This document shows positions 1 to 64,000 of a stretch of 64,000 nt of DNA, in pieces. This DNA is from a virus. The notes beneath the pieces were generated by a model. The model was not told the DNA's origin and made no database searches. It was given only the letters and a program-made list of their open reading frames with translations. Numbering within the stretch: the stretch's first letter is position 1; every line of letters begins with the position of its first letter. Both the position numbers and the translations under genes were made by a program. The stretch spans positions 62,001-126,000 of IMG/VR virus record IMGVR_UViG_3300027734_000044; one strand, written 5' to 3'.

Positions 1-25
1 AGTCGGAAAATCTTAAAATCTGCAT
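1..25 (-). CDS. Start of a gene cut by the left edge
   Basis: An ATG at 25 reads leftward off the window as M-Q-I-L-R-F-S-D. It lies 15 bases downstream of an AGATATATAA promoter-like element at 41-50, the arrangement seen before several other genes here. The eight residues resemble the start of the capsid-targeting-like leaders found at 9.9-21.2 kb. Only 25 bases are visible, so the call rests on the start codon and the element. Confidence 0.4.
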
Positions 26-40
26 TGATATAATTTTTAT

Positions 41-50
41 TTATATATCT
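41..50 (-). promoter_or_regulatory. Promoter-like element AGATATATAA
   Basis: One copy of the recurrent [AGT]GATATATAA element, 15 bases before the ATG at 25. No -35 box is apparent. It resembles T4 late promoters in being a single AT-rich box, but its sequence differs from TATAAATA. Confidence 0.5.
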
Positions 51-1306
51 CAAGATTCTTTCAATTCCTCATTTTTAATAGATTCGTCAATAACTTCAGG
101 AATAGATTCTTCTATAGCTTCAGGTTGTTCTTCCTCGTTAGGTTCTAAAGCTTTACTATAGAAATCCATATTTTTCATAATTCTTTCCTGATCTGACTTA
201 TTAATGCCAGCAAACAAGCTAGAATTTATGATAATGTTGGTTGTTTTATAAGCTTCTTCTGCATTTCCATTGTAATATGCTAGTACAGAATACTCATCAG
301 GCATTCTCCATTTCCAGATATCATCTTCTACAAAAAGAATATCTGAGCAAGGTCCAGTTTTCATTCCGATTGACGATAAAGCAAAACCTAAAGCATATCT
401 TTTTCTTGTTCCTAAGAACTTAATAAGATGATAAAGGGATTCTAAACGATTAGGTCTGTATTCCCAAGCTTTTAAATAAGCATCAATGATATCTTCGTCA
501 GGTCTTTCTAGAATTTGTTTTTGTCTAGCTATCCAATATCTAGAAATGTAAACCTCTTCCGCCCATCCTCCTAGATCTACTCTTCTTTGATAAGCTTCAA
601 TAGATCTTTCATTCATTCCTGCATCTCTATAACTTTGAGCCATATAGAAAACATATCTTCTTTCCAGATCAATAGGAAGTTCTTCCTTAGGTGTTGTTAG
701 AATAGCTTTTTCGAAAATTAAAGCATCATTATAATACTTATCCTTTCCTTTAATATCTCTATTGTGTCCAGAAACAGAAGCGTGCATTTCAACGCCTTCT
801 AAGAATTCTTCAGATACTTTGATATCAGTTGGACCTGAAATATATTCATGTAAAACACCTACATATTTCCATTTCTGATCACCTCTAACCAATTGAGTTC
901 TGTAATAAGCCAATGAATTAAGTCGAATCCTAATCTTATAAGCATCCTCTGTCAAATTTAGAAAAGGATTTTCTCCCTCCTGTACAGATAGAAAGTCGTC
1001 AGCATCTATAACTAATCTATAATCTGCCTTGCCCTCAGAATATTCTAAACTCTCAGTTCTGTTGTATCCAAAATCTACCCAAGGTCTTTCATGTAGTTCA
1101 CCTTGAATTTCATACTCATTCATTATCTCCTTAATAAGATCCTGAGTACCATCGGTAGATCCTGTATCAACAATAACCCAATAGTTAATGTAATCCTTAA
1201 CGGAATCAATACATCTTCTGATTACTTTAGATTCATTTTTAACAATCATAACTAAACATATAGAAGGCTGTTTAGCATCTGTTTTTTCAATTACTAATTT
1301 TGGCAT
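50..1306 (-). CDS. Family 2 glycosyltransferase with helical repeat region
   Basis: GT-A fold glycosyltransferase expected to move a sugar from a nucleotide sugar to a protein, glycan or DNA target. The N-terminal core has ICLVMIVKNE at residues 16-25, VIVDTGSTDGT at 44-54 and a metal-binding DADD at 101-104, all typical of GT2. Residues ~215-310 look like TPR-type helical pairs, and the last ~35 residues are Glu-rich. At 418 residues it matches GT2-TPR proteins common in large phages. The acceptor is unknown; virion or host surface glycosylation are both possible. It lies downstream of the adenylate kinase gene on the same strand. Confidence 0.8.
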   Translation of the reverse strand: MPKLVIEKTDAKQPSICLVMIVKNESKVIRRCIDSVKDYINYWVIVDTGSTDGTQDLIKEIMNEYEIQGELHERPWVDFGYNRTESLEYSEGKADYRLVIDADDFLSVQEGENPFLNLTEDAYKIRIRLNSLAYYRTQLVRGDQKWKYVGVLHEYISGPTDIKVSEEFLEGVEMHASVSGHNRDIKGKDKYYNDALIFEKAILTTPKEELPIDLERRYVFYMAQSYRDAGMNERSIEAYQRRVDLGGWAEEVYISRYWIARQKQILERPDEDIIDAYLKAWEYRPNRLESLYHLIKFLGTRKRYALGFALSSIGMKTGPCSDILFVEDDIWKWRMPDEYSVLAYYNGNAEEAYKTTNIIINSSLFAGINKSDQERIMKNMDFYSKALEPNEEEQPEAIEESIPEVIDESIKNEELKES

Positions 1307-1343
1307 GTTATTTCAATTTAACATTTATAGATAAAAAATTGGA

Positions 1344-1937
1344 TTAAATTTCACCCAGATTATCAAATATAATCTCAGTAACCTCATCAAGGTCTTTCTC
1401 CCCGGATATTTCTAAAAAGTTTTTTAGCTTCTTCATAGATTTAATCAGAGGTAGTGTCTGATCTTTATATTCTCCCATTCTAACTTTAAAAACTTCGGGA
1501 TCATTATCATCGGCTCTTCCTGATGTTTTCCCTCGCTCTTTAATTCTTTCTTTTAAAGTCTCTTCTGGTACATCTAGAAAGAAAATGTTGATTGTCTCTA
1601 GGTTATTATTAGACATTATTTTGTCCAATAAAGTTTTTTGCTTAAGGTTTCTTGGATATCCATCAAAAACAAATCCTGCAGATTTTTTATTTTTTTGTAT
1701 GAATTTTTCAAGCTCCTTAGATACTAAATCATCAGGAAGAAGCTTACCAGTTTTCATTAATTCTTTAACCTCTTTATCATCAGATTTTCTAAGGATATCA
1801 CCAGTAGAAACATGTTTCAGATGTGTTTTCTTACAAAGTATTTCTGCTTGTGTTCCTTTACCACATCCAGGAGGTCCTACAAAAATTACACAGGGTGTGC
1901 TCAAGGAGTCAAACTCTTTAAAATTTTTGATTTTCAT
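1344..1937 (-). CDS. adk: Adenylate kinase (short-LID type)
   Basis: Nucleoside monophosphate kinase, ATP + AMP giving 2 ADP, probably supporting dNTP synthesis with the adjacent ribonucleotide reductase. The P-loop is GPPGCGKGT at residues 21-29, STGDILR at 44-50 binds the NMP, and GYPRNLKQ at 93-100 is the usual DGxPR region. The LID is the short SGRADDND form at 139-146 without a zinc-finger insertion, as in Bacteroidetes Adk and eukaryotic UMP/CMP kinases, so UMP/CMP cannot be excluded. Residues 1-14, MKIKNFKEF..., precede the normal kinase start and resemble the capsid-targeting-like leaders described elsewhere. The gene lies 13 bases downstream of nrdA. Confidence 0.9.
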   Translation of the reverse strand: MKIKNFKEFDSLSTPCVIFVGPPGCGKGTQAEILCKKTHLKHVSTGDILRKSDDKEVKELMKTGKLLPDDLVSKELEKFIQKNKKSAGFVFDGYPRNLKQKTLLDKIMSNNNLETINIFFLDVPEETLKERIKERGKTSGRADDNDPEVFKVRMGEYKDQTLPLIKSMKKLKNFLEISGEKDLDEVTEIIFDNLGEI

Positions 1938-1950
1938 TATTGGTTATTAT

Positions 1951-4320
1951 TTATGAACCGCAAGCTTCGCAATCTTCAGGATTGTCTATGCTACAAGTTA
2001 AGTCGCTATAGTTATCATCCTCTGATTTAGGAAGTTCTTGATTTCTGCTTAGATCTATACCTAGACCTTTTATAGCTGTTGTAGCAGCTTTAGTTCTTAT
2101 ATAATAACTTCCAGTCTTTAATCCCTTATCCCATCCATAAAAATGAGCTGAAGAAAGTTTAGCAAAGTTAGCATCTTGAACAAATAAATTCATACTTTGA
2201 CTTTGACATATAAAAGGTGCTCTAGCTGCAGCATGATCTATAATAATCTTCTGACTCATCTCCCAAGCAGTCTTATAAATGATCTTAATCTCATCTGGTA
2301 TTTCAGCAATATCTTGTACTGATCCATTATTAATAATGATCTTATCCCTAAGATTATCATCCCACATATTAAGTTTAACTAAGTCTTTAACAAGATGCTT
2401 ATTAACTACTGGAAATTCTCCAGATAATGTTTTTCTAATGTAAATGTTAGAAGTGAAAGGTTCAAAACATTCATTGTTTCCTAAGATCTGACTTGTAGAA
2501 GCAGTAGGCATAGGAGCAAGCAATAAAGAATTTCTAGCTCCGAAAGTCTTAACTCTTTCTCTTAATTCTTCCCATTCCCATCTTGTACTAGGTGATTCGT
2601 TCCATAAATCAAATTGAAATAATCCTTTAGATAATGGCGATCCCTTAAATGTTTGGTATGCACCTTCTTTTTCTGCAAGATCCACTGAAGCACACATAGC
2701 TCCGTAATAAATTGCTTCGAAAATGTCTCTATCTAAATTTTTTGCTTCTTCCGATTCAAAAGGTATTTTTAGAATAGCAAATGTATCAGCTAAACCTTGA
2801 ACTCCAATACCAATTGGTCTGTGCTTCATATTAGAGGTCTTAGTTTCCTTAGTAGGATAATAGTTAACATCAATCACTCTATTAAGATTGATAGTTGCTG
2901 TGTAAGCTATATCCTTAAGAGCATTAAGATCGTATTTAGGTTTCTTACCAGGAATAATGAATTTAGGTAATGCAATAGAAGCTAAATTACAAACTGCAGT
3001 TTCTTTTGAATCTGAATACTCCATAATCTCAGTACAAAGATTAGATGACTTAATAGTACCTAAATTCTTCTGATTTGATTTTATATTAGCTGCATCCTTA
3101 TAAAGCATATAAGGAGTTCCAGTTTCGATCTGTGCTTCAATTATTTTATACCAAAGCTCTTGAGCTTTAATTGTTTTTCTTCCTCTTCCTTCAGCTTCAT
3201 ATTTAGTATAAAGTTTAACAAAGTCCTCACCGTATACGTCGTCTAATCCTGGTGCTTCATCAGGAGAGAATAAAGTCCATTCTCCATCTTCCTTAACTCT
3301 TTCCATAAATAAATCCGGTGTCCATAAAGCTAAGAAAAGATCCCTAGCTCTCATCTCCTCTTTACCGTGATTTTTTCTAAGATTTAAAAAGTCTTCAACA
3401 TCACAATGCCAAGGCTCCAAATAAACAGCAAAAGATCCCTTTCTTCTACCTCCACCTTGATCGACGTATCTTGCAGTTTCGTTAAATACTTTTAGCATCG
3501 GAATAATTCCGTTTGAGGTTCCGTTTGTTCCTCTAATATAAGCTCCTGTGCCTCTTACATTATGTATATGTAAACCAATACCTCCTGCATTTTTAGAGAT
3601 CTGAGCCACATCAGATAGTGTTTTATAGATACCTTGAATTGAATCATCATCCATTGAAACTAAGAAGCAAGAAGAAAGCTGGGGTCTTCTAGTACCCGCA
3701 TTAAATAAAGTAGGTGTAGCATGCGTGAAGTAACCCTGACTCATTAAGTCATATGTTTTATAAGCAGAGGCTAAATCTTCCTTGTGTATACCAATAGCAA
3801 CTCTCATTAACATTTGCTGTGGTCTTTCAGCAGGTAAACCATCAATCTTTAAAAGATATGATTTTTCTAAAGTCTTAAAACCAAAATAATCATAATCTAA
3901 ATCCCTATCTGCAATAATTTGTGAATCTATATCCTTAGCATTATTAACAATAATCTCGTATACATCATCAGCAATCATTGGAGCTTTTAAACCTGTCTTA
4001 GGATCAACATAATTATAAAGCTGATCAATCACACTCGAAAAACTTTTAGGTGTTCTTTTATGTAACGAGGTAACACAAATTCTAGAAGCTAAAATAGAAT
4101 AATCAGGATGGGTTGGGGTTAAAGCAGCTGCTGTTTCTGCTGCTAAAGTATCAAGTTCTACTGAAGAGATACCATCATATAAACCATGAATAACTTTCTT
4201 TGCAATTTCCATTGGCTCAATATAATCCATATTTAAACCATAAGATTGTTTCTTAACACGATTTAAAATTTTATCAAGCTTAACTCTTTCTTTAGCTCCG
4301 TCTCTCTTTGTTACTTCCAT
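1951..4320 (-). CDS. nrdA: Class Ia ribonucleoside-diphosphate reductase, alpha subunit
   Basis: Large catalytic subunit that reduces NDPs to dNDPs. An N-terminal ATP-cone (about residues 1-95, starting [13 protein letters not shown]) provides allosteric control. The catalytic barrel shows [13 protein letters not shown] (first redox cysteine), SSNLCTEI (Asn, thiyl-radical Cys and Glu), [11 protein letters not shown] (second redox cysteine) and [17 protein letters not shown] near the radical-transfer tyrosines. The C-terminal tail ends CEACGS, the CxxC pair that re-reduces the active site. The 789-residue length is full size. It is separated from nrdB by a collagen-like gene and a 54-residue ORF, unlike the usual adjacent nrdA-nrdB order. 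The leader is A/T-rich (AAAATAAAATAAAATA) with no Shine-Dalgarno. Confidence 0.95.
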
Positions 4321-4406
4321 TATTATTTTATTTTATTTTATGTGAAAAATTATAGAAAAATTAACCCATTAGTTTCCACTAATAAGAATATTTATTCCAC
4401 TTTGTT
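4321..4406 (-). other. AT-rich spacer before nrdA
   Basis: Noncoding gap between the 54-residue ORF and nrdA. It holds a perfect 6-bp inverted repeat, ATTAGT-TTCC-ACTAAT (4368-4383), too weak to call a terminator, and the A/T-rich nrdA leader. I see no GATATATAA element here. Confidence 0.4.
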
Positions 4407-4571
4407 TTATTGAATCTGTGTATAACCGAGGCGTATTTCTTCGGTTGTTCCGTAGTATTCCTCAATTAGATAATCGGTTTCGTTATTCCAATATTGAATT
4501 CTTTGACGATTCTCTATGACTCCTTCGATTTCTATCTGATAGCCAGTTATTTCGTATACGTGATCGTACAT
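4407..4571 (-). CDS. Small hypothetical protein (54 aa)
   Basis: Begins MYDHVYEITGYQIEIEG and ends RLGYTQIQ. Its ATG (4571-4569) starts one base after the stop codon of the collagen-like gene (4575-4573), suggesting translational coupling. It is acidic and rich in Tyr, Glu and Ile, with no membrane segment. Function is unknown; a chaperone or accessory for the preceding fibre-like protein is possible from position alone. Confidence 0.6.
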   Translation of the reverse strand: MYDHVYEITGYQIEIEGVIENRQRIQYWNNETDYLIEEYYGTTEEIRLGYTQIQ

Positions 4572-4572
4572 A

Positions 4573-6753
<2,181 letters not shown>

Positions 6754-6775
6754 ATGGTTAATATGATCTTCCTAA

Positions 6776-7756
6776 TTAAAAATCAGCATCCATTGAAAAA
6801 GTTTTTCCGCTATTTCCGTTATCTTTAGTACTGTCCATAACACCCGATTTCTGATATGATCCCACTCTTCCTTCGAAGAAATTACCTTTATTTTCTAAAG
6901 CAATATTTATCATAAAATCAAAAGGGCATTTAGTATTATAAACTCTTGAGCATCCTAAAGAAGTTAAAAGCCTATCTGCTACAAATTCGATATATTCACA
7001 CATAAGCTCAGAGTTCATACCAATAAGTCTAACAGGCAAAGATGAAGTTACAAACTCCTTTTCGATCTCTACAGCTTCCATAATAATCTCTTTCACTGTT
7101 TCCTCCGGAAGTTTATTTTCAATGTGCTGAGTGTAAAGTAAACAAGCAAAATCGCAATGTAATCCTTCGTCTCTAGAAATTAATTCATTAGCAAAGCAAA
7201 GACCTGGCATTAATCCTCTTTTCTTTAACCAAAATATAGAACAGAAAGATCCGGAAAAGAAAATACCTTCAACAGCAGCAAATGCAATCATATTCTCAGT
7301 GAATGATCCATTCTCGATCCATTTCATTGCCCAATCTGCTTTTCTTTTAACCGCAGGGACAGTATCAATAGCATTAAATAAATTCTCTTTCTCTTCCTCG
7401 TCAGATATGTAAGAATCTATAAGAAGAGAATAAACCTCACCGTGTATATTCTCAATAGCCAATTGGAATCCATAAAAGCATCTAGCTTCCGGGTATTGTA
7501 CCTGATTGAAAAAATTAGCTGCAAGATTCTCATTAACTATCCCATCGGAGTTATTAAAGAAAGCAATTACATTCTTTATAAAATATCTCTCGTTGTCGTT
7601 TAATTTATCTCTCCAGTGAGTGATATCCTGTGCTAAATCTATTTCCTCCGCTGTCCAAAAAGAAGCTTCCGCTGTTTTGTACATTGTCCAAATATCGTCT
7701 TGTTGTACAGGGAATAAAGAGAATCTTCTAGGATTCGGGGTGAGTAACTTTTCCAT
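6776..7756 (-). CDS. nrdB: Class Ia ribonucleoside-diphosphate reductase, beta subunit
   Basis: Di-iron tyrosyl-radical subunit partnering NrdA. Iron-ligand motifs are visible in order: FWTAEEIDL, the [20 protein letters not shown] helix with Glu, His and the radical Tyr, [13 protein letters not shown], and [19 protein letters not shown]. The C-terminal tail is KTFSMDADF, like the eukaryotic R2 peptide that docks on R1. These segments are much closer to eukaryotic R2 than to E. coli NrdB, a pattern known in Bacteroidetes. The 326-residue length is complete. It is followed downstream by the collagen-like gene. Confidence 0.95.
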
Positions 7757-7770
7757 CTTAATTATTTATA

Positions 7771-7959
7771 TTATTTAATTTCGTTAATTTTCAACCATTC
7801 TTTATTATCTGAATCTTTCTGTGGAGCATCCTGAAGCCAAGCATAAAACTCATCGGCATTTTTTGTTATCTCGCTTTTTGTTATTGATCCTTCCTTATGT
7901 AACTTCATAGCCATTTGTAGTGCTATTTGTCTATTAGTGTAAAATTTTATATTGCTCAT
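7771..7959 (-). CDS. Small hypothetical protein (62 aa)
   Basis: Begins MSNIKFYTNRQIALQMAMKL and is a charged, helical protein without membrane segment or known motif. It sits between the dUTPase and nrdB with 14-21 base gaps, on the same strand as the nucleotide-metabolism genes. Function unknown. Confidence 0.6.
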   Translation of the reverse strand: MSNIKFYTNRQIALQMAMKLHKEGSITKSEITKNADEFYAWLQDAPQKDSDNKEWLKINEIK

Positions 7960-7980
7960 AATGATTGGGTCATCTATATA

Positions 7981-8445
7981 TTAATATCCTCTCTCCTGCC
8001 TGTCATGATTTTCAGCATTTTTTGCCATATAAAGATTAACAATATCCTTACTTGTCATTCCCATAGAAATACCGAAGTTCATAAAGAAATGTAATCCGTC
8101 AATCCATTCATAGAATAACTCCAATCTATCATTTTCACTAAGGTCAGAGATCTTCATTTCAGAAGCTTTCTTATTGTCTCCTTTCCAGTATTTCCATCCT
8201 GCAGATCCAATACCATCATTAACACCTCCAAGAGCATCAAACATTTCGTTTAACTCATCACTTAGTGCATGTTTGTTAACCATCCAAAAATCTGCAATTT
8301 GTTTCAAGGTCCAATCCTTAAAATCAAATCCGTATCTTGATTGTAATTCTGCTTGCTTATTGTAAATCAAGCCGAGGGTATCGTTTACCCCAGTGTGGAA
8401 ATCTTCAACTGGAAGATCCGCACATTTGTTGTCTGTGTTTGCCAT
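7981..8445 (-). CDS. Dimeric all-alpha dUTPase-like NTP pyrophosphohydrolase
   Basis: Probably hydrolyses dUTP to dUMP, keeping uracil out of DNA. It matches the all-alpha NTP-pyrophosphatase superfamily (dUTPase_2 type) rather than the trimeric beta type: a DELNE helix at residues 63-67 with metal-ligand Glu residues, GWKYWKGD at 83-90, then ELFYEWIDGLHFFMNFGISMG at 109-129 carrying the second E-x-x-D pair and His. The length of 154 is slightly short for the family. It follows the split polymerase gene by 3 bases, so the two are probably co-translated. Confidence 0.75.
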   Translation of the reverse strand: MANTDNKCADLPVEDFHTGVNDTLGLIYNKQAELQSRYGFDFKDWTLKQIADFWMVNKHALSDELNEMFDALGGVNDGIGSAGWKYWKGDNKKASEMKISDLSENDRLELFYEWIDGLHFFMNFGISMGMTSKDIVNLYMAKNAENHDRQERGY

Positions 8446-8448
8446 AAT

Positions 8449-9855
8449 TTATGATTTTTCTTTAATTACTTTTTGTATTTTCTCTATTTCTTTTTCACAT
8501 TCGAAATATTTCTTCTTTGTTGCTTTTCTTTGCCCGTAAAGTCCTTTTAATATTTCTCTTAATATAGGTTCTCTTCCTTCCTTACTATAAAATACCGCTC
8601 CTGACGAAGTTTTAATTGCACCTTCGGGTATGTTCTTAAGATTCTTACCTATATAAACCTCAGGGGATATACCCCATTGCATCATTGTATTAGGATAAAG
8701 AGAAGCAAAGTCAAAACAAGCGATCCATTCATATAATCCTTTTTCTGGCTTCTTAACATAAGCTCCTTCGAATTTAACATGATTTTCCTCTTTCCTTTCA
8801 TTTACAATTACCTGTTTTCTTTCTAAGAATTTTCTTAGCATAAGAACCTCAGTAGTCCAAACTGGAGATAATGCTCTATTGATCTCCACTCTACTTACTT
8901 CTGCGATTTTAAAGAAAGTAGAAAGTGTATCAAGTCTTTTATCTATATAGTGTACAAGAGCACAGTCAACTGCGTTATAAAATATGAACGTTTCAAAGTC
9001 TGACTCGTATAAATCTTTTAATGTTCCATTATAAGCAATCTTTTTAATCCCTATAGCTTGATTGGAAACATAATCTAATGAGTTAGACTCTCTGATTTTT
9101 ACTACCCTATCCCACTTCTTATAAATGTCAAGGTAATCGACCATTAAAACGTGCATAGGTATTTGATGCTTTCCTATAAGTACCCCACTAGGTGAAGCAA
9201 TCTTAGGATCTATACCTAATCTCTTAGCTCTGTTTATAATATAAGGCCAGTCATAACCAAACCAATTCCACCCAGTTATCAAAGGCATCTTAGGAACTAA
9301 TTTAGAAAGAAAAGTGTAGAGCATATCAAACTCACTTTCAAACTTTCTGTAATTAAAAGTCCAATCCCCATTTTGTCCTTCAAAATGATCATTAATCCTT
9401 TTCTCGATCTTTAATATCCTATCAGGACTCATATCCTCCAGACCTATAACAAGAACCTTACCTTGAGAAGAAGCCATTCCTATGGAAAGAATTCTATTCT
9501 TAGAATTCTCTGTGTCTAATGAATCTGCTCTGTTATCTGTCATCTCCACCTCAATATCGACGAAGTATTTTTTAGGCGTCTGGTAATCCCAAAGAGGCTT
9601 GGTTAATTCAGGATCTAGTGCTTCTAAAATTTCTACTACTCTATACTTATCAAACTTATATGTAGAAGATTTTTTAACAGGAAATCCGTCCCATGTTGTC
9701 CATTCTGAATCTTTCGATCTATCGCTAGCAGATGTTTTTTGCCAGACGAATTGAAGCGCTTTAGGAACTTGTAGTTTTAACAAATTTACGTCCCCTTCCT
9801 CTGTATAATGGGAGACAACTAAAGATGTACCTGAATTTTCTATATCAATAATCAT
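8449..9855 (-). CDS. 43: Family B DNA polymerase, N-terminal half (exonuclease + motif A)
   Basis: T4 gp43-like replicative polymerase fragment. The 3'-5' exonuclease is complete: YFVDIEVEM (Asp100, Glu102), LITGWNWFGYDWPYI and FYNAVDCALVHYID. Palm motif A is DFASLYPN at 382-389, carrying one catalytic aspartate. The protein ends at residue 468, in the region that in T4 gp43 lies just past motif A and before the fingers. Motif B (K-x3-N-S-x-Y-G) and motif C (D-T-D-S) are absent here and in all other frames of this window. The stop is clean and the dUTPase gene starts 3 bases later, so this is gene fission rather than a local frameshift. The C-terminal part must be encoded elsewhere if the enzyme is active. 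Confidence 0.9.
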   Translation of the reverse strand: MIIDIENSGTSLVVSHYTEEGDVNLLKLQVPKALQFVWQKTSASDRSKDSEWTTWDGFPVKKSSTYKFDKYRVVEILEALDPELTKPLWDYQTPKKYFVDIEVEMTDNRADSLDTENSKNRILSIGMASSQGKVLVIGLEDMSPDRILKIEKRINDHFEGQNGDWTFNYRKFESEFDMLYTFLSKLVPKMPLITGWNWFGYDWPYIINRAKRLGIDPKIASPSGVLIGKHQIPMHVLMVDYLDIYKKWDRVVKIRESNSLDYVSNQAIGIKKIAYNGTLKDLYESDFETFIFYNAVDCALVHYIDKRLDTLSTFFKIAEVSRVEINRALSPVWTTEVLMLRKFLERKQVIVNERKEENHVKFEGAYVKKPEKGLYEWIACFDFASLYPNTMMQWGISPEVYIGKNLKNIPEGAIKTSSGAVFYSKEGREPILREILKGLYGQRKATKKKYFECEKEIEKIQKVIKEKS

Positions 9856-9919
9856 ACTCTTATCTTACACTAATACAACTAAGAGGTTTCGATTTATTTA
9901 GGTAAAGAATATATACTAT
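9856..9919. promoter_or_regulatory. Divergent intergenic region
   Basis: Separates the leftward polymerase fragment from the rightward 101-residue gene. The 13-mer AGAATATATACTA (9906-9918) abuts the GTG start at 9920. The identical 13-mer lies in the same position before the gene starting at 10818. I see no clear leftward element for the polymerase. Confidence 0.55.
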
Positions 9920-10225
9920 GTGAAAAAAATTCTAACCTTTAAACTTTTCGAACAGGTTTATCTTAATGACATTAAACCTTTCTCCAATGATTCAAAATAT
10001 CCAAGAGGATTAAGGTTTTCTAATAGAGAGGAAGCATTAAAATCTGTAAGAAGATTACAGGAGATGTTAGATAAGAAAGAAATAGAACTTAAAGATGCAA
10101 TAATAGCTTCTTATATAATGTCGCACCGTGCAGAATTTCACAAATTCCCTAAAGCAGGAATTAAAGAAGGATTAGTTGTTTGGAAGGATTTCCTGTCACA
10201 ATTAAAAAAGAGAGAATCAGCTTAG
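9920..10225 (+). CDS. Small protein with capsid-targeting-like leader (101 aa)
   Basis: One of two convincing plus-strand genes. It starts with GTG at 9920; an overlapping ATG at 9918 is followed at once by TGA. GTG is favoured because the spacing from AGAATATATACTA to the start matches that of the gene at 10818. The N-terminus, MKKILTFKLFEQVYLND, is close to that of the metallopeptidase at 16660-17358 (KLFEQVYL in both), though the rest differs. The remainder is a helical, basic domain without recognised family. Its 3' end overlaps the convergent gene by 4 bases. Confidence 0.7.
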   Translation: MKKILTFKLFEQVYLNDIKPFSNDSKYPRGLRFSNREEALKSVRRLQEMLDKKEIELKDAIIASYIMSHRAEFHKFPKAGIKEGLVVWKDFLSQLKKRESA

Positions 10226-10818
10226 ACTTTTTTGAAGTTGTCCATGAATTTCCTAATTAATTCTAAAAGTTCGTAGTTGTTGTTAGTAGCTTTAATCTCT
10301 ATCTTAGTATCAGATTTCTTAGCCCATTCAGAAATGAATTTATAGAATGTTTTAAATGCTGAGGGTAACTGATCACTGCTTTCGTATTTTAGAACCTCTT
10401 TTAAACTTTTAGAAAATCCTAATAAGAATCTATCAGTTACCTCTTTTTCAGATTTCTCTAAATCACAATAATCAAAGAATGATGTGACGATCTCCCAAAT
10501 ATTGTCTGGGGTAATATCAGTAAACCTCCTAACAGTTCTTTCTTCTCCACTTTTTGTTAGTATCTTACATTCACAGATTGTTTTTTTGTCCTTAGAATTT
10601 TCTTTGGATGTATAAAAATCTATTCTTGCCTCTTCCGAATCAGAAGCTTTTTTATTATAGATTATCGAGAAAGTACCAACACGATTAAATACGAAAAAAC
10701 CTGATTGTTCTTTCTTCTCAAAAGAACCCTCACTATCAATTATAAACCAATTAGCTGTGATTGGCTGGATTTTCTCGTATATTGGTTTGTAATTTTCAAA
10801 CCTTAGTAAATGATTCAT
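10222..10818 (-). CDS. Hypothetical protein with capsid-targeting-like leader (198 aa)
   Basis: Begins MNHLLRFENYKPIYEK, a loose match to the leader motif seen in neighbouring genes. The body is mixed alpha/beta with many charged residues; no family recognised. The ATG is one base downstream of the 13-mer AGAATATATACTA (10820-10832), which implies a leaderless or near-leaderless mRNA if that box is a -10. It is convergent with the 101-residue gene, whose end it overlaps. Confidence 0.65.
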   Translation of the reverse strand: MNHLLRFENYKPIYEKIQPITANWFIIDSEGSFEKKEQSGFFVFNRVGTFSIIYNKKASDSEEARIDFYTSKENSKDKKTICECKILTKSGEERTVRRFTDITPDNIWEIVTSFFDYCDLEKSEKEVTDRFLLGFSKSLKEVLKYESSDQLPSAFKTFYKFISEWAKKSDTKIEIKATNNNYELLELIRKFMDNFKKV

Positions 10819-10819
10819 G

Positions 10820-10832
10820 TAGTATATATTCT
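10820..10832 (-). promoter_or_regulatory. Promoter-like 13-mer AGAATATATACTA
   Basis: Identical to plus-strand bases 9906-9918 and placed at the same one-base distance from the start codon of its gene. Probably a variant of the GATATATAA element. It overlaps the stop codon of the upstream glycosylase gene. Confidence 0.5.
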
Positions 10833-11214
10833 ACATACAATCCAAATACATTTTTAGCTTCTTATCCTTCGGCGTAAAATCCAGATCTTCTTCTACAAAT
10901 ATTCTCCATGCTTCTCTACCGTATTCTCCTACTCCTGGGAATTTCTTAGGATCTCTTATACCTATCTCCCATGCTATAGAGAATTCCCTAATCCTGTGAG
11001 CCTTTATATTTTGAAATCCAGTACTCTTAATGAATGCACTTATATTAATAGGATTTTCTCTAATAATAGATGCTGGATTAGGCCACGTTTTAAAGAAATG
11101 TGAGATCAGAGGTCTAACCTGACGGTTGTTGGTCTGATTTAATAATATACAACAGACTAGAACCTTCCAAGGATCATCTTTGTATTCTTCTTGTATTATA
11201 TTTAATTTTTGCAC
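10831..11214 (-). CDS. MBD4-like mismatch DNA glycosylase (HhH-GPD)
   Basis: Predicted base-excision glycosylase. DPWKVLVCCILLNQTNNRQV at residues 14-33, the helix-hairpin-helix FPGVGEYGREAWRIF at 92-106 and TPKDKKLKMYLD at 114-125 align by eye with the catalytic domain of vertebrate MBD4 (compare GIGKYGNDSYRIF and PEDHKLNKYHDWL). Asp117 corresponds to its catalytic Asp. The iron-sulphur cysteine loop of endonuclease III is absent, as in MBD4. MBD4 removes T or U opposite G; activity here is inferred. At 127 residues it is a minimal glycosylase core. The start is GTG. A 76-base spacer upstream holds only a weak AT-rich inverted repeat. Confidence 0.75.
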   Translation of the reverse strand: MQKLNIIQEEYKDDPWKVLVCCILLNQTNNRQVRPLISHFFKTWPNPASIIRENPINISAFIKSTGFQNIKAHRIREFSIAWEIGIRDPKKFPGVGEYGREAWRIFVEEDLDFTPKDKKLKMYLDCM

Positions 11215-11290
11215 AAAGCTAAATTAAGAAATTTCCACAGAAGTTTAATTAGATTTTGTAAAATTTTTAGAATTAATAAGAAAACGATTC
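11215..11290 (-). other. Spacer with weak hairpin
   Basis: Noncoding gap. AATAAGAA (11275-11282) and TTCTTATT (11288-11295) form an 8-bp AT-only stem that overlaps the stop of the upstream 156-residue gene. It could be a weak terminator; no GC-rich stem or long T-run is present. Confidence 0.3.
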
Positions 11291-11761
11291 TTATTGGTTA
11301 CCCTTGCCTCTGCTAAGGAACGTTTTAAAGTCCATTAAAGAAGTATCTGTAGGGTTGTTATCTTTCTTCTTCTTTTTCTTTCTAGCAGCCGGTGTACCAA
11401 CTTCTAATGAAGGAAATTGATCACCCGATCCTGTTCTCCCTGGTCCAGGAGGTATAACATTTCCCATCCCCGGTGTAGCTGTTAAAGAAGCCATTGCACC
11501 TTCTCCTTCACTAATAGGTCCAGCAATTTTATTTTTAAATACTCTATATGTTCCCCTATCTCCCTCTATTACATACCCAATAACTTCACCAGTATTATTT
11601 CTAATAGAATCATCGACCTTACCAGATCTTCCGTCTACCAAGTTTACTCTTATTCCCACTAAAGGATCCTGATCATATCTAGATGCAGAAGCATTGGTAA
11701 AACTTCTAATGCTATCTGTGGTTCCCCCACATCCGCAATCTTCGTCTAGTTTTTCTTCCAT
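11291..11761 (-). CDS. Hypothetical low-complexity protein (156 aa)
   Basis: Starts MEEKLDEDCGCGGTTDS with a CGCGG cluster. A compact beta-rich part at about residues 32-85 (GIRVNLVDGRSGKVDDS) resembles an SH3-like or KOW-like barrel. A Gly/Pro linker and a lysine run (RKKKKKKD) follow, and the C-terminus is SLMDFKTFLSRGKGNQ. The last segment echoes the F-x-x-F-[IL] motif of the capsid-targeting-like leaders, but at the other end of the protein. Function unknown. It lies 5 bases downstream of the DUF3008-like gene. Confidence 0.6.
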   Translation of the reverse strand: MEEKLDEDCGCGGTTDSIRSFTNASASRYDQDPLVGIRVNLVDGRSGKVDDSIRNNTGEVIGYVIEGDRGTYRVFKNKIAGPISEGEGAMASLTATPGMGNVIPPGPGRTGSGDQFPSLEVGTPAARKKKKKKDNNPTDTSLMDFKTFLSRGKGNQ

Positions 11762-11766
11762 AATAA

Positions 11767-12129
11767 TTATTTTTTAGTTGATATAAATTCTCTATAATCT
11801 GATAGATTTTGCATCTTCGATGCTAATGTTCTTTTCTTTTGTTTATTAGACTCAGGCTTAAGATAAGGATATATTGCGGGTACTTCTCCAGGATTTCCTT
11901 TATCCCCTAATCCTTCCTCAATTTCTTCTGGTAATCCTTTATGTTCTGTACTAGCAAAATCTTTTAAAGCTTTCTTCTTCATACTTTTTGCTATATCAAC
12001 AATAGTTTCTCTATAAGCTGATTTAATATCTTTAGGATCTAACCCCTCTTTTCCGTTAGTGTCCATCCACTTACGTACTCCGTGAGCCTGACCCATTAAT
12101 CTCTGTTGTGTTTTAGATACTGATGGCAT
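11767..12129 (-). CDS. DUF3008-like protein (120 aa)
   Basis: The N-terminus, MPSVSKTQQRLMGQAHGVRK, and the segment KALKDFASTEHKGLPEEI match the small DUF3008 family common in phages, whose function is unknown to me. The extension after residue ~70 is unrelated and ends LSDYREFISTKK, another C-terminal echo of the Y-x-E-F-I motif of capsid-targeting leaders. Basic overall. Neighbours on both sides are small phage proteins of unknown role. Confidence 0.65.
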   Translation of the reverse strand: MPSVSKTQQRLMGQAHGVRKWMDTNGKEGLDPKDIKSAYRETIVDIAKSMKKKALKDFASTEHKGLPEEIEEGLGDKGNPGEVPAIYPYLKPESNKQKKRTLASKMQNLSDYREFISTKK

Positions 12130-12130
12130 A

Positions 12131-12400
12131 TTATGTTTTAGGGAATTTTGGCTTTTTGCCTATATATTCTTTCCAAGACCAAATGAATCTTCTGTATCCA
12201 TTCTTTACTGTATTAAAGCCAGTATCACCTTTAGGTATTTTAACAGGGGAAACTGGTGGTTCATATGCACCAGTTTCTGGTGCTTCCTCTTCTGACATAG
12301 ATTTTTTAATCACATCAAACCCCTTACCCCCCTTTGGTATTTTAACAGGAGATGTTGGTGGTGTGTAAGAGCCAGTCTCGTAAGATTTTTTCTTTTTCAT
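12131..12400 (-). CDS. Small protein with duplicated PVKIPKG motif (89 aa)
   Basis: Contains two copies of a ~27-residue unit: ETGSYTPPTSPVKIPKGGKG and ETGAYEPPVSPVKIPKGDTG, each followed by F-[DN]-x-[IV]-K. The tail is basic and aromatic, GYRRFIWSWKEYIGKKPKFP. The duplication is visible in the DNA at about 12220-12270 and 12335-12385. No family recognised; short linear motifs of this kind often bind a repeated partner. Its upstream region carries the terminator/promoter hairpin at 12424-12463. Confidence 0.6.
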   Translation of the reverse strand: MKKKKSYETGSYTPPTSPVKIPKGGKGFDVIKKSMSEEEAPETGAYEPPVSPVKIPKGDTGFNTVKNGYRRFIWSWKEYIGKKPKFPKT

Positions 12401-12423
12401 TTTGTCTTTAAACCAGGGTATAC

Positions 12424-12463
12424 AAAAAACTCCTGATAGATTATATATCCATCAGGAGTTTCT
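12424..12463. terminator. Bidirectional hairpin terminator with promoter motif in its loop
   Basis: AAACTCCTGAT (12427-12437) pairs perfectly with ATCAGGAGTTT (12451-12461), flanked by A and T runs, which suits an intrinsic terminator on either strand. The loop contains GGATATATAA on the minus strand (12441-12450), a full copy of the recurrent promoter-like element. It could end transcription from the DUF4494-like gene and restart it for the 89-residue gene. Confidence 0.75.
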
Positions 12464-12478
12464 AATTAATAGTTTATC

Positions 12479-12709
12479 TTATCCTTTGATATGAACCACT
12501 GATTCAATTTTAGATTGAGCTACAGAAGTAACTTCGAAATCTAAATGAGCAGTTGAATTATCTCCAGCAAGATGGGCATGCAATCTTGTTTCAGCTTCAG
12601 TAACAGCTTCCGCTTCTACTAAGATTTCAGACCTTGATGCTTTTGCTTTTCCTGTACTTTTAGAAACCTCACCAGTGAAAAAGCTTACCTTACAAATGTA
12701 ATATCCCAT
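12479..12709 (-). CDS. DUF4494-like protein (76 aa)
   Basis: Begins MGYYICKVSFFTGEVSKSTG, followed by a charged strand and an AEAVTEAETRL helix. This layout resembles DUF4494, a small family typical of Bacteroidetes and their phages whose function is unknown to me. The stop lies 16 bases before the hairpin terminator, and it starts 5 bases after the Hc1-like gene's stop. The two were probably transcribed together. Confidence 0.6.
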   Translation of the reverse strand: MGYYICKVSFFTGEVSKSTGKAKASRSEILVEAEAVTEAETRLHAHLAGDNSTAHLDFEVTSVAQSKIESVVHIKG

Positions 12710-12714
12710 TGTAA

Positions 12715-12894
12715 TTAGGCTTTAGTGTTTTTAGTTTCTTGTACATTAACTCTTAAATCTTGAGCTAATTTTTTAAGATCTTGACAAGCTGTACGAACGC
12801 GAGTTCCTGCAGACTTGTTACCTTTTACGTAGAAAGCTTCCATGTCTTTTTCCATGCTTGCTACCAATTCTTTAATTTTTTCGTAATTTTCCAT
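12715..12894 (-). CDS. Hc1/histone-H1-like protein (59 aa)
   Basis: Small basic protein, MENYEKIKELVASMEKD at the start, then AFYVKGNKSAGTRVRTACQD and LKKLAQDLRVNVQE. This matches the Hc1-type histone-like proteins widespread in Bacteroidetes, which are two helices joined by a K/R-rich turn. Predicted role is binding DNA, phage or host. The start ATG follows an AT-rich stretch containing GATATAG and AATATATC. It is too short for many gene callers, but the frame and family resemblance are clear. Confidence 0.75.
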   Translation of the reverse strand: MENYEKIKELVASMEKDMEAFYVKGNKSAGTRVRTACQDLKKLAQDLRVNVQETKNTKA

Positions 12895-12928
12895 GTTGAT
12901 ATATTTTCTATATCATAGAGATGAAACC

Positions 12929-13246
12929 CTAGTTTGTTTCATTGATTTTGAAGGATTTTAAAACTCTCCTTCCTAAAGTAGTCAAAGAAAAATAATTTGC
13001 TGAATCCTCTTGAACTTTGTATTGGATATACTTCTTCTGATTTCTAACCCAAGCCATAGTTGGTTTTCTCCCAGAGTCATCCTCAGGTATACTATCAAGA
13101 AATTCCATTAATTCTTTCTTTGTAACCTTTTCTTTCTCTGCTATGAAAGAAAGAACCTTAGTTGTTACTTGAGAAGGTTTAGCCCAAGCTATAGGTATTC
13201 TTGATTCCGTAATAAATTCGTTATATGAAAGAATCTTATTAATCAT
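12929..13246 (-). CDS. Protein with capsid-targeting-like leader and winged-helix-like body (105 aa)
   Basis: The first 14 residues, MINKILSYNEFITE, match the T4 capsid-targeting leader pattern ([FY]-x-E-F-I-x-E), with predicted cleavage after Glu14. The rest, VLSFIAEKEKVTKKELMEF then YFSLTTLGRRVLKSF, has the helix pattern and hairpin of a winged-helix DNA-binding domain. Its start overlaps the end of the 177-residue gene by 8 bases. If packaged, it could act on host DNA at once; that is inference. Confidence 0.7.
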   Translation of the reverse strand: MINKILSYNEFITESRIPIAWAKPSQVTTKVLSFIAEKEKVTKKELMEFLDSIPEDDSGRKPTMAWVRNQKKYIQYKVQEDSANYFSLTTLGRRVLKSFKINETN

Positions 13247-13772
13247 GATCTCTTCTAGAATAGATTACTATTTTGCTCTCCGGACCTTCTTGGATACTCC
13301 ACTTATCGTAGCTCCATTCATCCATTAAAGATTTAGCTTTCTCCATGTACTCTTCAAAATCCATATCTATATTTAAAGGCATCTCATCATAAATAATAGA
13401 AACCTTAGGATTAGATTGTAAATAATCTTTAATACACTCTCCTGCGATCTTATAGAATCTCATAAGCTCGGATTTAGTAAGTATAAACACATCATCTTCT
13501 CTAGACTTAAAGTCAGAGTCTTTAACTAAATAATCGTCCATTACAGACTCTCTAATAGGCTCTACAGAAAGAACTGCATAACTGTTTTCAGCGGATTCGA
13601 TGGTTATATTCCTAGAAAGCTTACCAAGGTTAACTACAAATCCTAGTTCATCCTCTTCACCCTCTATCTTGAAGAAATATTGTGACAATTTACCTTCTTT
13701 CTTCTTTACGAAAAAATCTCTACCGTATCCATCTTCGTTTAGAAATTGCTCAAATAATTTAATATGTTTCAT
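13239..13772 (-). CDS. Hypothetical protein with capsid-targeting-like leader (177 aa)
   Basis: Starts MKHIKLFEQFLNE, one of the cleanest matches here to the T4 leader, with predicted cleavage after Glu13. The remainder is acidic alpha/beta, including YFFKIEGEEDELGFVVNLG and a C-terminal KIVIYSRRDHD; no family recognised. The ATG is 3 bases after an AGATATATAA element (13776-13785), implying a very short mRNA leader. Confidence 0.7.
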   Translation of the reverse strand: MKHIKLFEQFLNEDGYGRDFFVKKKEGKLSQYFFKIEGEEDELGFVVNLGKLSRNITIESAENSYAVLSVEPIRESVMDDYLVKDSDFKSREDDVFILTKSELMRFYKIAGECIKDYLQSNPKVSIIYDEMPLNIDMDFEEYMEKAKSLMDEWSYDKWSIQEGPESKIVIYSRRDHD

Positions 13773-13775
13773 ATT

Positions 13776-13785
13776 TTATATATCT
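13776..13785 (-). promoter_or_regulatory. Promoter-like element AGATATATAA
   Basis: Three bases upstream of the ATG of the 177-residue protein, between it and the 90-residue gene. With a T4-late-like start site the transcript would be nearly leaderless. Confidence 0.5.
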
Positions 13786-13788
13786 TAA

Positions 13789-14061
13789 TTAAAAACCTCT
13801 CTCTGGAATTTTAGCGGATGTGTTAGGTATGTATTGGTTCTTTTTCCTCCTTTTAAATATCTCTCCTCTAACTACGTTACCATAGTATTTATCTATAAGA
13901 TTCCATGCTTCCTCTAATTCAGTTACATCAGTATCCTCCATTGCAGAAAACTCTTCCCTAACGGAATTAATCCTGTCTCTGGCTTCTTCTAATAGTCTTT
14001 TACTATTAGAAAGGTCATACTTTGAGGTATGACCTTCCTTAATTTCACTGAATTTTTTCAT
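13789..14061 (-). CDS. Small helical protein with short leader motif (90 aa)
   Basis: Begins MKKFSEIKEGHTSKYDLSNS; MKKFSEIKE is a shortened form of the leader motif. Residues 20-60 are predicted as long charged helices (coiled-coil-like), and the C-terminus is basic, KRRKKNQYIPNT. The codons for residues ~9-24 form two tandem perfect hairpins (13989-14036). It starts 3 bases after the MoxR gene's stop. Function unknown. Confidence 0.6.
   Translation of the reverse strand: MKKFSEIKEGHTSKYDLSNSKRLLEEARDRINSVREEFSAMEDTDVTELEEAWNLIDKYYGNVVRGEIFKRRKKNQYIPNTSAKIPERGF
13989..14036 (-). promoter_or_regulatory. Two tandem perfect hairpins inside the start of a gene
   Basis: On the plus strand CTAATAGT-CTTTT-ACTATTAG (13989-14009) is followed after one base by AAGGTCATAC-TTTGAG-GTATGACCTT (14011-14036). 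Both stems are perfect (8 and 10 bp). In the mRNA they begin about 26 bases after the AUG of the 90-residue gene. This could be a structured RNA element, operator or attenuator; function is inferred only from symmetry. Confidence 0.5.
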
Positions 14062-14064
14062 TAA

Positions 14065-15582
14065 TTAAAATTCCGTTCCAAGCTCTGATCCCCATTTATC
14101 AGCTAGAGGAGCTATACATTGGATTGCTTTAGCATCTTTTTTCAAGTAAGCATGCTCTTTAAATAAGTTAGAGATAGCAGCGTTACCCCATTCTGGAGAA
14201 TTAACTCTTTGTAAGTAGTTAGCAAAGTTACATACTTCAGTAGCTGTTAATTCGGTGTCTTTACTTTTTCTAATAATAGCAGAAAGTAATGCGTGTGCAT
14301 AATCAGCTCTTGGTCTTCCAGACTTAGGATCTTTCTTATCGTCAGGAAGAGGTGCTCTTTCTGGGTTAGTGAACGGAAGCATCAAATCTTTAACAGGAAT
14401 TTCTTTTGCAATTTTATAGAAGTCTAAAAATGCTGCAGCAGCATCATATCCAACTTCTACTTGAAATGCACTAATAATATCTCTATCTGATAATTCGGTT
14501 ACACCCTCAGAAGCAAGTTCATCCATAACTCTTCTTAATCCCATTGCAGCATCTGTCCAAGCTCTAGGAGTTGGATATTTAATCATTTGCTTAGCAGGAT
14601 CAAGGTTATGGAAATATTCTTGTTGAAATTCTAAGAAGTCTAATAACTCAGGAATAACAATATTTTTTAATCTGCCACCTTCGATGAATTTTCTTAGGCC
14701 AGCAACGGTAGGTACAAAATTAACAACAGAGAAACGATCTCTAAGAGCTGTACCCATTGCTTTAACTTCTCTTGGGTCATCTTCCGCTCTGTTACCAGCA
14801 GCAACGATATACCATTTGCTTGGAATTTGATATGTTTGTCCAAGTCTTCTACTTTGTGCAAGTTTCATGAAAACTTTAATAACCTCTTGAGGCATACGAT
14901 TTAACTCATCGATAAAAAGAATTCCACCCATATTATCTTTACCATTATCATTAGGTAAAAGGTTTACAGATACGTTAGATCTTGTAATACCTCTTCCGTA
15001 AGGATCTTCTTCTGAAGGACTTGAAACGTCTACCACTGAAGGTACACCTGCAAAGTCAACTGGTTCTGCAAATTCACCATCTACGAAAGCTAAGTTTAGT
15101 GGCTTACCGTACATTTCTTTCCCTAGTTCGTCACATACTTGAGCAACGATTTGGGTTTTACCAATACCAGGTGCTCCGAAAATAAAAATAGGCTTAACGT
15201 CTAATACACCTTGATTGTTTCCTTCCTCGCCAGCTTTTAATACTGCTTTAAGACGAGTTTTAATCATCTTCTTAAGTTCCGGCTCTTTAACGTCAAGAAC
15301 GTCTTCACTTTTTGGATAAGTTAAAGGAACTTGAGCCTCGTTTGCCATCTCTGCATATGGAGTACCAGCAAAGAAATCTAAAAGTTGTTGCTCGATAGAT
15401 CCTTTATCAGGGTCGAATGCAACAGCCATAGGTTTACCAGCTTTAGCTCCAGAAGGTATTAGTCTTACTAATCCGTCTTTTATTGCTGTTTTTAAAGATT
15501 GCATCCATCCAGAAATCTTTGAGCCAATTCTTTCAAGGTATCCTTCGTTAACAAACTCATTAAAATTGTAAATACGTTTCAT
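14065..15582 (-). CDS. MoxR-type AAA+ ATPase with capsid-targeting-like leader
   Basis: AAA+ ATPase of the MoxR/RavA kind, expected to remodel proteins together with a VWA partner. Walker A is GAPGIGKT (about residues 135-142), Walker B GGILFIDELNR (~216-226), sensor 1 is VAAGNRAEDD (~257-266) and the arginine-finger region is ALRDRF (~278-283). The N-terminus, MKRIYNFNEFVNE, is a close match to the T4 capsid-targeting leader (F-x-E-F-V-x-E); such a leader is foreign to MoxR proteins. It lies 30 bases downstream of the VWA gene and, with the metallopeptidase before that, forms a three-gene unit. Confidence 0.9.
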   Translation of the reverse strand: MKRIYNFNEFVNEGYLERIGSKISGWMQSLKTAIKDGLVRLIPSGAKAGKPMAVAFDPDKGSIEQQLLDFFAGTPYAEMANEAQVPLTYPKSEDVLDVKEPELKKMIKTRLKAVLKAGEEGNNQGVLDVKPIFIFGAPGIGKTQIVAQVCDELGKEMYGKPLNLAFVDGEFAEPVDFAGVPSVVDVSSPSEEDPYGRGITRSNVSVNLLPNDNGKDNMGGILFIDELNRMPQEVIKVFMKLAQSRRLGQTYQIPSKWYIVAAGNRAEDDPREVKAMGTALRDRFSVVNFVPTVAGLRKFIEGGRLKNIVIPELLDFLEFQQEYFHNLDPAKQMIKYPTPRAWTDAAMGLRRVMDELASEGVTELSDRDIISAFQVEVGYDAAAAFLDFYKIAKEIPVKDLMLPFTNPERAPLPDDKKDPKSGRPRADYAHALLSAIIRKSKDTELTATEVCNFANYLQRVNSPEWGNAAISNLFKEHAYLKKDAKAIQCIAPLADKWGSELGTEF

Positions 15583-15603
15583 TTTTTTATTTTTATTTTC
15601 TCT

Positions 15604-15613
15604 TTATATATCC
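15604..15613 (-). promoter_or_regulatory. Promoter-like element GGATATATAA
   Basis: 21 bases upstream of the MoxR ATG and touching the VWA gene's stop codon. The sequence between is almost pure A/G (AGAGAAAATAAAAATAAAAAA), a Bacteroidetes-like A-rich leader. Confidence 0.55.
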
Positions 15614-16659
15614 TAAATGGATGTGACTTCTTTATTGGGTAAAGTAATATCTATTCTATTACCAAATGGAATATCGTTACTGAATGGTTGTCCATTAAAC
15701 GTAAGAAGAACCCATATACATTTATCTTCGTACTCACCTATACCATATTGAGAAGCATTAGGGAAAGTAGCTTCGCCATCAGTAAAATAAATAAATACTG
15801 AAGGTACTATTCCTTTATCTAATAAATTTTCTTCCGTCCATTCAAATGGAGGATAAAATTCGGTACCTCCACTTTGAAGCTTTCCTACATCTATAGGATC
15901 ACCTGGTTGTATATGATCTACTCTATAGATATCAGTGTGACAGAATATAACATAAAGATCCTGTGGCGAATAGGCATCAACTATTGCTTTAGCTTCTCCT
16001 AAGAATTGAGCAACCATCTTATCCGATATAGATCCAGATGTATCTATAGCAACCACTACACATTCGAAATCTTCTTTGTATCTTTTGTAACCGTATTGTG
16101 CTTTACCTCCACCTAGGAATCTTCTGGAAGGAAGAGTATATTTACTTTTAGAAATAGCATCATCTATAAAAACTTCCAATTCTTTTCTCCAATCTACTAC
16201 AGCGGTTCTCATTCTCTGTAAAGCAGCTCTGATACCACCAGGTATATTACCTCTCGATTGAGATTCTGCGGCAGTTGTAGCAGCTTTCCATTGATCTTTT
16301 TTTGCATCAGGATCTTTGTCACCTGGCTCTCCGTCTCCAAGAGATCCGGTAGGATATACTTCACCTATTACAGTATGCCCAGATGGCTGTTTCCATGGGG
16401 TAACTTCATAGGATGCTCCAGGTTCTTTAGGATCAACTTCTTCAAATTCATTACCTCTTCCACTACCTGAATCTTTGCCGGGTTTTCCTGGTTTAGAATC
16501 CCCGTTAGGATCATTTTCTTCTCCACCCTCTTCATTACCCGGCTCGTCTTCTTCTTCGTCCCATCCCTCTGTATTTTTAGGTGGCTTAGTAGATTCTCCA
16601 GAGCCAGGTCCTTTTTGAGATCTAACTATTTTCTTAACCTCTGTAATTTTAGCTTTCAT
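15613..16659 (-). CDS. VWA-domain protein (C-terminal half of a DUF2201-like protein)
   Basis: Residues 1-130 are a disordered, Gly/Pro/Glu/Asp-rich tail. The C-terminal ~150 residues are a von Willebrand A domain with a complete MIDAS: DTSGSIS (~204-210), the Thr of GGTEF (~263) and FTDGEA (~290). DFECVVVAID at its start fits the first strand. In cellular DUF2201 proteins a metallopeptidase-like domain and a VWA domain lie on one chain; here the upstream gene supplies the first part and its TAA is followed directly by this ATG. It probably works with the MoxR ATPase encoded next. Confidence 0.85.
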   Translation of the reverse strand: MKAKITEVKKIVRSQKGPGSGESTKPPKNTEGWDEEEDEPGNEEGGEENDPNGDSKPGKPGKDSGSGRGNEFEEVDPKEPGASYEVTPWKQPSGHTVIGEVYPTGSLGDGEPGDKDPDAKKDQWKAATTAAESQSRGNIPGGIRAALQRMRTAVVDWRKELEVFIDDAISKSKYTLPSRRFLGGGKAQYGYKRYKEDFECVVVAIDTSGSISDKMVAQFLGEAKAIVDAYSPQDLYVIFCHTDIYRVDHIQPGDPIDVGKLQSGGTEFYPPFEWTEENLLDKGIVPSVFIYFTDGEATFPNASQYGIGEYEDKCIWVLLTFNGQPFSNDIPFGNRIDITLPNKEVTSI

Positions 16660-17358
16660 TTATTTTAAATATTTAGTTACATCAGATTCTGATATAGGAT
16701 CGAAATCAATTTCTCCAGTAGATGGATCAATAGATCTTACAACACCATATGTATTTGTTTTAGTATCTCTAATTACATCACCAATAACAATTTCAGAATC
16801 GGGAGAATCCCCTTCTCCCCCTCCATCAGGTTCATCTGGTGGTTTAGCACCAGACTTAACTAGCCATTCATAAATTTGTTCAGACGATAGATTAACGAAT
16901 TTCTTATCATCAGGATGGTATCCGCACCCAGGATAAAGAGCTTCTTTAGGCATTGTTCCTACACCTTCTAATAATTGATTTAAAGCGTAATCTGCTGCTA
17001 CGTTCCATAATTGAGGATCTGGCATTTTTCTAGCAAAGTGAAATAATACGTTGTGCATTATCTCGTGGCATATAACGAATATAATTTCGCCCTCGGTTTT
17101 TGCTAAAACAAACCCTGGATCATAGTGTATGCTAACACCATCTGTTGCCATCGTCTTATATGGCAAATTTCGATTTTCTCTGATTACTAAATCGGAAAGA
17201 AGTTTTCTGAAGAATGGATATTTACCCATAATATCGAAGCAACAAAGCCTCATTTTTTTAAAAGCATCTTCCGATATACTATTTCCTTTTGGCTCGTCTT
17301 TATCTAAATAAACTTGTTCAAATAATTTAAACTCGCTCCATCCGAGGATTCTTCTCAT
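16660..17358 (-). CDS. DUF2201-like metallopeptidase domain with capsid-targeting-like leader
   Basis: Zincin-like domain with the HExxH motif in FVICHEIMHNVLFHFARK (about residues 94-111) and a following WNVAADYALNQLL helix, as in the putative metallopeptidase domain found N-terminal to VWA in DUF2201 proteins. It starts MRRILGWSEFKLFEQVYL, a leader-like sequence sharing KLFEQVYL with the 101-residue protein at 9920. A Pro/Gly/Asp linker lies at ~170-190 and a small beta domain (IVIGDVIRDTKTNTYGVV) at the end. Peptidase activity is predicted from the motif only. Confidence 0.8.
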   Translation of the reverse strand: MRRILGWSEFKLFEQVYLDKDEPKGNSISEDAFKKMRLCCFDIMGKYPFFRKLLSDLVIRENRNLPYKTMATDGVSIHYDPGFVLAKTEGEIIFVICHEIMHNVLFHFARKMPDPQLWNVAADYALNQLLEGVGTMPKEALYPGCGYHPDDKKFVNLSSEQIYEWLVKSGAKPPDEPDGGGEGDSPDSEIVIGDVIRDTKTNTYGVVRSIDPSTGEIDFDPISESDVTKYLK

Positions 17359-17371
17359 TTCTATTTTTTAT

Positions 17372-17381
17372 TTATATATCT
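17372..17381 (-). promoter_or_regulatory. Promoter-like element AGATATATAA
   Basis: 13 bases upstream of the metallopeptidase ATG, overlapping the stop codon of the ligase/NMNAT fusion gene. Likely drives the metallopeptidase-VWA-MoxR unit. Confidence 0.55.
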
Positions 17382-19354
17382 TCATTAGGGTTTTCGAGTT
17401 CTTGAATTTCTCTATTGAATTCATTAAACAATACTGCAATAGATTTAGGAACTTTACTTTTGAATTCTTGAAAATCACCATTTCTAATATAATCTCTTAC
17501 TGTATTATTATCAGACCATGCTGGTGTTTTAAATATCTCTATGTCTCCACCGTTAAGATCATATTTATTTCTAACCCATTCTCTTTGGAGTAGCATATTT
17601 TCGAAATCATTCTCACCTATACAAATAGATGCTGGGTTTGCCACCTTAGAAACTGTATTAATAGCATCTTCTAATAAATTACTAGGAACTATTTCGAATC
17701 CTGCAAACATCTTATCATTTTCAGAAACTAGAGATCCTATTGCTTTTCTAACAAGCTCGTCAGAGAAAGGGAATTTATTATTAGGATCGCCTCCTGGGTG
17801 AACCACACATAAAAATACTGGAAGATCGTTTTCTTTTTTAACTCTAGAACACATCTTTAAGTGTCCATTATTAAAAGGCTGAAATTTCCCAATTATAACA
17901 TTGACCTTACCGTTAGATTCATTCAATATCTTAATCTTCTTTTTCTCTTTATTTGTAGAAACTACTTTTTTAAAATCCTTAAAAGAAAAGAATTCTGAAG
18001 TATCCTCCTCTGATTCTTTATCCGAATTTTCAGATTCTAAGATCATATCAGTATGATCAGATAATAATTTTTCCTCTACAGCCTCAGGTTCTTCTTCATA
18101 TTCTACATTGAATCTAGATCCTGCTTTTTTAAACCAAACAAAAGTAGGCATACCTAATGATTCCTCTATTCTTTCTTTTCTTTTAGCATTTATATAAGAA
18201 GCTATTTCTTCTACTAGTTGGTTAAATTGATTTATTAACCCAGAGGTAAAAAATCCATGAGGCTTTCTTTTAAACTTTCTAAATGAATTAAGAATCATTT
18301 GTAGAATATCAATATATGAGTCATCTTTATCTAAATAAGAAATAACCTCAGTATCCTGTATTAAATCCTTATTTAGTGCAAATTCTTCAGATTTTAAATA
18401 CTCAGGTTTGTCAAAGTCTACTCCGAGATATCTTTCACCCTCTTCGTAGATAAAGTTCTTAAATACGGAGAATACAAAATTAATGTATCTCTCCTCTGGC
18501 TCTATTCCTTTAGCATCAAAAGATTCTACTCCTTTTTCGAGTATGAAGTTCATTACATCTATTAAACATAAAGAATATATGTCACTTGGGAAATGAGATG
18601 ATCTTGTTGCTTTTCTATCTTTTGATATTTCATAGAAAACAGGATCTACCATCTTAGCAAGAATTGTCTCATCTTTTCCTTCGTCAGAAAATTTAAAAAC
18701 TAAGGAATCAATTTCCCCGTGAAGATCCTTACCTAATGTTGTTTTAACTATTTCTGGGTTTAAAATAGATATAAGATATTTAGAGAAACTCTCAGTTTTA
18801 AATCTATTTCTCAGATCCATTAAAGGAGTAGAAATAAAATCCATTATTGATAATTTCTGATCCTCGCTCAGTTTTCCTTGAAAAATAATTGGCGCTCTTT
18901 CAACACCAATCTTATCTGCCCATTTGTCAAGTTCATCTTTATCCTGTACTGTTCTTTCAGTTTCGCCAAATTCATCCCTAATAAGTATGTGTGTTAATAT
19001 TAAATGATTTTTAGGGACTCTTTCATATTCTATTCTGACAGGTTTAGTATTAGGAAAATATGTCATACCAAATCTCCATCCTTTAGGGATTTCTTCTTTA
19101 GTAGATTCTGGCAAAGAGTCTATATAATTTATAGGCTTTTCGTAATAAGACATTAATATCCTATCGACTTTAGTAATAGGATTTTCTTGATCCTTCTTAT
19201 AAAATGAAATATTATTTCCAGTAAAATCTCTCTCAAAAGAGAAAGTGGATCCATCAAGATTTTCCGTTACGGTCAATTCTTTACCAAAAAGCTTTTCTAT
19301 GAAGCTTTTTCCTTTATCTTGAAAGATGTCCGATAAGTGTTTTATTCCTGACAT
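17372..19354 (-). CDS. Ligase-like (Lys-less) domain fused to NMN adenylyltransferase-like domain
   Basis: Residues ~1-240 resemble the RNA-ligase/nucleotidyltransferase fold. TVTENLDGSTF (28-38) occupies motif I, RFGMTYFPNTKPVRIEYERV motif III, GEIDSLVFKF (213-222) motif IV and AKMVDP (233-238) motif V. The motif I lysine (K-x-D-G) that carries AMP is Asn32 here, so normal covalent adenylation looks impossible. Residues ~478-640 are a cytidylyltransferase-like NMNAT: GKFQPFNNGH for the phosphate-binding loop and NTVRDYIRNGD at the end. That domain would join NMN and ATP to give NAD. A linker near residue 445 contains FFSFKDFKKVV. The fusion is complete, with no frameshift. Confidence 0.75.
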   Translation of the reverse strand: MSGIKHLSDIFQDKGKSFIEKLFGKELTVTENLDGSTFSFERDFTGNNISFYKKDQENPITKVDRILMSYYEKPINYIDSLPESTKEEIPKGWRFGMTYFPNTKPVRIEYERVPKNHLILTHILIRDEFGETERTVQDKDELDKWADKIGVERAPIIFQGKLSEDQKLSIMDFISTPLMDLRNRFKTESFSKYLISILNPEIVKTTLGKDLHGEIDSLVFKFSDEGKDETILAKMVDPVFYEISKDRKATRSSHFPSDIYSLCLIDVMNFILEKGVESFDAKGIEPEERYINFVFSVFKNFIYEEGERYLGVDFDKPEYLKSEEFALNKDLIQDTEVISYLDKDDSYIDILQMILNSFRKFKRKPHGFFTSGLINQFNQLVEEIASYINAKRKERIEESLGMPTFVWFKKAGSRFNVEYEEEPEAVEEKLLSDHTDMILESENSDKESEEDTSEFFSFKDFKKVVSTNKEKKKIKILNESNGKVNVIIGKFQPFNNGHLKMCSRVKKENDLPVFLCVVHPGGDPNNKFPFSDELVRKAIGSLVSENDKMFAGFEIVPSNLLEDAINTVSKVANPASICIGENDFENMLLQREWVRNKYDLNGGDIEIFKTPAWSDNNTVRDYIRNGDFQEFKSKVPKSIAVLFNEFNREIQELENPNEDI

Positions 19355-19355
19355 T

Positions 19356-19799
19356 TTAATTTAATGAGTTTATAAACTTATTTCCTTTATAGTTAAAAAT
19401 CCAAAAAGGCCCAAACTTTATTTCTTTCTTGGGTAAAAAATTAGAATTTAAAATAAATTCTTCTAGTATACCAAGTATCTGAGAAACTAAAACTTTAGAT
19501 CTGTAACTTACATTTGAATCATTAGTTAAATGTTCTAAAATCTTAATATATTCCTCAATGTTGCTTTTTACTCTAGGCTTAACTAAAGCTTCAAAGACAT
19601 CTTTTTCAATCCGATCAACTAATTCCTGTCCTATTATTATTTCCCAATCCCCATTATTATCTTCAACTAATAATCCTGATTGACCCCAAGAATTGCTAAA
19701 GATAAGTTCATCTCCTCTATCAGAGATAGAAACTATCTTAGTTCCTGTGTAGTGTTGTAGTACAGGATAGAGTGCTTGACTTTGTGAATGGGTTAGCAT
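19356..19799 (-). CDS. Hypothetical protein (147 aa)
   Basis: Begins MLTHSQSQALYPVLQHYTG; a beta-rich N-terminal half (IVSISDRGDELIFSNSWGQS) is followed by a helical half. No recognised family and no leader motif. It is placed tightly between the fusion gene (1-base gap) and the 247-residue gene. Confidence 0.6.
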   Translation of the reverse strand: MLTHSQSQALYPVLQHYTGTKIVSISDRGDELIFSNSWGQSGLLVEDNNGDWEIIIGQELVDRIEKDVFEALVKPRVKSNIEEYIKILEHLTNDSNVSYRSKVLVSQILGILEEFILNSNFLPKKEIKFGPFWIFNYKGNKFINSLN

Positions 19800-19802
19800 T
19801 TT

Positions 19803-20546
19803 TTATTCTTCCTCTCCGTCTTCTGTTTCTTCGTCTTCAGTCTCTTCACCGTATGTGTATTCTGCACTAGGATCTTCAAATTCTTCATCATCTGAATCTT
19901 CCATAGATTCAAAGCTTTCCTCTTCGTGCTCATCCCAAACTGGTTGAAGTTTGCAAGTTAAATACTTACTGAAAACCTCACCTGTTTTTCTGTCCTCAAT
20001 AGTAACCATTCTAGGTCCATTGATCTCGTCTAGCTCTATGCTAGCAGCAAACATTTTAGATTCTTCAATATTCATAAAAGGCCCGAATGTATAAGCTCCT
20101 AAAGTAGGTGTAGTTTTGATTTTAAGCGGCGCAGACATCATATCTTTGCTGTATCTTATCATTTCTCCATCTTTTTCAAAAAGATAGTCGTCACACATTG
20201 TAACGAAGTGATAGTTAGGATCTCCACCGTCACCTATCATTTGCTTAGCCATATCAAAAGCCTTAGATTCGTTCATTTTTTTCTTAGCAAAATCGAACTT
20301 ACCCTTTTCAGACTTATTTTTGATACCTTTCTTTTCCTTGTGCTCTGCCCAAGCTTTACCTAGGCCTTCCATATATTCTTCCTGAGCTTTTTTATCACCT
20401 TGGAATTTTTTATCGAAAGGTCCAGATACACCCTGTTTTTTATGGTATTTCTTTGCAAAGTCGAGATAAAGATTTCTCTCGTTGATTACTTGATTTTCGT
20501 GTAATTCTTGTTTTTTCTTTTCTACTATTGAAGAGAATTTTTTCAT
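19803..20546 (-). CDS. Acidic-tailed protein with leader-like start (247 aa)
   Basis: MKKFSSIVEKKKQELHENQ resembles a short capsid-targeting leader (F-x-x-I-V-E). Residues 30-105 are very Lys-rich and helical (KKYHKKQGVSGPFDKKF), the middle is beta-rich, and the last ~45 residues are almost all Glu/Asp. Charge-segregated, helical, highly charged composition is typical of phage core or internal head proteins, but I recognise no family. The start overlaps no gene; the 199-residue gene ends 2 bases upstream. Confidence 0.6.
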   Translation of the reverse strand: MKKFSSIVEKKKQELHENQVINERNLYLDFAKKYHKKQGVSGPFDKKFQGDKKAQEEYMEGLGKAWAEHKEKKGIKNKSEKGKFDFAKKKMNESKAFDMAKQMIGDGGDPNYHFVTMCDDYLFEKDGEMIRYSKDMMSAPLKIKTTPTLGAYTFGPFMNIEESKMFAASIELDEINGPRMVTIEDRKTGEVFSKYLTCKLQPVWDEHEEESFESMEDSDDEEFEDPSAEYTYGEETEDEETEDGEEE

Positions 20547-20548
20547 TT

Positions 20549-21148
20549 TTATAGATTATTTGGTTGGAATATTGGCTGGTTTGGCGTTTCTTGCCTCGTG
20601 TAATATAGATTGATTCTATTCATTGCTATATCATCAAGAACAGGTACTTCACCTTTTTTAACTTCACCTTTTTGATAAAGGTCAGCGATATTGTCTTCTA
20701 ATTGTTTTTCTGATCTAATATTAGGAAGTTCACTCTTAGCAAAATCCTCATTAGTGTGTCTCATGAATTCAAGATTGACCTCGCTATCATTTGCTGGTGC
20801 ACTTTTAGCTACCTCAAACTTAGTTGGTCCAAATACTCTTTTAAGAACGCTAGGAACAACAGAAACAAGCCCAAATAGATTTTCGTATCCAGTATCTAAA
20901 TCACCAGTTCTACCAGATCTATTTTGTTGAGCAAGTCCTTTACCTACTCTAGCCATATTGTTAATTCTATCCTCCATTTTCTGGAAGAAATTCTGTGCTT
21001 TAGAAAGTATACTTGGGTTGCTAGACAAATTATAATAATTTTTAGCTCTATCCTCGTAACTATTGGCATTGTTTCCAAGATGCCTAGACCACATTATTTC
21101 TTCCGCTTCATTAAGACAAAATCTTTCGTAATCTTTAATATTTTTCAT
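20549..21148 (-). CDS. Hypothetical protein with capsid-targeting-like leader (199 aa)
   Basis: Begins MKNIKDYERFCLNEAEE; Y-x-x-F-x-L-N-E is a one-residue-longer variant of the leader. The body is polar and helical (YYNLSSNPSILSKAQNFFQK) with a Gly/Ser/Arg-rich stretch and a C-terminal Gln/Pro/Asn tail. Unknown function. It heads a run of genes on the minus strand and sits 20 bases after a GGATATATAA element. Confidence 0.65.
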   Translation of the reverse strand: MKNIKDYERFCLNEAEEIMWSRHLGNNANSYEDRAKNYYNLSSNPSILSKAQNFFQKMEDRINNMARVGKGLAQQNRSGRTGDLDTGYENLFGLVSVVPSVLKRVFGPTKFEVAKSAPANDSEVNLEFMRHTNEDFAKSELPNIRSEKQLEDNIADLYQKGEVKKGEVPVLDDIAMNRINLYYTRQETPNQPIFQPNNL

Positions 21149-21168
21149 CGAGATTCTTTTCTTTCCTT

Positions 21169-21178
21169 TTATATATCC
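21169..21178 (-). promoter_or_regulatory. Promoter-like element GGATATATAA
   Basis: 20 bases upstream of the 199-residue gene and just after the uvsW stop; the spacer AAGGAAAGAAAAGAATCTCG includes a purine-rich AAGGAAAG. Confidence 0.55.
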
Positions 21179-21183
21179 AAAAT

Positions 21184-22725
21184 CTAAATTTTGATCTCAT
21201 ATATCTTGTACTCGAATTGTTCTTTTTTATAAATTTCTATTCTTTCCTTGGAATGCTTCATTAAATAATTATCCTTGCCTTCCCAACTGAAGTCATCTAC
21301 AAAATCTATAATATTTACTTTCTCCTTGCCATCATATAGTCTCATGCCCCTTCCTAGACTTTGTTTAATTAAAACCTCAGATTTGTATGATTCGGTAAGA
21401 AATATATTATGTATGTTCTTAACTGAAATACCAGTAGACATAGTACCAAAAGAAGCTACCATTATTTTATTAATACCCTCTTCCATTTTTTTTGTAAAAA
21501 TATCTCTCTTGTCAGGATCAGTATCCCCGTCTATATAATAAACCTCCCTATCGCTAGATCTGTCACGAATACCCTCGTATATTCTTTTGCCGTACCCTTC
21601 TCCCACAGACTGGAAAAGTATTAACGAATTTTTAGATGTCTTAAGAACAAAGTTGATAATATAATTAAGTCTCTTATCAGAATTAACAACAAGTTTTCTT
21701 TCGAGATTAAAAAGCTCATTACCTTCCATCTCGTTTTTTTCCTCCTTAAGCTTAGATAGTTTTTCTTTAACCTCTGGATCCATCCAGTCCATTTTAACTA
21801 TCTTAATTGAAACTGGTGTAGCATAATTATTATCAAATAGGAATTTAGGAGATATCTCCATAATCAAGGGTCCTAAGAATTGCTGAATAGTTAAATACTC
21901 CGCTGTATTTTTATTAGCTAATGTTCCGGATAAACCAAATCTCCATTTAGAGTCTTTACATAATGCAACTACCTTTTTAATAGATGCACTTTGGGCTTGG
22001 TGACACTCATCCACAAATACTGCCTCAACATCATCGAAAAAATCAGGATCCATTTTAACAAGTGATTGATAAGTACCTATCATTAATCCCCCTGGAATTT
22101 TCTTCTTATTTGCACCATGAATTTGTTGAATCTCACAGTCTTCTAATTTTTCTAATCCATACTCTTCAAAATCCTCAGATCCTTGAATAACTAAGTTAGT
22201 GTTAGGCACAACCATCAAGAATTTTTTAACCTTTAGTACCTCTTTAAGATAAGCCATTACCATAAAAGCTATAAGGGTCTTTCCTGAACTTGTTGCCACC
22301 TCTGAAACTGATAGTTTAAACTTGATAATCTTCCAAGCAGTTTCTATTTGATAATCTCTTGGCATTTTATTAGGATCGCCGCCAACTCCGTCTTTAAAAA
22401 ATTCATTACACCATTCAGTATAAGACTCTAGTGTAAATTCGTTGTCTATTATTTGTCCTAATCCGTCTATCTGAATTTCTATTTTATATTTTTGACATAT
22501 ATGATAAATCTCAGACCATAATCCGATAGGAACTCTCCATATAGGAAGTCTTTTATCAACAAAGCATATTGCCCCATCCCAATGTTTTTTCTTAACCAAT
22601 GGATGGAAAAAGTGATTATGTATTTTTCTAGTTAATGATATCTCAATTTGTTTTCTCTCAAACTCCTCATCGTAATCTATAAGGCTTAACCAATTTTTAT
22701 CTTCACATACTACAAATTTTAACAT
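21184..22725 (-). CDS. uvsW: UvsW-like DNA/RNA helicase
   Basis: Superfamily 2 helicase of recombination-dependent replication and fork reversal. The N-terminal ~110 residues match UvsW's substrate domain (FFHPLVKKKHWDGAICF). Motifs: RDYQIETAW (Q-like), ATSSGKT (Walker A, ~140-146), VFVDECHQAQ (DECH box), LSGTLANK (motif III) and IKQSLGRGMRL (motif VI). The 513-residue length is close to T4 UvsW. It is encoded beside a UvsY-like protein and the primase, as expected for a T4-type recombination block. The gap to the homing-endonuclease remnant is 2 bases. Confidence 0.9.
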   Translation of the reverse strand: MLKFVVCEDKNWLSLIDYDEEFERKQIEISLTRKIHNHFFHPLVKKKHWDGAICFVDKRLPIWRVPIGLWSEIYHICQKYKIEIQIDGLGQIIDNEFTLESYTEWCNEFFKDGVGGDPNKMPRDYQIETAWKIIKFKLSVSEVATSSGKTLIAFMVMAYLKEVLKVKKFLMVVPNTNLVIQGSEDFEEYGLEKLEDCEIQQIHGANKKKIPGGLMIGTYQSLVKMDPDFFDDVEAVFVDECHQAQSASIKKVVALCKDSKWRFGLSGTLANKNTAEYLTIQQFLGPLIMEISPKFLFDNNYATPVSIKIVKMDWMDPEVKEKLSKLKEEKNEMEGNELFNLERKLVVNSDKRLNYIINFVLKTSKNSLILFQSVGEGYGKRIYEGIRDRSSDREVYYIDGDTDPDKRDIFTKKMEEGINKIMVASFGTMSTGISVKNIHNIFLTESYKSEVLIKQSLGRGMRLYDGKEKVNIIDFVDDFSWEGKDNYLMKHSKERIEIYKKEQFEYKIYEIKI

Positions 22726-22727
22726 TA

Positions 22728-23291
22728 CTAGTAATTATTTTTATACTTCCAGAGAAATCCCCCAGCAGTTTTTCCGCCACCTCTAAGTACTTTTTTAATT
22801 GATACCCCAATGTAAGACTCAGCATCTTTTATAGAGGGAAACTCATTTAATATTTCACCATCTAATCCTATCTGAAAAACAGGCTTATAATGAGATTCCA
22901 CCAATTTTTTTTTACTCTCCTCTGAAAATTTAAAACCAAGGGTTCTTTGATTTCCCAGCATTCTTTTATGTATTCCTTTAAGATTTTCTCTAATTTTTTC
23001 AGTAACTATTCCTTTTTTTGAAATACTTATATTCTTCCTGTGTTCATCTGTAAATTTTCTTTCGCCATTTCCTTCTCCCCCGTTGCTTAAATTCCTTAAA
23101 GGACCTCTAGATAAATCTTTTCTACCTATTAATTCTATCATATTTTTTTCAATTTCAAACGAATCAGCTTCAATAAGATTATCTTTATATTTAATTATAA
23201 TAGGTTCAAGCCCTTGTTCTAATATATTTTTTATATGGAATAAAATGTAGAATCTAATTGGAAGTATTGCCTGATAAAAATTCCTGTAACT
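22728..23291 (-). pseudogene. 5'-truncated homing endonuclease (GIY-YIG type) remnant
   Basis: The 137-residue ORF from 23141 is the C-terminal part: ELIGRKDLSRGPLRNLSNGGEG, then NUMOD-type segments (KFTDEHRKNISISKKG) and a C-terminal DNA-binding helix region ending GGFLWKYKNNY. The same frame is open to 23291 and reads ...RFYILFHIKNILEQGLEPII..., the segment that usually precedes GRKDLG in phage GIY-YIG endonucleases. No GIY-YIG catalytic module is found, and the upstream part overlaps the end of the UvsY-like gene. It is therefore a decayed mobile element between uvsY and uvsW; a residual DNA-binding peptide from 23141 is possible. Confidence 0.7.
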
Positions 23292-23712
23292 TTATTCTGT
23301 CTTTTACCCCATAAAGCATAAAATCAATGGTCTTCATTGTCTCGTTGAGGAAAGATATATGTTCATTTACAAGATCCATTCTTTCTTTTAATTCAGAAAG
23401 ATCCCCTTCAATTAGAGGGGTTTTTTCATTAGCTCCGTATTTTACTTGAGACATTTCAGAATAGTATTTTAATCTGCTAGACTTATCTTTTCTGAATTTA
23501 GCGTTAAGCTTGCTCATTACCTGTCCTAACTTAGAAGAGTATTCTAATAGTATCTGTCTATTATAATAAAGATCGACCTGGACATCAGCCAGCTCTCTAA
23601 TATTTTTCATTCTAATAGAAAGCTCTCTAATTTTTTCCGTCCATTCTTCTCTTTCTATTTGGAATCCCTTATCGAAATCTTTTTTCTCTACATTAGGTTG
23701 TTGCTCCGACAT
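23254..23712 (-). CDS. uvsY: UvsY-like recombination mediator
   Basis: 152-residue, highly charged helical protein. LYYNRQILLEYSSKLGQVM, KFRKDKSSRLKYYSE and the C-terminal VKDRIKLQEFLSG pattern resemble T4 UvsY (137 residues), which loads the UvsX recombinase on gp32-coated ssDNA. Similarity is by pattern and position beside uvsW and near gp32, not strong identity. Its start overlaps the end of the 61-residue gene by 25 bases, and its 3' end overlaps the homing endonuclease remnant frame. Confidence 0.55.
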   Translation of the reverse strand: MSEQQPNVEKKDFDKGFQIEREEWTEKIRELSIRMKNIRELADVQVDLYYNRQILLEYSSKLGQVMSKLNAKFRKDKSSRLKYYSEMSQVKYGANEKTPLIEGDLSELKERMDLVNEHISFLNETMKTIDFMLYGVKDRIKLQEFLSGNTSN

Positions 23713-23873
23713 TTTTTCTTCTTTATTTTACAAATTTCTTTAACTTTTGAATCTATCTTATCTTTTACTACAGAATTAGAAAAATTTTCAGAAATATCCA
23801 AATCGGGTAGTTCTATTTCTCCTTTAATCTCTACCGGAAATTTAAATTTACCATTGTTAACTTTAGCTTTCAT
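23688..23873 (-). CDS. Small protein between primase and UvsY (61 aa)
   Basis: Starts MKAKVNNGKFKFPVEIKGE. I chose the ATG at 23873 because it overlaps the primase stop as ATGA, implying coupled translation; an upstream in-frame ATG at 23891 would add six residues. A short beta-rich N-terminus is followed by a lysine-rich tail, EICKIKKKKCRSNN. Function unknown; by position it may assist primase, gp32 or UvsY. Confidence 0.6.
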   Translation of the reverse strand: MKAKVNNGKFKFPVEIKGEIELPDLDISENFSNSVVKDKIDSKVKEICKIKKKKCRSNNLM

Positions 23874-24943
23874 ATATCTATAATATCCCATTTATCAGCA
23901 GAGAAATAATTATCAAGTCTTTTGATCTTCTTTCCTGTGGATTTAACATAGTTAACTATATCATTTAGATCCCATTTATCCCTTTCTGGTAAATCACAAT
24001 CTTTTATGAATTTACCCCATAAAAATACCTGTTCATCATTTTCTAAAAACTCTCTTGATTTTTGTCTTCCTATTCCATCTCCGTCCAGCATCCATCTTTT
24101 ATTAGTGACATCAAAAGGGAAAGGATTATTGATAGAGCAAAGAGCTATTGAGTTAGGACAAAGCCAAGCATCCATAGGTCCTTCGAAAACAGTGATCATA
24201 GAATCAAGATCCACAGTAGAGAATCCAAATACACTAGATATAGGATCAACCTCTTCAGCTTTAAGTATTATTTCGGGATTAGTCTCCTTTAATAGGTTCT
24301 TGTATATTCCACTTAGTTTGTAAGTGTAATATTTGCTACCTCCGTTTTTCTTTACTATAGGTCTTACCTGTAATCCGATTACTTTTGTATCATCTCCCGA
24401 AAGATTTAAAAGATAAAGGTTCTTCCTATTAGGATCCCACAAAAATTTAGCATCGGGTACATGATTTCTTTCTAGAATCCATTTTTCAGCGAAAGTTCCA
24501 GTAACCTCTTTAAGATTTAATTTATGTTTCAGATAATCTCTGCTAACCAGAATATCCTTGTAGTTTTCCGAAAAGAAGTAGTCTAAGGAATTTCTTATTT
24601 TTTTCCTTATAGTGGAATTTCTAGATATCTCTGCAATCTCTGCAATCTCATCACTTGAAAGAAGAGATTGTATTTCGAAATCACGAGTAAATTGATTTAG
24701 ATTTTTAAATATCCCGCATCCACCATTATAACATTTATAGGTAAGAGTATCAGTATATAAGTTACCTCTTTTTTTCTTTGCGTCAGTTGAATCACCACAA
24801 TAAGGGCAACAGAAGTTTAATCTGTTGCCCCCTTGATAGATTTTTAATCTCTGTGAGTCACTCCCAAAAAACTTAAGCAAAGCTGAGGAAACTATTCCTT
24901 TAACTCTATCTACAGATAGGTTGCTTACAGTCTTTGATTCCAT
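23870..24943 (-). CDS. 61: DNA primase (T4 gp61-like)
   Basis: Makes RNA primers for lagging-strand synthesis. The N-terminal zinc ribbon uses Cys46, Cys49 (CCPYCGDS), Cys71 and Cys76 (CYNGGC). The Toprim core shows TVFEGPMDAWLCP (~247-260, metal-binding Glu) and WMLDGDGIGRQKS (~285-297, DGD). The 357-residue length fits gp61 (342). It is followed by small genes, uvsY and uvsW, and preceded by gp32. The helicase gp41 is not in the window. Confidence 0.85.
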   Translation of the reverse strand: MESKTVSNLSVDRVKGIVSSALLKFFGSDSQRLKIYQGGNRLNFCCPYCGDSTDAKKKRGNLYTDTLTYKCYNGGCGIFKNLNQFTRDFEIQSLLSSDEIAEIAEISRNSTIRKKIRNSLDYFFSENYKDILVSRDYLKHKLNLKEVTGTFAEKWILERNHVPDAKFLWDPNRKNLYLLNLSGDDTKVIGLQVRPIVKKNGGSKYYTYKLSGIYKNLLKETNPEIILKAEEVDPISSVFGFSTVDLDSMITVFEGPMDAWLCPNSIALCSINNPFPFDVTNKRWMLDGDGIGRQKSREFLENDEQVFLWGKFIKDCDLPERDKWDLNDIVNYVKSTGKKIKRLDNYFSADKWDIIDI

Positions 24944-24963
24944 ATCGATCCATTTTTATTATA

Positions 24964-25938
24964 TTATAGATCGTTATATAAATCGTCTAGAGAAGGACTA
25001 GCTTTTTTAGTTGGTGTTTTAGCTGGTTTATCAGCAGGAGCTTCTTCCTCTTCAAAAGTTGAGGTTGAGCTTCTTTCGTTTGCTTCTTCAAAGAATGAAT
25101 CAGCAGATGCAGATGGTGAAGATGGCTTAGAATCTGCGCTTCCTCCGATAATCTCAGCAACCAATCTTCCATCTGGAATAGTGTTTCTAATGATTCTCAT
25201 GATTTTTTCGTTTTCTTCACTTGACCAATCACTATAATCAAATTTATCAAGATCCAAAGGACCTGTCTTTAAATATGCCATAACTGAGTCTCTTCCTTCC
25301 TCTGTTTTTTCAACAGGATTTCCTTCAACAAGCAAAGACATTTTATCGCCAACGAATTGGCAAAGGTCGTAGTTGTTCCATTCTCCAACTTTTCTTACAT
25401 GTAATCCAAAGTTTTTACCTTCGAATAAATCATATGGGTTAGATGGGTTACCGAATTCAGGTTTGATTTGTTGTTCGATCATATCGTTAACCTTTCTACC
25501 AAACTTGAATATTAAAATTTTTCCTTCTAGATCAGGGCGATTTGCATCTTTAACTACTTGAATTAAAGAATAAAAATCTTCTTTTCTTGAGAATGATTTA
25601 GCAAGCTCCTGGTCTTTAGCAGAAGCTGAATTCTTAAGCTTCCAAAAGATGTCTTTAAGAATTGATTTTTTTCCAACAGTAGAAGGGCAAATAGCTTTGT
25701 GATTAGCTCCGTCTACTGGATCCTTTAACCAAACATAATATTGGTGGACCTTAGATTTTTTCGGATTAGTGATGTTAGGTAAAAATCTCACTAGAGATTT
25801 ATAAACACCGTCTTTTCCTAGTTCTGGATAAGGTTTGTATAAAAACTCGTCCTCGTCCTTTTTTACTTCCTGTTTAACAAATGCTTCGTTATCTAAGTTA
25901 AAGATGTCGAAATCCTGATTTTCTCCGTAATTTTCCAT
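24964..25938 (-). CDS. 32: Single-stranded DNA-binding protein (T4 gp32-like)
   Basis: Coats ssDNA during replication and recombination. The OB-fold core is recognised by ICPSTVGKKS (83-92), LIQVVKDANRPDLEGKILIFKFG (126-148), GKNFGLHVRKVGEWNNYD and an acidic C-terminal tail ending SLDDLYNDL, the usual docking peptide for partner proteins. T4 gp32 holds a zinc ion through one His and three Cys; here His80 and Cys84 remain but the C-x-x-C pair is missing, so no zinc site is expected. The 324-residue length is near T4's 301. A low-complexity Ser/Ala/Lys linker lies at ~270-310. Confidence 0.85.
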   Translation of the reverse strand: MENYGENQDFDIFNLDNEAFVKQEVKKDEDEFLYKPYPELGKDGVYKSLVRFLPNITNPKKSKVHQYYVWLKDPVDGANHKAICPSTVGKKSILKDIFWKLKNSASAKDQELAKSFSRKEDFYSLIQVVKDANRPDLEGKILIFKFGRKVNDMIEQQIKPEFGNPSNPYDLFEGKNFGLHVRKVGEWNNYDLCQFVGDKMSLLVEGNPVEKTEEGRDSVMAYLKTGPLDLDKFDYSDWSSEENEKIMRIIRNTIPDGRLVAEIIGGSADSKPSSPSASADSFFEEANERSSTSTFEEEEAPADKPAKTPTKKASPSLDDLYNDL

Positions 25939-25967
25939 AATTTTTCTAATTTGTTTTTAATTAATAG

Positions 25968-26648
25968 TTATATCTTGCTGCCTGTCAAAAGTTTCTCTAA
26001 ATTTTCATCTAGAAAAAAACAAATCCAGGTTGCATCAATTATATCTGAGCATGGGTTTTCCACCTTACCTGCTCCTTTTATCCATGTGTCTTTATATTCA
26101 CTTAGTATCTTCAAAAGAGGCTTGATTCTTTCATCCCCTGATTTTTTCTCCAATAAGGCATTATATAGTTCGTCCTTTTTAGCATTTCCTTTAACTGCAA
26201 ACTTCTTAAGAGTTGTTGGTGAAATCACATAGAAATTATCGGGATTTATTCTTTTAACTACACCAGCTCTAATAAGTGCTGTAGTCATAGAAATATCTAT
26301 TAATGAATTACCGCTAGATCCAAAAGATAAACCCTCCATACCAACTATAGAATTTTGGTTAAGATACGGATCTAATAAATCCAATGCAATTTCTGAAAAG
26401 TATATTGCATTTAATATCTTCTGTCTTTCCTTATCATGGTACTCTCCCGTGAATTCTTTTTTCTGTATGATATTAATACTAACTGTACCATTATCACCTA
26501 AGACTTTAAAAGGTGATCCGTCTTTTTTTAACATCTTATCTATGATGTTAGTTGTTCTATGTAGGCTTATCCATTTACAGTCCGTTTCTGTTAGTATACA
26601 AAATCCAGGACTATTTAATGAGAAATCTATTCCGATTATATTATCCAA
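25968..26648 (-). CDS. RuvC-like Holliday junction resolvase
   Basis: RNase-H-fold nuclease expected to resolve branched DNA before packaging, the role taken in T4 by endonuclease VII. IIGIDFSLNSPG (Asp8) is the first acidic motif, GMEGLSFGSSGN (Glu ~103) the second and CSDIIDATW (two Asp, ~202-206) the third; this acidic pattern matches RuvC. TTLKKFAVKGNAKKDEL is the typical K-rich loop. The 226-residue length is longer than bacterial RuvC. Its start overlaps the stop of the virion gene upstream by 8 bases, the boundary between replication and structural blocks. Confidence 0.8.
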   Translation of the reverse strand: MDNIIGIDFSLNSPGFCILTETDCKWISLHRTTNIIDKMLKKDGSPFKVLGDNGTVSINIIQKKEFTGEYHDKERQKILNAIYFSEIALDLLDPYLNQNSIVGMEGLSFGSSGNSLIDISMTTALIRAGVVKRINPDNFYVISPTTLKKFAVKGNAKKDELYNALLEKKSGDERIKPLLKILSEYKDTWIKGAGKVENPCSDIIDATWICFFLDENLEKLLTGSKI

Positions 26649-27192
26649 TTTCTAGTTTTAGGTTTACGTAATTACATTTAAAGCCCACACTGAATGTCGA
26701 GAATTGTGGGGTTGAAGAGGCATAGTTTAATTGAATCTCCGACAGAGAAGTAAATATTGGTTGTTGTAAGATAACACTAGCCATAATAATACCTTCGTTA
26801 TCCAATAGCAGAAGTCTAAAATCTGGAAGATATTGTTCGGGATTCTGAAAGTCCAGGAACTTAACCATGTTCTCGTAAATAACCCAATAATTAATAAACC
26901 CCTCTCCTAGCTTAAAAGTAACTGTGAAATCTCTTTGAATTAAGTTTTGCAGCGTTGTTGCACTTTTGTAACTTTGCTTAAAACCGCCAGGTCTTATTTG
27001 CTCCGTAGTATCAATAGTTCTAAGAGTAGGAAAGTTTACCTGCTGTATAGTAGCGTTAATGAAATCGTTAACTGTGTCGTAAGGGATAGGCATTCTTTTA
27101 ATGTATCCCTCATATTTGGCTATTACTTCATCCGAAATAAAAGACTTCGGGAAGTTAAAGATAAAACCATTCTGCCTAGCATTTAAAATCAT
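26641..27192 (-). CDS. Tail-tube-like structural protein (183 aa, candidate)
   Basis: NFPKSFISDEVIAKYEGYIKR, NDFINATIQQVNFPTLRT and FTVTFKLGEGFINYWVIYEN resemble the layout of T4 gp19/gp54-type tail-tube proteins: alternating strands, then an aromatic I-N-Y-W segment. It ends with a C-terminal strand (FSTFSVGFKCNYVNLKLEI). Length is near gp19 (163). This is a fold-level guess; another tail or baseplate protein is possible. It is first of the structural genes at this end and lies 10 bases from the 782-residue gene. Confidence 0.4.
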   Translation of the reverse strand: MILNARQNGFIFNFPKSFISDEVIAKYEGYIKRMPIPYDTVNDFINATIQQVNFPTLRTIDTTEQIRPGGFKQSYKSATTLQNLIQRDFTVTFKLGEGFINYWVIYENMVKFLDFQNPEQYLPDFRLLLLDNEGIIMASVILQQPIFTSLSEIQLNYASSTPQFSTFSVGFKCNYVNLKLEIG

Positions 27193-27202
27193 CTACTTTG
27201 TA

Positions 27203-29551
27203 TTATTTTCCTTTTCCCTTATTTGCTGCTGCAGTAGGATCATTAGTTATTGGAAAATCTAAAGCATTACAATATTGTATGTAAATTGGATCAAATGAAC
27301 CATTCTCTAATTTAGGATGTACTTGTAAAGCTGAAGTTAAGAATTCACTAGGTTTTATACCTTTAAATAAAACCGCTCCAGGTGCTCCTGGAGTGAAATA
27401 ATAGTTAACTACCTTCTGTACATTTAATCCCTGTGCTTCCTTACCAGATATAGAATCCGCAAGTGATGCAATATCTATGTTATTAGATTGTGTGCTAGAT
27501 TTAGTATTTGAAGCATTTACATTATTAGAATTCTTTGTATTAACGTATCCTCCTGTCGTGTTAACTTCTGAAGTTGGTTTAACACTGAGTATAGAACTGC
27601 TTCCTAAAACATAAGGTCTAATAGGTCTAATTACTCTAGTCAAAGGAACCTTTGATGTGACTTGAGATCCGGTAGTAGTTGTTGCTGTTCCTGTAGTTGA
27701 TGTAGCAGTAACTGTTGTAGTTGATGCAGCCACTCCCCCTGTTCCTGCAGTTCCAGCAGTTCCAGCAGAACCTGTAGTTCCTGATGAGGATACACTAGCA
27801 GAAAATTCTGCTTGATTTTGCCATGTTCCCGAATATAACTTAGTCTCTATTCCATCAGGTGTTCTAGAAATTATATAAAAACTCCTAGAAGAAAATCCTA
27901 AAACTTTCTTAGAATTTGTATCAACTAATTTAAAAGCAACTTGACCAGCTGAAGGATTTGAAATATTAGTTTTATTCTTTATATTTTCTATTCTAACTTC
28001 CTGTCCAGAATTATCAATAAAGACCATGTAATAAGTGAGTGATGTACCTAGATCTAATATCTCTAGAGTTGTTCCATCTCTTAAAAGATAAACCGTGAAT
28101 TTGTAAAAATTATCAAAAGGATCGATTAATATCTTAGCTTTTCCTTGTCCATAAACTGTGGCAGAAGAAGGAGATGATGTTTCAGATACCACGTTCCCGT
28201 CCTTATCTATTGTGATATTCTCTTGAGTTACCGATATATTATTATCCTTATAAAAAACAGGTACCTTTCTCTCTATAGGAGCAGCAACAGTAGGGCTAAC
28301 TCCAACGGGAGATATGATATTAGGCGCTTGTACAACTTTATTGTAAACCTTCTGAGCATAAGCTCCAGTAGTTAATGTTATTACGTTGTTTTCTCTACCA
28401 AATTTATTAACATCCAAAGAGCTAAAAGAAGATCTCCTGATAATCTGATTCTGATTAGTTTTGTTTACTAATCTCATAGTGTAATTAACAACAAAAGATG
28501 TTGATAAAGGATTTACTATTACAGGTCTAAATATGTAAGGAGCATTAAAATCTTGTGTTTGTGTGTTTGTAAAATTGTAAGTGGTAATATAAGTTAAACC
28601 AACTTGTTCTTTTACCTCTATCTCATTAACAACATAATATGTTACACCAACTTTTCCTTCCCCTGTTAAGAAGTCCTCCAGGAAGTTACCGTCCCAAGTT
28701 GGATAATATTCAAGATAATTATAGAATGAGTTCTGTTGTATTACTGCAGCTAAAGAAGAATAGTTGTCCCTAGGAAATATACCAAGTTGTGATCTTGTCT
28801 GAGCTATATAATTTTGATAGCCATTCTTAAGTACAGTTTGATTTATTTCAAATACTGTAAACTCTACGGGTGCGTCTTTTAAAAATCCTTTACCATCAGA
28901 AGAAATCTTAGCACTTAAAGTGTTAGCTTGTGCTGGTGTACCTGCAAGAATATCAAACTCGTATACCATATTTGCAAAAGCAGGTATCTTAGCCTCTATA
29001 TAATGATCGTACAAAGCACCGCCTAAATAAATAGGGTTAGGGTTTAGTACAGGTAATGTAACATCTGCATTAGTTATTATTAATTGTAAAACCGTTGCTT
29101 TTTTACCTGTTCTTTCCTGAAATTTAACCTGGAGTATAACACCATCGATATTATCGAAGTTATATCCGGAAATAATATGAAATTTTACACTGTCATAGTA
29201 AACACCTATATTAGAAGGGAATACCACAGGTAGATTTGAAACTGATGTTAATTTAGGATCTGTATCCAGATACTGGACAAGGTAGTCCATATCTAAAGTT
29301 ACAAATCTATTCTTATCAGTTTGTACAACACTGAGATCCCTTACGTTATGAGTTGTTGCTTCTGATGCTGGGTTGTTTAGTATCTGAACGGAATTATCAA
29401 AATATCCATTTATTATTTTTTCAAAGCCAACAGCAGGAGTTCCAGTGTTAACATAATACTGTTCAGGGTTTGGAGCAGTAGTATAATCGTACTCCAGTAA
29501 CAAGTAATCTGTTAACTTAACGAACCTTTGTGTTGATGTGTAACTAGCCAT
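27203..29551 (-). CDS. Large virion protein (782 aa)
   Basis: Beta-rich protein starting MASYTSTQRFVKLTDYLLLE, with many aromatic/Asn/Gly strands typical of tail or baseplate proteins. Residues ~590-640 are a Gly/Thr/Ser/Ala low-complexity linker (GTAGTAGTGGVAASTTTV), followed by a helical C-terminal segment. No named family recognised. Its start is 3 bases after a GAATATATAA element. Assignment as structural rests on composition and its place among other virion genes. Confidence 0.6.
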   Translation of the reverse strand: MASYTSTQRFVKLTDYLLLEYDYTTAPNPEQYYVNTGTPAVGFEKIINGYFDNSVQILNNPASEATTHNVRDLSVVQTDKNRFVTLDMDYLVQYLDTDPKLTSVSNLPVVFPSNIGVYYDSVKFHIISGYNFDNIDGVILQVKFQERTGKKATVLQLIITNADVTLPVLNPNPIYLGGALYDHYIEAKIPAFANMVYEFDILAGTPAQANTLSAKISSDGKGFLKDAPVEFTVFEINQTVLKNGYQNYIAQTRSQLGIFPRDNYSSLAAVIQQNSFYNYLEYYPTWDGNFLEDFLTGEGKVGVTYYVVNEIEVKEQVGLTYITTYNFTNTQTQDFNAPYIFRPVIVNPLSTSFVVNYTMRLVNKTNQNQIIRRSSFSSLDVNKFGRENNVITLTTGAYAQKVYNKVVQAPNIISPVGVSPTVAAPIERKVPVFYKDNNISVTQENITIDKDGNVVSETSSPSSATVYGQGKAKILIDPFDNFYKFTVYLLRDGTTLEILDLGTSLTYYMVFIDNSGQEVRIENIKNKTNISNPSAGQVAFKLVDTNSKKVLGFSSRSFYIISRTPDGIETKLYSGTWQNQAEFSASVSSSGTTGSAGTAGTAGTGGVAASTTTVTATSTTGTATTTTGSQVTSKVPLTRVIRPIRPYVLGSSSILSVKPTSEVNTTGGYVNTKNSNNVNASNTKSSTQSNNIDIASLADSISGKEAQGLNVQKVVNYYFTPGAPGAVLFKGIKPSEFLTSALQVHPKLENGSFDPIYIQYCNALDFPITNDPTAAANKGKGK

Positions 29552-29554
29552 GCC

Positions 29555-29564
29555 TTATATATTC
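29555..29564 (-). promoter_or_regulatory. Promoter-like element GAATATATAA
   Basis: Variant of the recurrent element, 3 bases upstream of the ATG of the 782-residue gene. A second near-copy, GGAGATATAA, is at 29569-29578. Confidence 0.45.
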
Positions 29565-29578
29565 CTTATTATATCTCC

Positions 29579-30376
29579 TTAAAATTTAAACAAGGAATAC
29601 TGTAGGGAGAATCCAATATTAAACATAGCTCCTGTAATAGGACTTCCGTTTATTCCATAGCCTGATCCTATACCAACTCCTACGTATGGACCAAAAGAAA
29701 ATTTCTTATCAGGAAACATACTTTTTAGAACATCAGATTTGTGAGGATCTATAATTGCTCCTTCTATCTCAGTAATTTTCATTCCTGGATATTTTGGTGT
29801 TACAAATATCTCCAATGCTTTATCTTTTTCTCTAATTCCAGTTATAAATGAGAATCCTAATTCGTCCTGATTTATTCTAGTAGCTCCAGGAGTTACCTTA
29901 TGAGTTATTGAATCTATTTTAAAGAAGCTATTTCCTGCGAATTTTCTGTAGTTATTTTCAGAAAATGTTGAATCAAATTTCCAATCCAAACTATAGCTTC
30001 CGTCCTCGTAAACAGTGAGATAATTGTTAACATATTGCGTATCTGTTTTGATCACAGTCTCAACGCTTTGTAAAACGAGTACCTGTCCTTTAACTTTTTT
30101 TAATTCGTCAGCGAGATTCTTATTTAGTTTCTCTAGATTATCTCTTGTTGCAAGAAGTGTTTTTCTTACGTAAGTGTCTTCACCTTCTTTATTCTTTTGG
30201 AGTCGTACAGTGTCGTTTAACGCATCCAAATTCATATCCTGGATCTCTAATTGTTTTTTTAGATTAGAAGCGTTATTACACTCCTTAAGCATCATTAATA
30301 GGATAACAGCTATGATTCCAACTAAGATTATATCTTTTCTTTTTAAAATTCTACTGATTAAAGATTCTTCTTTCAT
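29579..30376 (-). CDS. Membrane-anchored coiled-coil protein with beta C-terminus (spanin-like candidate)
   Basis: 265 residues. A short cytoplasmic part is followed by one membrane helix (IILVGIIAVILLMML, residues 16-30), Cys33, and a long coiled coil (~35-95). A periplasmic beta domain follows, and the C-terminus FSFGPYVGVGIGSG ... MFNIGFSLQYSLFKF has the alternating pattern and terminal Phe of outer-membrane strands. Similar proteins are common in Bacteroidetes phages. Spanning both membranes would suit a one-piece spanin for lysis; an anchored virion or superinfection protein is possible instead. It overlaps the 70-residue coiled-coil gene by 26 bases. Confidence 0.55.
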   Translation of the reverse strand: MKEESLISRILKRKDIILVGIIAVILLMMLKECNNASNLKKQLEIQDMNLDALNDTVRLQKNKEGEDTYVRKTLLATRDNLEKLNKNLADELKKVKGQVLVLQSVETVIKTDTQYVNNYLTVYEDGSYSLDWKFDSTFSENNYRKFAGNSFFKIDSITHKVTPGATRINQDELGFSFITGIREKDKALEIFVTPKYPGMKITEIEGAIIDPHKSDVLKSMFPDKKFSFGPYVGVGIGSGYGINGSPITGAMFNIGFSLQYSLFKF

Positions 30377-30563
30377 TTTCTCTTGTTTTATTTAGTCTCT
30401 CAATTTCTCCCTGAGCTCTTTTCTTAAGTTCTTCTAGAACTTCTCCCTTATCTAAAAGATATATTTTATTTTTAATATGCTCATCTATTTCAACTTCTAG
30501 CTTAGATAGATTATCGTGTATTTCAGAATACTCGTTTATGAACCAGTCTTTATTTTTCTCCAT
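30351..30563 (-). CDS. Small coiled-coil protein (70 aa)
   Basis: Begins MEKNKDWFINEYSEIHDNL; heptad-patterned, Glu/Lys-rich helix throughout, no signal or membrane segment. It is squeezed between the 951-residue fibre (2-base gap) and the membrane protein (26-base overlap), so the two small genes are probably co-translated. Role unknown. Confidence 0.6.
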   Translation of the reverse strand: MEKNKDWFINEYSEIHDNLSKLEVEIDEHIKNKIYLLDKGEVLEELKKRAQGEIERLNKTRENERRIFNQ

Positions 30564-30565
30564 GA

Positions 30566-33421
30566 TTAAGGTAATTCGTAATAAATTGTTCCTTTTAGTG
30601 TAACATTATTAGAGCCAGCACAATCAAAATTATTATACGTGGGGGGAATCATAGATAAAAAGTAATTACTGGTTGGCGCAGTACCACCTATAGCACTTCC
30701 CGATGTTAATGTTAAGATGATACCGCTCCTACCTAAGGGACTGCTAGTTCCAACACCATTACTGGGGTTTGCCTGGTTATTGTAAAATCCGTTACCAATA
30801 AATCTAGATATACTCTTTACAACCTCAGGATTTATTGCAGTCGGTAGTTTTAAATAAAAAGCTCCTATGTTTGCGTCGCTGGTGTTCGTACTTGTTATAT
30901 TAAAACTTAAATAGACTGTTTTTCCTATTACTTTATATGATAATACTTTAGCTCCGTTAAGTGTACAATTAGGCTTATATGGGTTACCTCCTATTGAGTA
31001 TGCAAGATCACTATTTACTAGAACAATATCTGTCCATCCTGGTGTGTCAGTTCCAGTTGTAAAATCTTCATCGGTTCTAACTATTCCTACTGCTTTTATT
31101 TCCCCGGTTGCCCCTGTTGTATTAATACTTCCAGTAATAGTAACATCTCCTTTAGCTTTAATAGCAGAATCCCCAGCTGCACCAGATACATTTAATGCAG
31201 TACTGTAATCTGGAGCTGTACCTATAGAAACACTCTCGCCAGTATCAGAAACAAAGAAACCTGTGGTGTTAGCGTATAGCTTAGCTCCAGTAGAGCTAGC
31301 AACACTAGTTGCCGCACCTATGGCTAAAGCTACCGATCTATTACCTGACACAGATGATGCACTATGAGAATTCGGTATATATGAAGTTATTTCTAATCCG
31401 TTTGGATAATTGTTATTTATAGGATTGACCCCTTTAGCTGATCCTATATAAGTACCAGTACCAGTAGTAGTGTAAGTTGTACTTAAATTCCTATGAATCT
31501 TTAGCATAGAAGCTGCACCAACCGAACTCACTTGGTTGTTGGATGAAGTAAATAAAGAATTAGGATCTGTAGTTCCTATTGTCTGAACCCCACCAATGCT
31601 AAGAGCATGATTCGGGTAAATTTGTGGCTTAAGCGACGAAGGTAATCCAAATAATTGATCGAAATTTCCTATTGTACTTATAGAGCCAGTAGTTCCTTTG
31701 AAAGAATTAGACGTGTATCCAATAGATACTGTACCATATGCTATAGTAGCTCCTGTAGGACCACCATAAACGGAAACCATAGAATTTCCTCTTGCTCCTA
31801 ATGAAACATTATTAAGATCAGGCTGTCCTGTAGAATTAGCTTGTAATATTAATGAAGAATTGGAATTTCTAGTTTGTATTACTGTCTTCTGTACCGATGT
31901 ATTGTTATTATAAACACCGGAATTAGAGTATGTAGTTATAGCAAATACCGGTGCACTTCCGGTTGTATTAGAAGCATCAGAAACCTTATGCTGATAGCTC
32001 ATTATAGGGGCATTAGCAGCAAAATTATGTGAACTTACATAAAATTCTTGAGTGATATCAGATCCCGTACCAGCAACCCCGTTTAAACCACCTGCTGCAT
32101 TATAATCAAATACACCATCACCTATAACAGTACGCGATGTATATGTGGAATTTCCTAATGTTTTTATTTGTAAGCCTGGACCGTAGTTAGGTGAAGTAAC
32201 CCAAAGCTGTGGAAATCTTCCTTGTGCTTCTGCTGGTCCAGTTGTAGCGAAAGGAGTTCCTGATTGTGTGTATCTAGGATCACCGTTTCCAAAAGCTCCG
32301 TATCCTTCAACGAATAAAACGCCTTTATTATTATTTAGCGGGGCTAAAGCATCTCCTGTAAATATTGCTCCAGTGTGTTTAGATACGGTCTTAGAAATAC
32401 TTACGTTTCCGTACACTGCTAATCTCCTGGAACTATCACCCGATTGTAGGAATTGTCCCGTTCCTAAGCCTATACCTAAGCCGTTGACTGTTGCAAATAG
32501 TGGAGCAAATTGTTGATTTGAAGGACCCGTAGGATTAAATTCTAAGAATCCGCCTTTAGATGCAGCATTTACAAAAGTACCTTTAAAAACAGAAGAAGTA
32601 CTTAGTCTAACATCGGATTCATAAGATAGATTGACAATATCTCCCTTTGCAAGTATATTAACACCACCAGAAGATGTAGCCGCTAAAGATGAAATCGTAA
32701 TTTCTCCCCCTGGATTTCTAAAAGAGATATCATAATAACTAGATCCAGAAGCTGAAGAATCCCAATCTATGGAAGGATTTCTTTGATTCCCTGTTGTTCC
32801 CGATCCACTCGTTGTAAGATCAAAATCTGCTCTACCGAAACTTAATATCTTAGTTCTTGAGTTTTCAGTTGCAATTTTTAATTTTGCATTTTCGTAATTG
32901 ATGTTCGGTATACCAGATCCACCAGGAGTATACTCTGTAACAGAGTTATCAGATAAAACTAGGGACTGGTTAGAAGCTGTTCCTGATATTAATATACCTT
33001 GTCCTGTTCCACCTCCACTAACATTAATAGGAGTAACTTTCTGAAATAAATCGCCAGAGGATAATCCGTATCCTGTGTTAGTCCATCCTGTTGCAGTAAA
33101 AACGTATATGTCCTGATTTGCTGAATCCGGATCCATCCAATAATCTCCAAGTGTAGGAAATTGCCAAGGATTAGATCCAGTAATACCTCCGGAAGCAGGA
33201 GATGTTTCTTGTACGAACCATTTCGTACCTGAAGGTCCTTGTGATCCCTGTACTCCTATTGGTCCTTGTGGTCCAATAGGTCCTGTTGGTCCATCAATAC
33301 CTCTTTGTCCTTGAGGACCTCCTCCTGCGCTTAGGATCTGATCAAAGTTATAGTTGAGTTTATCAACTATTGTCGATTGATTATCTCCTTGGAGTACGTT
33401 TAATATGTTAATCTGTGGCAT
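30566..33421 (-). CDS. Tail-fibre-like protein with short collagen stretch (951 aa)
   Basis: The N-terminal ~32 residues (MPQINILNVLQGDNQSTIVD...) are an attachment-like helix found in several virion genes here. A Gly-X-Y block follows (GPQGQRGIDGPTGPIGPQG..., ~33-66). A long Ser/Thr/Gly/Asn-rich beta region (repetitive GTVSIGYTS-type strands) leads to a C-terminal beta domain (~800-951). This is the architecture of trimeric host-binding fibres. The start is 17 bases after TGATATATAA. Confidence 0.7.
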   Translation of the reverse strand: MPQINILNVLQGDNQSTIVDKLNYNFDQILSAGGGPQGQRGIDGPTGPIGPQGPIGVQGSQGPSGTKWFVQETSPASGGITGSNPWQFPTLGDYWMDPDSANQDIYVFTATGWTNTGYGLSSGDLFQKVTPINVSGGGTGQGILISGTASNQSLVLSDNSVTEYTPGGSGIPNINYENAKLKIATENSRTKILSFGRADFDLTTSGSGTTGNQRNPSIDWDSSASGSSYYDISFRNPGGEITISSLAATSSGGVNILAKGDIVNLSYESDVRLSTSSVFKGTFVNAASKGGFLEFNPTGPSNQQFAPLFATVNGLGIGLGTGQFLQSGDSSRRLAVYGNVSISKTVSKHTGAIFTGDALAPLNNNKGVLFVEGYGAFGNGDPRYTQSGTPFATTGPAEAQGRFPQLWVTSPNYGPGLQIKTLGNSTYTSRTVIGDGVFDYNAAGGLNGVAGTGSDITQEFYVSSHNFAANAPIMSYQHKVSDASNTTGSAPVFAITTYSNSGVYNNNTSVQKTVIQTRNSNSSLILQANSTGQPDLNNVSLGARGNSMVSVYGGPTGATIAYGTVSIGYTSNSFKGTTGSISTIGNFDQLFGLPSSLKPQIYPNHALSIGGVQTIGTTDPNSLFTSSNNQVSSVGAASMLKIHRNLSTTYTTTGTGTYIGSAKGVNPINNNYPNGLEITSYIPNSHSASSVSGNRSVALAIGAATSVASSTGAKLYANTTGFFVSDTGESVSIGTAPDYSTALNVSGAAGDSAIKAKGDVTITGSINTTGATGEIKAVGIVRTDEDFTTGTDTPGWTDIVLVNSDLAYSIGGNPYKPNCTLNGAKVLSYKVIGKTVYLSFNITSTNTSDANIGAFYLKLPTAINPEVVKSISRFIGNGFYNNQANPSNGVGTSSPLGRSGIILTLTSGSAIGGTAPTSNYFLSMIPPTYNNFDCAGSNNVTLKGTIYYELP

Positions 33422-33438
33422 CTCTAGTTATAGTTCTA

Positions 33439-33448
33439 TTATATATCA
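33439..33448 (-). promoter_or_regulatory. Promoter-like element TGATATATAA
   Basis: 17 bases upstream of the 951-residue fibre gene, in the 42-base gap after the 1869-residue gene. Confidence 0.55.
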
Positions 33449-33463
33449 AAAATTCACTCCTCA

Positions 33464-36400
33464 TTAAATTTTTCCTATTTGTATAGAAAATGCTAAGGAA
33501 TAATTGAAAGAAGGATCCTTAGGAATCCTAAATTCATATCTTAGCTCATTTACTTTGGTGTATCTAATATCTTGTGAAGGGTAATATCCATTTATTAATT
33601 TTTGGTAATCTTGTAAATTACCTTCTATTGGAGTAAGCGATGCAGGATTTGCTACTGGGACTTTCTTTAGATATGATCCGTTATTCTTAGATTGGAATAT
33701 AGGAATAACATTTAACCTCATATATTCAGTAAAGTCATCGTTAACATCTGTTAATGAACCAAATCCAAATTCAGGTATTATAAATTCATCGAAAGTTTGT
33801 TTACCTCCGTTTTCAAGGAAATATCTAGTTATCATCCTATCCATTAACAAAACCCCTTTAATTTCAGTAGGAGTATTTTCCCATAATATCTCATAGTTAG
33901 GATAATTGTTGTAATTAAGATCTAGAACATCCTTTAAAGAATTAGGGTAAACTATCTGCTTTTGAGAATTTATAGTATCAGGGGTTTGCATTACTTTACT
34001 TCCAAAGAAAGATTTTTCTTCTTTCATACTTCTAGTTCCGGGCAAACTCGTATATGCCGAAGGTGAAGTGTATTGTCTATAAAATCCTGGGTCCCAAGAG
34101 CTTTCAAATAAAGAAAGATCCCTCTTGTCTACCGGAGTTTCATTTATTAAGTTATAAATTGGATTGTAAGGAGAATTCTTTCCTATCCCGTATATCCATT
34201 GATTTGAATATTTATAATAGTTTACATTTTTAACCTTACCAAAGCCATCCCTATAAGGCCCAAATGAACAGTAAGAATATTCTATAGGATCTATAGACTT
34301 AATAGCATTACCCATGTATTTGTCTCCATTAGAAACATAATAAACAGTAGATGGTAAATCATAAGGAACGTCAAACTGAACATATGATCCAGGAGTTCCA
34401 GGAGTTCCAAAAAGAGTATATCCCTGTGTAATTCCATCATTTGAAAGGTTATCTCCTATATTGCTTTCTGAGAAGTATATTTGATTACCTAAATTAGATG
34501 AATCACTAAGATTAAAATAATATGTTATTCCTTTTACTAGAGTTATTTTATTTTGTATTACCCCGTTTATCTCATAACAATGTGTTGATCCTAGATCATA
34601 ATTAATAGAAGATACCTGCTTATCTACTACTTTAACAACGAAAGTATAGTAATCAGGTACAGTCCATAAAGGTCCGTCATATTTGACATTTTCAAATTTT
34701 AGTATCTCTCTAAAGCTAGGAACATATTCTCCACTATATCTATAAAGTTCTGTTTGACCAGCAACTTCAGAAACACTGTATCCCACATTAGATCCTGAAA
34801 ATTCTTGAGGCTTATTTTTTACCTCATCCGTTACTAATATAGTATTTTGCTCAAAAGCAGATGGCTGTAAAAATTCAATAACAAACTGATCATTTAATAA
34901 ATCAGTGGTCTTAGTAGTTTCGTTCCAAACATAGGATTTATATTCTATGTAAGGATATCCTGTATTTACCCAATATGATAAATTAGCGAAAGATATTTTT
35001 TCCAGTATCTTACTCCAATATCCTTTTCCGCCTTCTCTTTGATATACAGGTACATTAGAAACAGTATTATAATTAGCAAGAGTAGGTACATTTAAAGGTC
35101 CAGGCAATCCTATGTCATTAAAATTAAAGAAGTAGAATGTATCTGTGTTAGTAAAGTTTATAAAATTCTGGCCTACTCCAGTAGGGAATGGTAATGTGTA
35201 TCCTCCAGTTGTACCCGTAACCCCTACTAATCCATAAAAAGATCCAGGACCTATAGAACTACCAGAGGTAGGAACAGCAGAAGGAAGATATGTAAAATTA
35301 ATTTCATCTCTTAAATCTGATTCGTATTCCGCGTTATTTATAGAATATATTATTCCTTGCTGCCCAGCAGTACTATTATTTACAGCAGAGAATAATCCCT
35401 GCTGATTAGGTACAGATGTAACATTTAATGCTGAAGATAATTTAATATCACCAACCTTAGGTAATTCTATGAAAGAGCTAGGAAGCCACGATGGTGATGA
35501 TGCTATTGGTGATAATTGTTTATCTAATTTATCTTTTAAAGAATATAGTAAAAAATAATCGAGATCAAGATATTGTTTATCCGGACTAATCTCTTCAAAA
35601 TTTAAAGCTCTCATATCATCTATGAGTACCTTAACTACAAATGTTATATTTTTAAAAGTACGATTCTCTACTATCTCTATTTTAATAGGAGCTTGTATTT
35701 CGTTCTTTATGTTTTCAACAGGTATAATAACACATGAGAATTTATAGTTTTCATAAAATCTATCATCGTTCACATATTTTATAGATTCACCTTGTGCATA
35801 ATCAGTAAAAGTTCTTTTTATTCTAGCTTTAGCTCCTCTAAATATTGTTTCGGAAAAGCCATTCCCTGAATTAAAATTAAAAACTGTATATCTCTCCGTT
35901 AGATCTATATTTTCTATAGTAGTACTACCTGTATAGTAATTAACAAAGTCCTCTCCTTCTATAGAAAAGTAATCCAAGAAATAATCTTTCAATGAGGGAT
36001 TACCGTCATAGATGTTATTTAGATTTATTTCACCCGCTAAATAGCTTTTATCTTTATGTAAATTTTCCTCAGGTAAAGAGTAAGGTGGCTTTTGTAATTG
36101 ATACCATTCGTGAGTAAAATACTGAGGATCTTGAGTTCTTCTAAAAAAGCTAGGAGAAAAATTAAGAGGACTAAAAGCCACGTTTGAGTTTAGTCTATAT
36201 CCATTACCTCTAATATCTGTTCCCCCTCTGTAAACCCATTTAGTAATATATGGACTTACTCTACTATTTATAGCATAATCTGGATTATAATTATCTTGAG
36301 TGTAATCATACTCTGAATCAAGTTTACCAAAATTTAACTGCTGATATTTTGTATCTATGCCTATTTGATTATTAATAAATTTAAGAGCTTGTATTCCGTA

Positions 36401-39073
36401 AAATCCAGGGAAAGCATCTAGGTCAGGATAGAAAGCATTATCAAAATTAGAAACTGTTACTCCTGATGTGATATTACCTCTAGAATTCAGCGTAGGAAAA
36501 ACATTAGATTCAGCTCCAGTTGATGAAGTTATAAGTGTATATGAATCAGCACCAGCAACACCTTCAAAAAAAGTAGGTCCTGATATTGAGCTATAAATAT
36601 CATAGGATATTTCTGCACCAGAAGAAACAAAGTAAGATTTCCCTGGGATTATTTTAGTAACTCCCTCTGGCTGAATATCTAAATATTTATAATATTCTTG
36701 TGTTGGGGTATAACCATATTGGCTAGACCAGAAGTCCATATCAAGTTCTCTTAATCCATAGAAAGAGAAAATACCTAATTTAACATCAAATGTATTAAAG
36801 GCTGATATCTTACTTGAAGAGCCAAACGAAATACTTTCAGTAAAATTAGCAATTTCTAAAGTAGCATGGGTTTCAAAATCCTTAAGTCCTATAATTGTTC
36901 CATTCTCATCTTTTGCATACTGATCTATAAATCTATATTTTCCTACTACTACAGATGCTGACTTATTTGAATATTCTGGAAGTCCACTATAAGTATCTGT
37001 TGAAGTATTTCTTACAGTCTCAATAAAAGTTTTACCAACCTCTATTTTGTTTGCGTCTTCTATTTTTACTTTAACTCTTGTATTAGAATAATTAGATCCA
37101 CCTAAGAAAGATTGTCTTTTGTTTATATCACATACATCTTTTTCATTAATAAAAACTATTCCTCTCCTTGAGTTAGGCATTCTTTGAGAATTAGTAAAAT
37201 CTTGAAAAAAGTCAAAATAGTATTTAGTATTTTCTTGTGTTCCTGTCGCTCTTGTTCTTATTACTAGCTCATCACCGCTATTAAAAGCTTCAAACGAATT
37301 GTAGTTAAAACTATTAAATACACCTGCTAAAGATTTAGCTACATCCTCTGGTGTACCATCTGGATTATAATAATAAGCTCCGTCCTGAGAATAATAGCTG
37401 CCAGGTACCCATTCATCTACAACAGAAGATAAATCGGATGCCTTTATTAAGTCATATTTACCGCCAGGATTACCATAAAATCCTAATGGATTATAGAAAA
37501 CAAAACAATCTTCGTAACTCGAAACTAAGCTTTTTCCTATTCTTATTACTGAATATCCTCTACCTTTATCTCCAGTAGTTGCCCCTATGTATTGTTTCTT
37601 TGTGTCGTCGTCTTTCCCGGTAAGAAGAGAAATGTCTATAGCAGTATCCTGTATAACTATTTCATTTTCAGTGCCATTTAATCCGTAATCTGCTCCATTA
37701 GATTGAGGGGATACAGAATAGCTATCAGATCTTTTTAAAGAATGGAAGTCTCCATTTTTATCCTTTATCCAAAATAATTTAGTTGATTCTAAAACATTTA
37801 CATCATAAGAGCTAGGTAAAACACCTGAGATATAGTTAGGATCCGTGTAAAGTCTAACACCGTTATCGTTGTATTGGTAGTATTTAGTATCTTGATAAAA
37901 ATATCCCTTATCATTTCTTTGAGGTACTGGTGTATTACCAGAATTCCCTGAGCTTTTATATAGAGCATCTCCATCAAGTTTAAAGCTAGCCATTTCAGCA
38001 GCATTGACATAAAGACCAAAGTATCTATTGATTGTATAATCTTTAGCCTCTACGTCACTAAATAGAAATTCGAGATTTAGTAATTTACAGCTTATTATAC
38101 CATTAGATCTAAATCCATTAGTTATAAAATCTTCAAAAGCTATCTGTGTTTCTGGATTTTGATAATAGTCTAAAAGGTAATCCCCTTTTTTATCAAAAAC
38201 CCCATATTGATAATTTACCCCATTAAATGTTGTAAGCTGTCCCTCCTCAAATCTAACATCGATTAAGCTTTCACTAAATCCTGAGGCATTTTTTATTTTT
38301 CTTAAATACTTACCTATATTAGAATTTTCTGTTAAATCGAAAGTTGCAACTGCTGTTGATTTTGGTAATATTTTATCGTAGAAATGATCAGAAGAATTCT
38401 CTACGTTTGATAAATTATATAAAGGATCAAGCAATATAACTGATCCTTGACCTTGTAAAATATTAAACGTCGTTACTGTAGCGGTAAAAACTTGTCCGTC
38501 TGTATAAGTAGAAGATCCACTAGACACTTGATAGGGAGTATATCCTACAGAATTAACATTAACTGCTGGATCCTGTAGTACTTTATAATTTTTACCAACT
38601 TCCAATATTGTTACTGGCACCTGGTACGAGTAATCTATAGGATCATTAACTTTGAATATTACAAAATAATCAGGAAGATCGTTACCTAGCCACAGTGGTG
38701 AAAGGTAGGAAAAATCCTCAGGATAACTATCAGATATTAAAGGACTAACTCCAGAGCTATAAGTAAAATTATAAACTGACGAAAGATCGTTTAACTGATT
38801 CTGTACAGGGGAATCTTCTCCGACTAGCCCAAAAACAAATTGAGGAGGTGTTTTACCTTTATTAAAGAAATTATATAAATCTTTATCAAAAGTTGATTCG
38901 GTTGTAATTCTAAATGCCTTATAGGCACGATTTGACATTTCCGGATTAGAATCTATGGAATTTAACCATATATCGCTATTAGAATCTACTGTAATTTTTA
39001 CATTCCCAGATATTCTTGGGTTTGCTCTCAGGACTCCAAAAGAAGCTGTTTGTTTTATTATCTTCCTTGCCAA
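33464..39073 (-). CDS. Very large virion protein (1869 aa)
   Basis: Starts MARKIIKQTASFGVLRANPR. It is rich in Tyr, Asn, Ser, Asp and Gly, with many short strands and few helices; typical of large tail or baseplate-associated fibres. I find no enzymatic motif, membrane segment or recognised domain. It follows the 1171-residue gene by 9 bases and is followed by the fibre at 30566. Position among baseplate and fibre genes suggests a baseplate-distal or fibre role. Confidence 0.6.
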   Translation of the reverse strand: MARKIIKQTASFGVLRANPRISGNVKITVDSNSDIWLNSIDSNPEMSNRAYKAFRITTESTFDKDLYNFFNKGKTPPQFVFGLVGEDSPVQNQLNDLSSVYNFTYSSGVSPLISDSYPEDFSYLSPLWLGNDLPDYFVIFKVNDPIDYSYQVPVTILEVGKNYKVLQDPAVNVNSVGYTPYQVSSGSSTYTDGQVFTATVTTFNILQGQGSVILLDPLYNLSNVENSSDHFYDKILPKSTAVATFDLTENSNIGKYLRKIKNASGFSESLIDVRFEEGQLTTFNGVNYQYGVFDKKGDYLLDYYQNPETQIAFEDFITNGFRSNGIISCKLLNLEFLFSDVEAKDYTINRYFGLYVNAAEMASFKLDGDALYKSSGNSGNTPVPQRNDKGYFYQDTKYYQYNDNGVRLYTDPNYISGVLPSSYDVNVLESTKLFWIKDKNGDFHSLKRSDSYSVSPQSNGADYGLNGTENEIVIQDTAIDISLLTGKDDDTKKQYIGATTGDKGRGYSVIRIGKSLVSSYEDCFVFYNPLGFYGNPGGKYDLIKASDLSSVVDEWVPGSYYSQDGAYYYNPDGTPEDVAKSLAGVFNSFNYNSFEAFNSGDELVIRTRATGTQENTKYYFDFFQDFTNSQRMPNSRRGIVFINEKDVCDINKRQSFLGGSNYSNTRVKVKIEDANKIEVGKTFIETVRNTSTDTYSGLPEYSNKSASVVVGKYRFIDQYAKDENGTIIGLKDFETHATLEIANFTESISFGSSSKISAFNTFDVKLGIFSFYGLRELDMDFWSSQYGYTPTQEYYKYLDIQPEGVTKIIPGKSYFVSSGAEISYDIYSSISGPTFFEGVAGADSYTLITSSTGAESNVFPTLNSRGNITSGVTVSNFDNAFYPDLDAFPGFYGIQALKFINNQIGIDTKYQQLNFGKLDSEYDYTQDNYNPDYAINSRVSPYITKWVYRGGTDIRGNGYRLNSNVAFSPLNFSPSFFRRTQDPQYFTHEWYQLQKPPYSLPEENLHKDKSYLAGEINLNNIYDGNPSLKDYFLDYFSIEGEDFVNYYTGSTTIENIDLTERYTVFNFNSGNGFSETIFRGAKARIKRTFTDYAQGESIKYVNDDRFYENYKFSCVIIPVENIKNEIQAPIKIEIVENRTFKNITFVVKVLIDDMRALNFEEISPDKQYLDLDYFLLYSLKDKLDKQLSPIASSPSWLPSSFIELPKVGDIKLSSALNVTSVPNQQGLFSAVNNSTAGQQGIIYSINNAEYESDLRDEINFTYLPSAVPTSGSSIGPGSFYGLVGVTGTTGGYTLPFPTGVGQNFINFTNTDTFYFFNFNDIGLPGPLNVPTLANYNTVSNVPVYQREGGKGYWSKILEKISFANLSYWVNTGYPYIEYKSYVWNETTKTTDLLNDQFVIEFLQPSAFEQNTILVTDEVKNKPQEFSGSNVGYSVSEVAGQTELYRYSGEYVPSFREILKFENVKYDGPLWTVPDYYTFVVKVVDKQVSSINYDLGSTHCYEINGVIQNKITLVKGITYYFNLSDSSNLGNQIYFSESNIGDNLSNDGITQGYTLFGTPGTPGSYVQFDVPYDLPSTVYYVSNGDKYMGNAIKSIDPIEYSYCSFGPYRDGFGKVKNVNYYKYSNQWIYGIGKNSPYNPIYNLINETPVDKRDLSLFESSWDPGFYRQYTSPSAYTSLPGTRSMKEEKSFFGSKVMQTPDTINSQKQIVYPNSLKDVLDLNYNNYPNYEILWENTPTEIKGVLLMDRMITRYFLENGGKQTFDEFIIPEFGFGSLTDVNDDFTEYMRLNVIPIFQSKNNGSYLKKVPVANPASLTPIEGNLQDYQKLINGYYPSQDIRYTKVNELRYEFRIPKDPSFNYSLAFSIQIGKI

Positions 39074-39082
39074 TTTTCAATT

Positions 39083-42000
39083 TTACTTGTTAGTTATTAC
39101 AGTCTGCGAATAAGCAGGAGAAACTAAAGATGTTTTAGTATAACTTCCTGATACAAGGACATCAAATGAAAATAGATCTTCATTCTTAACCTGTATATCT
39201 ATTCCCACTTTTTTACTGTAAGTAATATTCTTAAGATTACCTGCTGATCTCCATCCCCCAATGTAGCCAAGTTTATCTTGAGCTCTCATTTGGAAAATCA
39301 AAGGAACAGTAATCGCATTTTCTTGTCCGAAATTCAAAGTCTTTTTAGCAAGCTGTGTTGAACCTTCTATTTGTATAGCAGAATGGTCTGTAGGCGATAC
39401 GAAAAGATAAGATCCACATGAATATTTACCGCATAAATACTCATCAGAATCTATAAATCCTAATTTATTAGGATAGGCATTATCATCAACACCAAAAGAA
39501 CTAGTAGAGCTTGGTGCATAATATTTCAGCTGCTGAGTGGAAAGAGTCTGTCCACTAGTGTTAACAGAAGATGTTATAGATGAATCAACTTCAAATCCTA
39601 AAGCATGTCTAAATGAAGGATAGTCCATAGGACCCCCTGAAGTAACACTCGGTCTTTCTAATGTAGTAAATGTATTACCAAGAGCGTCATTTATATCCGG
39701 ATGTGAAATGTGTATACAGAATTCGTTAAGATTACCATTACCATCCGGAGTAAATGTTGTATAAGTTCCTGCCCATATGTTAGTATTAGGTCCTGCTCCC
39801 GTAACAGTAGTTGTTGCGGGGTTAAAAGGCATAATAATACCATCTTCATTTATAGGATAATTAGTACCACTTACAGCAGATCCGTCAGAAATATTCCATC
39901 CAGTACCACTTGTTAAAGGATTAAAATATAAATCCTCGTCAAGTCCTACACTTTTGTATCTTGGATAAATAAATTGTGAATATGCGTTTGCACTTTGATA
40001 TCCTGATGCTTGTATAAAAGACCCAGGGGTAGCAGGTGTTCCGACAGGGACTGCAGCATTAGTTATACCAGATAACTGTATTGGAGTATCTCCATATTTT
40101 CTGTTATTGTTGTAATCTGCTAATCCCGAAATTGTAGTAGGTGCTTTAACTGCCTGTCCCCCAGCTATCAAAGATGAAAGCTCTAAAGGAGTTGCTGCTT
40201 CGTTTCTTAGTTCTAAGTAATAAATAACAGTAGCAATCTTACCTTGGTTACTAGGATTTGATAAATCTATAAGCTGATCGTAATATCCTCCAAAAAGATT
40301 TACTGTACTTCCTGGATTTATCTTGTTTGTTGTGCTTCCGCTTCTGATATAAACTCCTAAAGTTCCTTTTGCTTTTGCAATTAATGCTCTTAATGATTGT
40401 AATTCATTATCAATCTGAGTTAATTTCTGGAAAAGATCTATAGCAGTCCCAGTAGCATCAAAAAATCCGGATGCTATAACAGAAGTATTGTGAGCATAGT
40501 ATTTGTCTCCTGAAGTAAATGAGGTAGATAAATGCTGATCTAATCCTTTCGCTTGTAGATCCGTCTGAATTTGAACTAAAGCTTTATCTGATTCGTTTTG
40601 ACTAATATAAGCGGTGTTATCAATTTGTACACTTAAATCAGAAGGGAATTCTACAACTGCAGAGGTTGACCATGCAGATGTTAGAGGATTAGTTGGCCAT
40701 CCAGCTTCAGAAATAGATTGAACCTGAATCTCTACTTTTTCTCCTTTTGTAATCGGTATATCTAATTGGTTAATATTAACCGTATTGGCATCACTAACAT
40801 CCTCCACTTTCCAAATGTAAGTACCTGTATTAGGATCATACACTTTTTTTCTTAAATCCGATACAAATTGAGTCCAGTTTGTAAATTGACCAGTTTTTTG
40901 AACACCGTCATTGTCGATATAATCTATTTGAGTTGTTCCGTTAGAATTACCAGTTAATGAAAGATATCTATATCTAACATTAAATTGTACAATATTTTGT
41001 TCTCCTGTTTTAGCATCAACAATTGGTTCAGGTATAGGCCAAAATCCTCTAACTCTATAAACAGGAGCTCTCGTTAATTCAGGAGTTGTTACAGTAAGAT
41101 TATTGATATCAGTGATCGTAGTAGACAAAAGATCAGTCCTATTCGATTTATCTTTTGTCAGTGATACTAACTTATCATTTAGTTTTTTAAACTCGGCAGT
41201 GGGAGTTTTAGCAGTAGATTTAGTAGTTAATTCGTTAAGCTGTTTTCTAGTTTGATCGATGGCTTTATCGATTGATCCTATCTCATTTTTAAGCGATGTC
41301 TTAACTTGTATCTTGTTCTTAAATTCTACGTTTTCTTTAGAATCTGTAATTTGAGAATTAATCTTAATTACTTTAAAGTTTGTTGCAGAAACAGAAGGAG
41401 CACTTGGTGTTTGTCCGTAAACTGCTGGTATTACATTTTCTTTTGCAGAAGCTATAAATATTTTACCAAAATCAGAAACCTGAGATTTATAAAAAGAATC
41501 TAGATTTTTAACACCATCTGATGTGTTTATCTGTAATTCGTTAGACCAGAAGCAAACTCCCGGACTATAGCTACTAGAAGCTACATTAAAATTAGCATCA
41601 ATAGATTTAATAAAAATAGCTTCCCTTTCGTCATACCCAACATTAACATCAACAGCTCTATCAGATAATACGTTAGAATAAATTGTTAACGAGTTGTTCC
41701 CTATTTGTATAGCATCAAACCCAAATAATCTTTTTAATACCACGGTTTGAGAAGTAGTATCAATTGAACTAATCTCATACTTAGTACCCCCAGGAGTAAT
41801 TAAAGTATCACCTTTCGTAAGAGTTCTTGAATTGGTTGTATTAGATAGCGTGTCTGTATATCTTAAACCATTTAATTTATACTTTCTTACAGTATTTGTT
41901 GAGGTAATACCATTTTGAGTAGTTTGTGTTTCCTCGTCAAATATTCTTATAACCCCGAATGATCCAGTATAACGTATTGTTCTTAGCTCTAAATCATTTA

Positions 42001-42598
42001 TTTGCTCATCAGTAAAGTATTGTATGCCTTGGCTTTGTAAAGCTGATATAAAGTCAGTATCTGTTAAATCGTTTCTTCCTTTTAAATTATTATCAAAATA
42101 CTGTTTTTGTACGGTGGATTGTGTATTTGCAATTATTCTTTTAACGAAAACTTTCTCCGAATTAACAGGTATTTGATTTTCAACATCAATAGAGATATAA
42201 AGTAAAGGATTTAAAAAAGATTCGAAAAACCAGTTATTTCTAGCTTGGAAAGTTGCTGGAACTTGTAAGCTTGTAGGGGAGGTAGGGTCTTTTAGGACTG
42301 TTGCTTGATAAATCTTAGCAACTGTACCGTCCGGCTTTCTAATATTTGCTGTGTTGTTCTCTAGACCAGATAATGCCTGAACATTTTGATCTAAGCGATT
42401 TATCTCAGATTTTAAAAATCCGTAAGAAGGAACCTGAATGTTTTGTGACGTGTTATCGTCCATTAAGAATTCTATCTCTACCGAATCTTTAGAAGATGTC
42501 GTTACCTCATTTAGCTTATTAACTATCTCCATAGAATTCTTTTGAATTCTTAGAAATTGAGCTATTAATGATGAGAATGAATTTTTTGTACCTGACAT
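39083..42598 (-). CDS. Large virion protein with coiled coil and Fn3-like segment (1171 aa)
   Basis: The N-terminus, MSGTKNSFSSLIAQFLRIQK, is helical. A coiled coil is predicted near residues 430-500 (EIGSIDKAIDQTRKQLNEL). VEIQVQSISEAGWPTNPLTS (~630-660) resembles the end of a fibronectin-type domain. The C-terminal half is beta-rich. Likely a baseplate or fibre component. It lies 6 bases from the 727-residue gene, with which it probably forms one operon. Confidence 0.6.
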   Translation of the reverse strand: MSGTKNSFSSLIAQFLRIQKNSMEIVNKLNEVTTSSKDSVEIEFLMDDNTSQNIQVPSYGFLKSEINRLDQNVQALSGLENNTANIRKPDGTVAKIYQATVLKDPTSPTSLQVPATFQARNNWFFESFLNPLLYISIDVENQIPVNSEKVFVKRIIANTQSTVQKQYFDNNLKGRNDLTDTDFISALQSQGIQYFTDEQINDLELRTIRYTGSFGVIRIFDEETQTTQNGITSTNTVRKYKLNGLRYTDTLSNTTNSRTLTKGDTLITPGGTKYEISSIDTTSQTVVLKRLFGFDAIQIGNNSLTIYSNVLSDRAVDVNVGYDEREAIFIKSIDANFNVASSSYSPGVCFWSNELQINTSDGVKNLDSFYKSQVSDFGKIFIASAKENVIPAVYGQTPSAPSVSATNFKVIKINSQITDSKENVEFKNKIQVKTSLKNEIGSIDKAIDQTRKQLNELTTKSTAKTPTAEFKKLNDKLVSLTKDKSNRTDLLSTTITDINNLTVTTPELTRAPVYRVRGFWPIPEPIVDAKTGEQNIVQFNVRYRYLSLTGNSNGTTQIDYIDNDGVQKTGQFTNWTQFVSDLRKKVYDPNTGTYIWKVEDVSDANTVNINQLDIPITKGEKVEIQVQSISEAGWPTNPLTSAWSTSAVVEFPSDLSVQIDNTAYISQNESDKALVQIQTDLQAKGLDQHLSTSFTSGDKYYAHNTSVIASGFFDATGTAIDLFQKLTQIDNELQSLRALIAKAKGTLGVYIRSGSTTNKINPGSTVNLFGGYYDQLIDLSNPSNQGKIATVIYYLELRNEAATPLELSSLIAGGQAVKAPTTISGLADYNNNRKYGDTPIQLSGITNAAVPVGTPATPGSFIQASGYQSANAYSQFIYPRYKSVGLDEDLYFNPLTSGTGWNISDGSAVSGTNYPINEDGIIMPFNPATTTVTGAGPNTNIWAGTYTTFTPDGNGNLNEFCIHISHPDINDALGNTFTTLERPSVTSGGPMDYPSFRHALGFEVDSSITSSVNTSGQTLSTQQLKYYAPSSTSSFGVDDNAYPNKLGFIDSDEYLCGKYSCGSYLFVSPTDHSAIQIEGSTQLAKKTLNFGQENAITVPLIFQMRAQDKLGYIGGWRSAGNLKNITYSKKVGIDIQVKNEDLFSFDVLVSGSYTKTSLVSPAYSQTVITNK

Positions 42599-42604
42599 TT
42601 TATC

Positions 42605-44788
42605 TTATTTTATTTGGTCTACCTCGAAAGTTAAATTGACATCATCGATACAAACTATATCAAAGATAGGTTTATACGAAGAACTAGAGAATTGAGAATT
42701 AACAAACCCAGCAACTACAGTTGAATATGGTACGCCTGAAGGAGTTCCCTTAGGATATACACCAAGAGCATCAGTTAATACTACGAGTGAATAATTTCCT
42801 AGATCTATATCATCACCTATAACTAATCTTAGAACCTGTCCTTTTTTCCATTTATTTAAGCTGTCATCGATTTTAATAACTATATCATTATTAGCAGTAA
42901 TAGAAATACCGTTGTTCTTGTGCTTTAAGTAATTAGTATAAAGTACAAGAGATATAGTATTTCCAGCAACTGGATTTATAGTAAATACCGAATTTTGAGC
43001 TATATTATAATCTTGTTGAGTTACGTCTACTCTTAAAATATTAGGAGTATTTCTATCAACAGCTGTACCGTCCCCGTCTTTTAAAAGATCAAGGTTGTAA
43101 GACATTTGAACTGATGTTTGATTCTGTAAGATATCGCTGATGTCGTCACTATTTTTTTCGATTAGACTTAGAATATCTTGTGTGTTATCAAATAAAGCCT
43201 GGTTAGCTTGTAAAGAATCTTCAACCACTGTTAATCTTGCTTTTATTTCTGAGCTATCTTCAGTATTAATAACAAGATCGGTTAAGGCATTTATCTGATT
43301 TTGAAGATTTATAATCTCCAAAGTTCTATCGTTTAAGTTTTTAGCAGCATCTTGTAAAACTGTTGCCGCATCCATGAATATAGAAAGAGAGAAAGATGAA
43401 TAGTCGTTAATAGCCTGTTCTACTCCTGTGCTTTCTACGTCAGTGTCAAACTTTAGATTTATTTTAAAACCATACGAATTACCATTTAGTTTAGTAATAG
43501 GATCAGGTTTAAATTTCTTAAATGAAGGTAATTTAGCAGCATTTGTAGATACCGGTTCAGGATCATTTAAGAATAAAATACCATATAGATTAGTTTCATA
43601 ATCTGTAGGGTTATTAGGATCGTAAACATTGTAATAAACAAGTACTGCATTAAAATCAAATGAAGTAGTGGTAGGTGTACCGTTCCACTCTTCTATAGTT
43701 GATATACCAACATAATTTTGGATAGCCTTATATGATCCTGGCTCAAAATCTATTTGAATACCGTCTAGGTTACTTCTTTTATAAGTTACCGAATATCCAG
43801 AAGGACCTGAAGCAGCGATATATTTTTCTAATTCATAATTAGTTGAATCAAAGAAAGAAGGATCACTAAAGTAAGAATTAGCTTCGTCTCTTGGTGAATA
43901 CCAGTTATTACTAAAAGAACCTGTAGCAGAAGTTCCGCTAACCCCAGGTTCTCCTAAAACGTCCTGATCAAAAATAGCAAGTTTAGGAAGACCGTTAGGT
44001 CCATATAAACCGCTTGCTGAGTCTCTTCCTTGAATATATTCAGTATCTGTAGGATCAGGAGGATTGTGTGTCCAAGTTCTGTCTGGGTAATAATTCTCGT
44101 CAGCAATAGTTTTAAATAAAACATAAGGTGTTGCTCCGTCAGAAGTTGGTACGTGTATATAAACTTCAGAATAAGCATTAGCTTGATTCTGTACAGAGTT
44201 AACAACGTCTATGTCACCTACATATTGTACTATTCTTTCATATCTTGGCGTAGGTGTTCCGTTACCTGATAATAATGTATCTTCCTCTACCCATCTTTTG
44301 TTAGAAAAAGGATATCCATCAACTGTTGTTGTGTTAGTTTGATTTAAAGATGCAACAACTTCATTTGTATTTGCTGATCTATAACGAACCCCTCCTAATT
44401 CTTTTACCCATTTCCAAAATACCCTTTCGGATACATTTCTTTTTAACTCCGGATTATAATTAGGATCGGAGATTATCGTAGATTCTAAGTTTAAACAATA
44501 GTTCTGAAATGATATTTCAGGAGAAGGACTTAAATTATTAGGATTAGATAGAACAAAGTTACCATCTGCAGCATCAATAAAAGTTGTATCTATGGCATTA
44601 AATTGTAAAGTATTCTCCCCATAAGTTGGACTACCAAACTCTGGTAACTTTAAAAGAGCATACTTAGAGAAAGTAAACTTCTTTAATGAATTATTAAAAG
44701 TTAAAGTTAGATCCTCTGCAGCAGAGGAGAAGGTATAAAATGTACCCCCTTGTACTGCTATAGGTCTTATGAAAGGTGTTTTTGCCAT
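42605..44788 (-). CDS. Virion protein (727 aa)
   Basis: Starts MAKTPFIRPIAVQGGTFYTF. Beta-rich first two thirds, a coiled coil around residues 475-560 (LNDRTLEIINLQNQINALTD) and a beta C-terminus. The order of domains suits an intertwined trimer in the tail fibre or baseplate. No specific family recognised. The next gene upstream, 16 bases away, is the 305-residue fibre-like protein. Confidence 0.6.
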   Translation of the reverse strand: MAKTPFIRPIAVQGGTFYTFSSAAEDLTLTFNNSLKKFTFSKYALLKLPEFGSPTYGENTLQFNAIDTTFIDAADGNFVLSNPNNLSPSPEISFQNYCLNLESTIISDPNYNPELKRNVSERVFWKWVKELGGVRYRSANTNEVVASLNQTNTTTVDGYPFSNKRWVEEDTLLSGNGTPTPRYERIVQYVGDIDVVNSVQNQANAYSEVYIHVPTSDGATPYVLFKTIADENYYPDRTWTHNPPDPTDTEYIQGRDSASGLYGPNGLPKLAIFDQDVLGEPGVSGTSATGSFSNNWYSPRDEANSYFSDPSFFDSTNYELEKYIAASGPSGYSVTYKRSNLDGIQIDFEPGSYKAIQNYVGISTIEEWNGTPTTTSFDFNAVLVYYNVYDPNNPTDYETNLYGILFLNDPEPVSTNAAKLPSFKKFKPDPITKLNGNSYGFKINLKFDTDVESTGVEQAINDYSSFSLSIFMDAATVLQDAAKNLNDRTLEIINLQNQINALTDLVINTEDSSEIKARLTVVEDSLQANQALFDNTQDILSLIEKNSDDISDILQNQTSVQMSYNLDLLKDGDGTAVDRNTPNILRVDVTQQDYNIAQNSVFTINPVAGNTISLVLYTNYLKHKNNGISITANNDIVIKIDDSLNKWKKGQVLRLVIGDDIDLGNYSLVVLTDALGVYPKGTPSGVPYSTVVAGFVNSQFSSSSYKPIFDIVCIDDVNLTFEVDQIK

Positions 44789-44804
44789 TGTTTAATTTTC
44801 TTTA

Positions 44805-45722
44805 TTAGAATGTAAAGCCTGGTGTAGAGTTAACAACCACCCAAGATCCTTTTTGTATAGCTCCTGATTGATCTATTCTTGGCTCCCACATAAGAGTTAT
44901 AGAAGATTTGTATTGATCTCCAGGAGTTTGTATAGAAGGCGAAGAATAAGATGCGTCACCTGTTGAAAATCCTGTATAATAATAAGGAGCAGGTCCAGTA
45001 ACTCCTGTAACAATAGATCCTGCACTAGTAGCAGTATCAATTAAAGTTACTGTATAACCTGAAGGAATAGCAGAAGCAGTTGCTCCAGTGCCTGTTGTAG
45101 CGTAAAAGAAAAATCCTGTAGTAAATCCAGCATCAGCTGGCGCACCCGAAACATAATTTGATCGTATATAAATAACATTCTCCGTTAAATTTAATTGGTA
45201 AGGTGAAGAGTAAGTCCCAGTTACTCCTGCTCCTGGAGCAGAAGGGAAAGCTGTTGTGGATCCTACTGTTGCTTTTCTATTGGTATTAACAAAATTACCG
45301 GAAGCTCCCATTGACATTCTTCCTTCTACGTTTAACTGGCTAGAGAAAGTAGCAGTAGCACCAAAAGTTGCTGCCCCTGAAGCTGACATTGAGTTAACCT
45401 GTAAAGTATTAGAGAAGATACCAGTAGCTGCGGCTACGGTGCTAGAAGCTACCATAAAACCAGCACTAGCTCCAGTTCCGTAAACTTGTATAGTTGGTGC
45501 ACCTGAAGAAGGCATGACCAAACTGTTAGCAAGTAACGATTTAGCTTTGATTTGTCCACTAGATGCACTAGATACGTCCATCGATCCGGTTAGAACGTTA
45601 ATATTAAACGTGTCCTCTAAATCATTATAAGCGTTCTCTAGAAGTAAAAAGTTAGCATTAATAGTTAGTCTTGATCCTGATATAGAATCTGTTCCAAGAA
45701 TTTCTGTAATTGTGATTGCCAT
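44805..45722 (-). CDS. Fibre-like virion protein (305 aa)
   Basis: The N-terminus, MAITITEILGTDSISGSRLTI, with NANFLLLENAYNDLEDTF, resembles the phage-fibre attachment helix seen in the 951-residue protein. Residues 50-140 are Ala/Ser/Gly-rich beta-helix-like repeats (ATGIFSNTLQVNSMSASGAA), followed by a compact C-terminal beta domain. It is first gene of the leftward structural operon, facing phoH across a shared promoter region. Confidence 0.6.
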   Translation of the reverse strand: MAITITEILGTDSISGSRLTINANFLLLENAYNDLEDTFNINVLTGSMDVSSASSGQIKAKSLLANSLVMPSSGAPTIQVYGTGASAGFMVASSTVAAATGIFSNTLQVNSMSASGAATFGATATFSSQLNVEGRMSMGASGNFVNTNRKATVGSTTAFPSAPGAGVTGTYSSPYQLNLTENVIYIRSNYVSGAPADAGFTTGFFFYATTGTGATASAIPSGYTVTLIDTATSAGSIVTGVTGPAPYYYTGFSTGDASYSSPSIQTPGDQYKSSITLMWEPRIDQSGAIQKGSWVVVNSTPGFTF

Positions 45723-45806
45723 TTGAATTTTCTTTTTTTGATATATATCCTGTATTTATTACAATAGGAAAAGACAGGATATTTATTAAACTGGGAAACA
45801 TGGAAT
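45723..45806. promoter_or_regulatory. Divergent promoter region with 9-bp dyad
   Basis: The 9-mer ATATCCTGT (45745-45753) and its complement ACAGGATAT (45774-45782) face apart, 20 bases between. Leftward it reads ACAGGATATATAT, 18 bases before the 305-residue gene; rightward ACAGGATATTTATT, before phoH. Both resemble the GGATATATAA element, so this looks like a pair of divergent promoters or an operator over both. Confidence 0.55.
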
Positions 45807-46502
45807 ATGTTTCCGAAAAAAAAGAATCTTATGACCGAAAACAACTGGACACAAAAAAGAAAACCAAAAAATCCTATCAAATTCAAAATCAATCTGAACG
45901 AAGAACAAAAAGAAGCTAAAGCTATTATTCTGGAAAATCCAGTTAATGTGCTTAAAGGAGCTGCTGGATCCGGTAAAACGTTATTAGCAGTACAAATAGC
46001 TTTAGACATGTTATTTAACAGGGAAATTGAGAAATTGGTAATCACAAGACCCACAGTGGCAAAAGAGGATATTGGGTTTCTACCTGGGGATTTAAAAGAG
46101 AAAATGGATCCGTGGTTAGCACCGATCTATTCAAATCTTGAAATGATCTACGATAAAACTAAGATTGAAAAATTACTATCCGAAGATATTATAGAAATAT
46201 TACCTTTTCCTTTCATGAGAGGAAGAACTTTAGTTAATGCTTGTGTTATTGTCGACGAGGCACAGAACGTAACTATGAGTCAAATGGAGATGGTTCTAGG
46301 AAGACTTGGTATTGGTTCTAAAATTATTATCTGTGGAGATACCTCTCAGATAGATTTAAAAAACAAAAAAGAATCCGGACTAGATTTCATGAATACTATT
46401 GCTGCTAGAATACCAGGAGTTAAAGTTATTTCATTAAAGAAAAATCACAGACATCCTATTGTTCCTGAGATCTTAGATGTTTATAAGGAATACACCACTT
46501 AA
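45807..46502 (+). CDS. phoH: PhoH-like ATPase
   Basis: P-loop ATPase of the PhoH family, common in large T4-like and marine phages; its phage role is unsettled (RNA metabolism or stress). Walker A is GAAGSGKT (51-58), Walker B VIVDEAQN (~147-154), with NPVNVLKGAAG and KLVITRPTVAKEDIGFLPGDL family signatures. It is a single-domain, 231-residue form. The start is uncertain: ATG at 45807 or 45831. Its stop overlaps the convergent 2260-residue gene's stop by 4 bases. Confidence 0.9.
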   Translation: MFPKKKNLMTENNWTQKRKPKNPIKFKINLNEEQKEAKAIILENPVNVLKGAAGSGKTLLAVQIALDMLFNREIEKLVITRPTVAKEDIGFLPGDLKEKMDPWLAPIYSNLEMIYDKTKIEKLLSEDIIEILPFPFMRGRTLVNACVIVDEAQNVTMSQMEMVLGRLGIGSKIIICGDTSQIDLKNKKESGLDFMNTIAARIPGVKVISLKKNHRHPIVPEILDVYKEYTT

Positions 46503-49500
46503 GGCATTCCTATGTCGAATTTAGATAATGGGGGAAACCCCATTTCTTTTCGATCATAGTATATTGATCTTTTTAAGAAATCGTCCGGATTAACTACATC
46601 TGGTGTTAAATCCCCTGCAAAAGGTTCTTTGTGATCTATGACTCTTATTTTACCATCATGAGTTACATCATATAGATTTCCGTTAGCATCTTGTAATTGA
46701 CAACTTATGGTATAGAATCCTGGGCTTGTAAACGTCCATATAAAATAAGGGGTTTTTCTAATTTTTACAATTACCTCTCCGCTCTCAGTATCTGTTAATG
46801 TCCAAATATGATCTTTCTTACCTGGTATTAAAGAGTCTATAGGATTAATAAAAATTGTAGAAGCTAAAGGTATTTCAAATTCTTTTTCATAAAATCTATC
46901 CTCTTTCCATGACCATGAATGAGATCCTGTCCATGATTGGATAGCACCTATTTTAAGCCCGCTTCTAAATCTCTCTTTAGGTATTTTTCCTAGGAAAGCA
47001 TCAAGACTTGTTCCGGGAGGTGATAGGACTAAATATGGTGAAAACTCTGCCTCACCCTCAAAATATCCCGTTAGATAAATATTTTCCTCTTTATCTAAGA
47101 CAAGATCCGCTCCTTTATCATAATTTATACCACCTGCAGTAACTATATCTACAATAGTACCATCCTTATTGAATTTAGTTAAATAGATATCTTCTCCGCC
47201 TCTAGAATAAATTGTATCGGGTGAAAAATAAGCTGTACCTTCGAATGCTCCTGTTATATAAACATTCTCATCTGAATCACTCTCTATATCAAAAGCAAGA
47301 GTTCCAGAAACTCCTCCGCACATCTTAAGCCAAATTAATTTTCCAGTAGAGAGAAGCTTTAAGACAAACACATCAAATATACCACCGAAAGAAGTTATAG
47401 ATGTATTTTCTATCTCCATTGTTCCGTCAAAAGATCCGGTAACTAATATATGTCCTTTCGGATCTACACATATTGAAGGGGAATTAAACGAAGTTGATGG
47501 AGTACCTGCAAAAGATTCACTCCAAATACACGTTCCATCTCCAGTGTTAAATTTACCAATAAACATATCTCCTGTACTAGCTGCATTTAATATTATAGGT
47601 CCAAGATCCAGTTGTCCGTCAAATATACCAGTTAAATATAAATATCCATCTTTTAGTACTGCTAATTCATTAGCTTGTGAAGCATCTATTGAACTTAGTT
47701 TTTTAGCCCAGATAAATGTAAGGGTCGAATCCAATTTTGCAAGATATCCCACACCTTGAGTAGGTGAATCTAATACTATATCTCCTAATGTGAGTGTTCC
47801 TTCAAATGATCCACATATAAATAAATTCTCATATTGATCTACTTTAATGTCTCCTATAAATTGATCAGGTGTAACCGGTAGATTTATAGCGTTTAGCAAT
47901 ACACCATCACTATTGTATTTATTAATTTCTATAAATCCGGTTACTGAATTATCACTTACTACATAAATATTTGAATATGTGTCGGTTATAACAGATCTAG
48001 CATAAATAGGACCTTGTAAAACTGTTGAAGTTATAGCTCTTGCCCATTGTAAAACCCCGCCCTTGTTATATTTAGCTATATAAACTCCTTGTTCTGCTGT
48101 TGTTAAATATATGTCCTGAGTTCCAACGTTATTAACTTCTCCCATAAATATGGTTCCGTTAAAATCACCTATTGTAATAATATCACCTTCAAGATCCACT
48201 GTGACTTTAATTCCTTGATCTGGACTGCTATTTCCTAATGTGATAACCCATTCAAAATTCTGAAATAAATCCCTAGATTTTTTCTGAGCTATTCTTTCTA
48301 TCTGAGAGTTCCTCCAGTAGTTCTCGTATGTCGCTTTACCACTTATAATATCGCGTAGCGGAGCGTATAAGAAGACATTGTCCAGGTTCAAAGATGGAAA
48401 CTGGTCTTTGATGTAATTAATGTTGTAGCGCTGCCCATTTGGCTTAGACCAAGAGTATCTGTCAACTGAAGGCATGATTGGTCTAGTGTAATCAGAATTG
48501 AGTGTTATATTATCAACTAAAGGACCTACTATAAAGTTAAATCCTAATTGAGAATATCCAATACCCCCGTCGTGAATATATTTAATCGAAGGAAGCGGCA
48601 TTGATGAATCATAATAAACAAAATCCCATCCTTGTGTACCTGGTGATTTTGAAGTTGCATGTATATGTGGAATCACATAATCAATCTTAGCAATCTCTCC
48701 AAGATCAGTAACAAGTAATATATTCTTAGGATAAGTTGTCTCTCCATTTTTAATGGTCTTCCAAGGAGCAGAAAGAAGTGTTTTTCCTTGTAGCACATTG
48801 CAAGGGCTTATTAGTGTTGTTCCATCGTTTCTGTATAGCACTTTAGTGAAAAAATATCCGTCAAAGAAATATAATTCAGTGTTTCCTGGGGAAGTCGAAG
48901 GATCTATAGTAAACCATATATTAGAATTTCCGGTTTCCACTATATTACCAAATTTACCGATAGATATTTCAGGGTTAGTAGTATTATTCCACACTGCCCA
49001 TCTAATATTATCCCAATAAACTAATCCGTCTGTTGTTCCTATCCATTTATGATTTAATGAATCAAGCTCTATTGAATAAATTGAATCAGAATAAATACCA
49101 GAATTTGTTGTGTCATAATTTTTAAATCCAACACCATTAAATCTAGAAAGTCCATTATCTGTTGCAATCCAAAGATACCATTTATTTATTCCGTAGTATT
49201 CTAATCTAAGGTCTCTTATATCACCAGAAGGAATATCCGAATTTGCTGTTGTGTAAAGATTCCAAGATTTAGCATGTGAATCATAAAATAAAAGTCCATC
49301 ATAAGAAGGTGAAGAAACAGAAACAAATGCTGCAAAAATATCTCCAGTCTGTGGATTTATTTCTATTACCTTAATACTAGAATTTATAGGGGGACAAACG
49401 GGGTTTCCCCCATTGTCTACAAAATCTGTTACGGAATAAGCTTTACTAAGAGTAGGTTGAATGTCGTTTAGTTGTACTAAAGGAGTCATAGTATTATCTA

Positions 49501-52500
49501 TACCTATCCATTTAATATCATTCCGATCTATTTTAATAGTATTAGTCTTTAATCCTAATCCAGGCATAACACTATTTGAAGAGTCATAGCTGGTAAAGTT
49601 TAATCCGTCGAATTTAACCACATCCTCACCAGTTACCCAAATATCCCCATCACCATCCCATCCGATCGAAGTAGGATATAAAGTAATAGGTGAATAAGTA
49701 GGGATACTATAAAAATCAGATTTTATATTCTTAGGACCCGGATTTGTACTAAGATCCGGTGATATTGGATTCTGATTTGGATAAAAATTATTAGGTAGTT
49801 CAGAGAATCCCCTAACTACATAATCAAATCTTTTTATATTATCGTCAATTGAATCATTAAGCTGACTTGCTGCTTCTGAAAGATCTAAATAATTATTAGA
49901 TGGAGAATCAGCTTCTCCTAGAACAATGCCATTAGAATCTTCTGTGATTTTTATTCTATCGCCGTATTGTAAAGAGTATAAATTAAATCCGCCTAACCAA
50001 TCATTATGGTAGTCTAGCATGTCCCAAGTATGAGCATAAGCTTTAGCAAATTCGAAATCTTCGAAAGTGTCCCATGCTAATTTCTTAGTCCCCCAATATT
50101 TCATTTCGGGCTTAGGTAAAGAACCAAAATTATAAGATAAGTATTCGTCTCTTTCGTTTAGTCCTCCGCTGAATAAAATATTAGATGCACTCGTAGTTAT
50201 AGATCCGGTTGTTTGTAAAACTAATGCTTTACTATTCCATATACTTCCTGAATTATTTGGTGCCTGTAAAGTGAATGTTTTTTGTCCAGTATTTGTTACT
50301 GAATCAATTAAACTTGTAACTTTGTATTTAGGATTAAAAGGAGATGAATTTACAGTACTATAAACTAAGCTAGTAGTAGAATTTATATCTCCCTGGAATG
50401 AACAGCTGGCTATTTCCAAACCATCAGCAATAAGCTTAACTGTACCACTTCCATAAACATTACCTCCCGTTATAGGTGTTATAACTACCTGAGGTATTTC
50501 AAAAGTATTATTAGTTAAAACTGTTATTGGAAAAATACCATAAGACGCGCCAACCGAATTGTAAATCCAAACAGTTTCACCTGACGTTAATCCGTGATTC
50601 GACGTGGTTGTTACCACAGCAAGAGAATATCCACCACCAACAGCTACGCTAGCTATAGTAGATATTGAAGTACTTGTTACCCCCATATCAAAAGTTACCG
50701 TTGATCTTACCTCTGGTAGATGTGTAAGAACCTCACATGTTTGTCCCTCCTCGTAGTTATTAGAATACTCTGGGAAATTCTGAATGTAATCTGATATATT
50801 TTTTACAGTATCAGTGTTCTCAACAGGGAATAGCCACTGGGATGGGTAGCTGTCCCATTTTAATATTGTGTTATCCCAATCGTATGTTTCAGATTCTCTA
50901 AATCTTGTAATGGTATTTAATTCTATCTCTCTTTTAGATACATTAATTACGCTTTTCTTTATACCAAGCGATATTGAATTTAACGTGTCCCAAACTCTAC
51001 ACTGAACATTATAAATACCGCTATATGGTAAGAAGTGGGGTAACGTATCTAACTCCGGTAGCTGTCCTCTAATTTGGAAATAATAAGGTCTATCATCATC
51101 TTTAGAAATAGTCCATTCTATTTCATAGAAGTCTAAATAAGGTAATCTGTCCCAAGAATAGAATCCTCCAGAATGTATATAGTTTTCAAAATACTCAAAA
51201 GTATAAGGATTGAAGGTTATATTAGTTGGAGTTACATTCCAATTAGAATAAGATCCAGACCCTCTAGTGTTTATTACTTGTATAAATAAATCACCAGTAG
51301 AAGTATTGTAATCACCATCACTAGAATATCCTAGTAATAAATTTCCAGGTGAATTTACAGATTCAGCCCTAATGAATAGAACTTGAGGAGTAGCTGTATC
51401 GAACCAATTATTACCAGATCCTATGTTAATAGTTATACCCTGAGGGAATGAATTACTCAAAGTTATTGTATTGGTACTATTAACAGTTTGAAGCGTAGCT
51501 CCTGGGTTGTTCTGTGTGGTACTAGTGTAACTTGCTATATCTAAACTTGTAGTAGTTATAGTGGTATCTAAAGAATTCCAGCCTCCAGAAACTTCATCCC
51601 ACGCTAAATCAAAAGTGTTATCCTTAATTATTACTGGAAATCCCGCAGGGAATACATAATCACTTCCGTCAGAGAAAAGTTTATAACCAGGATAATCATA
51701 ATCACCGTCGCCTAAGAATTTAGGAAGAACCCCGTTTTTAACCTCGCTATAAAAATTATTAATACCTTTCTCTAAATCTGGTATAGAAGAAATAGGATAT
51801 TCCTGAAAATATGAATATGGATCTACTGTATTACCCAGAAAACTTATACCTAGTTCTGTTCCATTAATATTAGGATATAAAAGTCCGCTCTGGTTTGGTT
51901 TAGTATAAAAAGGTCTTAAATCCTCAATGTATCCATTTTCAGGAGAAACTGTAAAGTCTACCTCTATTCCAGATTTAATTTCATCTATACCTAGCTGATC
52001 AACCCATCCCCTAGTTTTGTAAATATTAAAGTAAATTCCTTCACCTGTTATATCTACTATTCTTGCATTTAAAGGTAAATAATCTCTCTTAAGTCTTTCT
52101 TTTAATCCAAATAGTTTTATAAGTACTTCCTCTGGACTAAATGCAAAAGCATCTTCTACTATAGGATATCCGTATTTATCCTCATCCTGTCCTTCGACTT
52201 CTCTATTTATATCATAGAATAAACCAAATAGAGCAGTTTTCTTGTACGATTTAGAAGGAAATATTTCCTCAAATTGTTTCTTTAATCCAAAAGTACCATC
52301 ACTCTTTTTACCGTATACCTCAACTTGTTTAAATTTACCTTCATTCTCATCCTTTAATAAACTACTTATTAATTGTAAAGAATTCTGCCCCTCTAAATTA
52401 GTTTTACCTAACTGATTTAATATTTTACTATTCTGTTGTAGTGGGGTTAATACATCCGCACTGTCAACGTGAACATTCAGCCAATACTCTTTAATTCTAA

Positions 52501-53281
52501 GATCATAATACCCAAAGAACTTAATTGCATTAAACAAAGATTTATACGATCCTAAATAAGGGAATATACTTTCTCCTGTTAATAATAGTTCTTTCCTCTT
52601 ATTGTTTATTATTTCGTAATTCGGTAATTCCTCTTTGATGTCAGTTTCTCTAACTATAAAAGAATCAGAAACATTGAAAGATCTTCCGAAGTTGTCTAAT
52701 AGCACAGATAGTCTACTGTCCTCACCTTCAACCTCACCATGAAAATTAACTTTCAATATAGTTACAGGATTATTAGAATCACTGTAATCCTCGAATATTA
52801 AAGTCCTGTCGTATATTCCTTCGCTCTCCGAATTTAAAGCAATGTTTATTTGCATCGAAGATGAATTGATATCTGATGTTACTACTAATCCAGAAGGGGA
52901 AGCTATAGCATCACCAGGAACAACCTCTGGATAAAATTCAACATTAGTTGCTTTAACTAAAACTGGAGCATCTAAATTTGAATCTATACCCAATTCATAG
53001 GTATAAATAATGGATGATACATCAGTTTTACCATCAAAGCTAGACTCCCATCTAGTTCTCCAAACAGGAGATCCTGGACTAATTCCATCTGCATGTGGAA
53101 ATCCGTATTTTAATTCAGATAGATTATTTAAAAATTTCTCTATCACAAATATGTTTTCAACTTCAAAAAGCTTCTCTGAAACTATAGGAAAAAGAACTGA
53201 TCCTTCCCAATAATCACCATTCCATTCAAAATTGTATTGGTCTCCTTTTTTATCGAAAAATAAAAGGTTTTGAGTAGTCAT
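46499..53281 (-). CDS. Giant baseplate-associated protein with two propeller regions (2260 aa)
   Basis: By order (gp25, gp6, 82-residue protein, this gene) it occupies the place of T4 gp7. The N-terminal part is mixed alpha/beta and includes an ISSLLKDENEGKFKQVEVYG segment. PKD/Ig-like strands lie near residues 725-800 and in the last ~150. Residues ~1220-1435 carry KWIGTTDGLVYW-type repeats like two-component-regulator propellers, and ~1680-2095 carry SBBP-like repeats (GDFNGTIFMGE, TGSFDGTMEIE, TGYFEGEAEFS). Both propeller types are typical of secreted Bacteroidetes proteins. Likely roles are baseplate wedge structure plus surface or glycan binding. No frameshift is seen. Confidence 0.65.
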   Translation of the reverse strand: MTTQNLLFFDKKGDQYNFEWNGDYWEGSVLFPIVSEKLFEVENIFVIEKFLNNLSELKYGFPHADGISPGSPVWRTRWESSFDGKTDVSSIIYTYELGIDSNLDAPVLVKATNVEFYPEVVPGDAIASPSGLVVTSDINSSSMQINIALNSESEGIYDRTLIFEDYSDSNNPVTILKVNFHGEVEGEDSRLSVLLDNFGRSFNVSDSFIVRETDIKEELPNYEIINNKRKELLLTGESIFPYLGSYKSLFNAIKFFGYYDLRIKEYWLNVHVDSADVLTPLQQNSKILNQLGKTNLEGQNSLQLISSLLKDENEGKFKQVEVYGKKSDGTFGLKKQFEEIFPSKSYKKTALFGLFYDINREVEGQDEDKYGYPIVEDAFAFSPEEVLIKLFGLKERLKRDYLPLNARIVDITGEGIYFNIYKTRGWVDQLGIDEIKSGIEVDFTVSPENGYIEDLRPFYTKPNQSGLLYPNINGTELGISFLGNTVDPYSYFQEYPISSIPDLEKGINNFYSEVKNGVLPKFLGDGDYDYPGYKLFSDGSDYVFPAGFPVIIKDNTFDLAWDEVSGGWNSLDTTITTTSLDIASYTSTTQNNPGATLQTVNSTNTITLSNSFPQGITINIGSGNNWFDTATPQVLFIRAESVNSPGNLLLGYSSDGDYNTSTGDLFIQVINTRGSGSYSNWNVTPTNITFNPYTFEYFENYIHSGGFYSWDRLPYLDFYEIEWTISKDDDRPYYFQIRGQLPELDTLPHFLPYSGIYNVQCRVWDTLNSISLGIKKSVINVSKREIELNTITRFRESETYDWDNTILKWDSYPSQWLFPVENTDTVKNISDYIQNFPEYSNNYEEGQTCEVLTHLPEVRSTVTFDMGVTSTSISTIASVAVGGGYSLAVVTTTSNHGLTSGETVWIYNSVGASYGIFPITVLTNNTFEIPQVVITPITGGNVYGSGTVKLIADGLEIASCSFQGDINSTTSLVYSTVNSSPFNPKYKVTSLIDSVTNTGQKTFTLQAPNNSGSIWNSKALVLQTTGSITTSASNILFSGGLNERDEYLSYNFGSLPKPEMKYWGTKKLAWDTFEDFEFAKAYAHTWDMLDYHNDWLGGFNLYSLQYGDRIKITEDSNGIVLGEADSPSNNYLDLSEAASQLNDSIDDNIKRFDYVVRGFSELPNNFYPNQNPISPDLSTNPGPKNIKSDFYSIPTYSPITLYPTSIGWDGDGDIWVTGEDVVKFDGLNFTSYDSSNSVMPGLGLKTNTIKIDRNDIKWIGIDNTMTPLVQLNDIQPTLSKAYSVTDFVDNGGNPVCPPINSSIKVIEINPQTGDIFAAFVSVSSPSYDGLLFYDSHAKSWNLYTTANSDIPSGDIRDLRLEYYGINKWYLWIATDNGLSRFNGVGFKNYDTTNSGIYSDSIYSIELDSLNHKWIGTTDGLVYWDNIRWAVWNNTTNPEISIGKFGNIVETGNSNIWFTIDPSTSPGNTELYFFDGYFFTKVLYRNDGTTLISPCNVLQGKTLLSAPWKTIKNGETTYPKNILLVTDLGEIAKIDYVIPHIHATSKSPGTQGWDFVYYDSSMPLPSIKYIHDGGIGYSQLGFNFIVGPLVDNITLNSDYTRPIMPSVDRYSWSKPNGQRYNINYIKDQFPSLNLDNVFLYAPLRDIISGKATYENYWRNSQIERIAQKKSRDLFQNFEWVITLGNSSPDQGIKVTVDLEGDIITIGDFNGTIFMGEVNNVGTQDIYLTTAEQGVYIAKYNKGGVLQWARAITSTVLQGPIYARSVITDTYSNIYVVSDNSVTGFIEINKYNSDGVLLNAINLPVTPDQFIGDIKVDQYENLFICGSFEGTLTLGDIVLDSPTQGVGYLAKLDSTLTFIWAKKLSSIDASQANELAVLKDGYLYLTGIFDGQLDLGPIILNAASTGDMFIGKFNTGDGTCIWSESFAGTPSTSFNSPSICVDPKGHILVTGSFDGTMEIENTSITSFGGIFDVFVLKLLSTGKLIWLKMCGGVSGTLAFDIESDSDENVYITGAFEGTAYFSPDTIYSRGGEDIYLTKFNKDGTIVDIVTAGGINYDKGADLVLDKEENIYLTGYFEGEAEFSPYLVLSPPGTSLDAFLGKIPKERFRSGLKIGAIQSWTGSHSWSWKEDRFYEKEFEIPLASTIFINPIDSLIPGKKDHIWTLTDTESGEVIVKIRKTPYFIWTFTSPGFYTISCQLQDANGNLYDVTHDGKIRVIDHKEPFAGDLTPDVVNPDDFLKRSIYYDRKEMGFPPLSKFDIGMP

Positions 53282-53282
53282 C

Positions 53283-53531
53283 TTATCTTACGTACTTATT
53301 ATTTTTTGGTACTGTATAATTAATGTAATTCTTAATATACTTAGTGGTTTCAAATAATTGATAAACCACTCTTTCTATACTAGCTAAGATATCTATCCTG
53401 TTAGCATCACCTTGCATAACTTGATTAGAAAGGGTCTTTTCAAAAATCTTACCCTCATAATCAAATCCCTTGTTAGATCTTATATCATTCTGGGATTGTA
53501 TAAATTCGTACCAACTCTTTTTATCTTCCAT
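53283..53531 (-). CDS. Small protein after gp6 (82 aa)
   Basis: Begins MEDKKSWYEFIQSQNDIRSN; helical, with a conserved-looking RIDILASIERVVYQLFETTKY segment. It fits tightly between gp6 and the 2260-residue gene (1-base gaps), which implies a baseplate accessory. Function unknown. Confidence 0.55.
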   Translation of the reverse strand: MEDKKSWYEFIQSQNDIRSNKGFDYEGKIFEKTLSNQVMQGDANRIDILASIERVVYQLFETTKYIKNYINYTVPKNNKYVR

Positions 53532-53532
53532 C

Positions 53533-55230
53533 TTAATTTCCTGTTTTTAACGAACTTTTTAATATGTTATTAACCTTAGTATTATAAGTAACAGGTACAA
53601 TAGCTCTAACATCAATATTAACAGATGATAGTGTATTCATACCAGATCCGTAATCATAATAGATACCGTTTCTATCTTCCCATCCACCTGATATAACTAC
53701 TATCTCGTCATTTTTCATAATTATATCACCAAATTCATCGAATCCTATTTCTGGAGAATTAACATTTTGAGCTTTAGCTGCTTCGTTTTCTTCACCAACA
53801 AAATACAAAGAAACCGAATCTATTCCTGTTATCCCTTCTACAGCAGCGATCAAATCTGATCTAGGGATCTTATCTCTTCTTCTAATATTTAAAAAGTAAT
53901 CACTAAGAATGCTAACGATTTGACTCTTAATTGTATCAGGATCGTTTCCTTCAAAAATAGTAATAGCGATGTTAACTACATATCTTGTTAGTACTGGGTC
54001 TAATATTTTAACAACAGTAGTAACTATCTTCTGCCCACTCTCGTCTAACAATTGATAGATTCTAGCCCTTTGTGATTGAGTTAGTTTAAATCTAGAAAGA
54101 GGAACATCAAAATATGTTTCGTTACTTTTTAGTGTTAATTGAATATCTGGTACAAGGATTAAATAAATGATATTGTCATCGTCAAGATATTGATCATCGA
54201 ATGTTGTGAATGCCTCTATTATAGAGAATTGTCCAAACTTTTCAAAGAATGTAATATAGTTAGTTGGATTAGCAAGAACAAAACTTCTTGAAGTTTTAGG
54301 AGCTATAAGTCTAGTTAAATCTACAGATTCTTGGTTTGCACCTAATTGAGGAGCAATAGAGCAAGAAACTTTTAGTACGTCCTGTAAAGTAACACTAGAT
54401 CCAAATAGATCAGTTCCGTCTGCGTCAAATCTAAAAATAGCCTGACTTGCATCTTCAACTAATACGTTTCCAGATGATCCTGTGCATTCTAAATAATTAA
54501 CTTCGATAACTGATCCAGCTGAAGGGGGTCTACCAAAATCTATAGTTCCAAAGAAAATATCTATACCCGAAGATAAAGAAGATTTAACAATAAATCCTTT
54601 TGCATTCCTAGGTATATCGTATAATGATTCGTATTTATTCCACGATTCACCGTTCACTTTAACATTAACTTCAAAGTTTTCTATACTTGAAGTACCCCTG
54701 GCAGATACATTATAACTTTGTAATTTTAGTCCAGTCCCTGTATATTGATTGGTATTTATTGTTCCTTCTACGATAGAAGCTATAAGTTTAGATGTTGGAT
54801 CTAAGTTTAATCTTGTGTATTCCTGTGCTAACTTTAATAAGTAAGTCTTACCATTGTTTATACATTTTAACTGTGAATTATTTGGTACTAAAACTGCGCT
54901 TCCTCCTACGTTTTCGAACCCTTTTCCGTTCCACATGATAACTACTTCTCCCTTTGAAGCTATCGCTCTAGTTGGATTATGACCAGCTAAAGCTGCTAAT
55001 CCGTATATAGATGATTCTCTAGATGCAGTGTTAATATTTAACTCAGTAATCGAATCCTCTATAAAGAAAAGAATAAACTGTGATAAGTTATCAAGAACAA
55101 ATATAATCTGTCCCCAAACGGAAGCTACAGTAAAAAGCTGATCCGACATTCCATATCTTGCCTGTATAAGGTCAAAAGTTTGACTTAAAAGATCAGATAT
55201 TTTGGCTTTGTTTTTTTTTAATAAATCCAT
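53533..55230 (-). CDS. 6: Baseplate wedge protein gp6 (Baseplate_J-like)
   Basis: T4 gp6 forms the dimeric ring linking wedges to the hub. Supporting segments are ASRESSIYGLAALAGHNPTR (N-terminal helices before the J domain), ASKGEVVIMWNG, VPNNSQLKCINNGKTYLL (typical J-like strand turn) and the C-terminal region with VDLTRLIAPK and RRRDKIPRSDLIAAVEGITG, common at the end of Baseplate_J proteins. The 565 residues are somewhat shorter than T4 gp6 (660). It is directly followed by the 82-residue gene and preceded by gp25 (1-base gap), as in T4-like genomes. Confidence 0.8.
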   Translation of the reverse strand: MDLLKKNKAKISDLLSQTFDLIQARYGMSDQLFTVASVWGQIIFVLDNLSQFILFFIEDSITELNINTASRESSIYGLAALAGHNPTRAIASKGEVVIMWNGKGFENVGGSAVLVPNNSQLKCINNGKTYLLKLAQEYTRLNLDPTSKLIASIVEGTINTNQYTGTGLKLQSYNVSARGTSSIENFEVNVKVNGESWNKYESLYDIPRNAKGFIVKSSLSSGIDIFFGTIDFGRPPSAGSVIEVNYLECTGSSGNVLVEDASQAIFRFDADGTDLFGSSVTLQDVLKVSCSIAPQLGANQESVDLTRLIAPKTSRSFVLANPTNYITFFEKFGQFSIIEAFTTFDDQYLDDDNIIYLILVPDIQLTLKSNETYFDVPLSRFKLTQSQRARIYQLLDESGQKIVTTVVKILDPVLTRYVVNIAITIFEGNDPDTIKSQIVSILSDYFLNIRRRDKIPRSDLIAAVEGITGIDSVSLYFVGEENEAAKAQNVNSPEIGFDEFGDIIMKNDEIVVISGGWEDRNGIYYDYGSGMNTLSSVNIDVRAIVPVTYNTKVNNILKSSLKTGN

Positions 55231-55231
55231 C

Positions 55232-55603
55232 TTAAATTATTTTAATACCAAGTATAGGATTACCTCTAATTGCAAAATCAATTACACAAGCATCTCTTGT
55301 TTCTCCTTTAAAAAATCCGATTTTAAAATCAACATCAAATTTTCCAGAAGAAAGAGGAACATATGTAAGTAAGTGTAATCTTATAGCTCTTTCTAATGTG
55401 CTCTGATCAACATTAAAATCAAAAAGTAATCCTTCCAGATCTATACCAAAATATGGATCTCCTAAAATCTCACCTGGTCTAGTCATCATACACTGTTTAA
55501 TCATACCAATTAGAATTTCAACATCATCATCGGTGTGAAGTAAACCCACTTTGTAATTTGGGTCGTCTGGATTTCTTGGATAAATTTCTGAAAATCTTGC
55601 CAT
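55232..55603 (-). CDS. 25: Baseplate wedge protein gp25
   Basis: Short lysozyme-like-fold wedge protein that starts sheath assembly. CMMTRPGEILGDPYFGIDLEG matches the conserved gp25 core (the E-P-R/PGE patch next to GYG/YFG), with N-terminal DDDVEILIGMIKQ and a C-terminal strand pair. The 123-residue length is near T4's 132. Its gene order with gp6 is conserved. The ATG follows GAATATATAG by 7 bases. Confidence 0.85.
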   Translation of the reverse strand: MARFSEIYPRNPDDPNYKVGLLHTDDDVEILIGMIKQCMMTRPGEILGDPYFGIDLEGLLFDFNVDQSTLERAIRLHLLTYVPLSSGKFDVDFKIGFFKGETRDACVIDFAIRGNPILGIKII

Positions 55604-55610
55604 CTTAGAT

Positions 55611-55620
55611 CTATATATTC
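55611..55620 (-). promoter_or_regulatory. Promoter-like element GAATATATAG
   Basis: Variant of the recurrent element, 7 bases upstream of gp25. Weaker match (final G). It probably starts the gp25-gp6-propeller protein unit. Confidence 0.4.
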
Positions 55621-55651
55621 CTTGTTAGAATAAAGAGAATAAAGCAAGAAA

Positions 55652-56431
55652 TTAGTTCCACTGTAAGAAATAGCTGGGAGTGTTTTCGTCTTTTATCATT
55701 TGTATGATCTCTCCCTTCTCTGTAGTTCCCATAGTTTGTATATTGTTATAGTTTACACGAACACCACCAGGGAGATTATATTCAAATGTACCAAGTAAAC
55801 GTCCAATATTAATCTTAGCTTCTGCAAGACAATATCTTACGAATAGTTCATCATCGTATAGATTTTCTTCAGGGATAGCAATACAACCTCTAACACCAAC
55901 ATCTATACCTGTGTAAAGTGTCTGGGAAGTTCCGCCATCAGTTCTATTAGTTCTTGCTGGGTCTCTACCAAGAATAGTTAATTTTTTAGTATTCTTATTA
56001 TAATTAAAGGCAAAACTTTCTAACAAATAAGCTTTAGCTAAATCAAAGAATGAATAGAGAACCGTTCTATAAACAAGGTTATCTCCAGCAAAAGGGGAAA
56101 GCATAAGCTCCGATCCTAATAATTTAGATTCACCAAAGTCCTTGTCTGGTGTACCTGTAAGACCTGACCCGTTTACCTCTCTAACATCATAAACAGATAC
56201 CACACAAGGGGGAAGCTGTATTTGTCTTGTTGCTCTGAAAGCGGGTGCAGAAAATAGCTCCCTACCTAAAACAAATATTCTATCCTCCACAGCATATTGA
56301 TAGTTATCATAAAAATAAGCCCTAGCCCTTTTGATGATCCTTTTTATCTCCTGGTCGTTAAGATTGTAAGGTAGCGAACAAGAGTGAGAGATTTCGTCTT
56401 TTACCTCTTGAATTAGATCTGCTTCTGTCAT
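55652..56431 (-). CDS. Neck- or connector-like virion protein (259 aa, candidate)
   Basis: Starts MTEADLIQEVKDEISHSCSL; helical N-terminus (KRIIKRARAYFYDNYQYAVE), a beta middle and a helical region (LFVRYCLAEAKINIGRLLGT). This layout recalls T4-like neck/head-tail connector proteins, but I am not certain of the family. It lies 5 bases from the amidoligase-like gene and 48 from gp25. Confidence 0.45.
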   Translation of the reverse strand: MTEADLIQEVKDEISHSCSLPYNLNDQEIKRIIKRARAYFYDNYQYAVEDRIFVLGRELFSAPAFRATRQIQLPPCVVSVYDVREVNGSGLTGTPDKDFGESKLLGSELMLSPFAGDNLVYRTVLYSFFDLAKAYLLESFAFNYNKNTKKLTILGRDPARTNRTDGGTSQTLYTGIDVGVRGCIAIPEENLYDDELFVRYCLAEAKINIGRLLGTFEYNLPGGVRVNYNNIQTMGTTEKGEIIQMIKDENTPSYFLQWN

Positions 56432-56436
56432 TACCG

Positions 56437-57879
56437 TTAATTATTTGGTTTGAAGTTTACACCAGGGATTCCTGATGGCTTACTATTATTGTTACTGAAC
56501 TTAATAGGACTGGTTAAAGCATCTGATTCATTTCTATTAGGGAATTTTAATTTCTTAGAACTTCCTTTCATTTTTTTATCATCCTCAGGGTCTTTTACTA
56601 CTTCTGTTTCTGGTGATAGAGTAGCTAACTTACCAATAAATCCTGATCTAATAATACCTCCATAAACTTCGCAGTTTATTTCTTTGTCCTTATTGTCTAT
56701 ATAGCTATCATGTACAAAGTTACTGAACATTACATCAGAGTACATTATTTTAGATCGGTAAATCTCGTTATTAGTAAGTAAATCACATTCTTCTAAAGTG
56801 CTATCATTGATCTTACAGTTAAACAATCTACAATTAAACAAGTTACCTGCAATTTCACTTTCTAGAATATCGTAATCTTTTAAAAGATATGCTTTAGAAG
56901 TTTTAATCTCTTTTAACTGAAATTTACCTAGATTGCTATCATAATTAACTAATCCCTCCTTGATGTTATTCTCAACTATCAAATCGTAAAGAACTTCTCT
57001 AATGTTTAAAAAGAAAGATCTAAGAATCTGTGGGTCAGACCTCATATCAATCATAATATTCATATGTGGATAGTTTTTCTGAAAAGCTTCAGGAGTAACA
57101 AAGGTTGAGGAGTTTTTATAGATCTCTCCTAAAAACATCTTTAGGATCTTTAGATCATTATCAGAGAATCCGTCATTTGTTTTTAACGACTGTACTGTAT
57201 AAGTTATTATATAATCAATAACTTCTTTGATTGAGCTATATCTTTTCTGATAATCTGATCCTCCTAAATATCTAACTTCAAAATAACCTTCAGGCAATTT
57301 TAAGAAGTTTATTCCCATATTTTTTTCTAACGGTACTTCAAATAGATTCTTATCTATAAAAGAAATATTTGAGGGATCTACAAACTTATTAGAAGGAAGT
57401 ATTCTTTTTATAGATTTAGCATAAAGAGAGCTAGCTCTATCTGGAAATCTTTTATATACAACATTCTCATCAAACCCTAGAATGAACTTAAGTATATTAA
57501 GCTGTGAAACAGGAGGCACATCGGGAAAAATAGACGTGTCTATACTAACACCGAACTGGAAAGCACACTTTTTATCTGTATATCCATTTAGATCTATCCA
57601 TCTTAATGTTTTAATTAAAATAGTAATTGCCTCAAAATAAGGAAGAGGACCCGTGATCATTTCGACCATCTTGGATCCTCCTGAGTAATCTGGTTCTAAT
57701 TTAAAGATGTCCTTGGTAGGCTTAAAATTAGAATGGTATTTGTTAAAAAGAAGTATTTTCTTTCCTAGCTCCTTCCCTAATTCATCCGCTATCTCTGTTC
57801 TATTTAAGTTACTGAAGAACTCAAATTCAAATCCTAATTTTGCAGAGTAGAAAAAATCATTAGAAAGTAAATTAGCCAA
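56437..57879 (-). CDS. Amidoligase-like enzyme with pentapeptide-like repeats
   Basis: Residues ~1-245 match the putative amidoligase (COOH-NH2 ligase, glutamine-synthetase-like) layout: KLGFEFEFF (14-22, E-x-E metal site), LEPDYSGGSKMVEMITGPL (61-79), CAFQFGVSIDT (105-115) and YFEVRYLGGSDYQKRYSS, the final E-x-R-Y/F strand. Such enzymes form amide bonds from a carboxylate and ATP. Residues ~337-410 are strand-forming repeats (NLFNCRLFNCKINDST), like pentapeptide repeats. The C-terminus is basic and disordered. Its place among baseplate genes suggests a virion-protein or cell-wall substrate. Function is inferred. Confidence 0.65.
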   Translation of the reverse strand: MANLLSNDFFYSAKLGFEFEFFSNLNRTEIADELGKELGKKILLFNKYHSNFKPTKDIFKLEPDYSGGSKMVEMITGPLPYFEAITILIKTLRWIDLNGYTDKKCAFQFGVSIDTSIFPDVPPVSQLNILKFILGFDENVVYKRFPDRASSLYAKSIKRILPSNKFVDPSNISFIDKNLFEVPLEKNMGINFLKLPEGYFEVRYLGGSDYQKRYSSIKEVIDYIITYTVQSLKTNDGFSDNDLKILKMFLGEIYKNSSTFVTPEAFQKNYPHMNIMIDMRSDPQILRSFFLNIREVLYDLIVENNIKEGLVNYDSNLGKFQLKEIKTSKAYLLKDYDILESEIAGNLFNCRLFNCKINDSTLEECDLLTNNEIYRSKIMYSDVMFSNFVHDSYIDNKDKEINCEVYGGIIRSGFIGKLATLSPETEVVKDPEDDKKMKGSSKKLKFPNRNESDALTSPIKFSNNNSKPSGIPGVNFKPNN

Positions 57880-57880
57880 T

Positions 57881-59044
57881 TTATTTTTGCTCTATTAATT
57901 GTATTTTGAGGGAGGATAAATCCACTCTCGAGATTGAGCAATTAACCAATTGACCAACCTCATAATCTTTAATAGGGTTAACCAATCTCTCTTTTTCGAT
58001 CAATCCAGATAAACCATTTTCAAGTTTAACGAATACACCGAATGTCTTTAACTTGGTAACCTCTCCTTTATATATTTGCAATTCAATATTTTCCCCTAAA
58101 GCTTCCGCTGAAGTATCTTTTAATTTTTGAATTGTTTGAAGTTTTTCATTAGGTTCAAGTAAAGAAAGTCCAACCCTGTGTGGATTTTTAATGTCAATTA
58201 CATAGAATTCAATAGAATCACCAGATTTTAGTTCTGATAATTTCTCTCTATTGGAATCATCTATAGGAATTATACCAGTGAAAATATCGTCCCATTCAAC
58301 AAAAACTCCATTTCCTGAAGCTCCTGTTACGTTTCCTTGATATTTACTAGAGAAAGAAAGAGCTTTAACTTCCCCGTCTATAATTTTCTTTAAATATTTT
58401 TTAAAGGAAACTACAAAGATATCTCTTTTAGAATCATATATTTCAACCATAACTGTCAATTGCTTTCCAACATAGTCTGCAAAATTCATAATTCTATTAG
58501 CAGCTGCTAAACTTCCAGGTAAGAAACATTCGATACCAGATAGATCCACCATGAATCCTCCGTTACAAACATTCTTAACTTTAACTTTAAATGCACAATC
58601 TTCTTCTTTAATAGATCTGTGTAATTCAGCTTTAAGTGCTTTCTCGTATCCTGCAGAAACAGAACCGTTAAATGCGCCAGAAAGATCTTTGTGTATAACA
58701 ACATCCAGAATCTGTCCTGGTGTTATTTCTATAGAAGGATATCCAAGCTTTCTCATATGCTTTTCTTCCTTTCTAATATCTATAATAATGGTTTGACCGA
58801 AAGGGGTTTCTCCTAAAGCAACTCCTTTACTCGCATCAAAATCAGTAATCATAATTCTTTCCGAACTGTTTTCTTGTAAATCCTTTCCGAAAAAATTTCC
58901 AATCTGATCAGGAAAAGATTTATTGTAAATCGATTCAAGATCTTCTCTTTCCTCTGCAGTGTATTCAAAGCAGCTATAGTTTTTATTTTTCATTCTATTG
59001 AGGTTTGTATGTATTGTAGTATTAGTATGTATTAAAATTTCCAA
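57881..59044 (-). CDS. Ribosomal protein S1-like protein, three S1 domains
   Basis: 387 residues. Domain 1 is ~147-218 (VKVKNVCNGGFMVDLSGIEC, ...FVVSFKKYL), domain 2 ~227-295 (YQGNVTGASGNGVFVEWDDI) and domain 3 ~320-384 (YKGEVTKLKTFGVFVKLENG). The S1 pattern G-x-V-x3-x-G-x-F-V/M-D/E is clear in all. A fourth, degenerate unit may lie at ~70-135. S1 domains bind ssRNA and promote translation initiation. The start may be ATG at 58993 (residue 18) rather than 59044. It follows the 1623-residue gene by 4 bases. Confidence 0.8.
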   Translation of the reverse strand: MEILIHTNTTIHTNLNRMKNKNYSCFEYTAEEREDLESIYNKSFPDQIGNFFGKDLQENSSERIMITDFDASKGVALGETPFGQTIIIDIRKEEKHMRKLGYPSIEITPGQILDVVIHKDLSGAFNGSVSAGYEKALKAELHRSIKEEDCAFKVKVKNVCNGGFMVDLSGIECFLPGSLAAANRIMNFADYVGKQLTVMVEIYDSKRDIFVVSFKKYLKKIIDGEVKALSFSSKYQGNVTGASGNGVFVEWDDIFTGIIPIDDSNREKLSELKSGDSIEFYVIDIKNPHRVGLSLLEPNEKLQTIQKLKDTSAEALGENIELQIYKGEVTKLKTFGVFVKLENGLSGLIEKERLVNPIKDYEVGQLVNCSISRVDLSSLKIQLIEQK

Positions 59045-59048
59045 GAAA

Positions 59049-62000
59049 TTAATATTTTTTCACATTAAATGCCTTTTTTAGCTCTGTCTGTAATTCAGGT
59101 ATAGGATAAGTAGGATCTGCAGCACCTAGGAAAAATTTATATAATCCAGAAACATCTGCAGCACTTCTTAAGAACTCATCTAAATACACCACGTAATAAG
59201 GGTTCTTAACACTCATTCTTCTCCATACAGGATGATCATCAGACATAGCTATAGGATTAATAATATTTAATAAATTTCTTCCGATCAGAACAGTTAAAGG
59301 CCAAGGTATTTTACTTAGTATATTTGCTGATATCTCTATAGTAGGTAATGTTATTTTATCGCTTAAAGGTGTTTTAGGAAGACTCTTAAAATATTTCCAA
59401 AAAAGACTATAAACTATTCTTGCAGGAGGGGGAGAACCCATACCAATTAGTGCTTGCTCTATTAAATCCGTAGGTCTAGCTGGAGGAAGAACAGGAATTT
59501 TAGTTAGTTCTAAAAAAGGAGGAATATTAGGGGACTCAGGATTAAGTACATCTCTAACTAAATTCCTTGCTATTTTTTGTATATCATTGGGATCAAGATT
59601 AGTAAATTTAGGTGAATTCACATCACTTATCTCTGGAAGTAGTTTTTCCAAAGCACCGCTATCTAAAAGTTCACCTATAGCGGTTTTTATGAATGATTTT
59701 ATTTTAGATCCTGGTATAGTAACTTGTATTATACCTCCTGCTCCTGGTGTTTGTGTTATTTGGTCCTGTTTTACAGGAAACACTGTGGGAAGCTCAAATG
59801 CTGCTATAGCATTACCAAATCCTCCATTCAATGATTCTAGACAACATAAAGGTCCTTCTGGATGAGGATAGTTAGATATTAAAGGTTCCTCAAGATCTAT
59901 AGGTCTCTCAGGATCAAAAGGTCCTCTTTTACTTAATCCTATCTTCTTAGAAACTAATTTTTTTAAATCCTTAACTCTGATTACTAACTCAGGGGATTCT
60001 CCAAAATATCTAACATACCTAGCAAAATCTTCCCTTGTGTATTCAATCTTAACCATGCCTTCCATAATTCTAAGATACATGGCAGTTAATACCGGATCAC
60101 CCTTTCTTAAAAATCTTAGAGGGAAAGGAGCAGAATTTGTTAGCTTAACCGGAGGGAAAGCAAAGGTACCCTGTAGCTCACATTCTTCAGTTATAGAAAA
60201 TGCGCCTTTTCTAATTTTTTTAAGTACAGAGAATTTATTTCCTCTTAATAGTATTTGTGTTATTATTAAAGAAGTTCCTCTTATTTCCAAAACAAGATTT
60301 CTGAATTCTTCATCAGTCATTAGTCTTGGATCTTTATCAGATTTTAAGAAAATCTTATTAGCATTAGACACATTAAAATTATCAAGGATATACTGAGGAG
60401 GTGTAGGTATTTTTAAAAGTTTAAGCACCTCTCTTATCTCATCTTTAAAATCTATAGTTCCTGAACATTTAATAGGAACAAAGCTTGCTTTCATCTCTTT
60501 TAGTATTCTAAGAGATTTTACAATACCTGGAATATCTATTTTAAGTTTATCTTTATCCTTAGGAAAATATACAGCTTTAGGATCAGGTATACCTTTATCG
60601 ATATAATCCATAATAACCTGCTTAAGAGCATTTTTCCTGGATGTTATTAGATTTTTTAGCTCTTCTCTCTGTCCCTCTAAATCTGGCTTAGGAATATCAA
60701 GTAAAGCTTCCTTCTTTAGATAGTCCTTAGTTTCGTCGTCTATTTTTTTCTTAATCTCCAATTCTTTATCTTGTAACTGTCTCAATTGATCCAAATTACC
60801 AGGAGGAGGGACACTATCAAATATCTTAGTTAAATTCGACTGAAGATCCGCTAATATTCTTGCAGGTGAATCTAGATTATCTAGGCCAAATCCAGGAAGA
60901 GGAATTAATTTATCAGGAATACCGAAAGACAAAAGCTGCTTTATTTTTTCCATCGGATCCTTTAATTCAGGATCCGATTTTCTAGGTATAAACCTAGGTC
61001 CTCTTATTCCAGTAAGAAATAAAGAATTACCACCTACAAACTCTTTAAGATAAACTAGAGGTGTAGGCATAAATCCTCCTATTAACGGAATGAATATTAC
61101 AAGAACACCAAGATTCAGAGGTAAAGGTATCACGATAGGATTTATTATAGTCCATATCATAGGAAGTGGTATTCTAATAAAAGGTTGAGCATCAATAGGG
61201 TTAGGAATAGGTATCGGTATAAAAGCTGGTGGAAGATAACCAACCGGCCAATATTTTAATCCTAATCTAATAGAAGGCCCTTGTGTTAAAAAGAAATCTG
61301 ATTTTTCTATTGGGGGTAATCCGTTAGGATAAGGAAGAAGCCCAACTTTAGTAAGATCCTTTGAAAATTGTTTCCACCAACACTTCTGAAACATAGTAGG
61401 ACAATCAGAACTTGGTGGAAGTGAAAGAAGATAATTGTCAGTCTTAAAATCAGATCCTGGTTCTCCACAACAAGAGGGAGGACAATTTTCAGGATCATTA
61501 GGACTTGTTTGTCCGCTAGAACATTTAATATCAGAAAACGATTTCTCTATATTTTCAGGCTTTAGTGATTCCTCTATTTCACTTCTTTTCTGAGCAGCAT
61601 AAAGTATAATCTCCTCTATCTGTTCAATCTTTTTCTTTGTGTCAAAATAGTTTTCAAAAAGACGAACACCTATTTGTTCAGAAGGTGGCAACGTATTTCC
61701 TAATCCTTCCCCAGCTTTTCTAGCTTGTTCTTTTAAACTAGAAAGAGCAGGATCAATATATGTCTCTCTATTTAATTTATATTTAGCATCCCATTTTGGT
61801 TTAAAATTACCATAGAATTCGGTAAATACTGGTGTAGGTTCTCCCTCTGTATTAAAACTAGAAGGCCTTAGCTTAGCAGGATCTCTAGAATCATTATCGC
61901 CTCTTTCTTCAGCTGTAAAAAATAGCCAATTGGAAGAAGATTTTTCTATAAGATGTCCATATAAAATACCCCGATCTTCTACTATATCATTAATAATATT

Positions 62001-64000
62001 CTGCTTAGATTTGTTGGTATTTATAACAGAATCGATATAATCGTAGAATTTAGAAACGTCAGGCTGTCCGGTTTTAATATTATCTATAGTTAAATACTGA
62101 TAGCTTTTTAAATAGGAAGGCGTAAAATTAATTAGTAACCCTCCAGAAGCATGCTCATTACCTATTTTTATCTTTTCTTGATCGGGTTCATTAACCTCTT
62201 CCAGAGGATCTGTTCCTGTTTGTTTAAGAGAGATTTTTCCTGTTTTTTTAACTTTCTTATAAGGTATAGGCATACCAAGATCACTCATAAAAGCAAGAGT
62301 AAATTTAAGTTCTCCCCGATCTTTATCAAATTTAGTATCCTTAAATCTGACAGAGAATTTTTTTAGATCTTGTAGAAATTGATAACCATAAGAATCATAA
62401 GTATAAGTTGGTAAAATAATGCTATCAAAAACCCTGGCATTCTTATCTTTCTGTGTCGATCCTTGACCATAGGGATCATTAAGATCAGTTGTGACTATTT
62501 TAAATCCAGCTTCGAGATCAGCAATTGTTATAGGAACTCCTTTCCTATCAATCAATGTTTGTAAAGTTGCCTCCTTTAAAGATTTTATTTCATCCCTTTC
62601 TTTTTTAAGTGATTCTATAAAATTCTCTTGTATTAGTATAGCTAATATTGATTCTTGATTTTTTCTAAAAGAATCTATACCCTCTTGGATAAAGTATGTT
62701 TGTGTTTCTGAATTATATGATACTGGGGATCTATTAGCATCGATGAGCAATGTGAAAATTTCAGAAAGTTCAGAATCTGTAAGATTAGATGAATTCTCAA
62801 TATCTAAAACACTGAATTTAAATATGCTATCAGTTAAAAATGGATTATTTTCTAAAAATAATTTCTTATCATTGCTTAATATTTCCTCCTGTAATAATAT
62901 CTCCGTAGATTTTGTTTCTTCTTGATCATTATATGTTAATATTTGTATAGCTAAATCAAGACTATTAGGATCACCACCAGAAGAAACTGGGACTCTAGCC
63001 CTCCATGTTTCAGCTAAGGTTCTCTGGTATTCCCAAATAACATCATAATGATAATGGATTTCATCTAGACTCTTCTCTATGTTCTGCCATCTAGAAAGCA
63101 GTTTACTGTCTTCGTCTATCTTTTTAGTTTTAGCTAATGCAGAATCCATACACGCTTGTATGGCATCCACATCAACAGGTGCTGGCTCAGGATCTGGTTC
63201 ATCTGGGTTTAAACCTGAAAAATCATAGGCTGGAGGATCACAAAAGTCCCCTTGTATATCATCAAAAGATTCTTTAGTTGATATTGCATCTCCTGTTATA
63301 GGATCCTCGGGAATTCCAGTATCACAATCGGGATCTAATATAGGATCATCCCCGTCAGGAAAGAAATTTGAATCATATTCATCTATCCTTTCAGAATTTA
63401 TATTCTCATCAACACCATCAAAATCACAAGGTTTTGCCCCTTGATTTTGTTTAGCTAGTATAGAATTAATATCTTCCAGAGCTTGCTTATTAGTTTTTTC
63501 TTCACCCCCTATTTTAACATGCACAATCTTTTTACCAGACATGATAAATTCAAGAGGAATCTTAAATCCTAATATATTAATTTCTCTTTTCTTTTTAGAA
63601 CCAGAGTTTGAAGGCTTACCTACTAATAGAGGATCAATATTATCAAAAAGCTTTTCGTTTATTTTTTCAAATAAAGACTTATTGTTCTCTTTTAGGAAGT
63701 TAGCTATCCCCTCAGAAGGGAGCTTTTCGTTAGTTTTAAGCGACGATATTTTTGTTTTAATACCTAGATCTGAAGCACTAAAACTTCTTTGCTTTAATGC
63801 GCTAGAATTAAGAAGGGATCTATAGAGATTAGTGTCGCTAATTCTCACACTCTCTAGCAATATTCTACTATAAAGTTCATCACCTTCGAAATTACAAGAT
63901 AGCTCCTCTATTTTTTTCATAGGTATAGGAGGAGGTCCTGGTTCTAGACTGTTAATTATAGAATTAACCTGTTCCTGACTTTTATCTAGTTCTGCATCAA
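59049..64000 (-). CDS. Very large virion-associated protein, 5' end outside window
   Basis: The frame stays open from 59049 to the right edge; the first ATG in the window (63920) is probably internal, since the codons before it read D-A-E-L-D-K-S-Q-E-Q-V-N-S-I-I-N-S-L-E-P-G-P-P-P-I-P without a stop. The visible part exceeds 1650 residues. It has coiled-coil segments, Pro-rich and hydrophobic stretches (~930-1000, LPPAFIPIPIPNPIDAQPF) and several Cys pairs. No family recognised. Its place next to baseplate genes suggests a tail/baseplate role; tape measure is possible but unproven. Confidence 0.65.
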   Translation of the reverse strand, partial: DAELDKSQEQVNSIINSLEPGPPPIPMKKIEELSCNFEGDELYSRILLESVRISDTNLYRSLLNSSALKQRSFSASDLGIKTKISSLKTNEKLPSEGIANFLKENNKSLFEKINEKLFDNIDPLLVGKPSNSGSKKKREINILGFKIPLEFIMSGKKIVHVKIGGEEKTNKQALEDINSILAKQNQGAKPCDFDGVDENINSERIDEYDSNFFPDGDDPILDPDCDTGIPEDPITGDAISTKESFDDIQGDFCDPPAYDFSGLNPDEPDPEPAPVDVDAIQACMDSALAKTKKIDEDSKLLSRWQNIEKSLDEIHYHYDVIWEYQRTLAETWRARVPVSSGGDPNSLDLAIQILTYNDQEETKSTEILLQEEILSNDKKLFLENNPFLTDSIFKFSVLDIENSSNLTDSELSEIFTLLIDANRSPVSYNSETQTYFIQEGIDSFRKNQESILAILIQENFIESLKKERDEIKSLKEATLQTLIDRKGVPITIADLEAGFKIVTTDLNDPYGQGSTQKDKNARVFDSIILPTYTYDSYGYQFLQDLKKFSVRFKDTKFDKDRGELKFTLAFMSDLGMPIPYKKVKKTGKISLKQTGTDPLEEVNEPDQEKIKIGNEHASGGLLINFTPSYLKSYQYLTIDNIKTGQPDVSKFYDYIDSVINTNKSKQNIINDIVEDRGILYGHLIEKSSSNWLFFTAEERGDNDSRDPAKLRPSSFNTEGEPTPVFTEFYGNFKPKWDAKYKLNRETYIDPALSSLKEQARKAGEGLGNTLPPSEQIGVRLFENYFDTKKKIEQIEEIILYAAQKRSEIEESLKPENIEKSFSDIKCSSGQTSPNDPENCPPSCCGEPGSDFKTDNYLLSLPPSSDCPTMFQKCWWKQFSKDLTKVGLLPYPNGLPPIEKSDFFLTQGPSIRLGLKYWPVGYLPPAFIPIPIPNPIDAQPFIRIPLPMIWTIINPIVIPLPLNLGVLVIFIPLIGGFMPTPLVYLKEFVGGNSLFLTGIRGPRFIPRKSDPELKDPMEKIKQLLSFGIPDKLIPLPGFGLDNLDSPARILADLQSNLTKIFDSVPPPGNLDQLRQLQDKELEIKKKIDDETKDYLKKEALLDIPKPDLEGQREELKNLITSRKNALKQVIMDYIDKGIPDPKAVYFPKDKDKLKIDIPGIVKSLRILKEMKASFVPIKCSGTIDFKDEIREVLKLLKIPTPPQYILDNFNVSNANKIFLKSDKDPRLMTDEEFRNLVLEIRGTSLIITQILLRGNKFSVLKKIRKGAFSITEECELQGTFAFPPVKLTNSAPFPLRFLRKGDPVLTAMYLRIMEGMVKIEYTREDFARYVRYFGESPELVIRVKDLKKLVSKKIGLSKRGPFDPERPIDLEEPLISNYPHPEGPLCCLESLNGGFGNAIAAFELPTVFPVKQDQITQTPGAGGIIQVTIPGSKIKSFIKTAIGELLDSGALEKLLPEISDVNSPKFTNLDPNDIQKIARNLVRDVLNPESPNIPPFLELTKIPVLPPARPTDLIEQALIGMGSPPPARIVYSLFWKYFKSLPKTPLSDKITLPTIEISANILSKIPWPLTVLIGRNLLNIINPIAMSDDHPVWRRMSVKNPYYVVYLDEFLRSAADVSGLYKFFLGAADPTYPIPELQTELKKAFNVKKY

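Follow-up and report, generated by a model that had tools for sequence, protein, structure and literature searches.

The locus and its genes

The window analysed here is a stretch of 64,000 nucleotides, positions 62,001 to 126,000 of the IMG/VR record IMGVR_UViG_3300027734_000044. T4-like replication and baseplate genes are present in the window, and the source is a T4-like virus of uncultured aquatic bacteria. Open reading frames were confirmed for three adjoining genes on the minus strand, in the order zincin-type metallopeptidase, VWA protein and MoxR-type AAA+ ATPase (Table 1). The identities proposed in the preliminary description, a zincin with the motif HEIMH, a VWA protein with a full MIDAS and a MoxR ATPase, are upheld by Pfam, by PHROGs and by motif reading. 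The zincin and the VWA protein are two halves of one phage family, phrog_1314, which has a length of 394 and is covered at positions 9-160 and 161-391, respectively. The name of this family, "HNH endonuclease", is not supported, as the family match is to a zincin plus a VWA domain and the name looks like a propagated error. The VWA protein also matches the tail of DUF2201_N (Pfam). It has an acidic low-complexity linker, and it carries neither a leader nor an GATATATA motif of its own. The ATPase has a leader and an N-terminal extension of about 115 aa.

Table 1. Coordinates of the three genes and their features in the window
Feature	Position	Strand	Basis
MoxR-type AAA+ ATPase, 505 aa	14065..15582	-	AAA_5 1e-9 (Pfam); phrog_1297 1.5e-43; AF2 pLDDT 80
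Walker B DE (ATPase)	14905..14910	-	direct sequence reading
Walker A GAPGIGKT (ATPase)	15154..15177	-	direct sequence reading
ATPase leader MKRIYNFNEFVNE, T4 capsid-targeting-like	15544..15582	-	leader-class enrichment; T4 IPII/IPIII comparison
GATATATA upstream of ATPase, putative late-type promoter motif	15605..15612	-	8-mer counts; direct reading
VWA protein, C-terminal half of DUF2201, 348 aa	15613..16659	-	DUF2201 1.9e-17 (Pfam); phrog_1314
MIDAS core DTSGS (VWA)	16030..16044	-	direct reading; T266 codon 15862-15864, D294 codon 15778-15780
VWA N-terminal segment MKAKITEVKKIV, possible docking strand	16624..16659	-	alike in T1 relatives; strand 238-241 in AF2 pseudo-chain
Zincin-type metallopeptidase, N-terminal half of DUF2201, 232 aa	16660..17358	-	front of DUF2201_N 5.8e-21 (Pfam); phrog_1314
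Small C-terminal beta domain of zincin, KOW/SH3-like by eye	16663..16803	-	present in all split zincins
HEIMH zinc motif, HExxHx4H (zincin)	17053..17067	-	direct reading
Zincin leader MRRILGWSEFKLFEQ	17314..17358	-	leader count; direct reading
GATATATA upstream of zincin, putative late-type promoter motif; overlaps the end of the upstream gene	17373..17380	-	8-mer counts; direct reading

The best fold matches of the AF2 model of the ATPase are NorQ and NorQ-NorD complexes. By profile its closest solved sequence is midasin, and a phmmer search of the PDB gave no match. The closest folds of the VWA protein are Rea1/MDN1 MIDAS domains, and the zincin region is nearest by profile to MJ1213 and M48 peptidases.

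All active-site motifs of the trio are intact, in line with the preliminary description, and under purifying selection. The preliminary description had named a degenerate zinc motif or MIDAS in relatives as grounds against its reading, and the motifs of the relatives are not degenerate. Among 35 viral-contig sequences, zincin residues H98, E99, H102 and H107 and the D, S and S of the MIDAS are invariant. In 27 relatives of the ATPase, G136, G139 and K142 of Walker A and D225 of Walker B are invariant, and E226 is nearly so. In 18 aligned relatives from phages and plasmids, the zinc ligands, the MIDAS, the Walker residues, the sensor asparagine and the arginines are conserved, with one exception, HQxxH instead of HExxH in the relative from Atu_ph07. 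The pN/pS ratio against two relatives is 0.13-0.30. The trio therefore has the components of the phage MoxR plus DUF2201 module, that is, a MoxR-type AAA+ ATPase with Walker A/B motifs, sensor and arginines, a DUF2201_N-type HExxH zincin, and a VWA domain with a complete MIDAS.

Distribution of the module

The trio is a known and widespread phage and plasmid module of the N4 gp24/gp25 type. The number of INPHARED records matched by tblastn was 201 for the VWA protein, 274 for the zincin and 383 for the ATPase. Relatives include gp25 of phage N4, together with gp24, and proteins of LIT1, Vequintavirinae, jumbo phages and cyanophages. A further 47 plasmid records contain relatives; some of these plasmids are conjugative, and one module adjoins type IV secretion genes. 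A MoxR protein of the phrog_1297-type family is present in 16/16 DUF2201-bearing phage or plasmid records that were searched whole. A pair of MoxR and metallopeptidase-vWA proteins has been described in jumbo phages, with a proposed role in virion assembly and proteolysis, for which there is a precedent in ATV (Iyer et al. 2021, PMC7824862). A two-subunit MoxR pair has been noted in a Bacillus phage (PMC2147016). N4 gp24 and gp25 are middle genes (PMC4193335), and the literature searched contained no experimental study of their function.

The preliminary description held that such a machine was not known from a phage. Given these records, N4 gp24/gp25 and the work of Iyer et al., this was wrong. 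It suggested a search for DUF2201/MoxR pairs in other phages; the module is present in hundreds of phage records, and the trio, far from occurring only in non-phage operons, is carried widely by phages. What sets this lineage apart is its split chain, together with its capsid-targeting-like leaders and late-type motifs.

The split peptidase-VWA chain

Peptidase and VWA are fused in all 80 bacterial loci surveyed, 72 of which have MoxR nearby, which supports the original statement that the DUF2201 protein is normally one chain in cells and is separated here. Among 80 environmental viral loci, 71 encode a fused chain, 7 encode a split one, and 2 are cut by a contig end. At the junction in the window the zincin stop codon TAA is followed immediately by the VWA ATG, in frame, so that stop and start do abut as first reported. 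Two near relatives have TAA or TAATAA as the zincin stop, 3-6 nt ahead of the VWA ATG and likewise in frame. A single peptidase-VWA chain is usual for the module and not defining, and it is lacking in the window. Since the split leaves the homology to the module unaffected, the window trio was classed as a variant.

The split is known from 11 modules on separate contigs, in two arrangements. T1 has the order zincin, VWA, ATPase and is syntenic with the window, and T2 has the order ATPase, zincin, VWA. Each arrangement forms a clade, and the split characterises two sub-clades that are nested within relatives having a fused chain. Both arrangements are present together on two contigs, G004 and G011. 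In G011, T2 is flanked by orthologs of two genes that adjoin each other in the window phage, where T2 is absent. A small C-terminal beta domain is present in 11/11 split zincins and was not seen in the fused chains inspected. The splits may have arisen once or twice: the best tree needs two changes, but a single origin is not rejected (AU p 0.109), and the domain that the split zincins have in common speaks for one.

An in-frame stop and start, as in the window and its two near relatives, would be expected if the split were a frameshift or assembly artefact, or were bypassed by stop-codon read-through. We consider this explanation extremely improbable. A sequencing frameshift was rejected because the identical split occurs on separate contigs. 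Read-through or recoding of the zincin stop was rejected because the stops are TAA, doubled in one module (L013), and because several junctions are out of frame (L030, L032 and L033, at 34, 47 and 2 nt). The beta domain added to all split zincins also argues against both. The split is therefore a trait of the lineage, neither an error nor a read-through site. In an AF2 model of an artificial read-through zincin-VWA chain (mean pLDDT 72.5), VWA residues near the N-terminus give a strand to the C-terminal beta domain of the zincin. The model suggests that zincin and VWA may dock via the beta domain and the N-terminal strand of the VWA protein.

Capsid-targeting-like leaders

The leader pattern [ILVM]xx[FYW]xx[FYW] is found near the N-terminus of 25/152 ORFs in the 129.8-kb record, compared with 2.8 expected from internal positions of ORFs (p 1e-16). 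With another leader pattern, one that contains E, an initial count was 18 compared with 4.6 expected. The leader genes include an adenylate kinase. As the preliminary description had noticed, the ATPase and the zincin of the window carry the leader and the VWA protein has none. The leader also occurs in neighbours of window-like modules and throughout the window-like clade, whereas 14 control loci from N4-like, jumbo and other phages yielded just two instances, as expected by chance. Window-like modules, which are largely leader-bearing, form one clade with a support of 100/99. In one relative, L034, neither the ATPase nor the zincin bears the leader. In two fused relatives (L008 and L035) the leader is at the N-terminus of the fused chain. 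The VWA protein has no leader because it is the former C-terminal half of such a chain, and the lack of a leader there does not call for any special function.

T4 IPII and IPIII start with MKTYQEFIAE, and FNEFVNE of the window ATPase has a spacing equal to that of YQEFIAE. For entry into the T4 capsid the ten N-terminal residues are sufficient; positions 4 and 7 serve targeting, and positions 8 and 10 govern processing (PMC9026906). In sequence, the window proteins resemble T4-type capsid-targeted proteins in having such an N-terminal leader with an [LIVF]xE processing site. A gp21-type prohead protease is also present in the lineage, as PF03420 was detected in the record of L032 (G006) and in LR756500. 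It was not found in the window's own record, which is an incomplete fragment. The prohead protease gene of L032 has 15 copies of YxxY[LI][AG]E, compared with 0.3 in shuffles.

A putative late promoter motif

The 8-mer GATATATA is the most over-represented upstream of genes (22 genes vs 0.8 expected), and the whole record has 25 copies on both strands. The motif or a one-base variant precedes 15/25 leader genes and 7/135 others (p 8e-10). Of the seven non-leader genes, those at 4573, 30566 and 44805 are tail-type, and two further ones have leader-like N-termini. The motif is absent ahead of the window's replication genes. In relatives it is found at 24/46 leader genes and 7/145 others (p 4e-12), in a pooled test that is partly non-independent because the loci are orthologous. 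In L032 it stands ahead of the gene for the prohead protease and of two more genes in the head region, and in LR756500 ahead of that for the prohead protease. Because of the genes downstream of it, which are head, tail and leader genes, GATATATA is read as a putative late promoter. The plain T4 late promoter TATAAATA was rejected as the general signal here because it is upstream of just 5 genes. The genes for the internal proteins of T4 likewise lack it within a distance of 40 bp.

In the window GATATATA is 22 nt upstream of the zincin and 30 nt upstream of the ATPase. It precedes both genes in 7/8 other T1 modules at slightly changed distances, with the variant AATATATAA in its place at the zincin of L110. 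The exception is L034, which has neither motif nor leader on either gene. Leader and late-type motif thus occur on both zincin and ATPase in 8/9 T1 modules.

Possible function

The domains, their intact motifs, the ancestral fusion, the leader and the shared promoter motif are read from the sequence, and from these we infer the formation of a complex, its entry into the prohead, its packaging and ejection, and its substrate. The three proteins would form one ATP-driven protein-remodelling protease, in which a MoxR AAA+ ring partners the VWA adaptor and the zinc peptidase. The metal site of the VWA MIDAS would grip an acidic residue of a client or partner. The adaptor and peptidase halves, split in this lineage, would probably re-associate. 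The module would be transcribed alongside late (virion) genes, the leaders of ATPase and zincin would draw both into the prohead core, and a T4-type prohead protease would trim the leaders at the [LIVF]xE site. The VWA protein may enter bound to the zincin. The complex would then be packaged and probably ejected with the DNA, and its targets would be host proteins, unfolded and cleaved as infection begins. We put forward the full chain, from late expression through prohead targeting to the probable ejection of a packaged chaperone-protease, as a tentative reading that has close to an even chance of being right.

This reading is consistent with the leader enrichment, the match to T4 IPII/IPIII, the presence of GATATATA at head, tail and leader genes, and the single leader-bearing clade. 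The preliminary description had suggested a role in the virion or at the start of infection, and that link has gained support from the leader enrichment, the late-type motifs and the T4 sequence match. A MoxR relative was detected in virions of the jumbo phage phAPEC6 (6 peptides, 19% coverage), and a protein annotated as MoxR-like AAA, and known by that annotation, was found in a virion preparation of the jumbo phage UFV_DC4 with one peptide. Because replication proteins are also in the virion list, carry-over is possible and virion detection gives weak support. The phAPEC6 MoxR protein has no such leader, and the peptidase-VWA protein of this phage (gp264) is not in its virion list. Since the VWA protein of the window has no leader, its packaging depends on an unproven interaction. 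Against packaging stand the retention of the module without leader or motif in L034 and the presence of an adenylate kinase among the leader genes.

The module could instead be an assembly chaperone-protease that is made late, acts in the prohead core to build or process the head, and is then degraded or left as a minor component with no action in the next host. A late-type motif common to head genes and a leader resembling prohead-protease substrates would fit this role, which resembles what has been proposed for jumbo phages and has a precedent in ATV (PMC7824862). However, N4-like phages have the module as middle genes, and it is found on conjugative plasmids that have no capsid. Its basic activity is thus independent of heads, and L034 retains the module without a leader. 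We judge the assembly role unlikely, if a serious contender. The middle transcription of N4 gp24/gp25 (PMC4193335) implies that the module works in cells without packaging. Together with the plasmid and chromosomal relatives and the leaderless version in L034, it favours an intracellular protease that, in the way expected for N4 gp24/gp25, remodels host or phage proteins in the cell that makes it, with leader and promoter merely setting the time and place of synthesis. This explanation does not readily account for a leader and late-type motif on zincin and ATPase in nearly all T1 modules, nor for the absence of GATATATA ahead of the replication genes, and we find it a little less probable still than the assembly role. 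The trio might also be no protease at all. The MoxR and VWA proteins would then activate a client or insert a metal cofactor, as in NorQ-NorD, and the zinc domain would bind the client uncut. The closest solved folds of the ATPase and the HQxxH of the Atu_ph07 relative point in this direction, but HExxHx4H is unchanged in every other sequence examined and a mere binding site would not need it, which makes a maturation factor improbable. A defence system was rejected, as PADLOC gave no match for the VWA protein or the zincin and weak generic AAA matches for the ATPase (bpMoxR below the cut-off).

If the packaging reading holds, this clade would load an AAA+/MIDAS/zinc-peptidase machine into the capsid by means of leaders and inject it for immediate remodelling or destruction of host proteins. 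Leader plus GATATATA would then single out about 20 more proteins of the genome as candidates for injection. We regard this broader proposal as possible and on the whole doubtful. Hundreds of phages bear the MoxR-VWA-zincin module without a known target, and packaging in one lineage would imply that the module has its use either in the prohead or as infection begins, which would narrow the search. Leader plus late-type motif may serve as a simple sequence rule to predict which proteins uncultured T4-like phages inject. The natural split marks a cut site of the fused protein for structural and biochemical work.

Comparison with known systems

The N4 gp24/gp25-like module (phrog_1297 plus phrog_1314) has the same three domains and catalytic residues as the window trio. 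N4, where the genes are middle genes, and nearly all other members have peptidase and VWA in one leaderless chain, whereas here the chain is split, leader-bearing and preceded by a late-type motif. The jumbo-phage pair ASV44729/ASV44728 of Atu_ph07, for which a virion role was proposed (Iyer et al. 2021), consists of a homologous ATPase and metallopeptidase-vWA protein. That protein is fused, has HQxxH and has no reported capsid-targeting leader, in contrast to the split, leader-bearing HExxH form in the window.

Midasin (Rea1/MDN1), NorQ-NorD and RavA-ViaA likewise combine an AAA ring with a MIDAS-bearing VWA domain. In none of them is the VWA chain known to bear a zinc peptidase domain. Midasin is a single giant chain, unlike the window trio. 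The trio resembles RavA-ViaA and NorQ-NorD in having MoxR and VWA genes side by side, but it has no significant sequence match to them in the searches described above, the NorQ match being by fold only. VMAP, FtsH, beta-propeller and effector domains, which belong to the MoxR-vWA ternary conflict systems (Kaur et al. 2020), are absent from the genes adjoining the trio.

T4 IPI, IPII, IPIII and Alt have, like the window proteins, a short aromatic-xx-aromatic-[LIV]-x-E leader at the N-terminus of otherwise unrelated proteins. The leader in the window is 3 residues longer than that of T4, and targeting by it is putative. The cargo differs as well: in T4 it consists of small basic proteins or an ADP-ribosyltransferase, whereas in the window phage it would be an AAA+ protease.

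Upstream motifs and leader-like genes

In the left arm (G000 contig 225-17700, L002), about 16 genes are preceded by a second upstream motif, TATATTAGCTAAGTAAACCAATTAAA, which is likely an early-type promoter. None of these roughly 16 genes carries the leader, the N-terminal sequence resembling the T4 capsid-targeting sequence. The adenylate kinase gene of the window lacks GATATATA, the inferred late-type promoter motif, despite the leader-like N-terminus of its product (MKIKNFKEF). The repeats in the tail of the L112 prohead protease are similar to the leader motif.

Leader, leader-like, repeat-bearing and tandem genes
Feature	Location	Details
Prohead protease gene, long repeat tail	L112 405-2495	15 YxxY[LI][AG]E repeats, 14-residue period
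Adenylate kinase	window 1344-1937	ADK match, 5.4e-37
Leader protein with OmpA-family domain	L003 14177-15601 = contig 34177-35601	PF00691, 3.2e-6
About five related small genes in tandem	L003 969-4082 = contig 20969-24082	starts MTREEFI or similar

Related modules in phages, plasmids and bacteria

Two split modules that differ in gene order occur together on each of two single phage contigs, G011 (L110 and L114) and G004 (L113 and L097); the second module of G004 is incomplete, as the contig end cuts into it. At least five DUF2201 loci are present on the chromosome of Limnoglobus roseus (L188, L189, L191, L193 and L194). MoxR and peptidase-VWA genes are also carried by two conjugative plasmids (L018 and L019), with a gene of roughly 300 aa between or near them, and type IV secretion genes come directly after in L019.

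In the Atu_ph07 relative (L027 5425-6714), the example named by Iyer et al., HExxH is replaced by HQxxH, and the peptidase may therefore be inactive, judging from this motif. The family phrog_1314 is named HNH endonuclease, yet its content is zincin plus VWA, and the same label is attached to N4 gp25 and to many RefSeq phage entries.

Follow-up and report, generated by a model that had tools for sequence, protein, structure and literature searches.

A phage protein joining an RNA-ligase-type fold to an NMNAT-type HIGH domain, both with eroded active sites: a candidate conserved double pseudoenzyme

The closest described system for the N-terminal half of the protein analysed here, P0001, is the T4 RNA ligase Rnl2 (gp24.1; Pfam RNA_ligase, PF09414), with which it shares the N-terminal nucleotidyltransferase fold and the motif order I, Ia, III, IV and V. 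The functions of most of the Rnl2 residues mapped below have been described, and Rnl2 R55K retains strand joining (PMC3149579). Some archaeal RNA ligases lack the second lysine of motif V, the archaeal PAB1020 ligase also having a valine at the position of Rnl2 K227; on pre-adenylated donors, strand joining is fully kept by MthRnl K97A and kept in part by T4 Rnl2 K35A (PMC3514331). As compared to Rnl2, P0001 lacks the motif I lysine and the motif III glutamate, has an aspartate in motif IV and a single lysine in motif V, carries a helical domain that does not match PF18043, the C-terminal domain of Rnl2, and is fused to a HIGH domain.

For the C-terminal half, archaeal-type NadM (1f9a, 1m8g, 2qjo) shares the HIGH fold and the G(K/R)FQPF..GH signature and gives the best profile matches. 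In the clade of P0001, however, asparagine stands for the first histidine of HxGH, SGTxVR is lost, and the HIGH domain is fused to a ligase module rather than to Nudix. The nearest phage HIGH-domain families are the cyanophage cytidyltransferases phrog_395 and phrog_3041, which have no recognised fusion to a ligase module of the P0001 type; the one example inspected, from Prochlorococcus phage P-RSM4, reads GRFNPPTIGH, unlike the Asn-altered signature of P0001. In P-RSM4 this cytidyltransferase adjoins a DUF6267 protein (L114:1282-2277 and 2264-3424; phrog_455 matches both) with the motifs KWDG...EGFV...YKIVD, and DUF6267 may be another ligase-like family, the hhalign comparison being non-significant. 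In Microcystis phage Mel-JY01 a single protein (WWT39297.1) combines a ligase-like module with a HIGH domain, but the domain order is the reverse of that in P0001 and the ligase part (EKLDG) is of the type termed fam5 below. Literature searches found no description of the ligase/HIGH fusion seen in P0001.

The window analysed is a stretch of 64,000 nucleotides spanning bases 62001-126000 of an IMG/VR virus record of 129.8 kb (G000), whose source is a large tailed phage carrying several T4-like genes (a DNA helicase, a weak UvsY match and a T4 Rnl1-type ligase). The open reading frame and the fusion of a ligase fold to an NMNAT-type (HIGH) domain, as put forward in the original prediction, were confirmed, and the strand, which had not been given, is minus (Table 1). 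The order of parts is ligase-like module, helical domain, acidic linker and HIGH/NMNAT-type domain. An AlphaFold2 model built with 36 homologues has a pLDDT of 77 for the full protein, residues 1-406 by themselves reaching 85.6; in the linker (residues 415-473) the value is below 50. Neither Pfam nor PHROGs has a family specific to the ligase part.

Table 1. Features of the P0001 locus and of related genes; positions are those of the window unless a record or locus is named.
Feature	Position	Strand	Basis or remark
P0001, whole gene, 660 aa	17372..19354	minus	ORF, ATG start
RNA-ligase-type nucleotidyltransferase fold, residues 1-246	18617..19354	minus	AlphaFold2; Z 11.3 to 1s68
Motif I ENLDGS, residues 31-36	19247..19264	minus	N32 replaces nucleophilic Lys
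T98, equivalent of Rnl2 E99 (ribose contact)	19061..19063	minus	A/I/L/T/V in 18 clade members
IEYERVPKNHLILTHI, residues 108-123	18986..19033	minus	A3/A4 invariant columns
Motif IV IDSLVFK, residues 215-221	18692..18712	minus	D216 replaces Glu
Motif V LAKMVDP, residues 232-238	18641..18661	minus	K234 = K225 kept; V236 replaces K227
All-helical domain, residues 257-399	18158..18586	minus	kept in all clades including huge phages
EFFSFKDFKKVVSTN in disordered linker, residues 454-468	17951..17995	minus	resembles N-terminal tags of the phage's other proteins
HIGH superfamily (NMNAT/PPAT-type) domain, residues 482-650	17405..17911	minus	Pfam, Z about 15, profile matches
GKFQPFNNGH, residues 489-498	17861..17890	minus	altered first HIGH signature, invariant in clade
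WSDNNTVR, residues 613-620	17495..17518	minus	eroded second signature; sister clade SGTxVR
MoxR-like AAA ATPase	14065-15582	minus	Pfam
VWA-like DUF2201	15613-16659	minus	Pfam
DUF2201_N metallopeptidase domain	16660-17358	minus	Pfam
Separate Rnl1, EKMDG	G000:C1:39898-41016 (L101:898-2016)	minus	T4 Rnl1 E 1.5e-8
fam5 examples	L055:4561-5829 and equivalents; L105:5302-7218		motif EKTDG, ordered ligase-like motifs

The MoxR-like ATPase, DUF2201 and DUF2201_N genes are consecutive and lie directly downstream of the P0001 gene; the name 'HNH endonuclease' given to phrog_1314 in PHROGs is unsupported by the Pfam matches. Elsewhere in the record, inspection by eye suggested that a B-family DNA polymerase is split, its N-terminal part lying at window 8449-9855 and a second part, with NSIYGATGNQYF, at G000:C1:51084-52253, about 18 kb away. 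A 716 aa protein (4573-6723, minus) with collagen-like GPTG/GATG repeats is perhaps a tail fibre.

The predicted ligase fold of the N-terminal part was borne out by modelling of residues 1-246: the top Foldseek match of the module in the PDB is T4 Rnl2 (2hvr, E 5.5e-8), VIA-align to the Rnl2 NTase domain 1s68 gives the tabulated Z over 194 residues, and the 50 best structural matches are ligases without exception. P0001 itself has no match to Pfam RNA_ligase (cut-off 27), while its relatives L131 (29.1) and L133 (28.5), of the active-looking clade, score above the cut-off, L040 lies slightly under it (E 9.9e-6), and other members of the active-looking clade score 16-24. A PDB sequence search with residues 1-400 of L040 gave no match.

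At motif I the context is TENLDGS, the sister clade having NEKMDGS in the same columns, and hhalign places N32 on Rnl2 K35. A 100% identical protein occurs on another contig (L002) and asparagine is present in all members of the window clade, so that N32 is not a misread, and the N-L-D-G reported in place of K-x-D-G is real. The remaining residues were mapped by a profile alignment to eight Rnl2 proteins, whose hhalign E value is weak (0.015) but which is backed by 37 distinct homologues having K, R, E, E and K in the columns of K35, R55, E99, E204 and K225, and V in that of K227. The map assigns K35 to N32, K54 to K53, R55 to K54, E99 to T98, F119 to L120, E204 to D216, K225 to K234 and K227 to V236. 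The earlier view that motifs III-V are preserved therefore holds for K234 but not for the glutamates of motifs III and IV or the second lysine of motif V. Position 98 varies (A, I, L, T or V) although the residues around it are invariant, which is evidence against AMP being bound in the ligase pocket in the canonical way; an alignment to fam5 puts T98 at or beside an invariant glutamate. The stretch IEYERVPKNHLILTHI is one of the best-conserved parts of the family, whether a clade looks active or degenerate.

The HIGH domain superimposes on NadD and NadM with a Z of about 15 and on PPAT with about 14; as these folds score alike, NMN specificity is a candidate assignment. A PDB profile search of the domain places NadM at the top, ahead of PPAT, whereas the Pfam CTP_transf_like match (E 0.0016, 19.1 bits) is below its cut-off of 21, and the PHROGs match of the protein is phrog_395. 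Both NMNAT signatures named in the original prediction are present in altered form. GKFQPFNNGH retains the second histidine of (H/T)xGH and has asparagine at the first position (NNGH), and the segment TVRDYIRNGD is preceded by SDNNTVR, which departs from the canonical (S/T)GTxVR type in lacking S/T-G-S/T. Within the window clade K490, H498, N616 and R620 do not vary; in view of the invariance of GKFQPFNNGH, N616 and R620, binding of a nucleotide, or a reaction on one, may persist in the HIGH pocket. In the sister M clade the second histidine is gone as well (GDFQPFNNGD).

Successive scans yielded 12, then 205, then 424 tblastn-confirmed stretches in IMG/VR, and six GenBank phage records of 462-735 kb carry family members. 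Genomes of 84,980 prokaryote species yielded no confirmed relative, and a plasmid search and a genome-contig scan gave none, so the family is virus-only so far. The motif I residue is K, N, Q, M or D across the family, with at least five changes between K and non-K in a 57-row tree, four of them forced by well-supported branches. The Asn and Met clades group together beside an 18-row K-intact clade, with further K-intact rows outside, indicating that the lysine was lost in the window lineage. The sister clade retains all the mapped ligase residues except the second motif V lysine, and the HIGH motifs of the active-looking clade are GRFQPFH(N/S/Q)GH and SGTxVR-type; an interim view, by which the catalytic set is retained nowhere in the family, was overturned by a scan seeded with L067. 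The inspection of relatives for N versus K, suggested beforehand, thus revealed genuine variation and a K-bearing clade with a nearly full catalytic set, and the asparagine is a lineage-specific loss, neither a misreading nor a family rule. The ligase-like proteins L044:6001-8826 and L072:5998-9339 have in common an additional C-terminal module of ~400 aa (..N.ELVDF.FD...SSKAGS.GG..), which occurs with or without a HIGH domain and has no family match.

Loss of the catalytic residues has not been accompanied by relaxation of the sequence. Among close Asn-clade pairs, most dN/dS values for the ligase, helical and HIGH domains fall within 0.01-0.07 (one helical-domain value, for the pair L033/L038, is 0.14), and those for the linker within 0.10-0.29; the values are rough because dS is near saturation for several pairs. 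By these ratios, fold and sequence are under strong purifying selection, and P0001 is no pseudogene in decay.

Several clades whose ligase site is incomplete have, directly upstream, a gene encoding about 423 aa, termed fam5, with the invariant blocks EK.DG, AR, E, EG.VF and KLTG. It gave no informative Pfam or PHROG match, and hhalign against Rnl2 (E 0.31) and DUF6267 (E 0.28) was non-significant in both cases; it is called ligase-like on account of its invariant motif order and a match to A4 (E 0.018). The EKLSG clade encodes its HIGH domain in a gene of its own, located downstream (L055:9544-10917). The states of the two active sites were compared over 102 distinct loci, those left unclassed being without a HIGH domain or having a truncated one. 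HIGH motifs are intact at 32 loci with an intact ligase of their own (fam0), at 22 with fam5 and at 1 with neither (L091), where the contig begins about 200 bases upstream and fam5 would for this reason not be visible. They are altered at 20 loci with neither an intact fam0 ligase nor fam5, and at 3 despite an intact ligase; two of the latter (L166, L188) keep the first HIGH motif and fail the second-motif pattern only, and L117, with intact ligase residues and an eroded HIGH site, is the true exception. An initial rule, by which fam5 alone predicts intact HIGH motifs, gave way to one in which any intact ligase does so, whether fam5 or the protein's own. The tracking of intact HIGH motifs with an intact-looking ligase is suggestive and no statistical proof, as the independent events are few (3 changes of ligase state, 2 of fam5). 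The window lineage has neither an intact ligase of its own nor fam5, which was not found in the window record or its nearest relatives searched, and its HIGH site is eroded.

The original prediction had also coupled the protein to NAD synthesis, and here the evidence points the other way. The NAMPT/NadV profile (PF04095) has no match in the 129.8 kb record, which may be incomplete, nor in 13 of 14 other IMG/VR records, including relatives of 90-206 kb; it is present in one IMG/VR record of 429 kb and in all five huge GenBank phages, in one marginally. In a published survey NadV accompanied NadM in every NadM-carrying phage (PMC9503650). Erosion of the HIGH motifs in exactly the window lineage, together with the lack of NAMPT, argues against NAD synthesis in this phage and leaves such a role for P0001 unsupported, with the proviso that NMN is supplied by hosts and that genes may be missing from incomplete records. 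The record also encodes a DUF4326 protein (G000:C1:43456-43842, L101:4456-4842, minus; E 1.4e-17), a domain linked to NAD-based signalling (PMC7824862).

Many unrelated proteins of the phage start with tags like MKRIYNFNEFVNEG. FxxF-type N-terminal tags occur in 14 of 133 ORFs (10.5%) against 2.1% of interior windows, and in huge-phage loci in 13 of 99 against 1.1%, by a regular expression picked post hoc, after the tags had been inspected. Tags of the form MK.I..F..F...NE are found at the N-termini of window ORFs 13239-13772, 14065-15582, 20549-21148 and 12929-13246, are also abundant in L100 and L101, and resemble the T4 capsid targeting sequence, which is common to T4 internal proteins (PMC3012670). 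FxxF-like stretches follow the ligase module in all clades checked, the A-clade linkers reading FFSYDEFIS or FSFSDFKKEF.

Catalytic losses in both halves combined with strong conservation suggest that P0001 is probably a binding or packaging protein and not an NAD maker. On balance we lean towards its being a double pseudoenzyme, conserved as such and descended from a coupled ligase/HIGH nucleotidyltransferase, likely with a non-catalytic binding, scaffold or virion-cargo role. Its ancestor would have been a bifunctional phage enzyme made of a T4-Rnl2-type RNA ligase module and an NMNAT-type HIGH nucleotidyltransferase; in the window lineage both active sites would have decayed under continuing selection on fold and sequence. 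The ligase module, with its conserved DR.PKN.L.LT stretch, may hold nucleic acid or a partner, and the HIGH pocket perhaps still holds a nucleotide; ligase-AMP would not be formed and NAD probably not made. A HIGH domain still active as an NMNAT or related nucleotidyltransferase despite its altered signature, and regulated or targeted by the ligase module, as in the original prediction, would fit the invariance of H498, K490, N616 and R620, the domain dN/dS of 0.01-0.07 and the preference for NadM over PPAT in the profile search, but we regard it as unlikely: asparagine opens (H/T)xGH and SGTxVR is lost in the very clades that lost the ligase, the M clade has dispensed with the second histidine, and NadV/NAMPT has no match in the record. 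Against the double-pseudoenzyme reading stand the invariance of GKFQPFNNGH, N616 and R620, the lack of the second motif V lysine in some archaeal RNA ligases as well, the small number of independent splits behind the co-variation, the exception L117, and the ability of ligases without the motif I lysine to seal pre-adenylated donors. P0001 might then be a step-3-only ligase, forming no adenylate of its own and sealing 5'-adenylated (App) RNA from the separate, canonical Rnl1 of the phage, as motif I lysine mutants of MthRnl and partly T4 Rnl2 retain step 3 (PMC3514331) and K53, K54 and K234 are kept. This is highly improbable in our judgement, given the variable residue at the ribose-binding glutamate, the aspartate in motif IV, and the parallel erosion of the HIGH site, which sealing activity would not lead one to expect.

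Packaging of P0001 in the virion and delivery at infection, the linker motif acting as a putative prohead-targeting tag and the modules as cargo, predicts a location, and is weighed separately for this reason, being compatible with the double-pseudoenzyme reading. It is a tentative proposal that draws on the enrichment of tags at N-termini, the like motifs after the ligase module in every clade checked, the MKKFNAFLIEA start of the P-RSM4 cytidyltransferase, and reports of NMNAT-like cytidyltransferase proteins in several cyanophage virion proteomes (PMC10665884); it has to contend with the post hoc choice of the pattern and with a tag-like motif confined to the linker of P0001, with none at its N-terminus. 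A 'virion structural protein' label first taken for the Atu_ph07 cytidyltransferase belongs to a neighbouring gene. As to why the two sites co-vary, the ancestral HIGH domain, carried in the virion, might have made or recycled the ligase cofactor and decayed once the ligase died without replacement by fam5; examples would be the conversion of NMN to NAD for an NAD-using ligase, or the addition or removal of NAD-type RNA caps. We hold this to be rather improbable in itself; if it were true, a conserved double-pseudoenzyme scaffold would remain, as in the window.

P0001 belongs to a sizeable virus-only family, spread over hundreds of IMG/VR contigs and phages of up to 735 kb, in which an RNA-ligase fold is joined to an NMNAT-type fold and the ligase lysine has disappeared on several occasions, the fold itself being retained. 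That HIGH motifs co-vary with ligase integrity suggests a functional connection, open to testing, of RNA ligation with the chemistry of nucleotide cofactors in phages. Biochemical work can take its natural positive controls from the active-looking sister clade.
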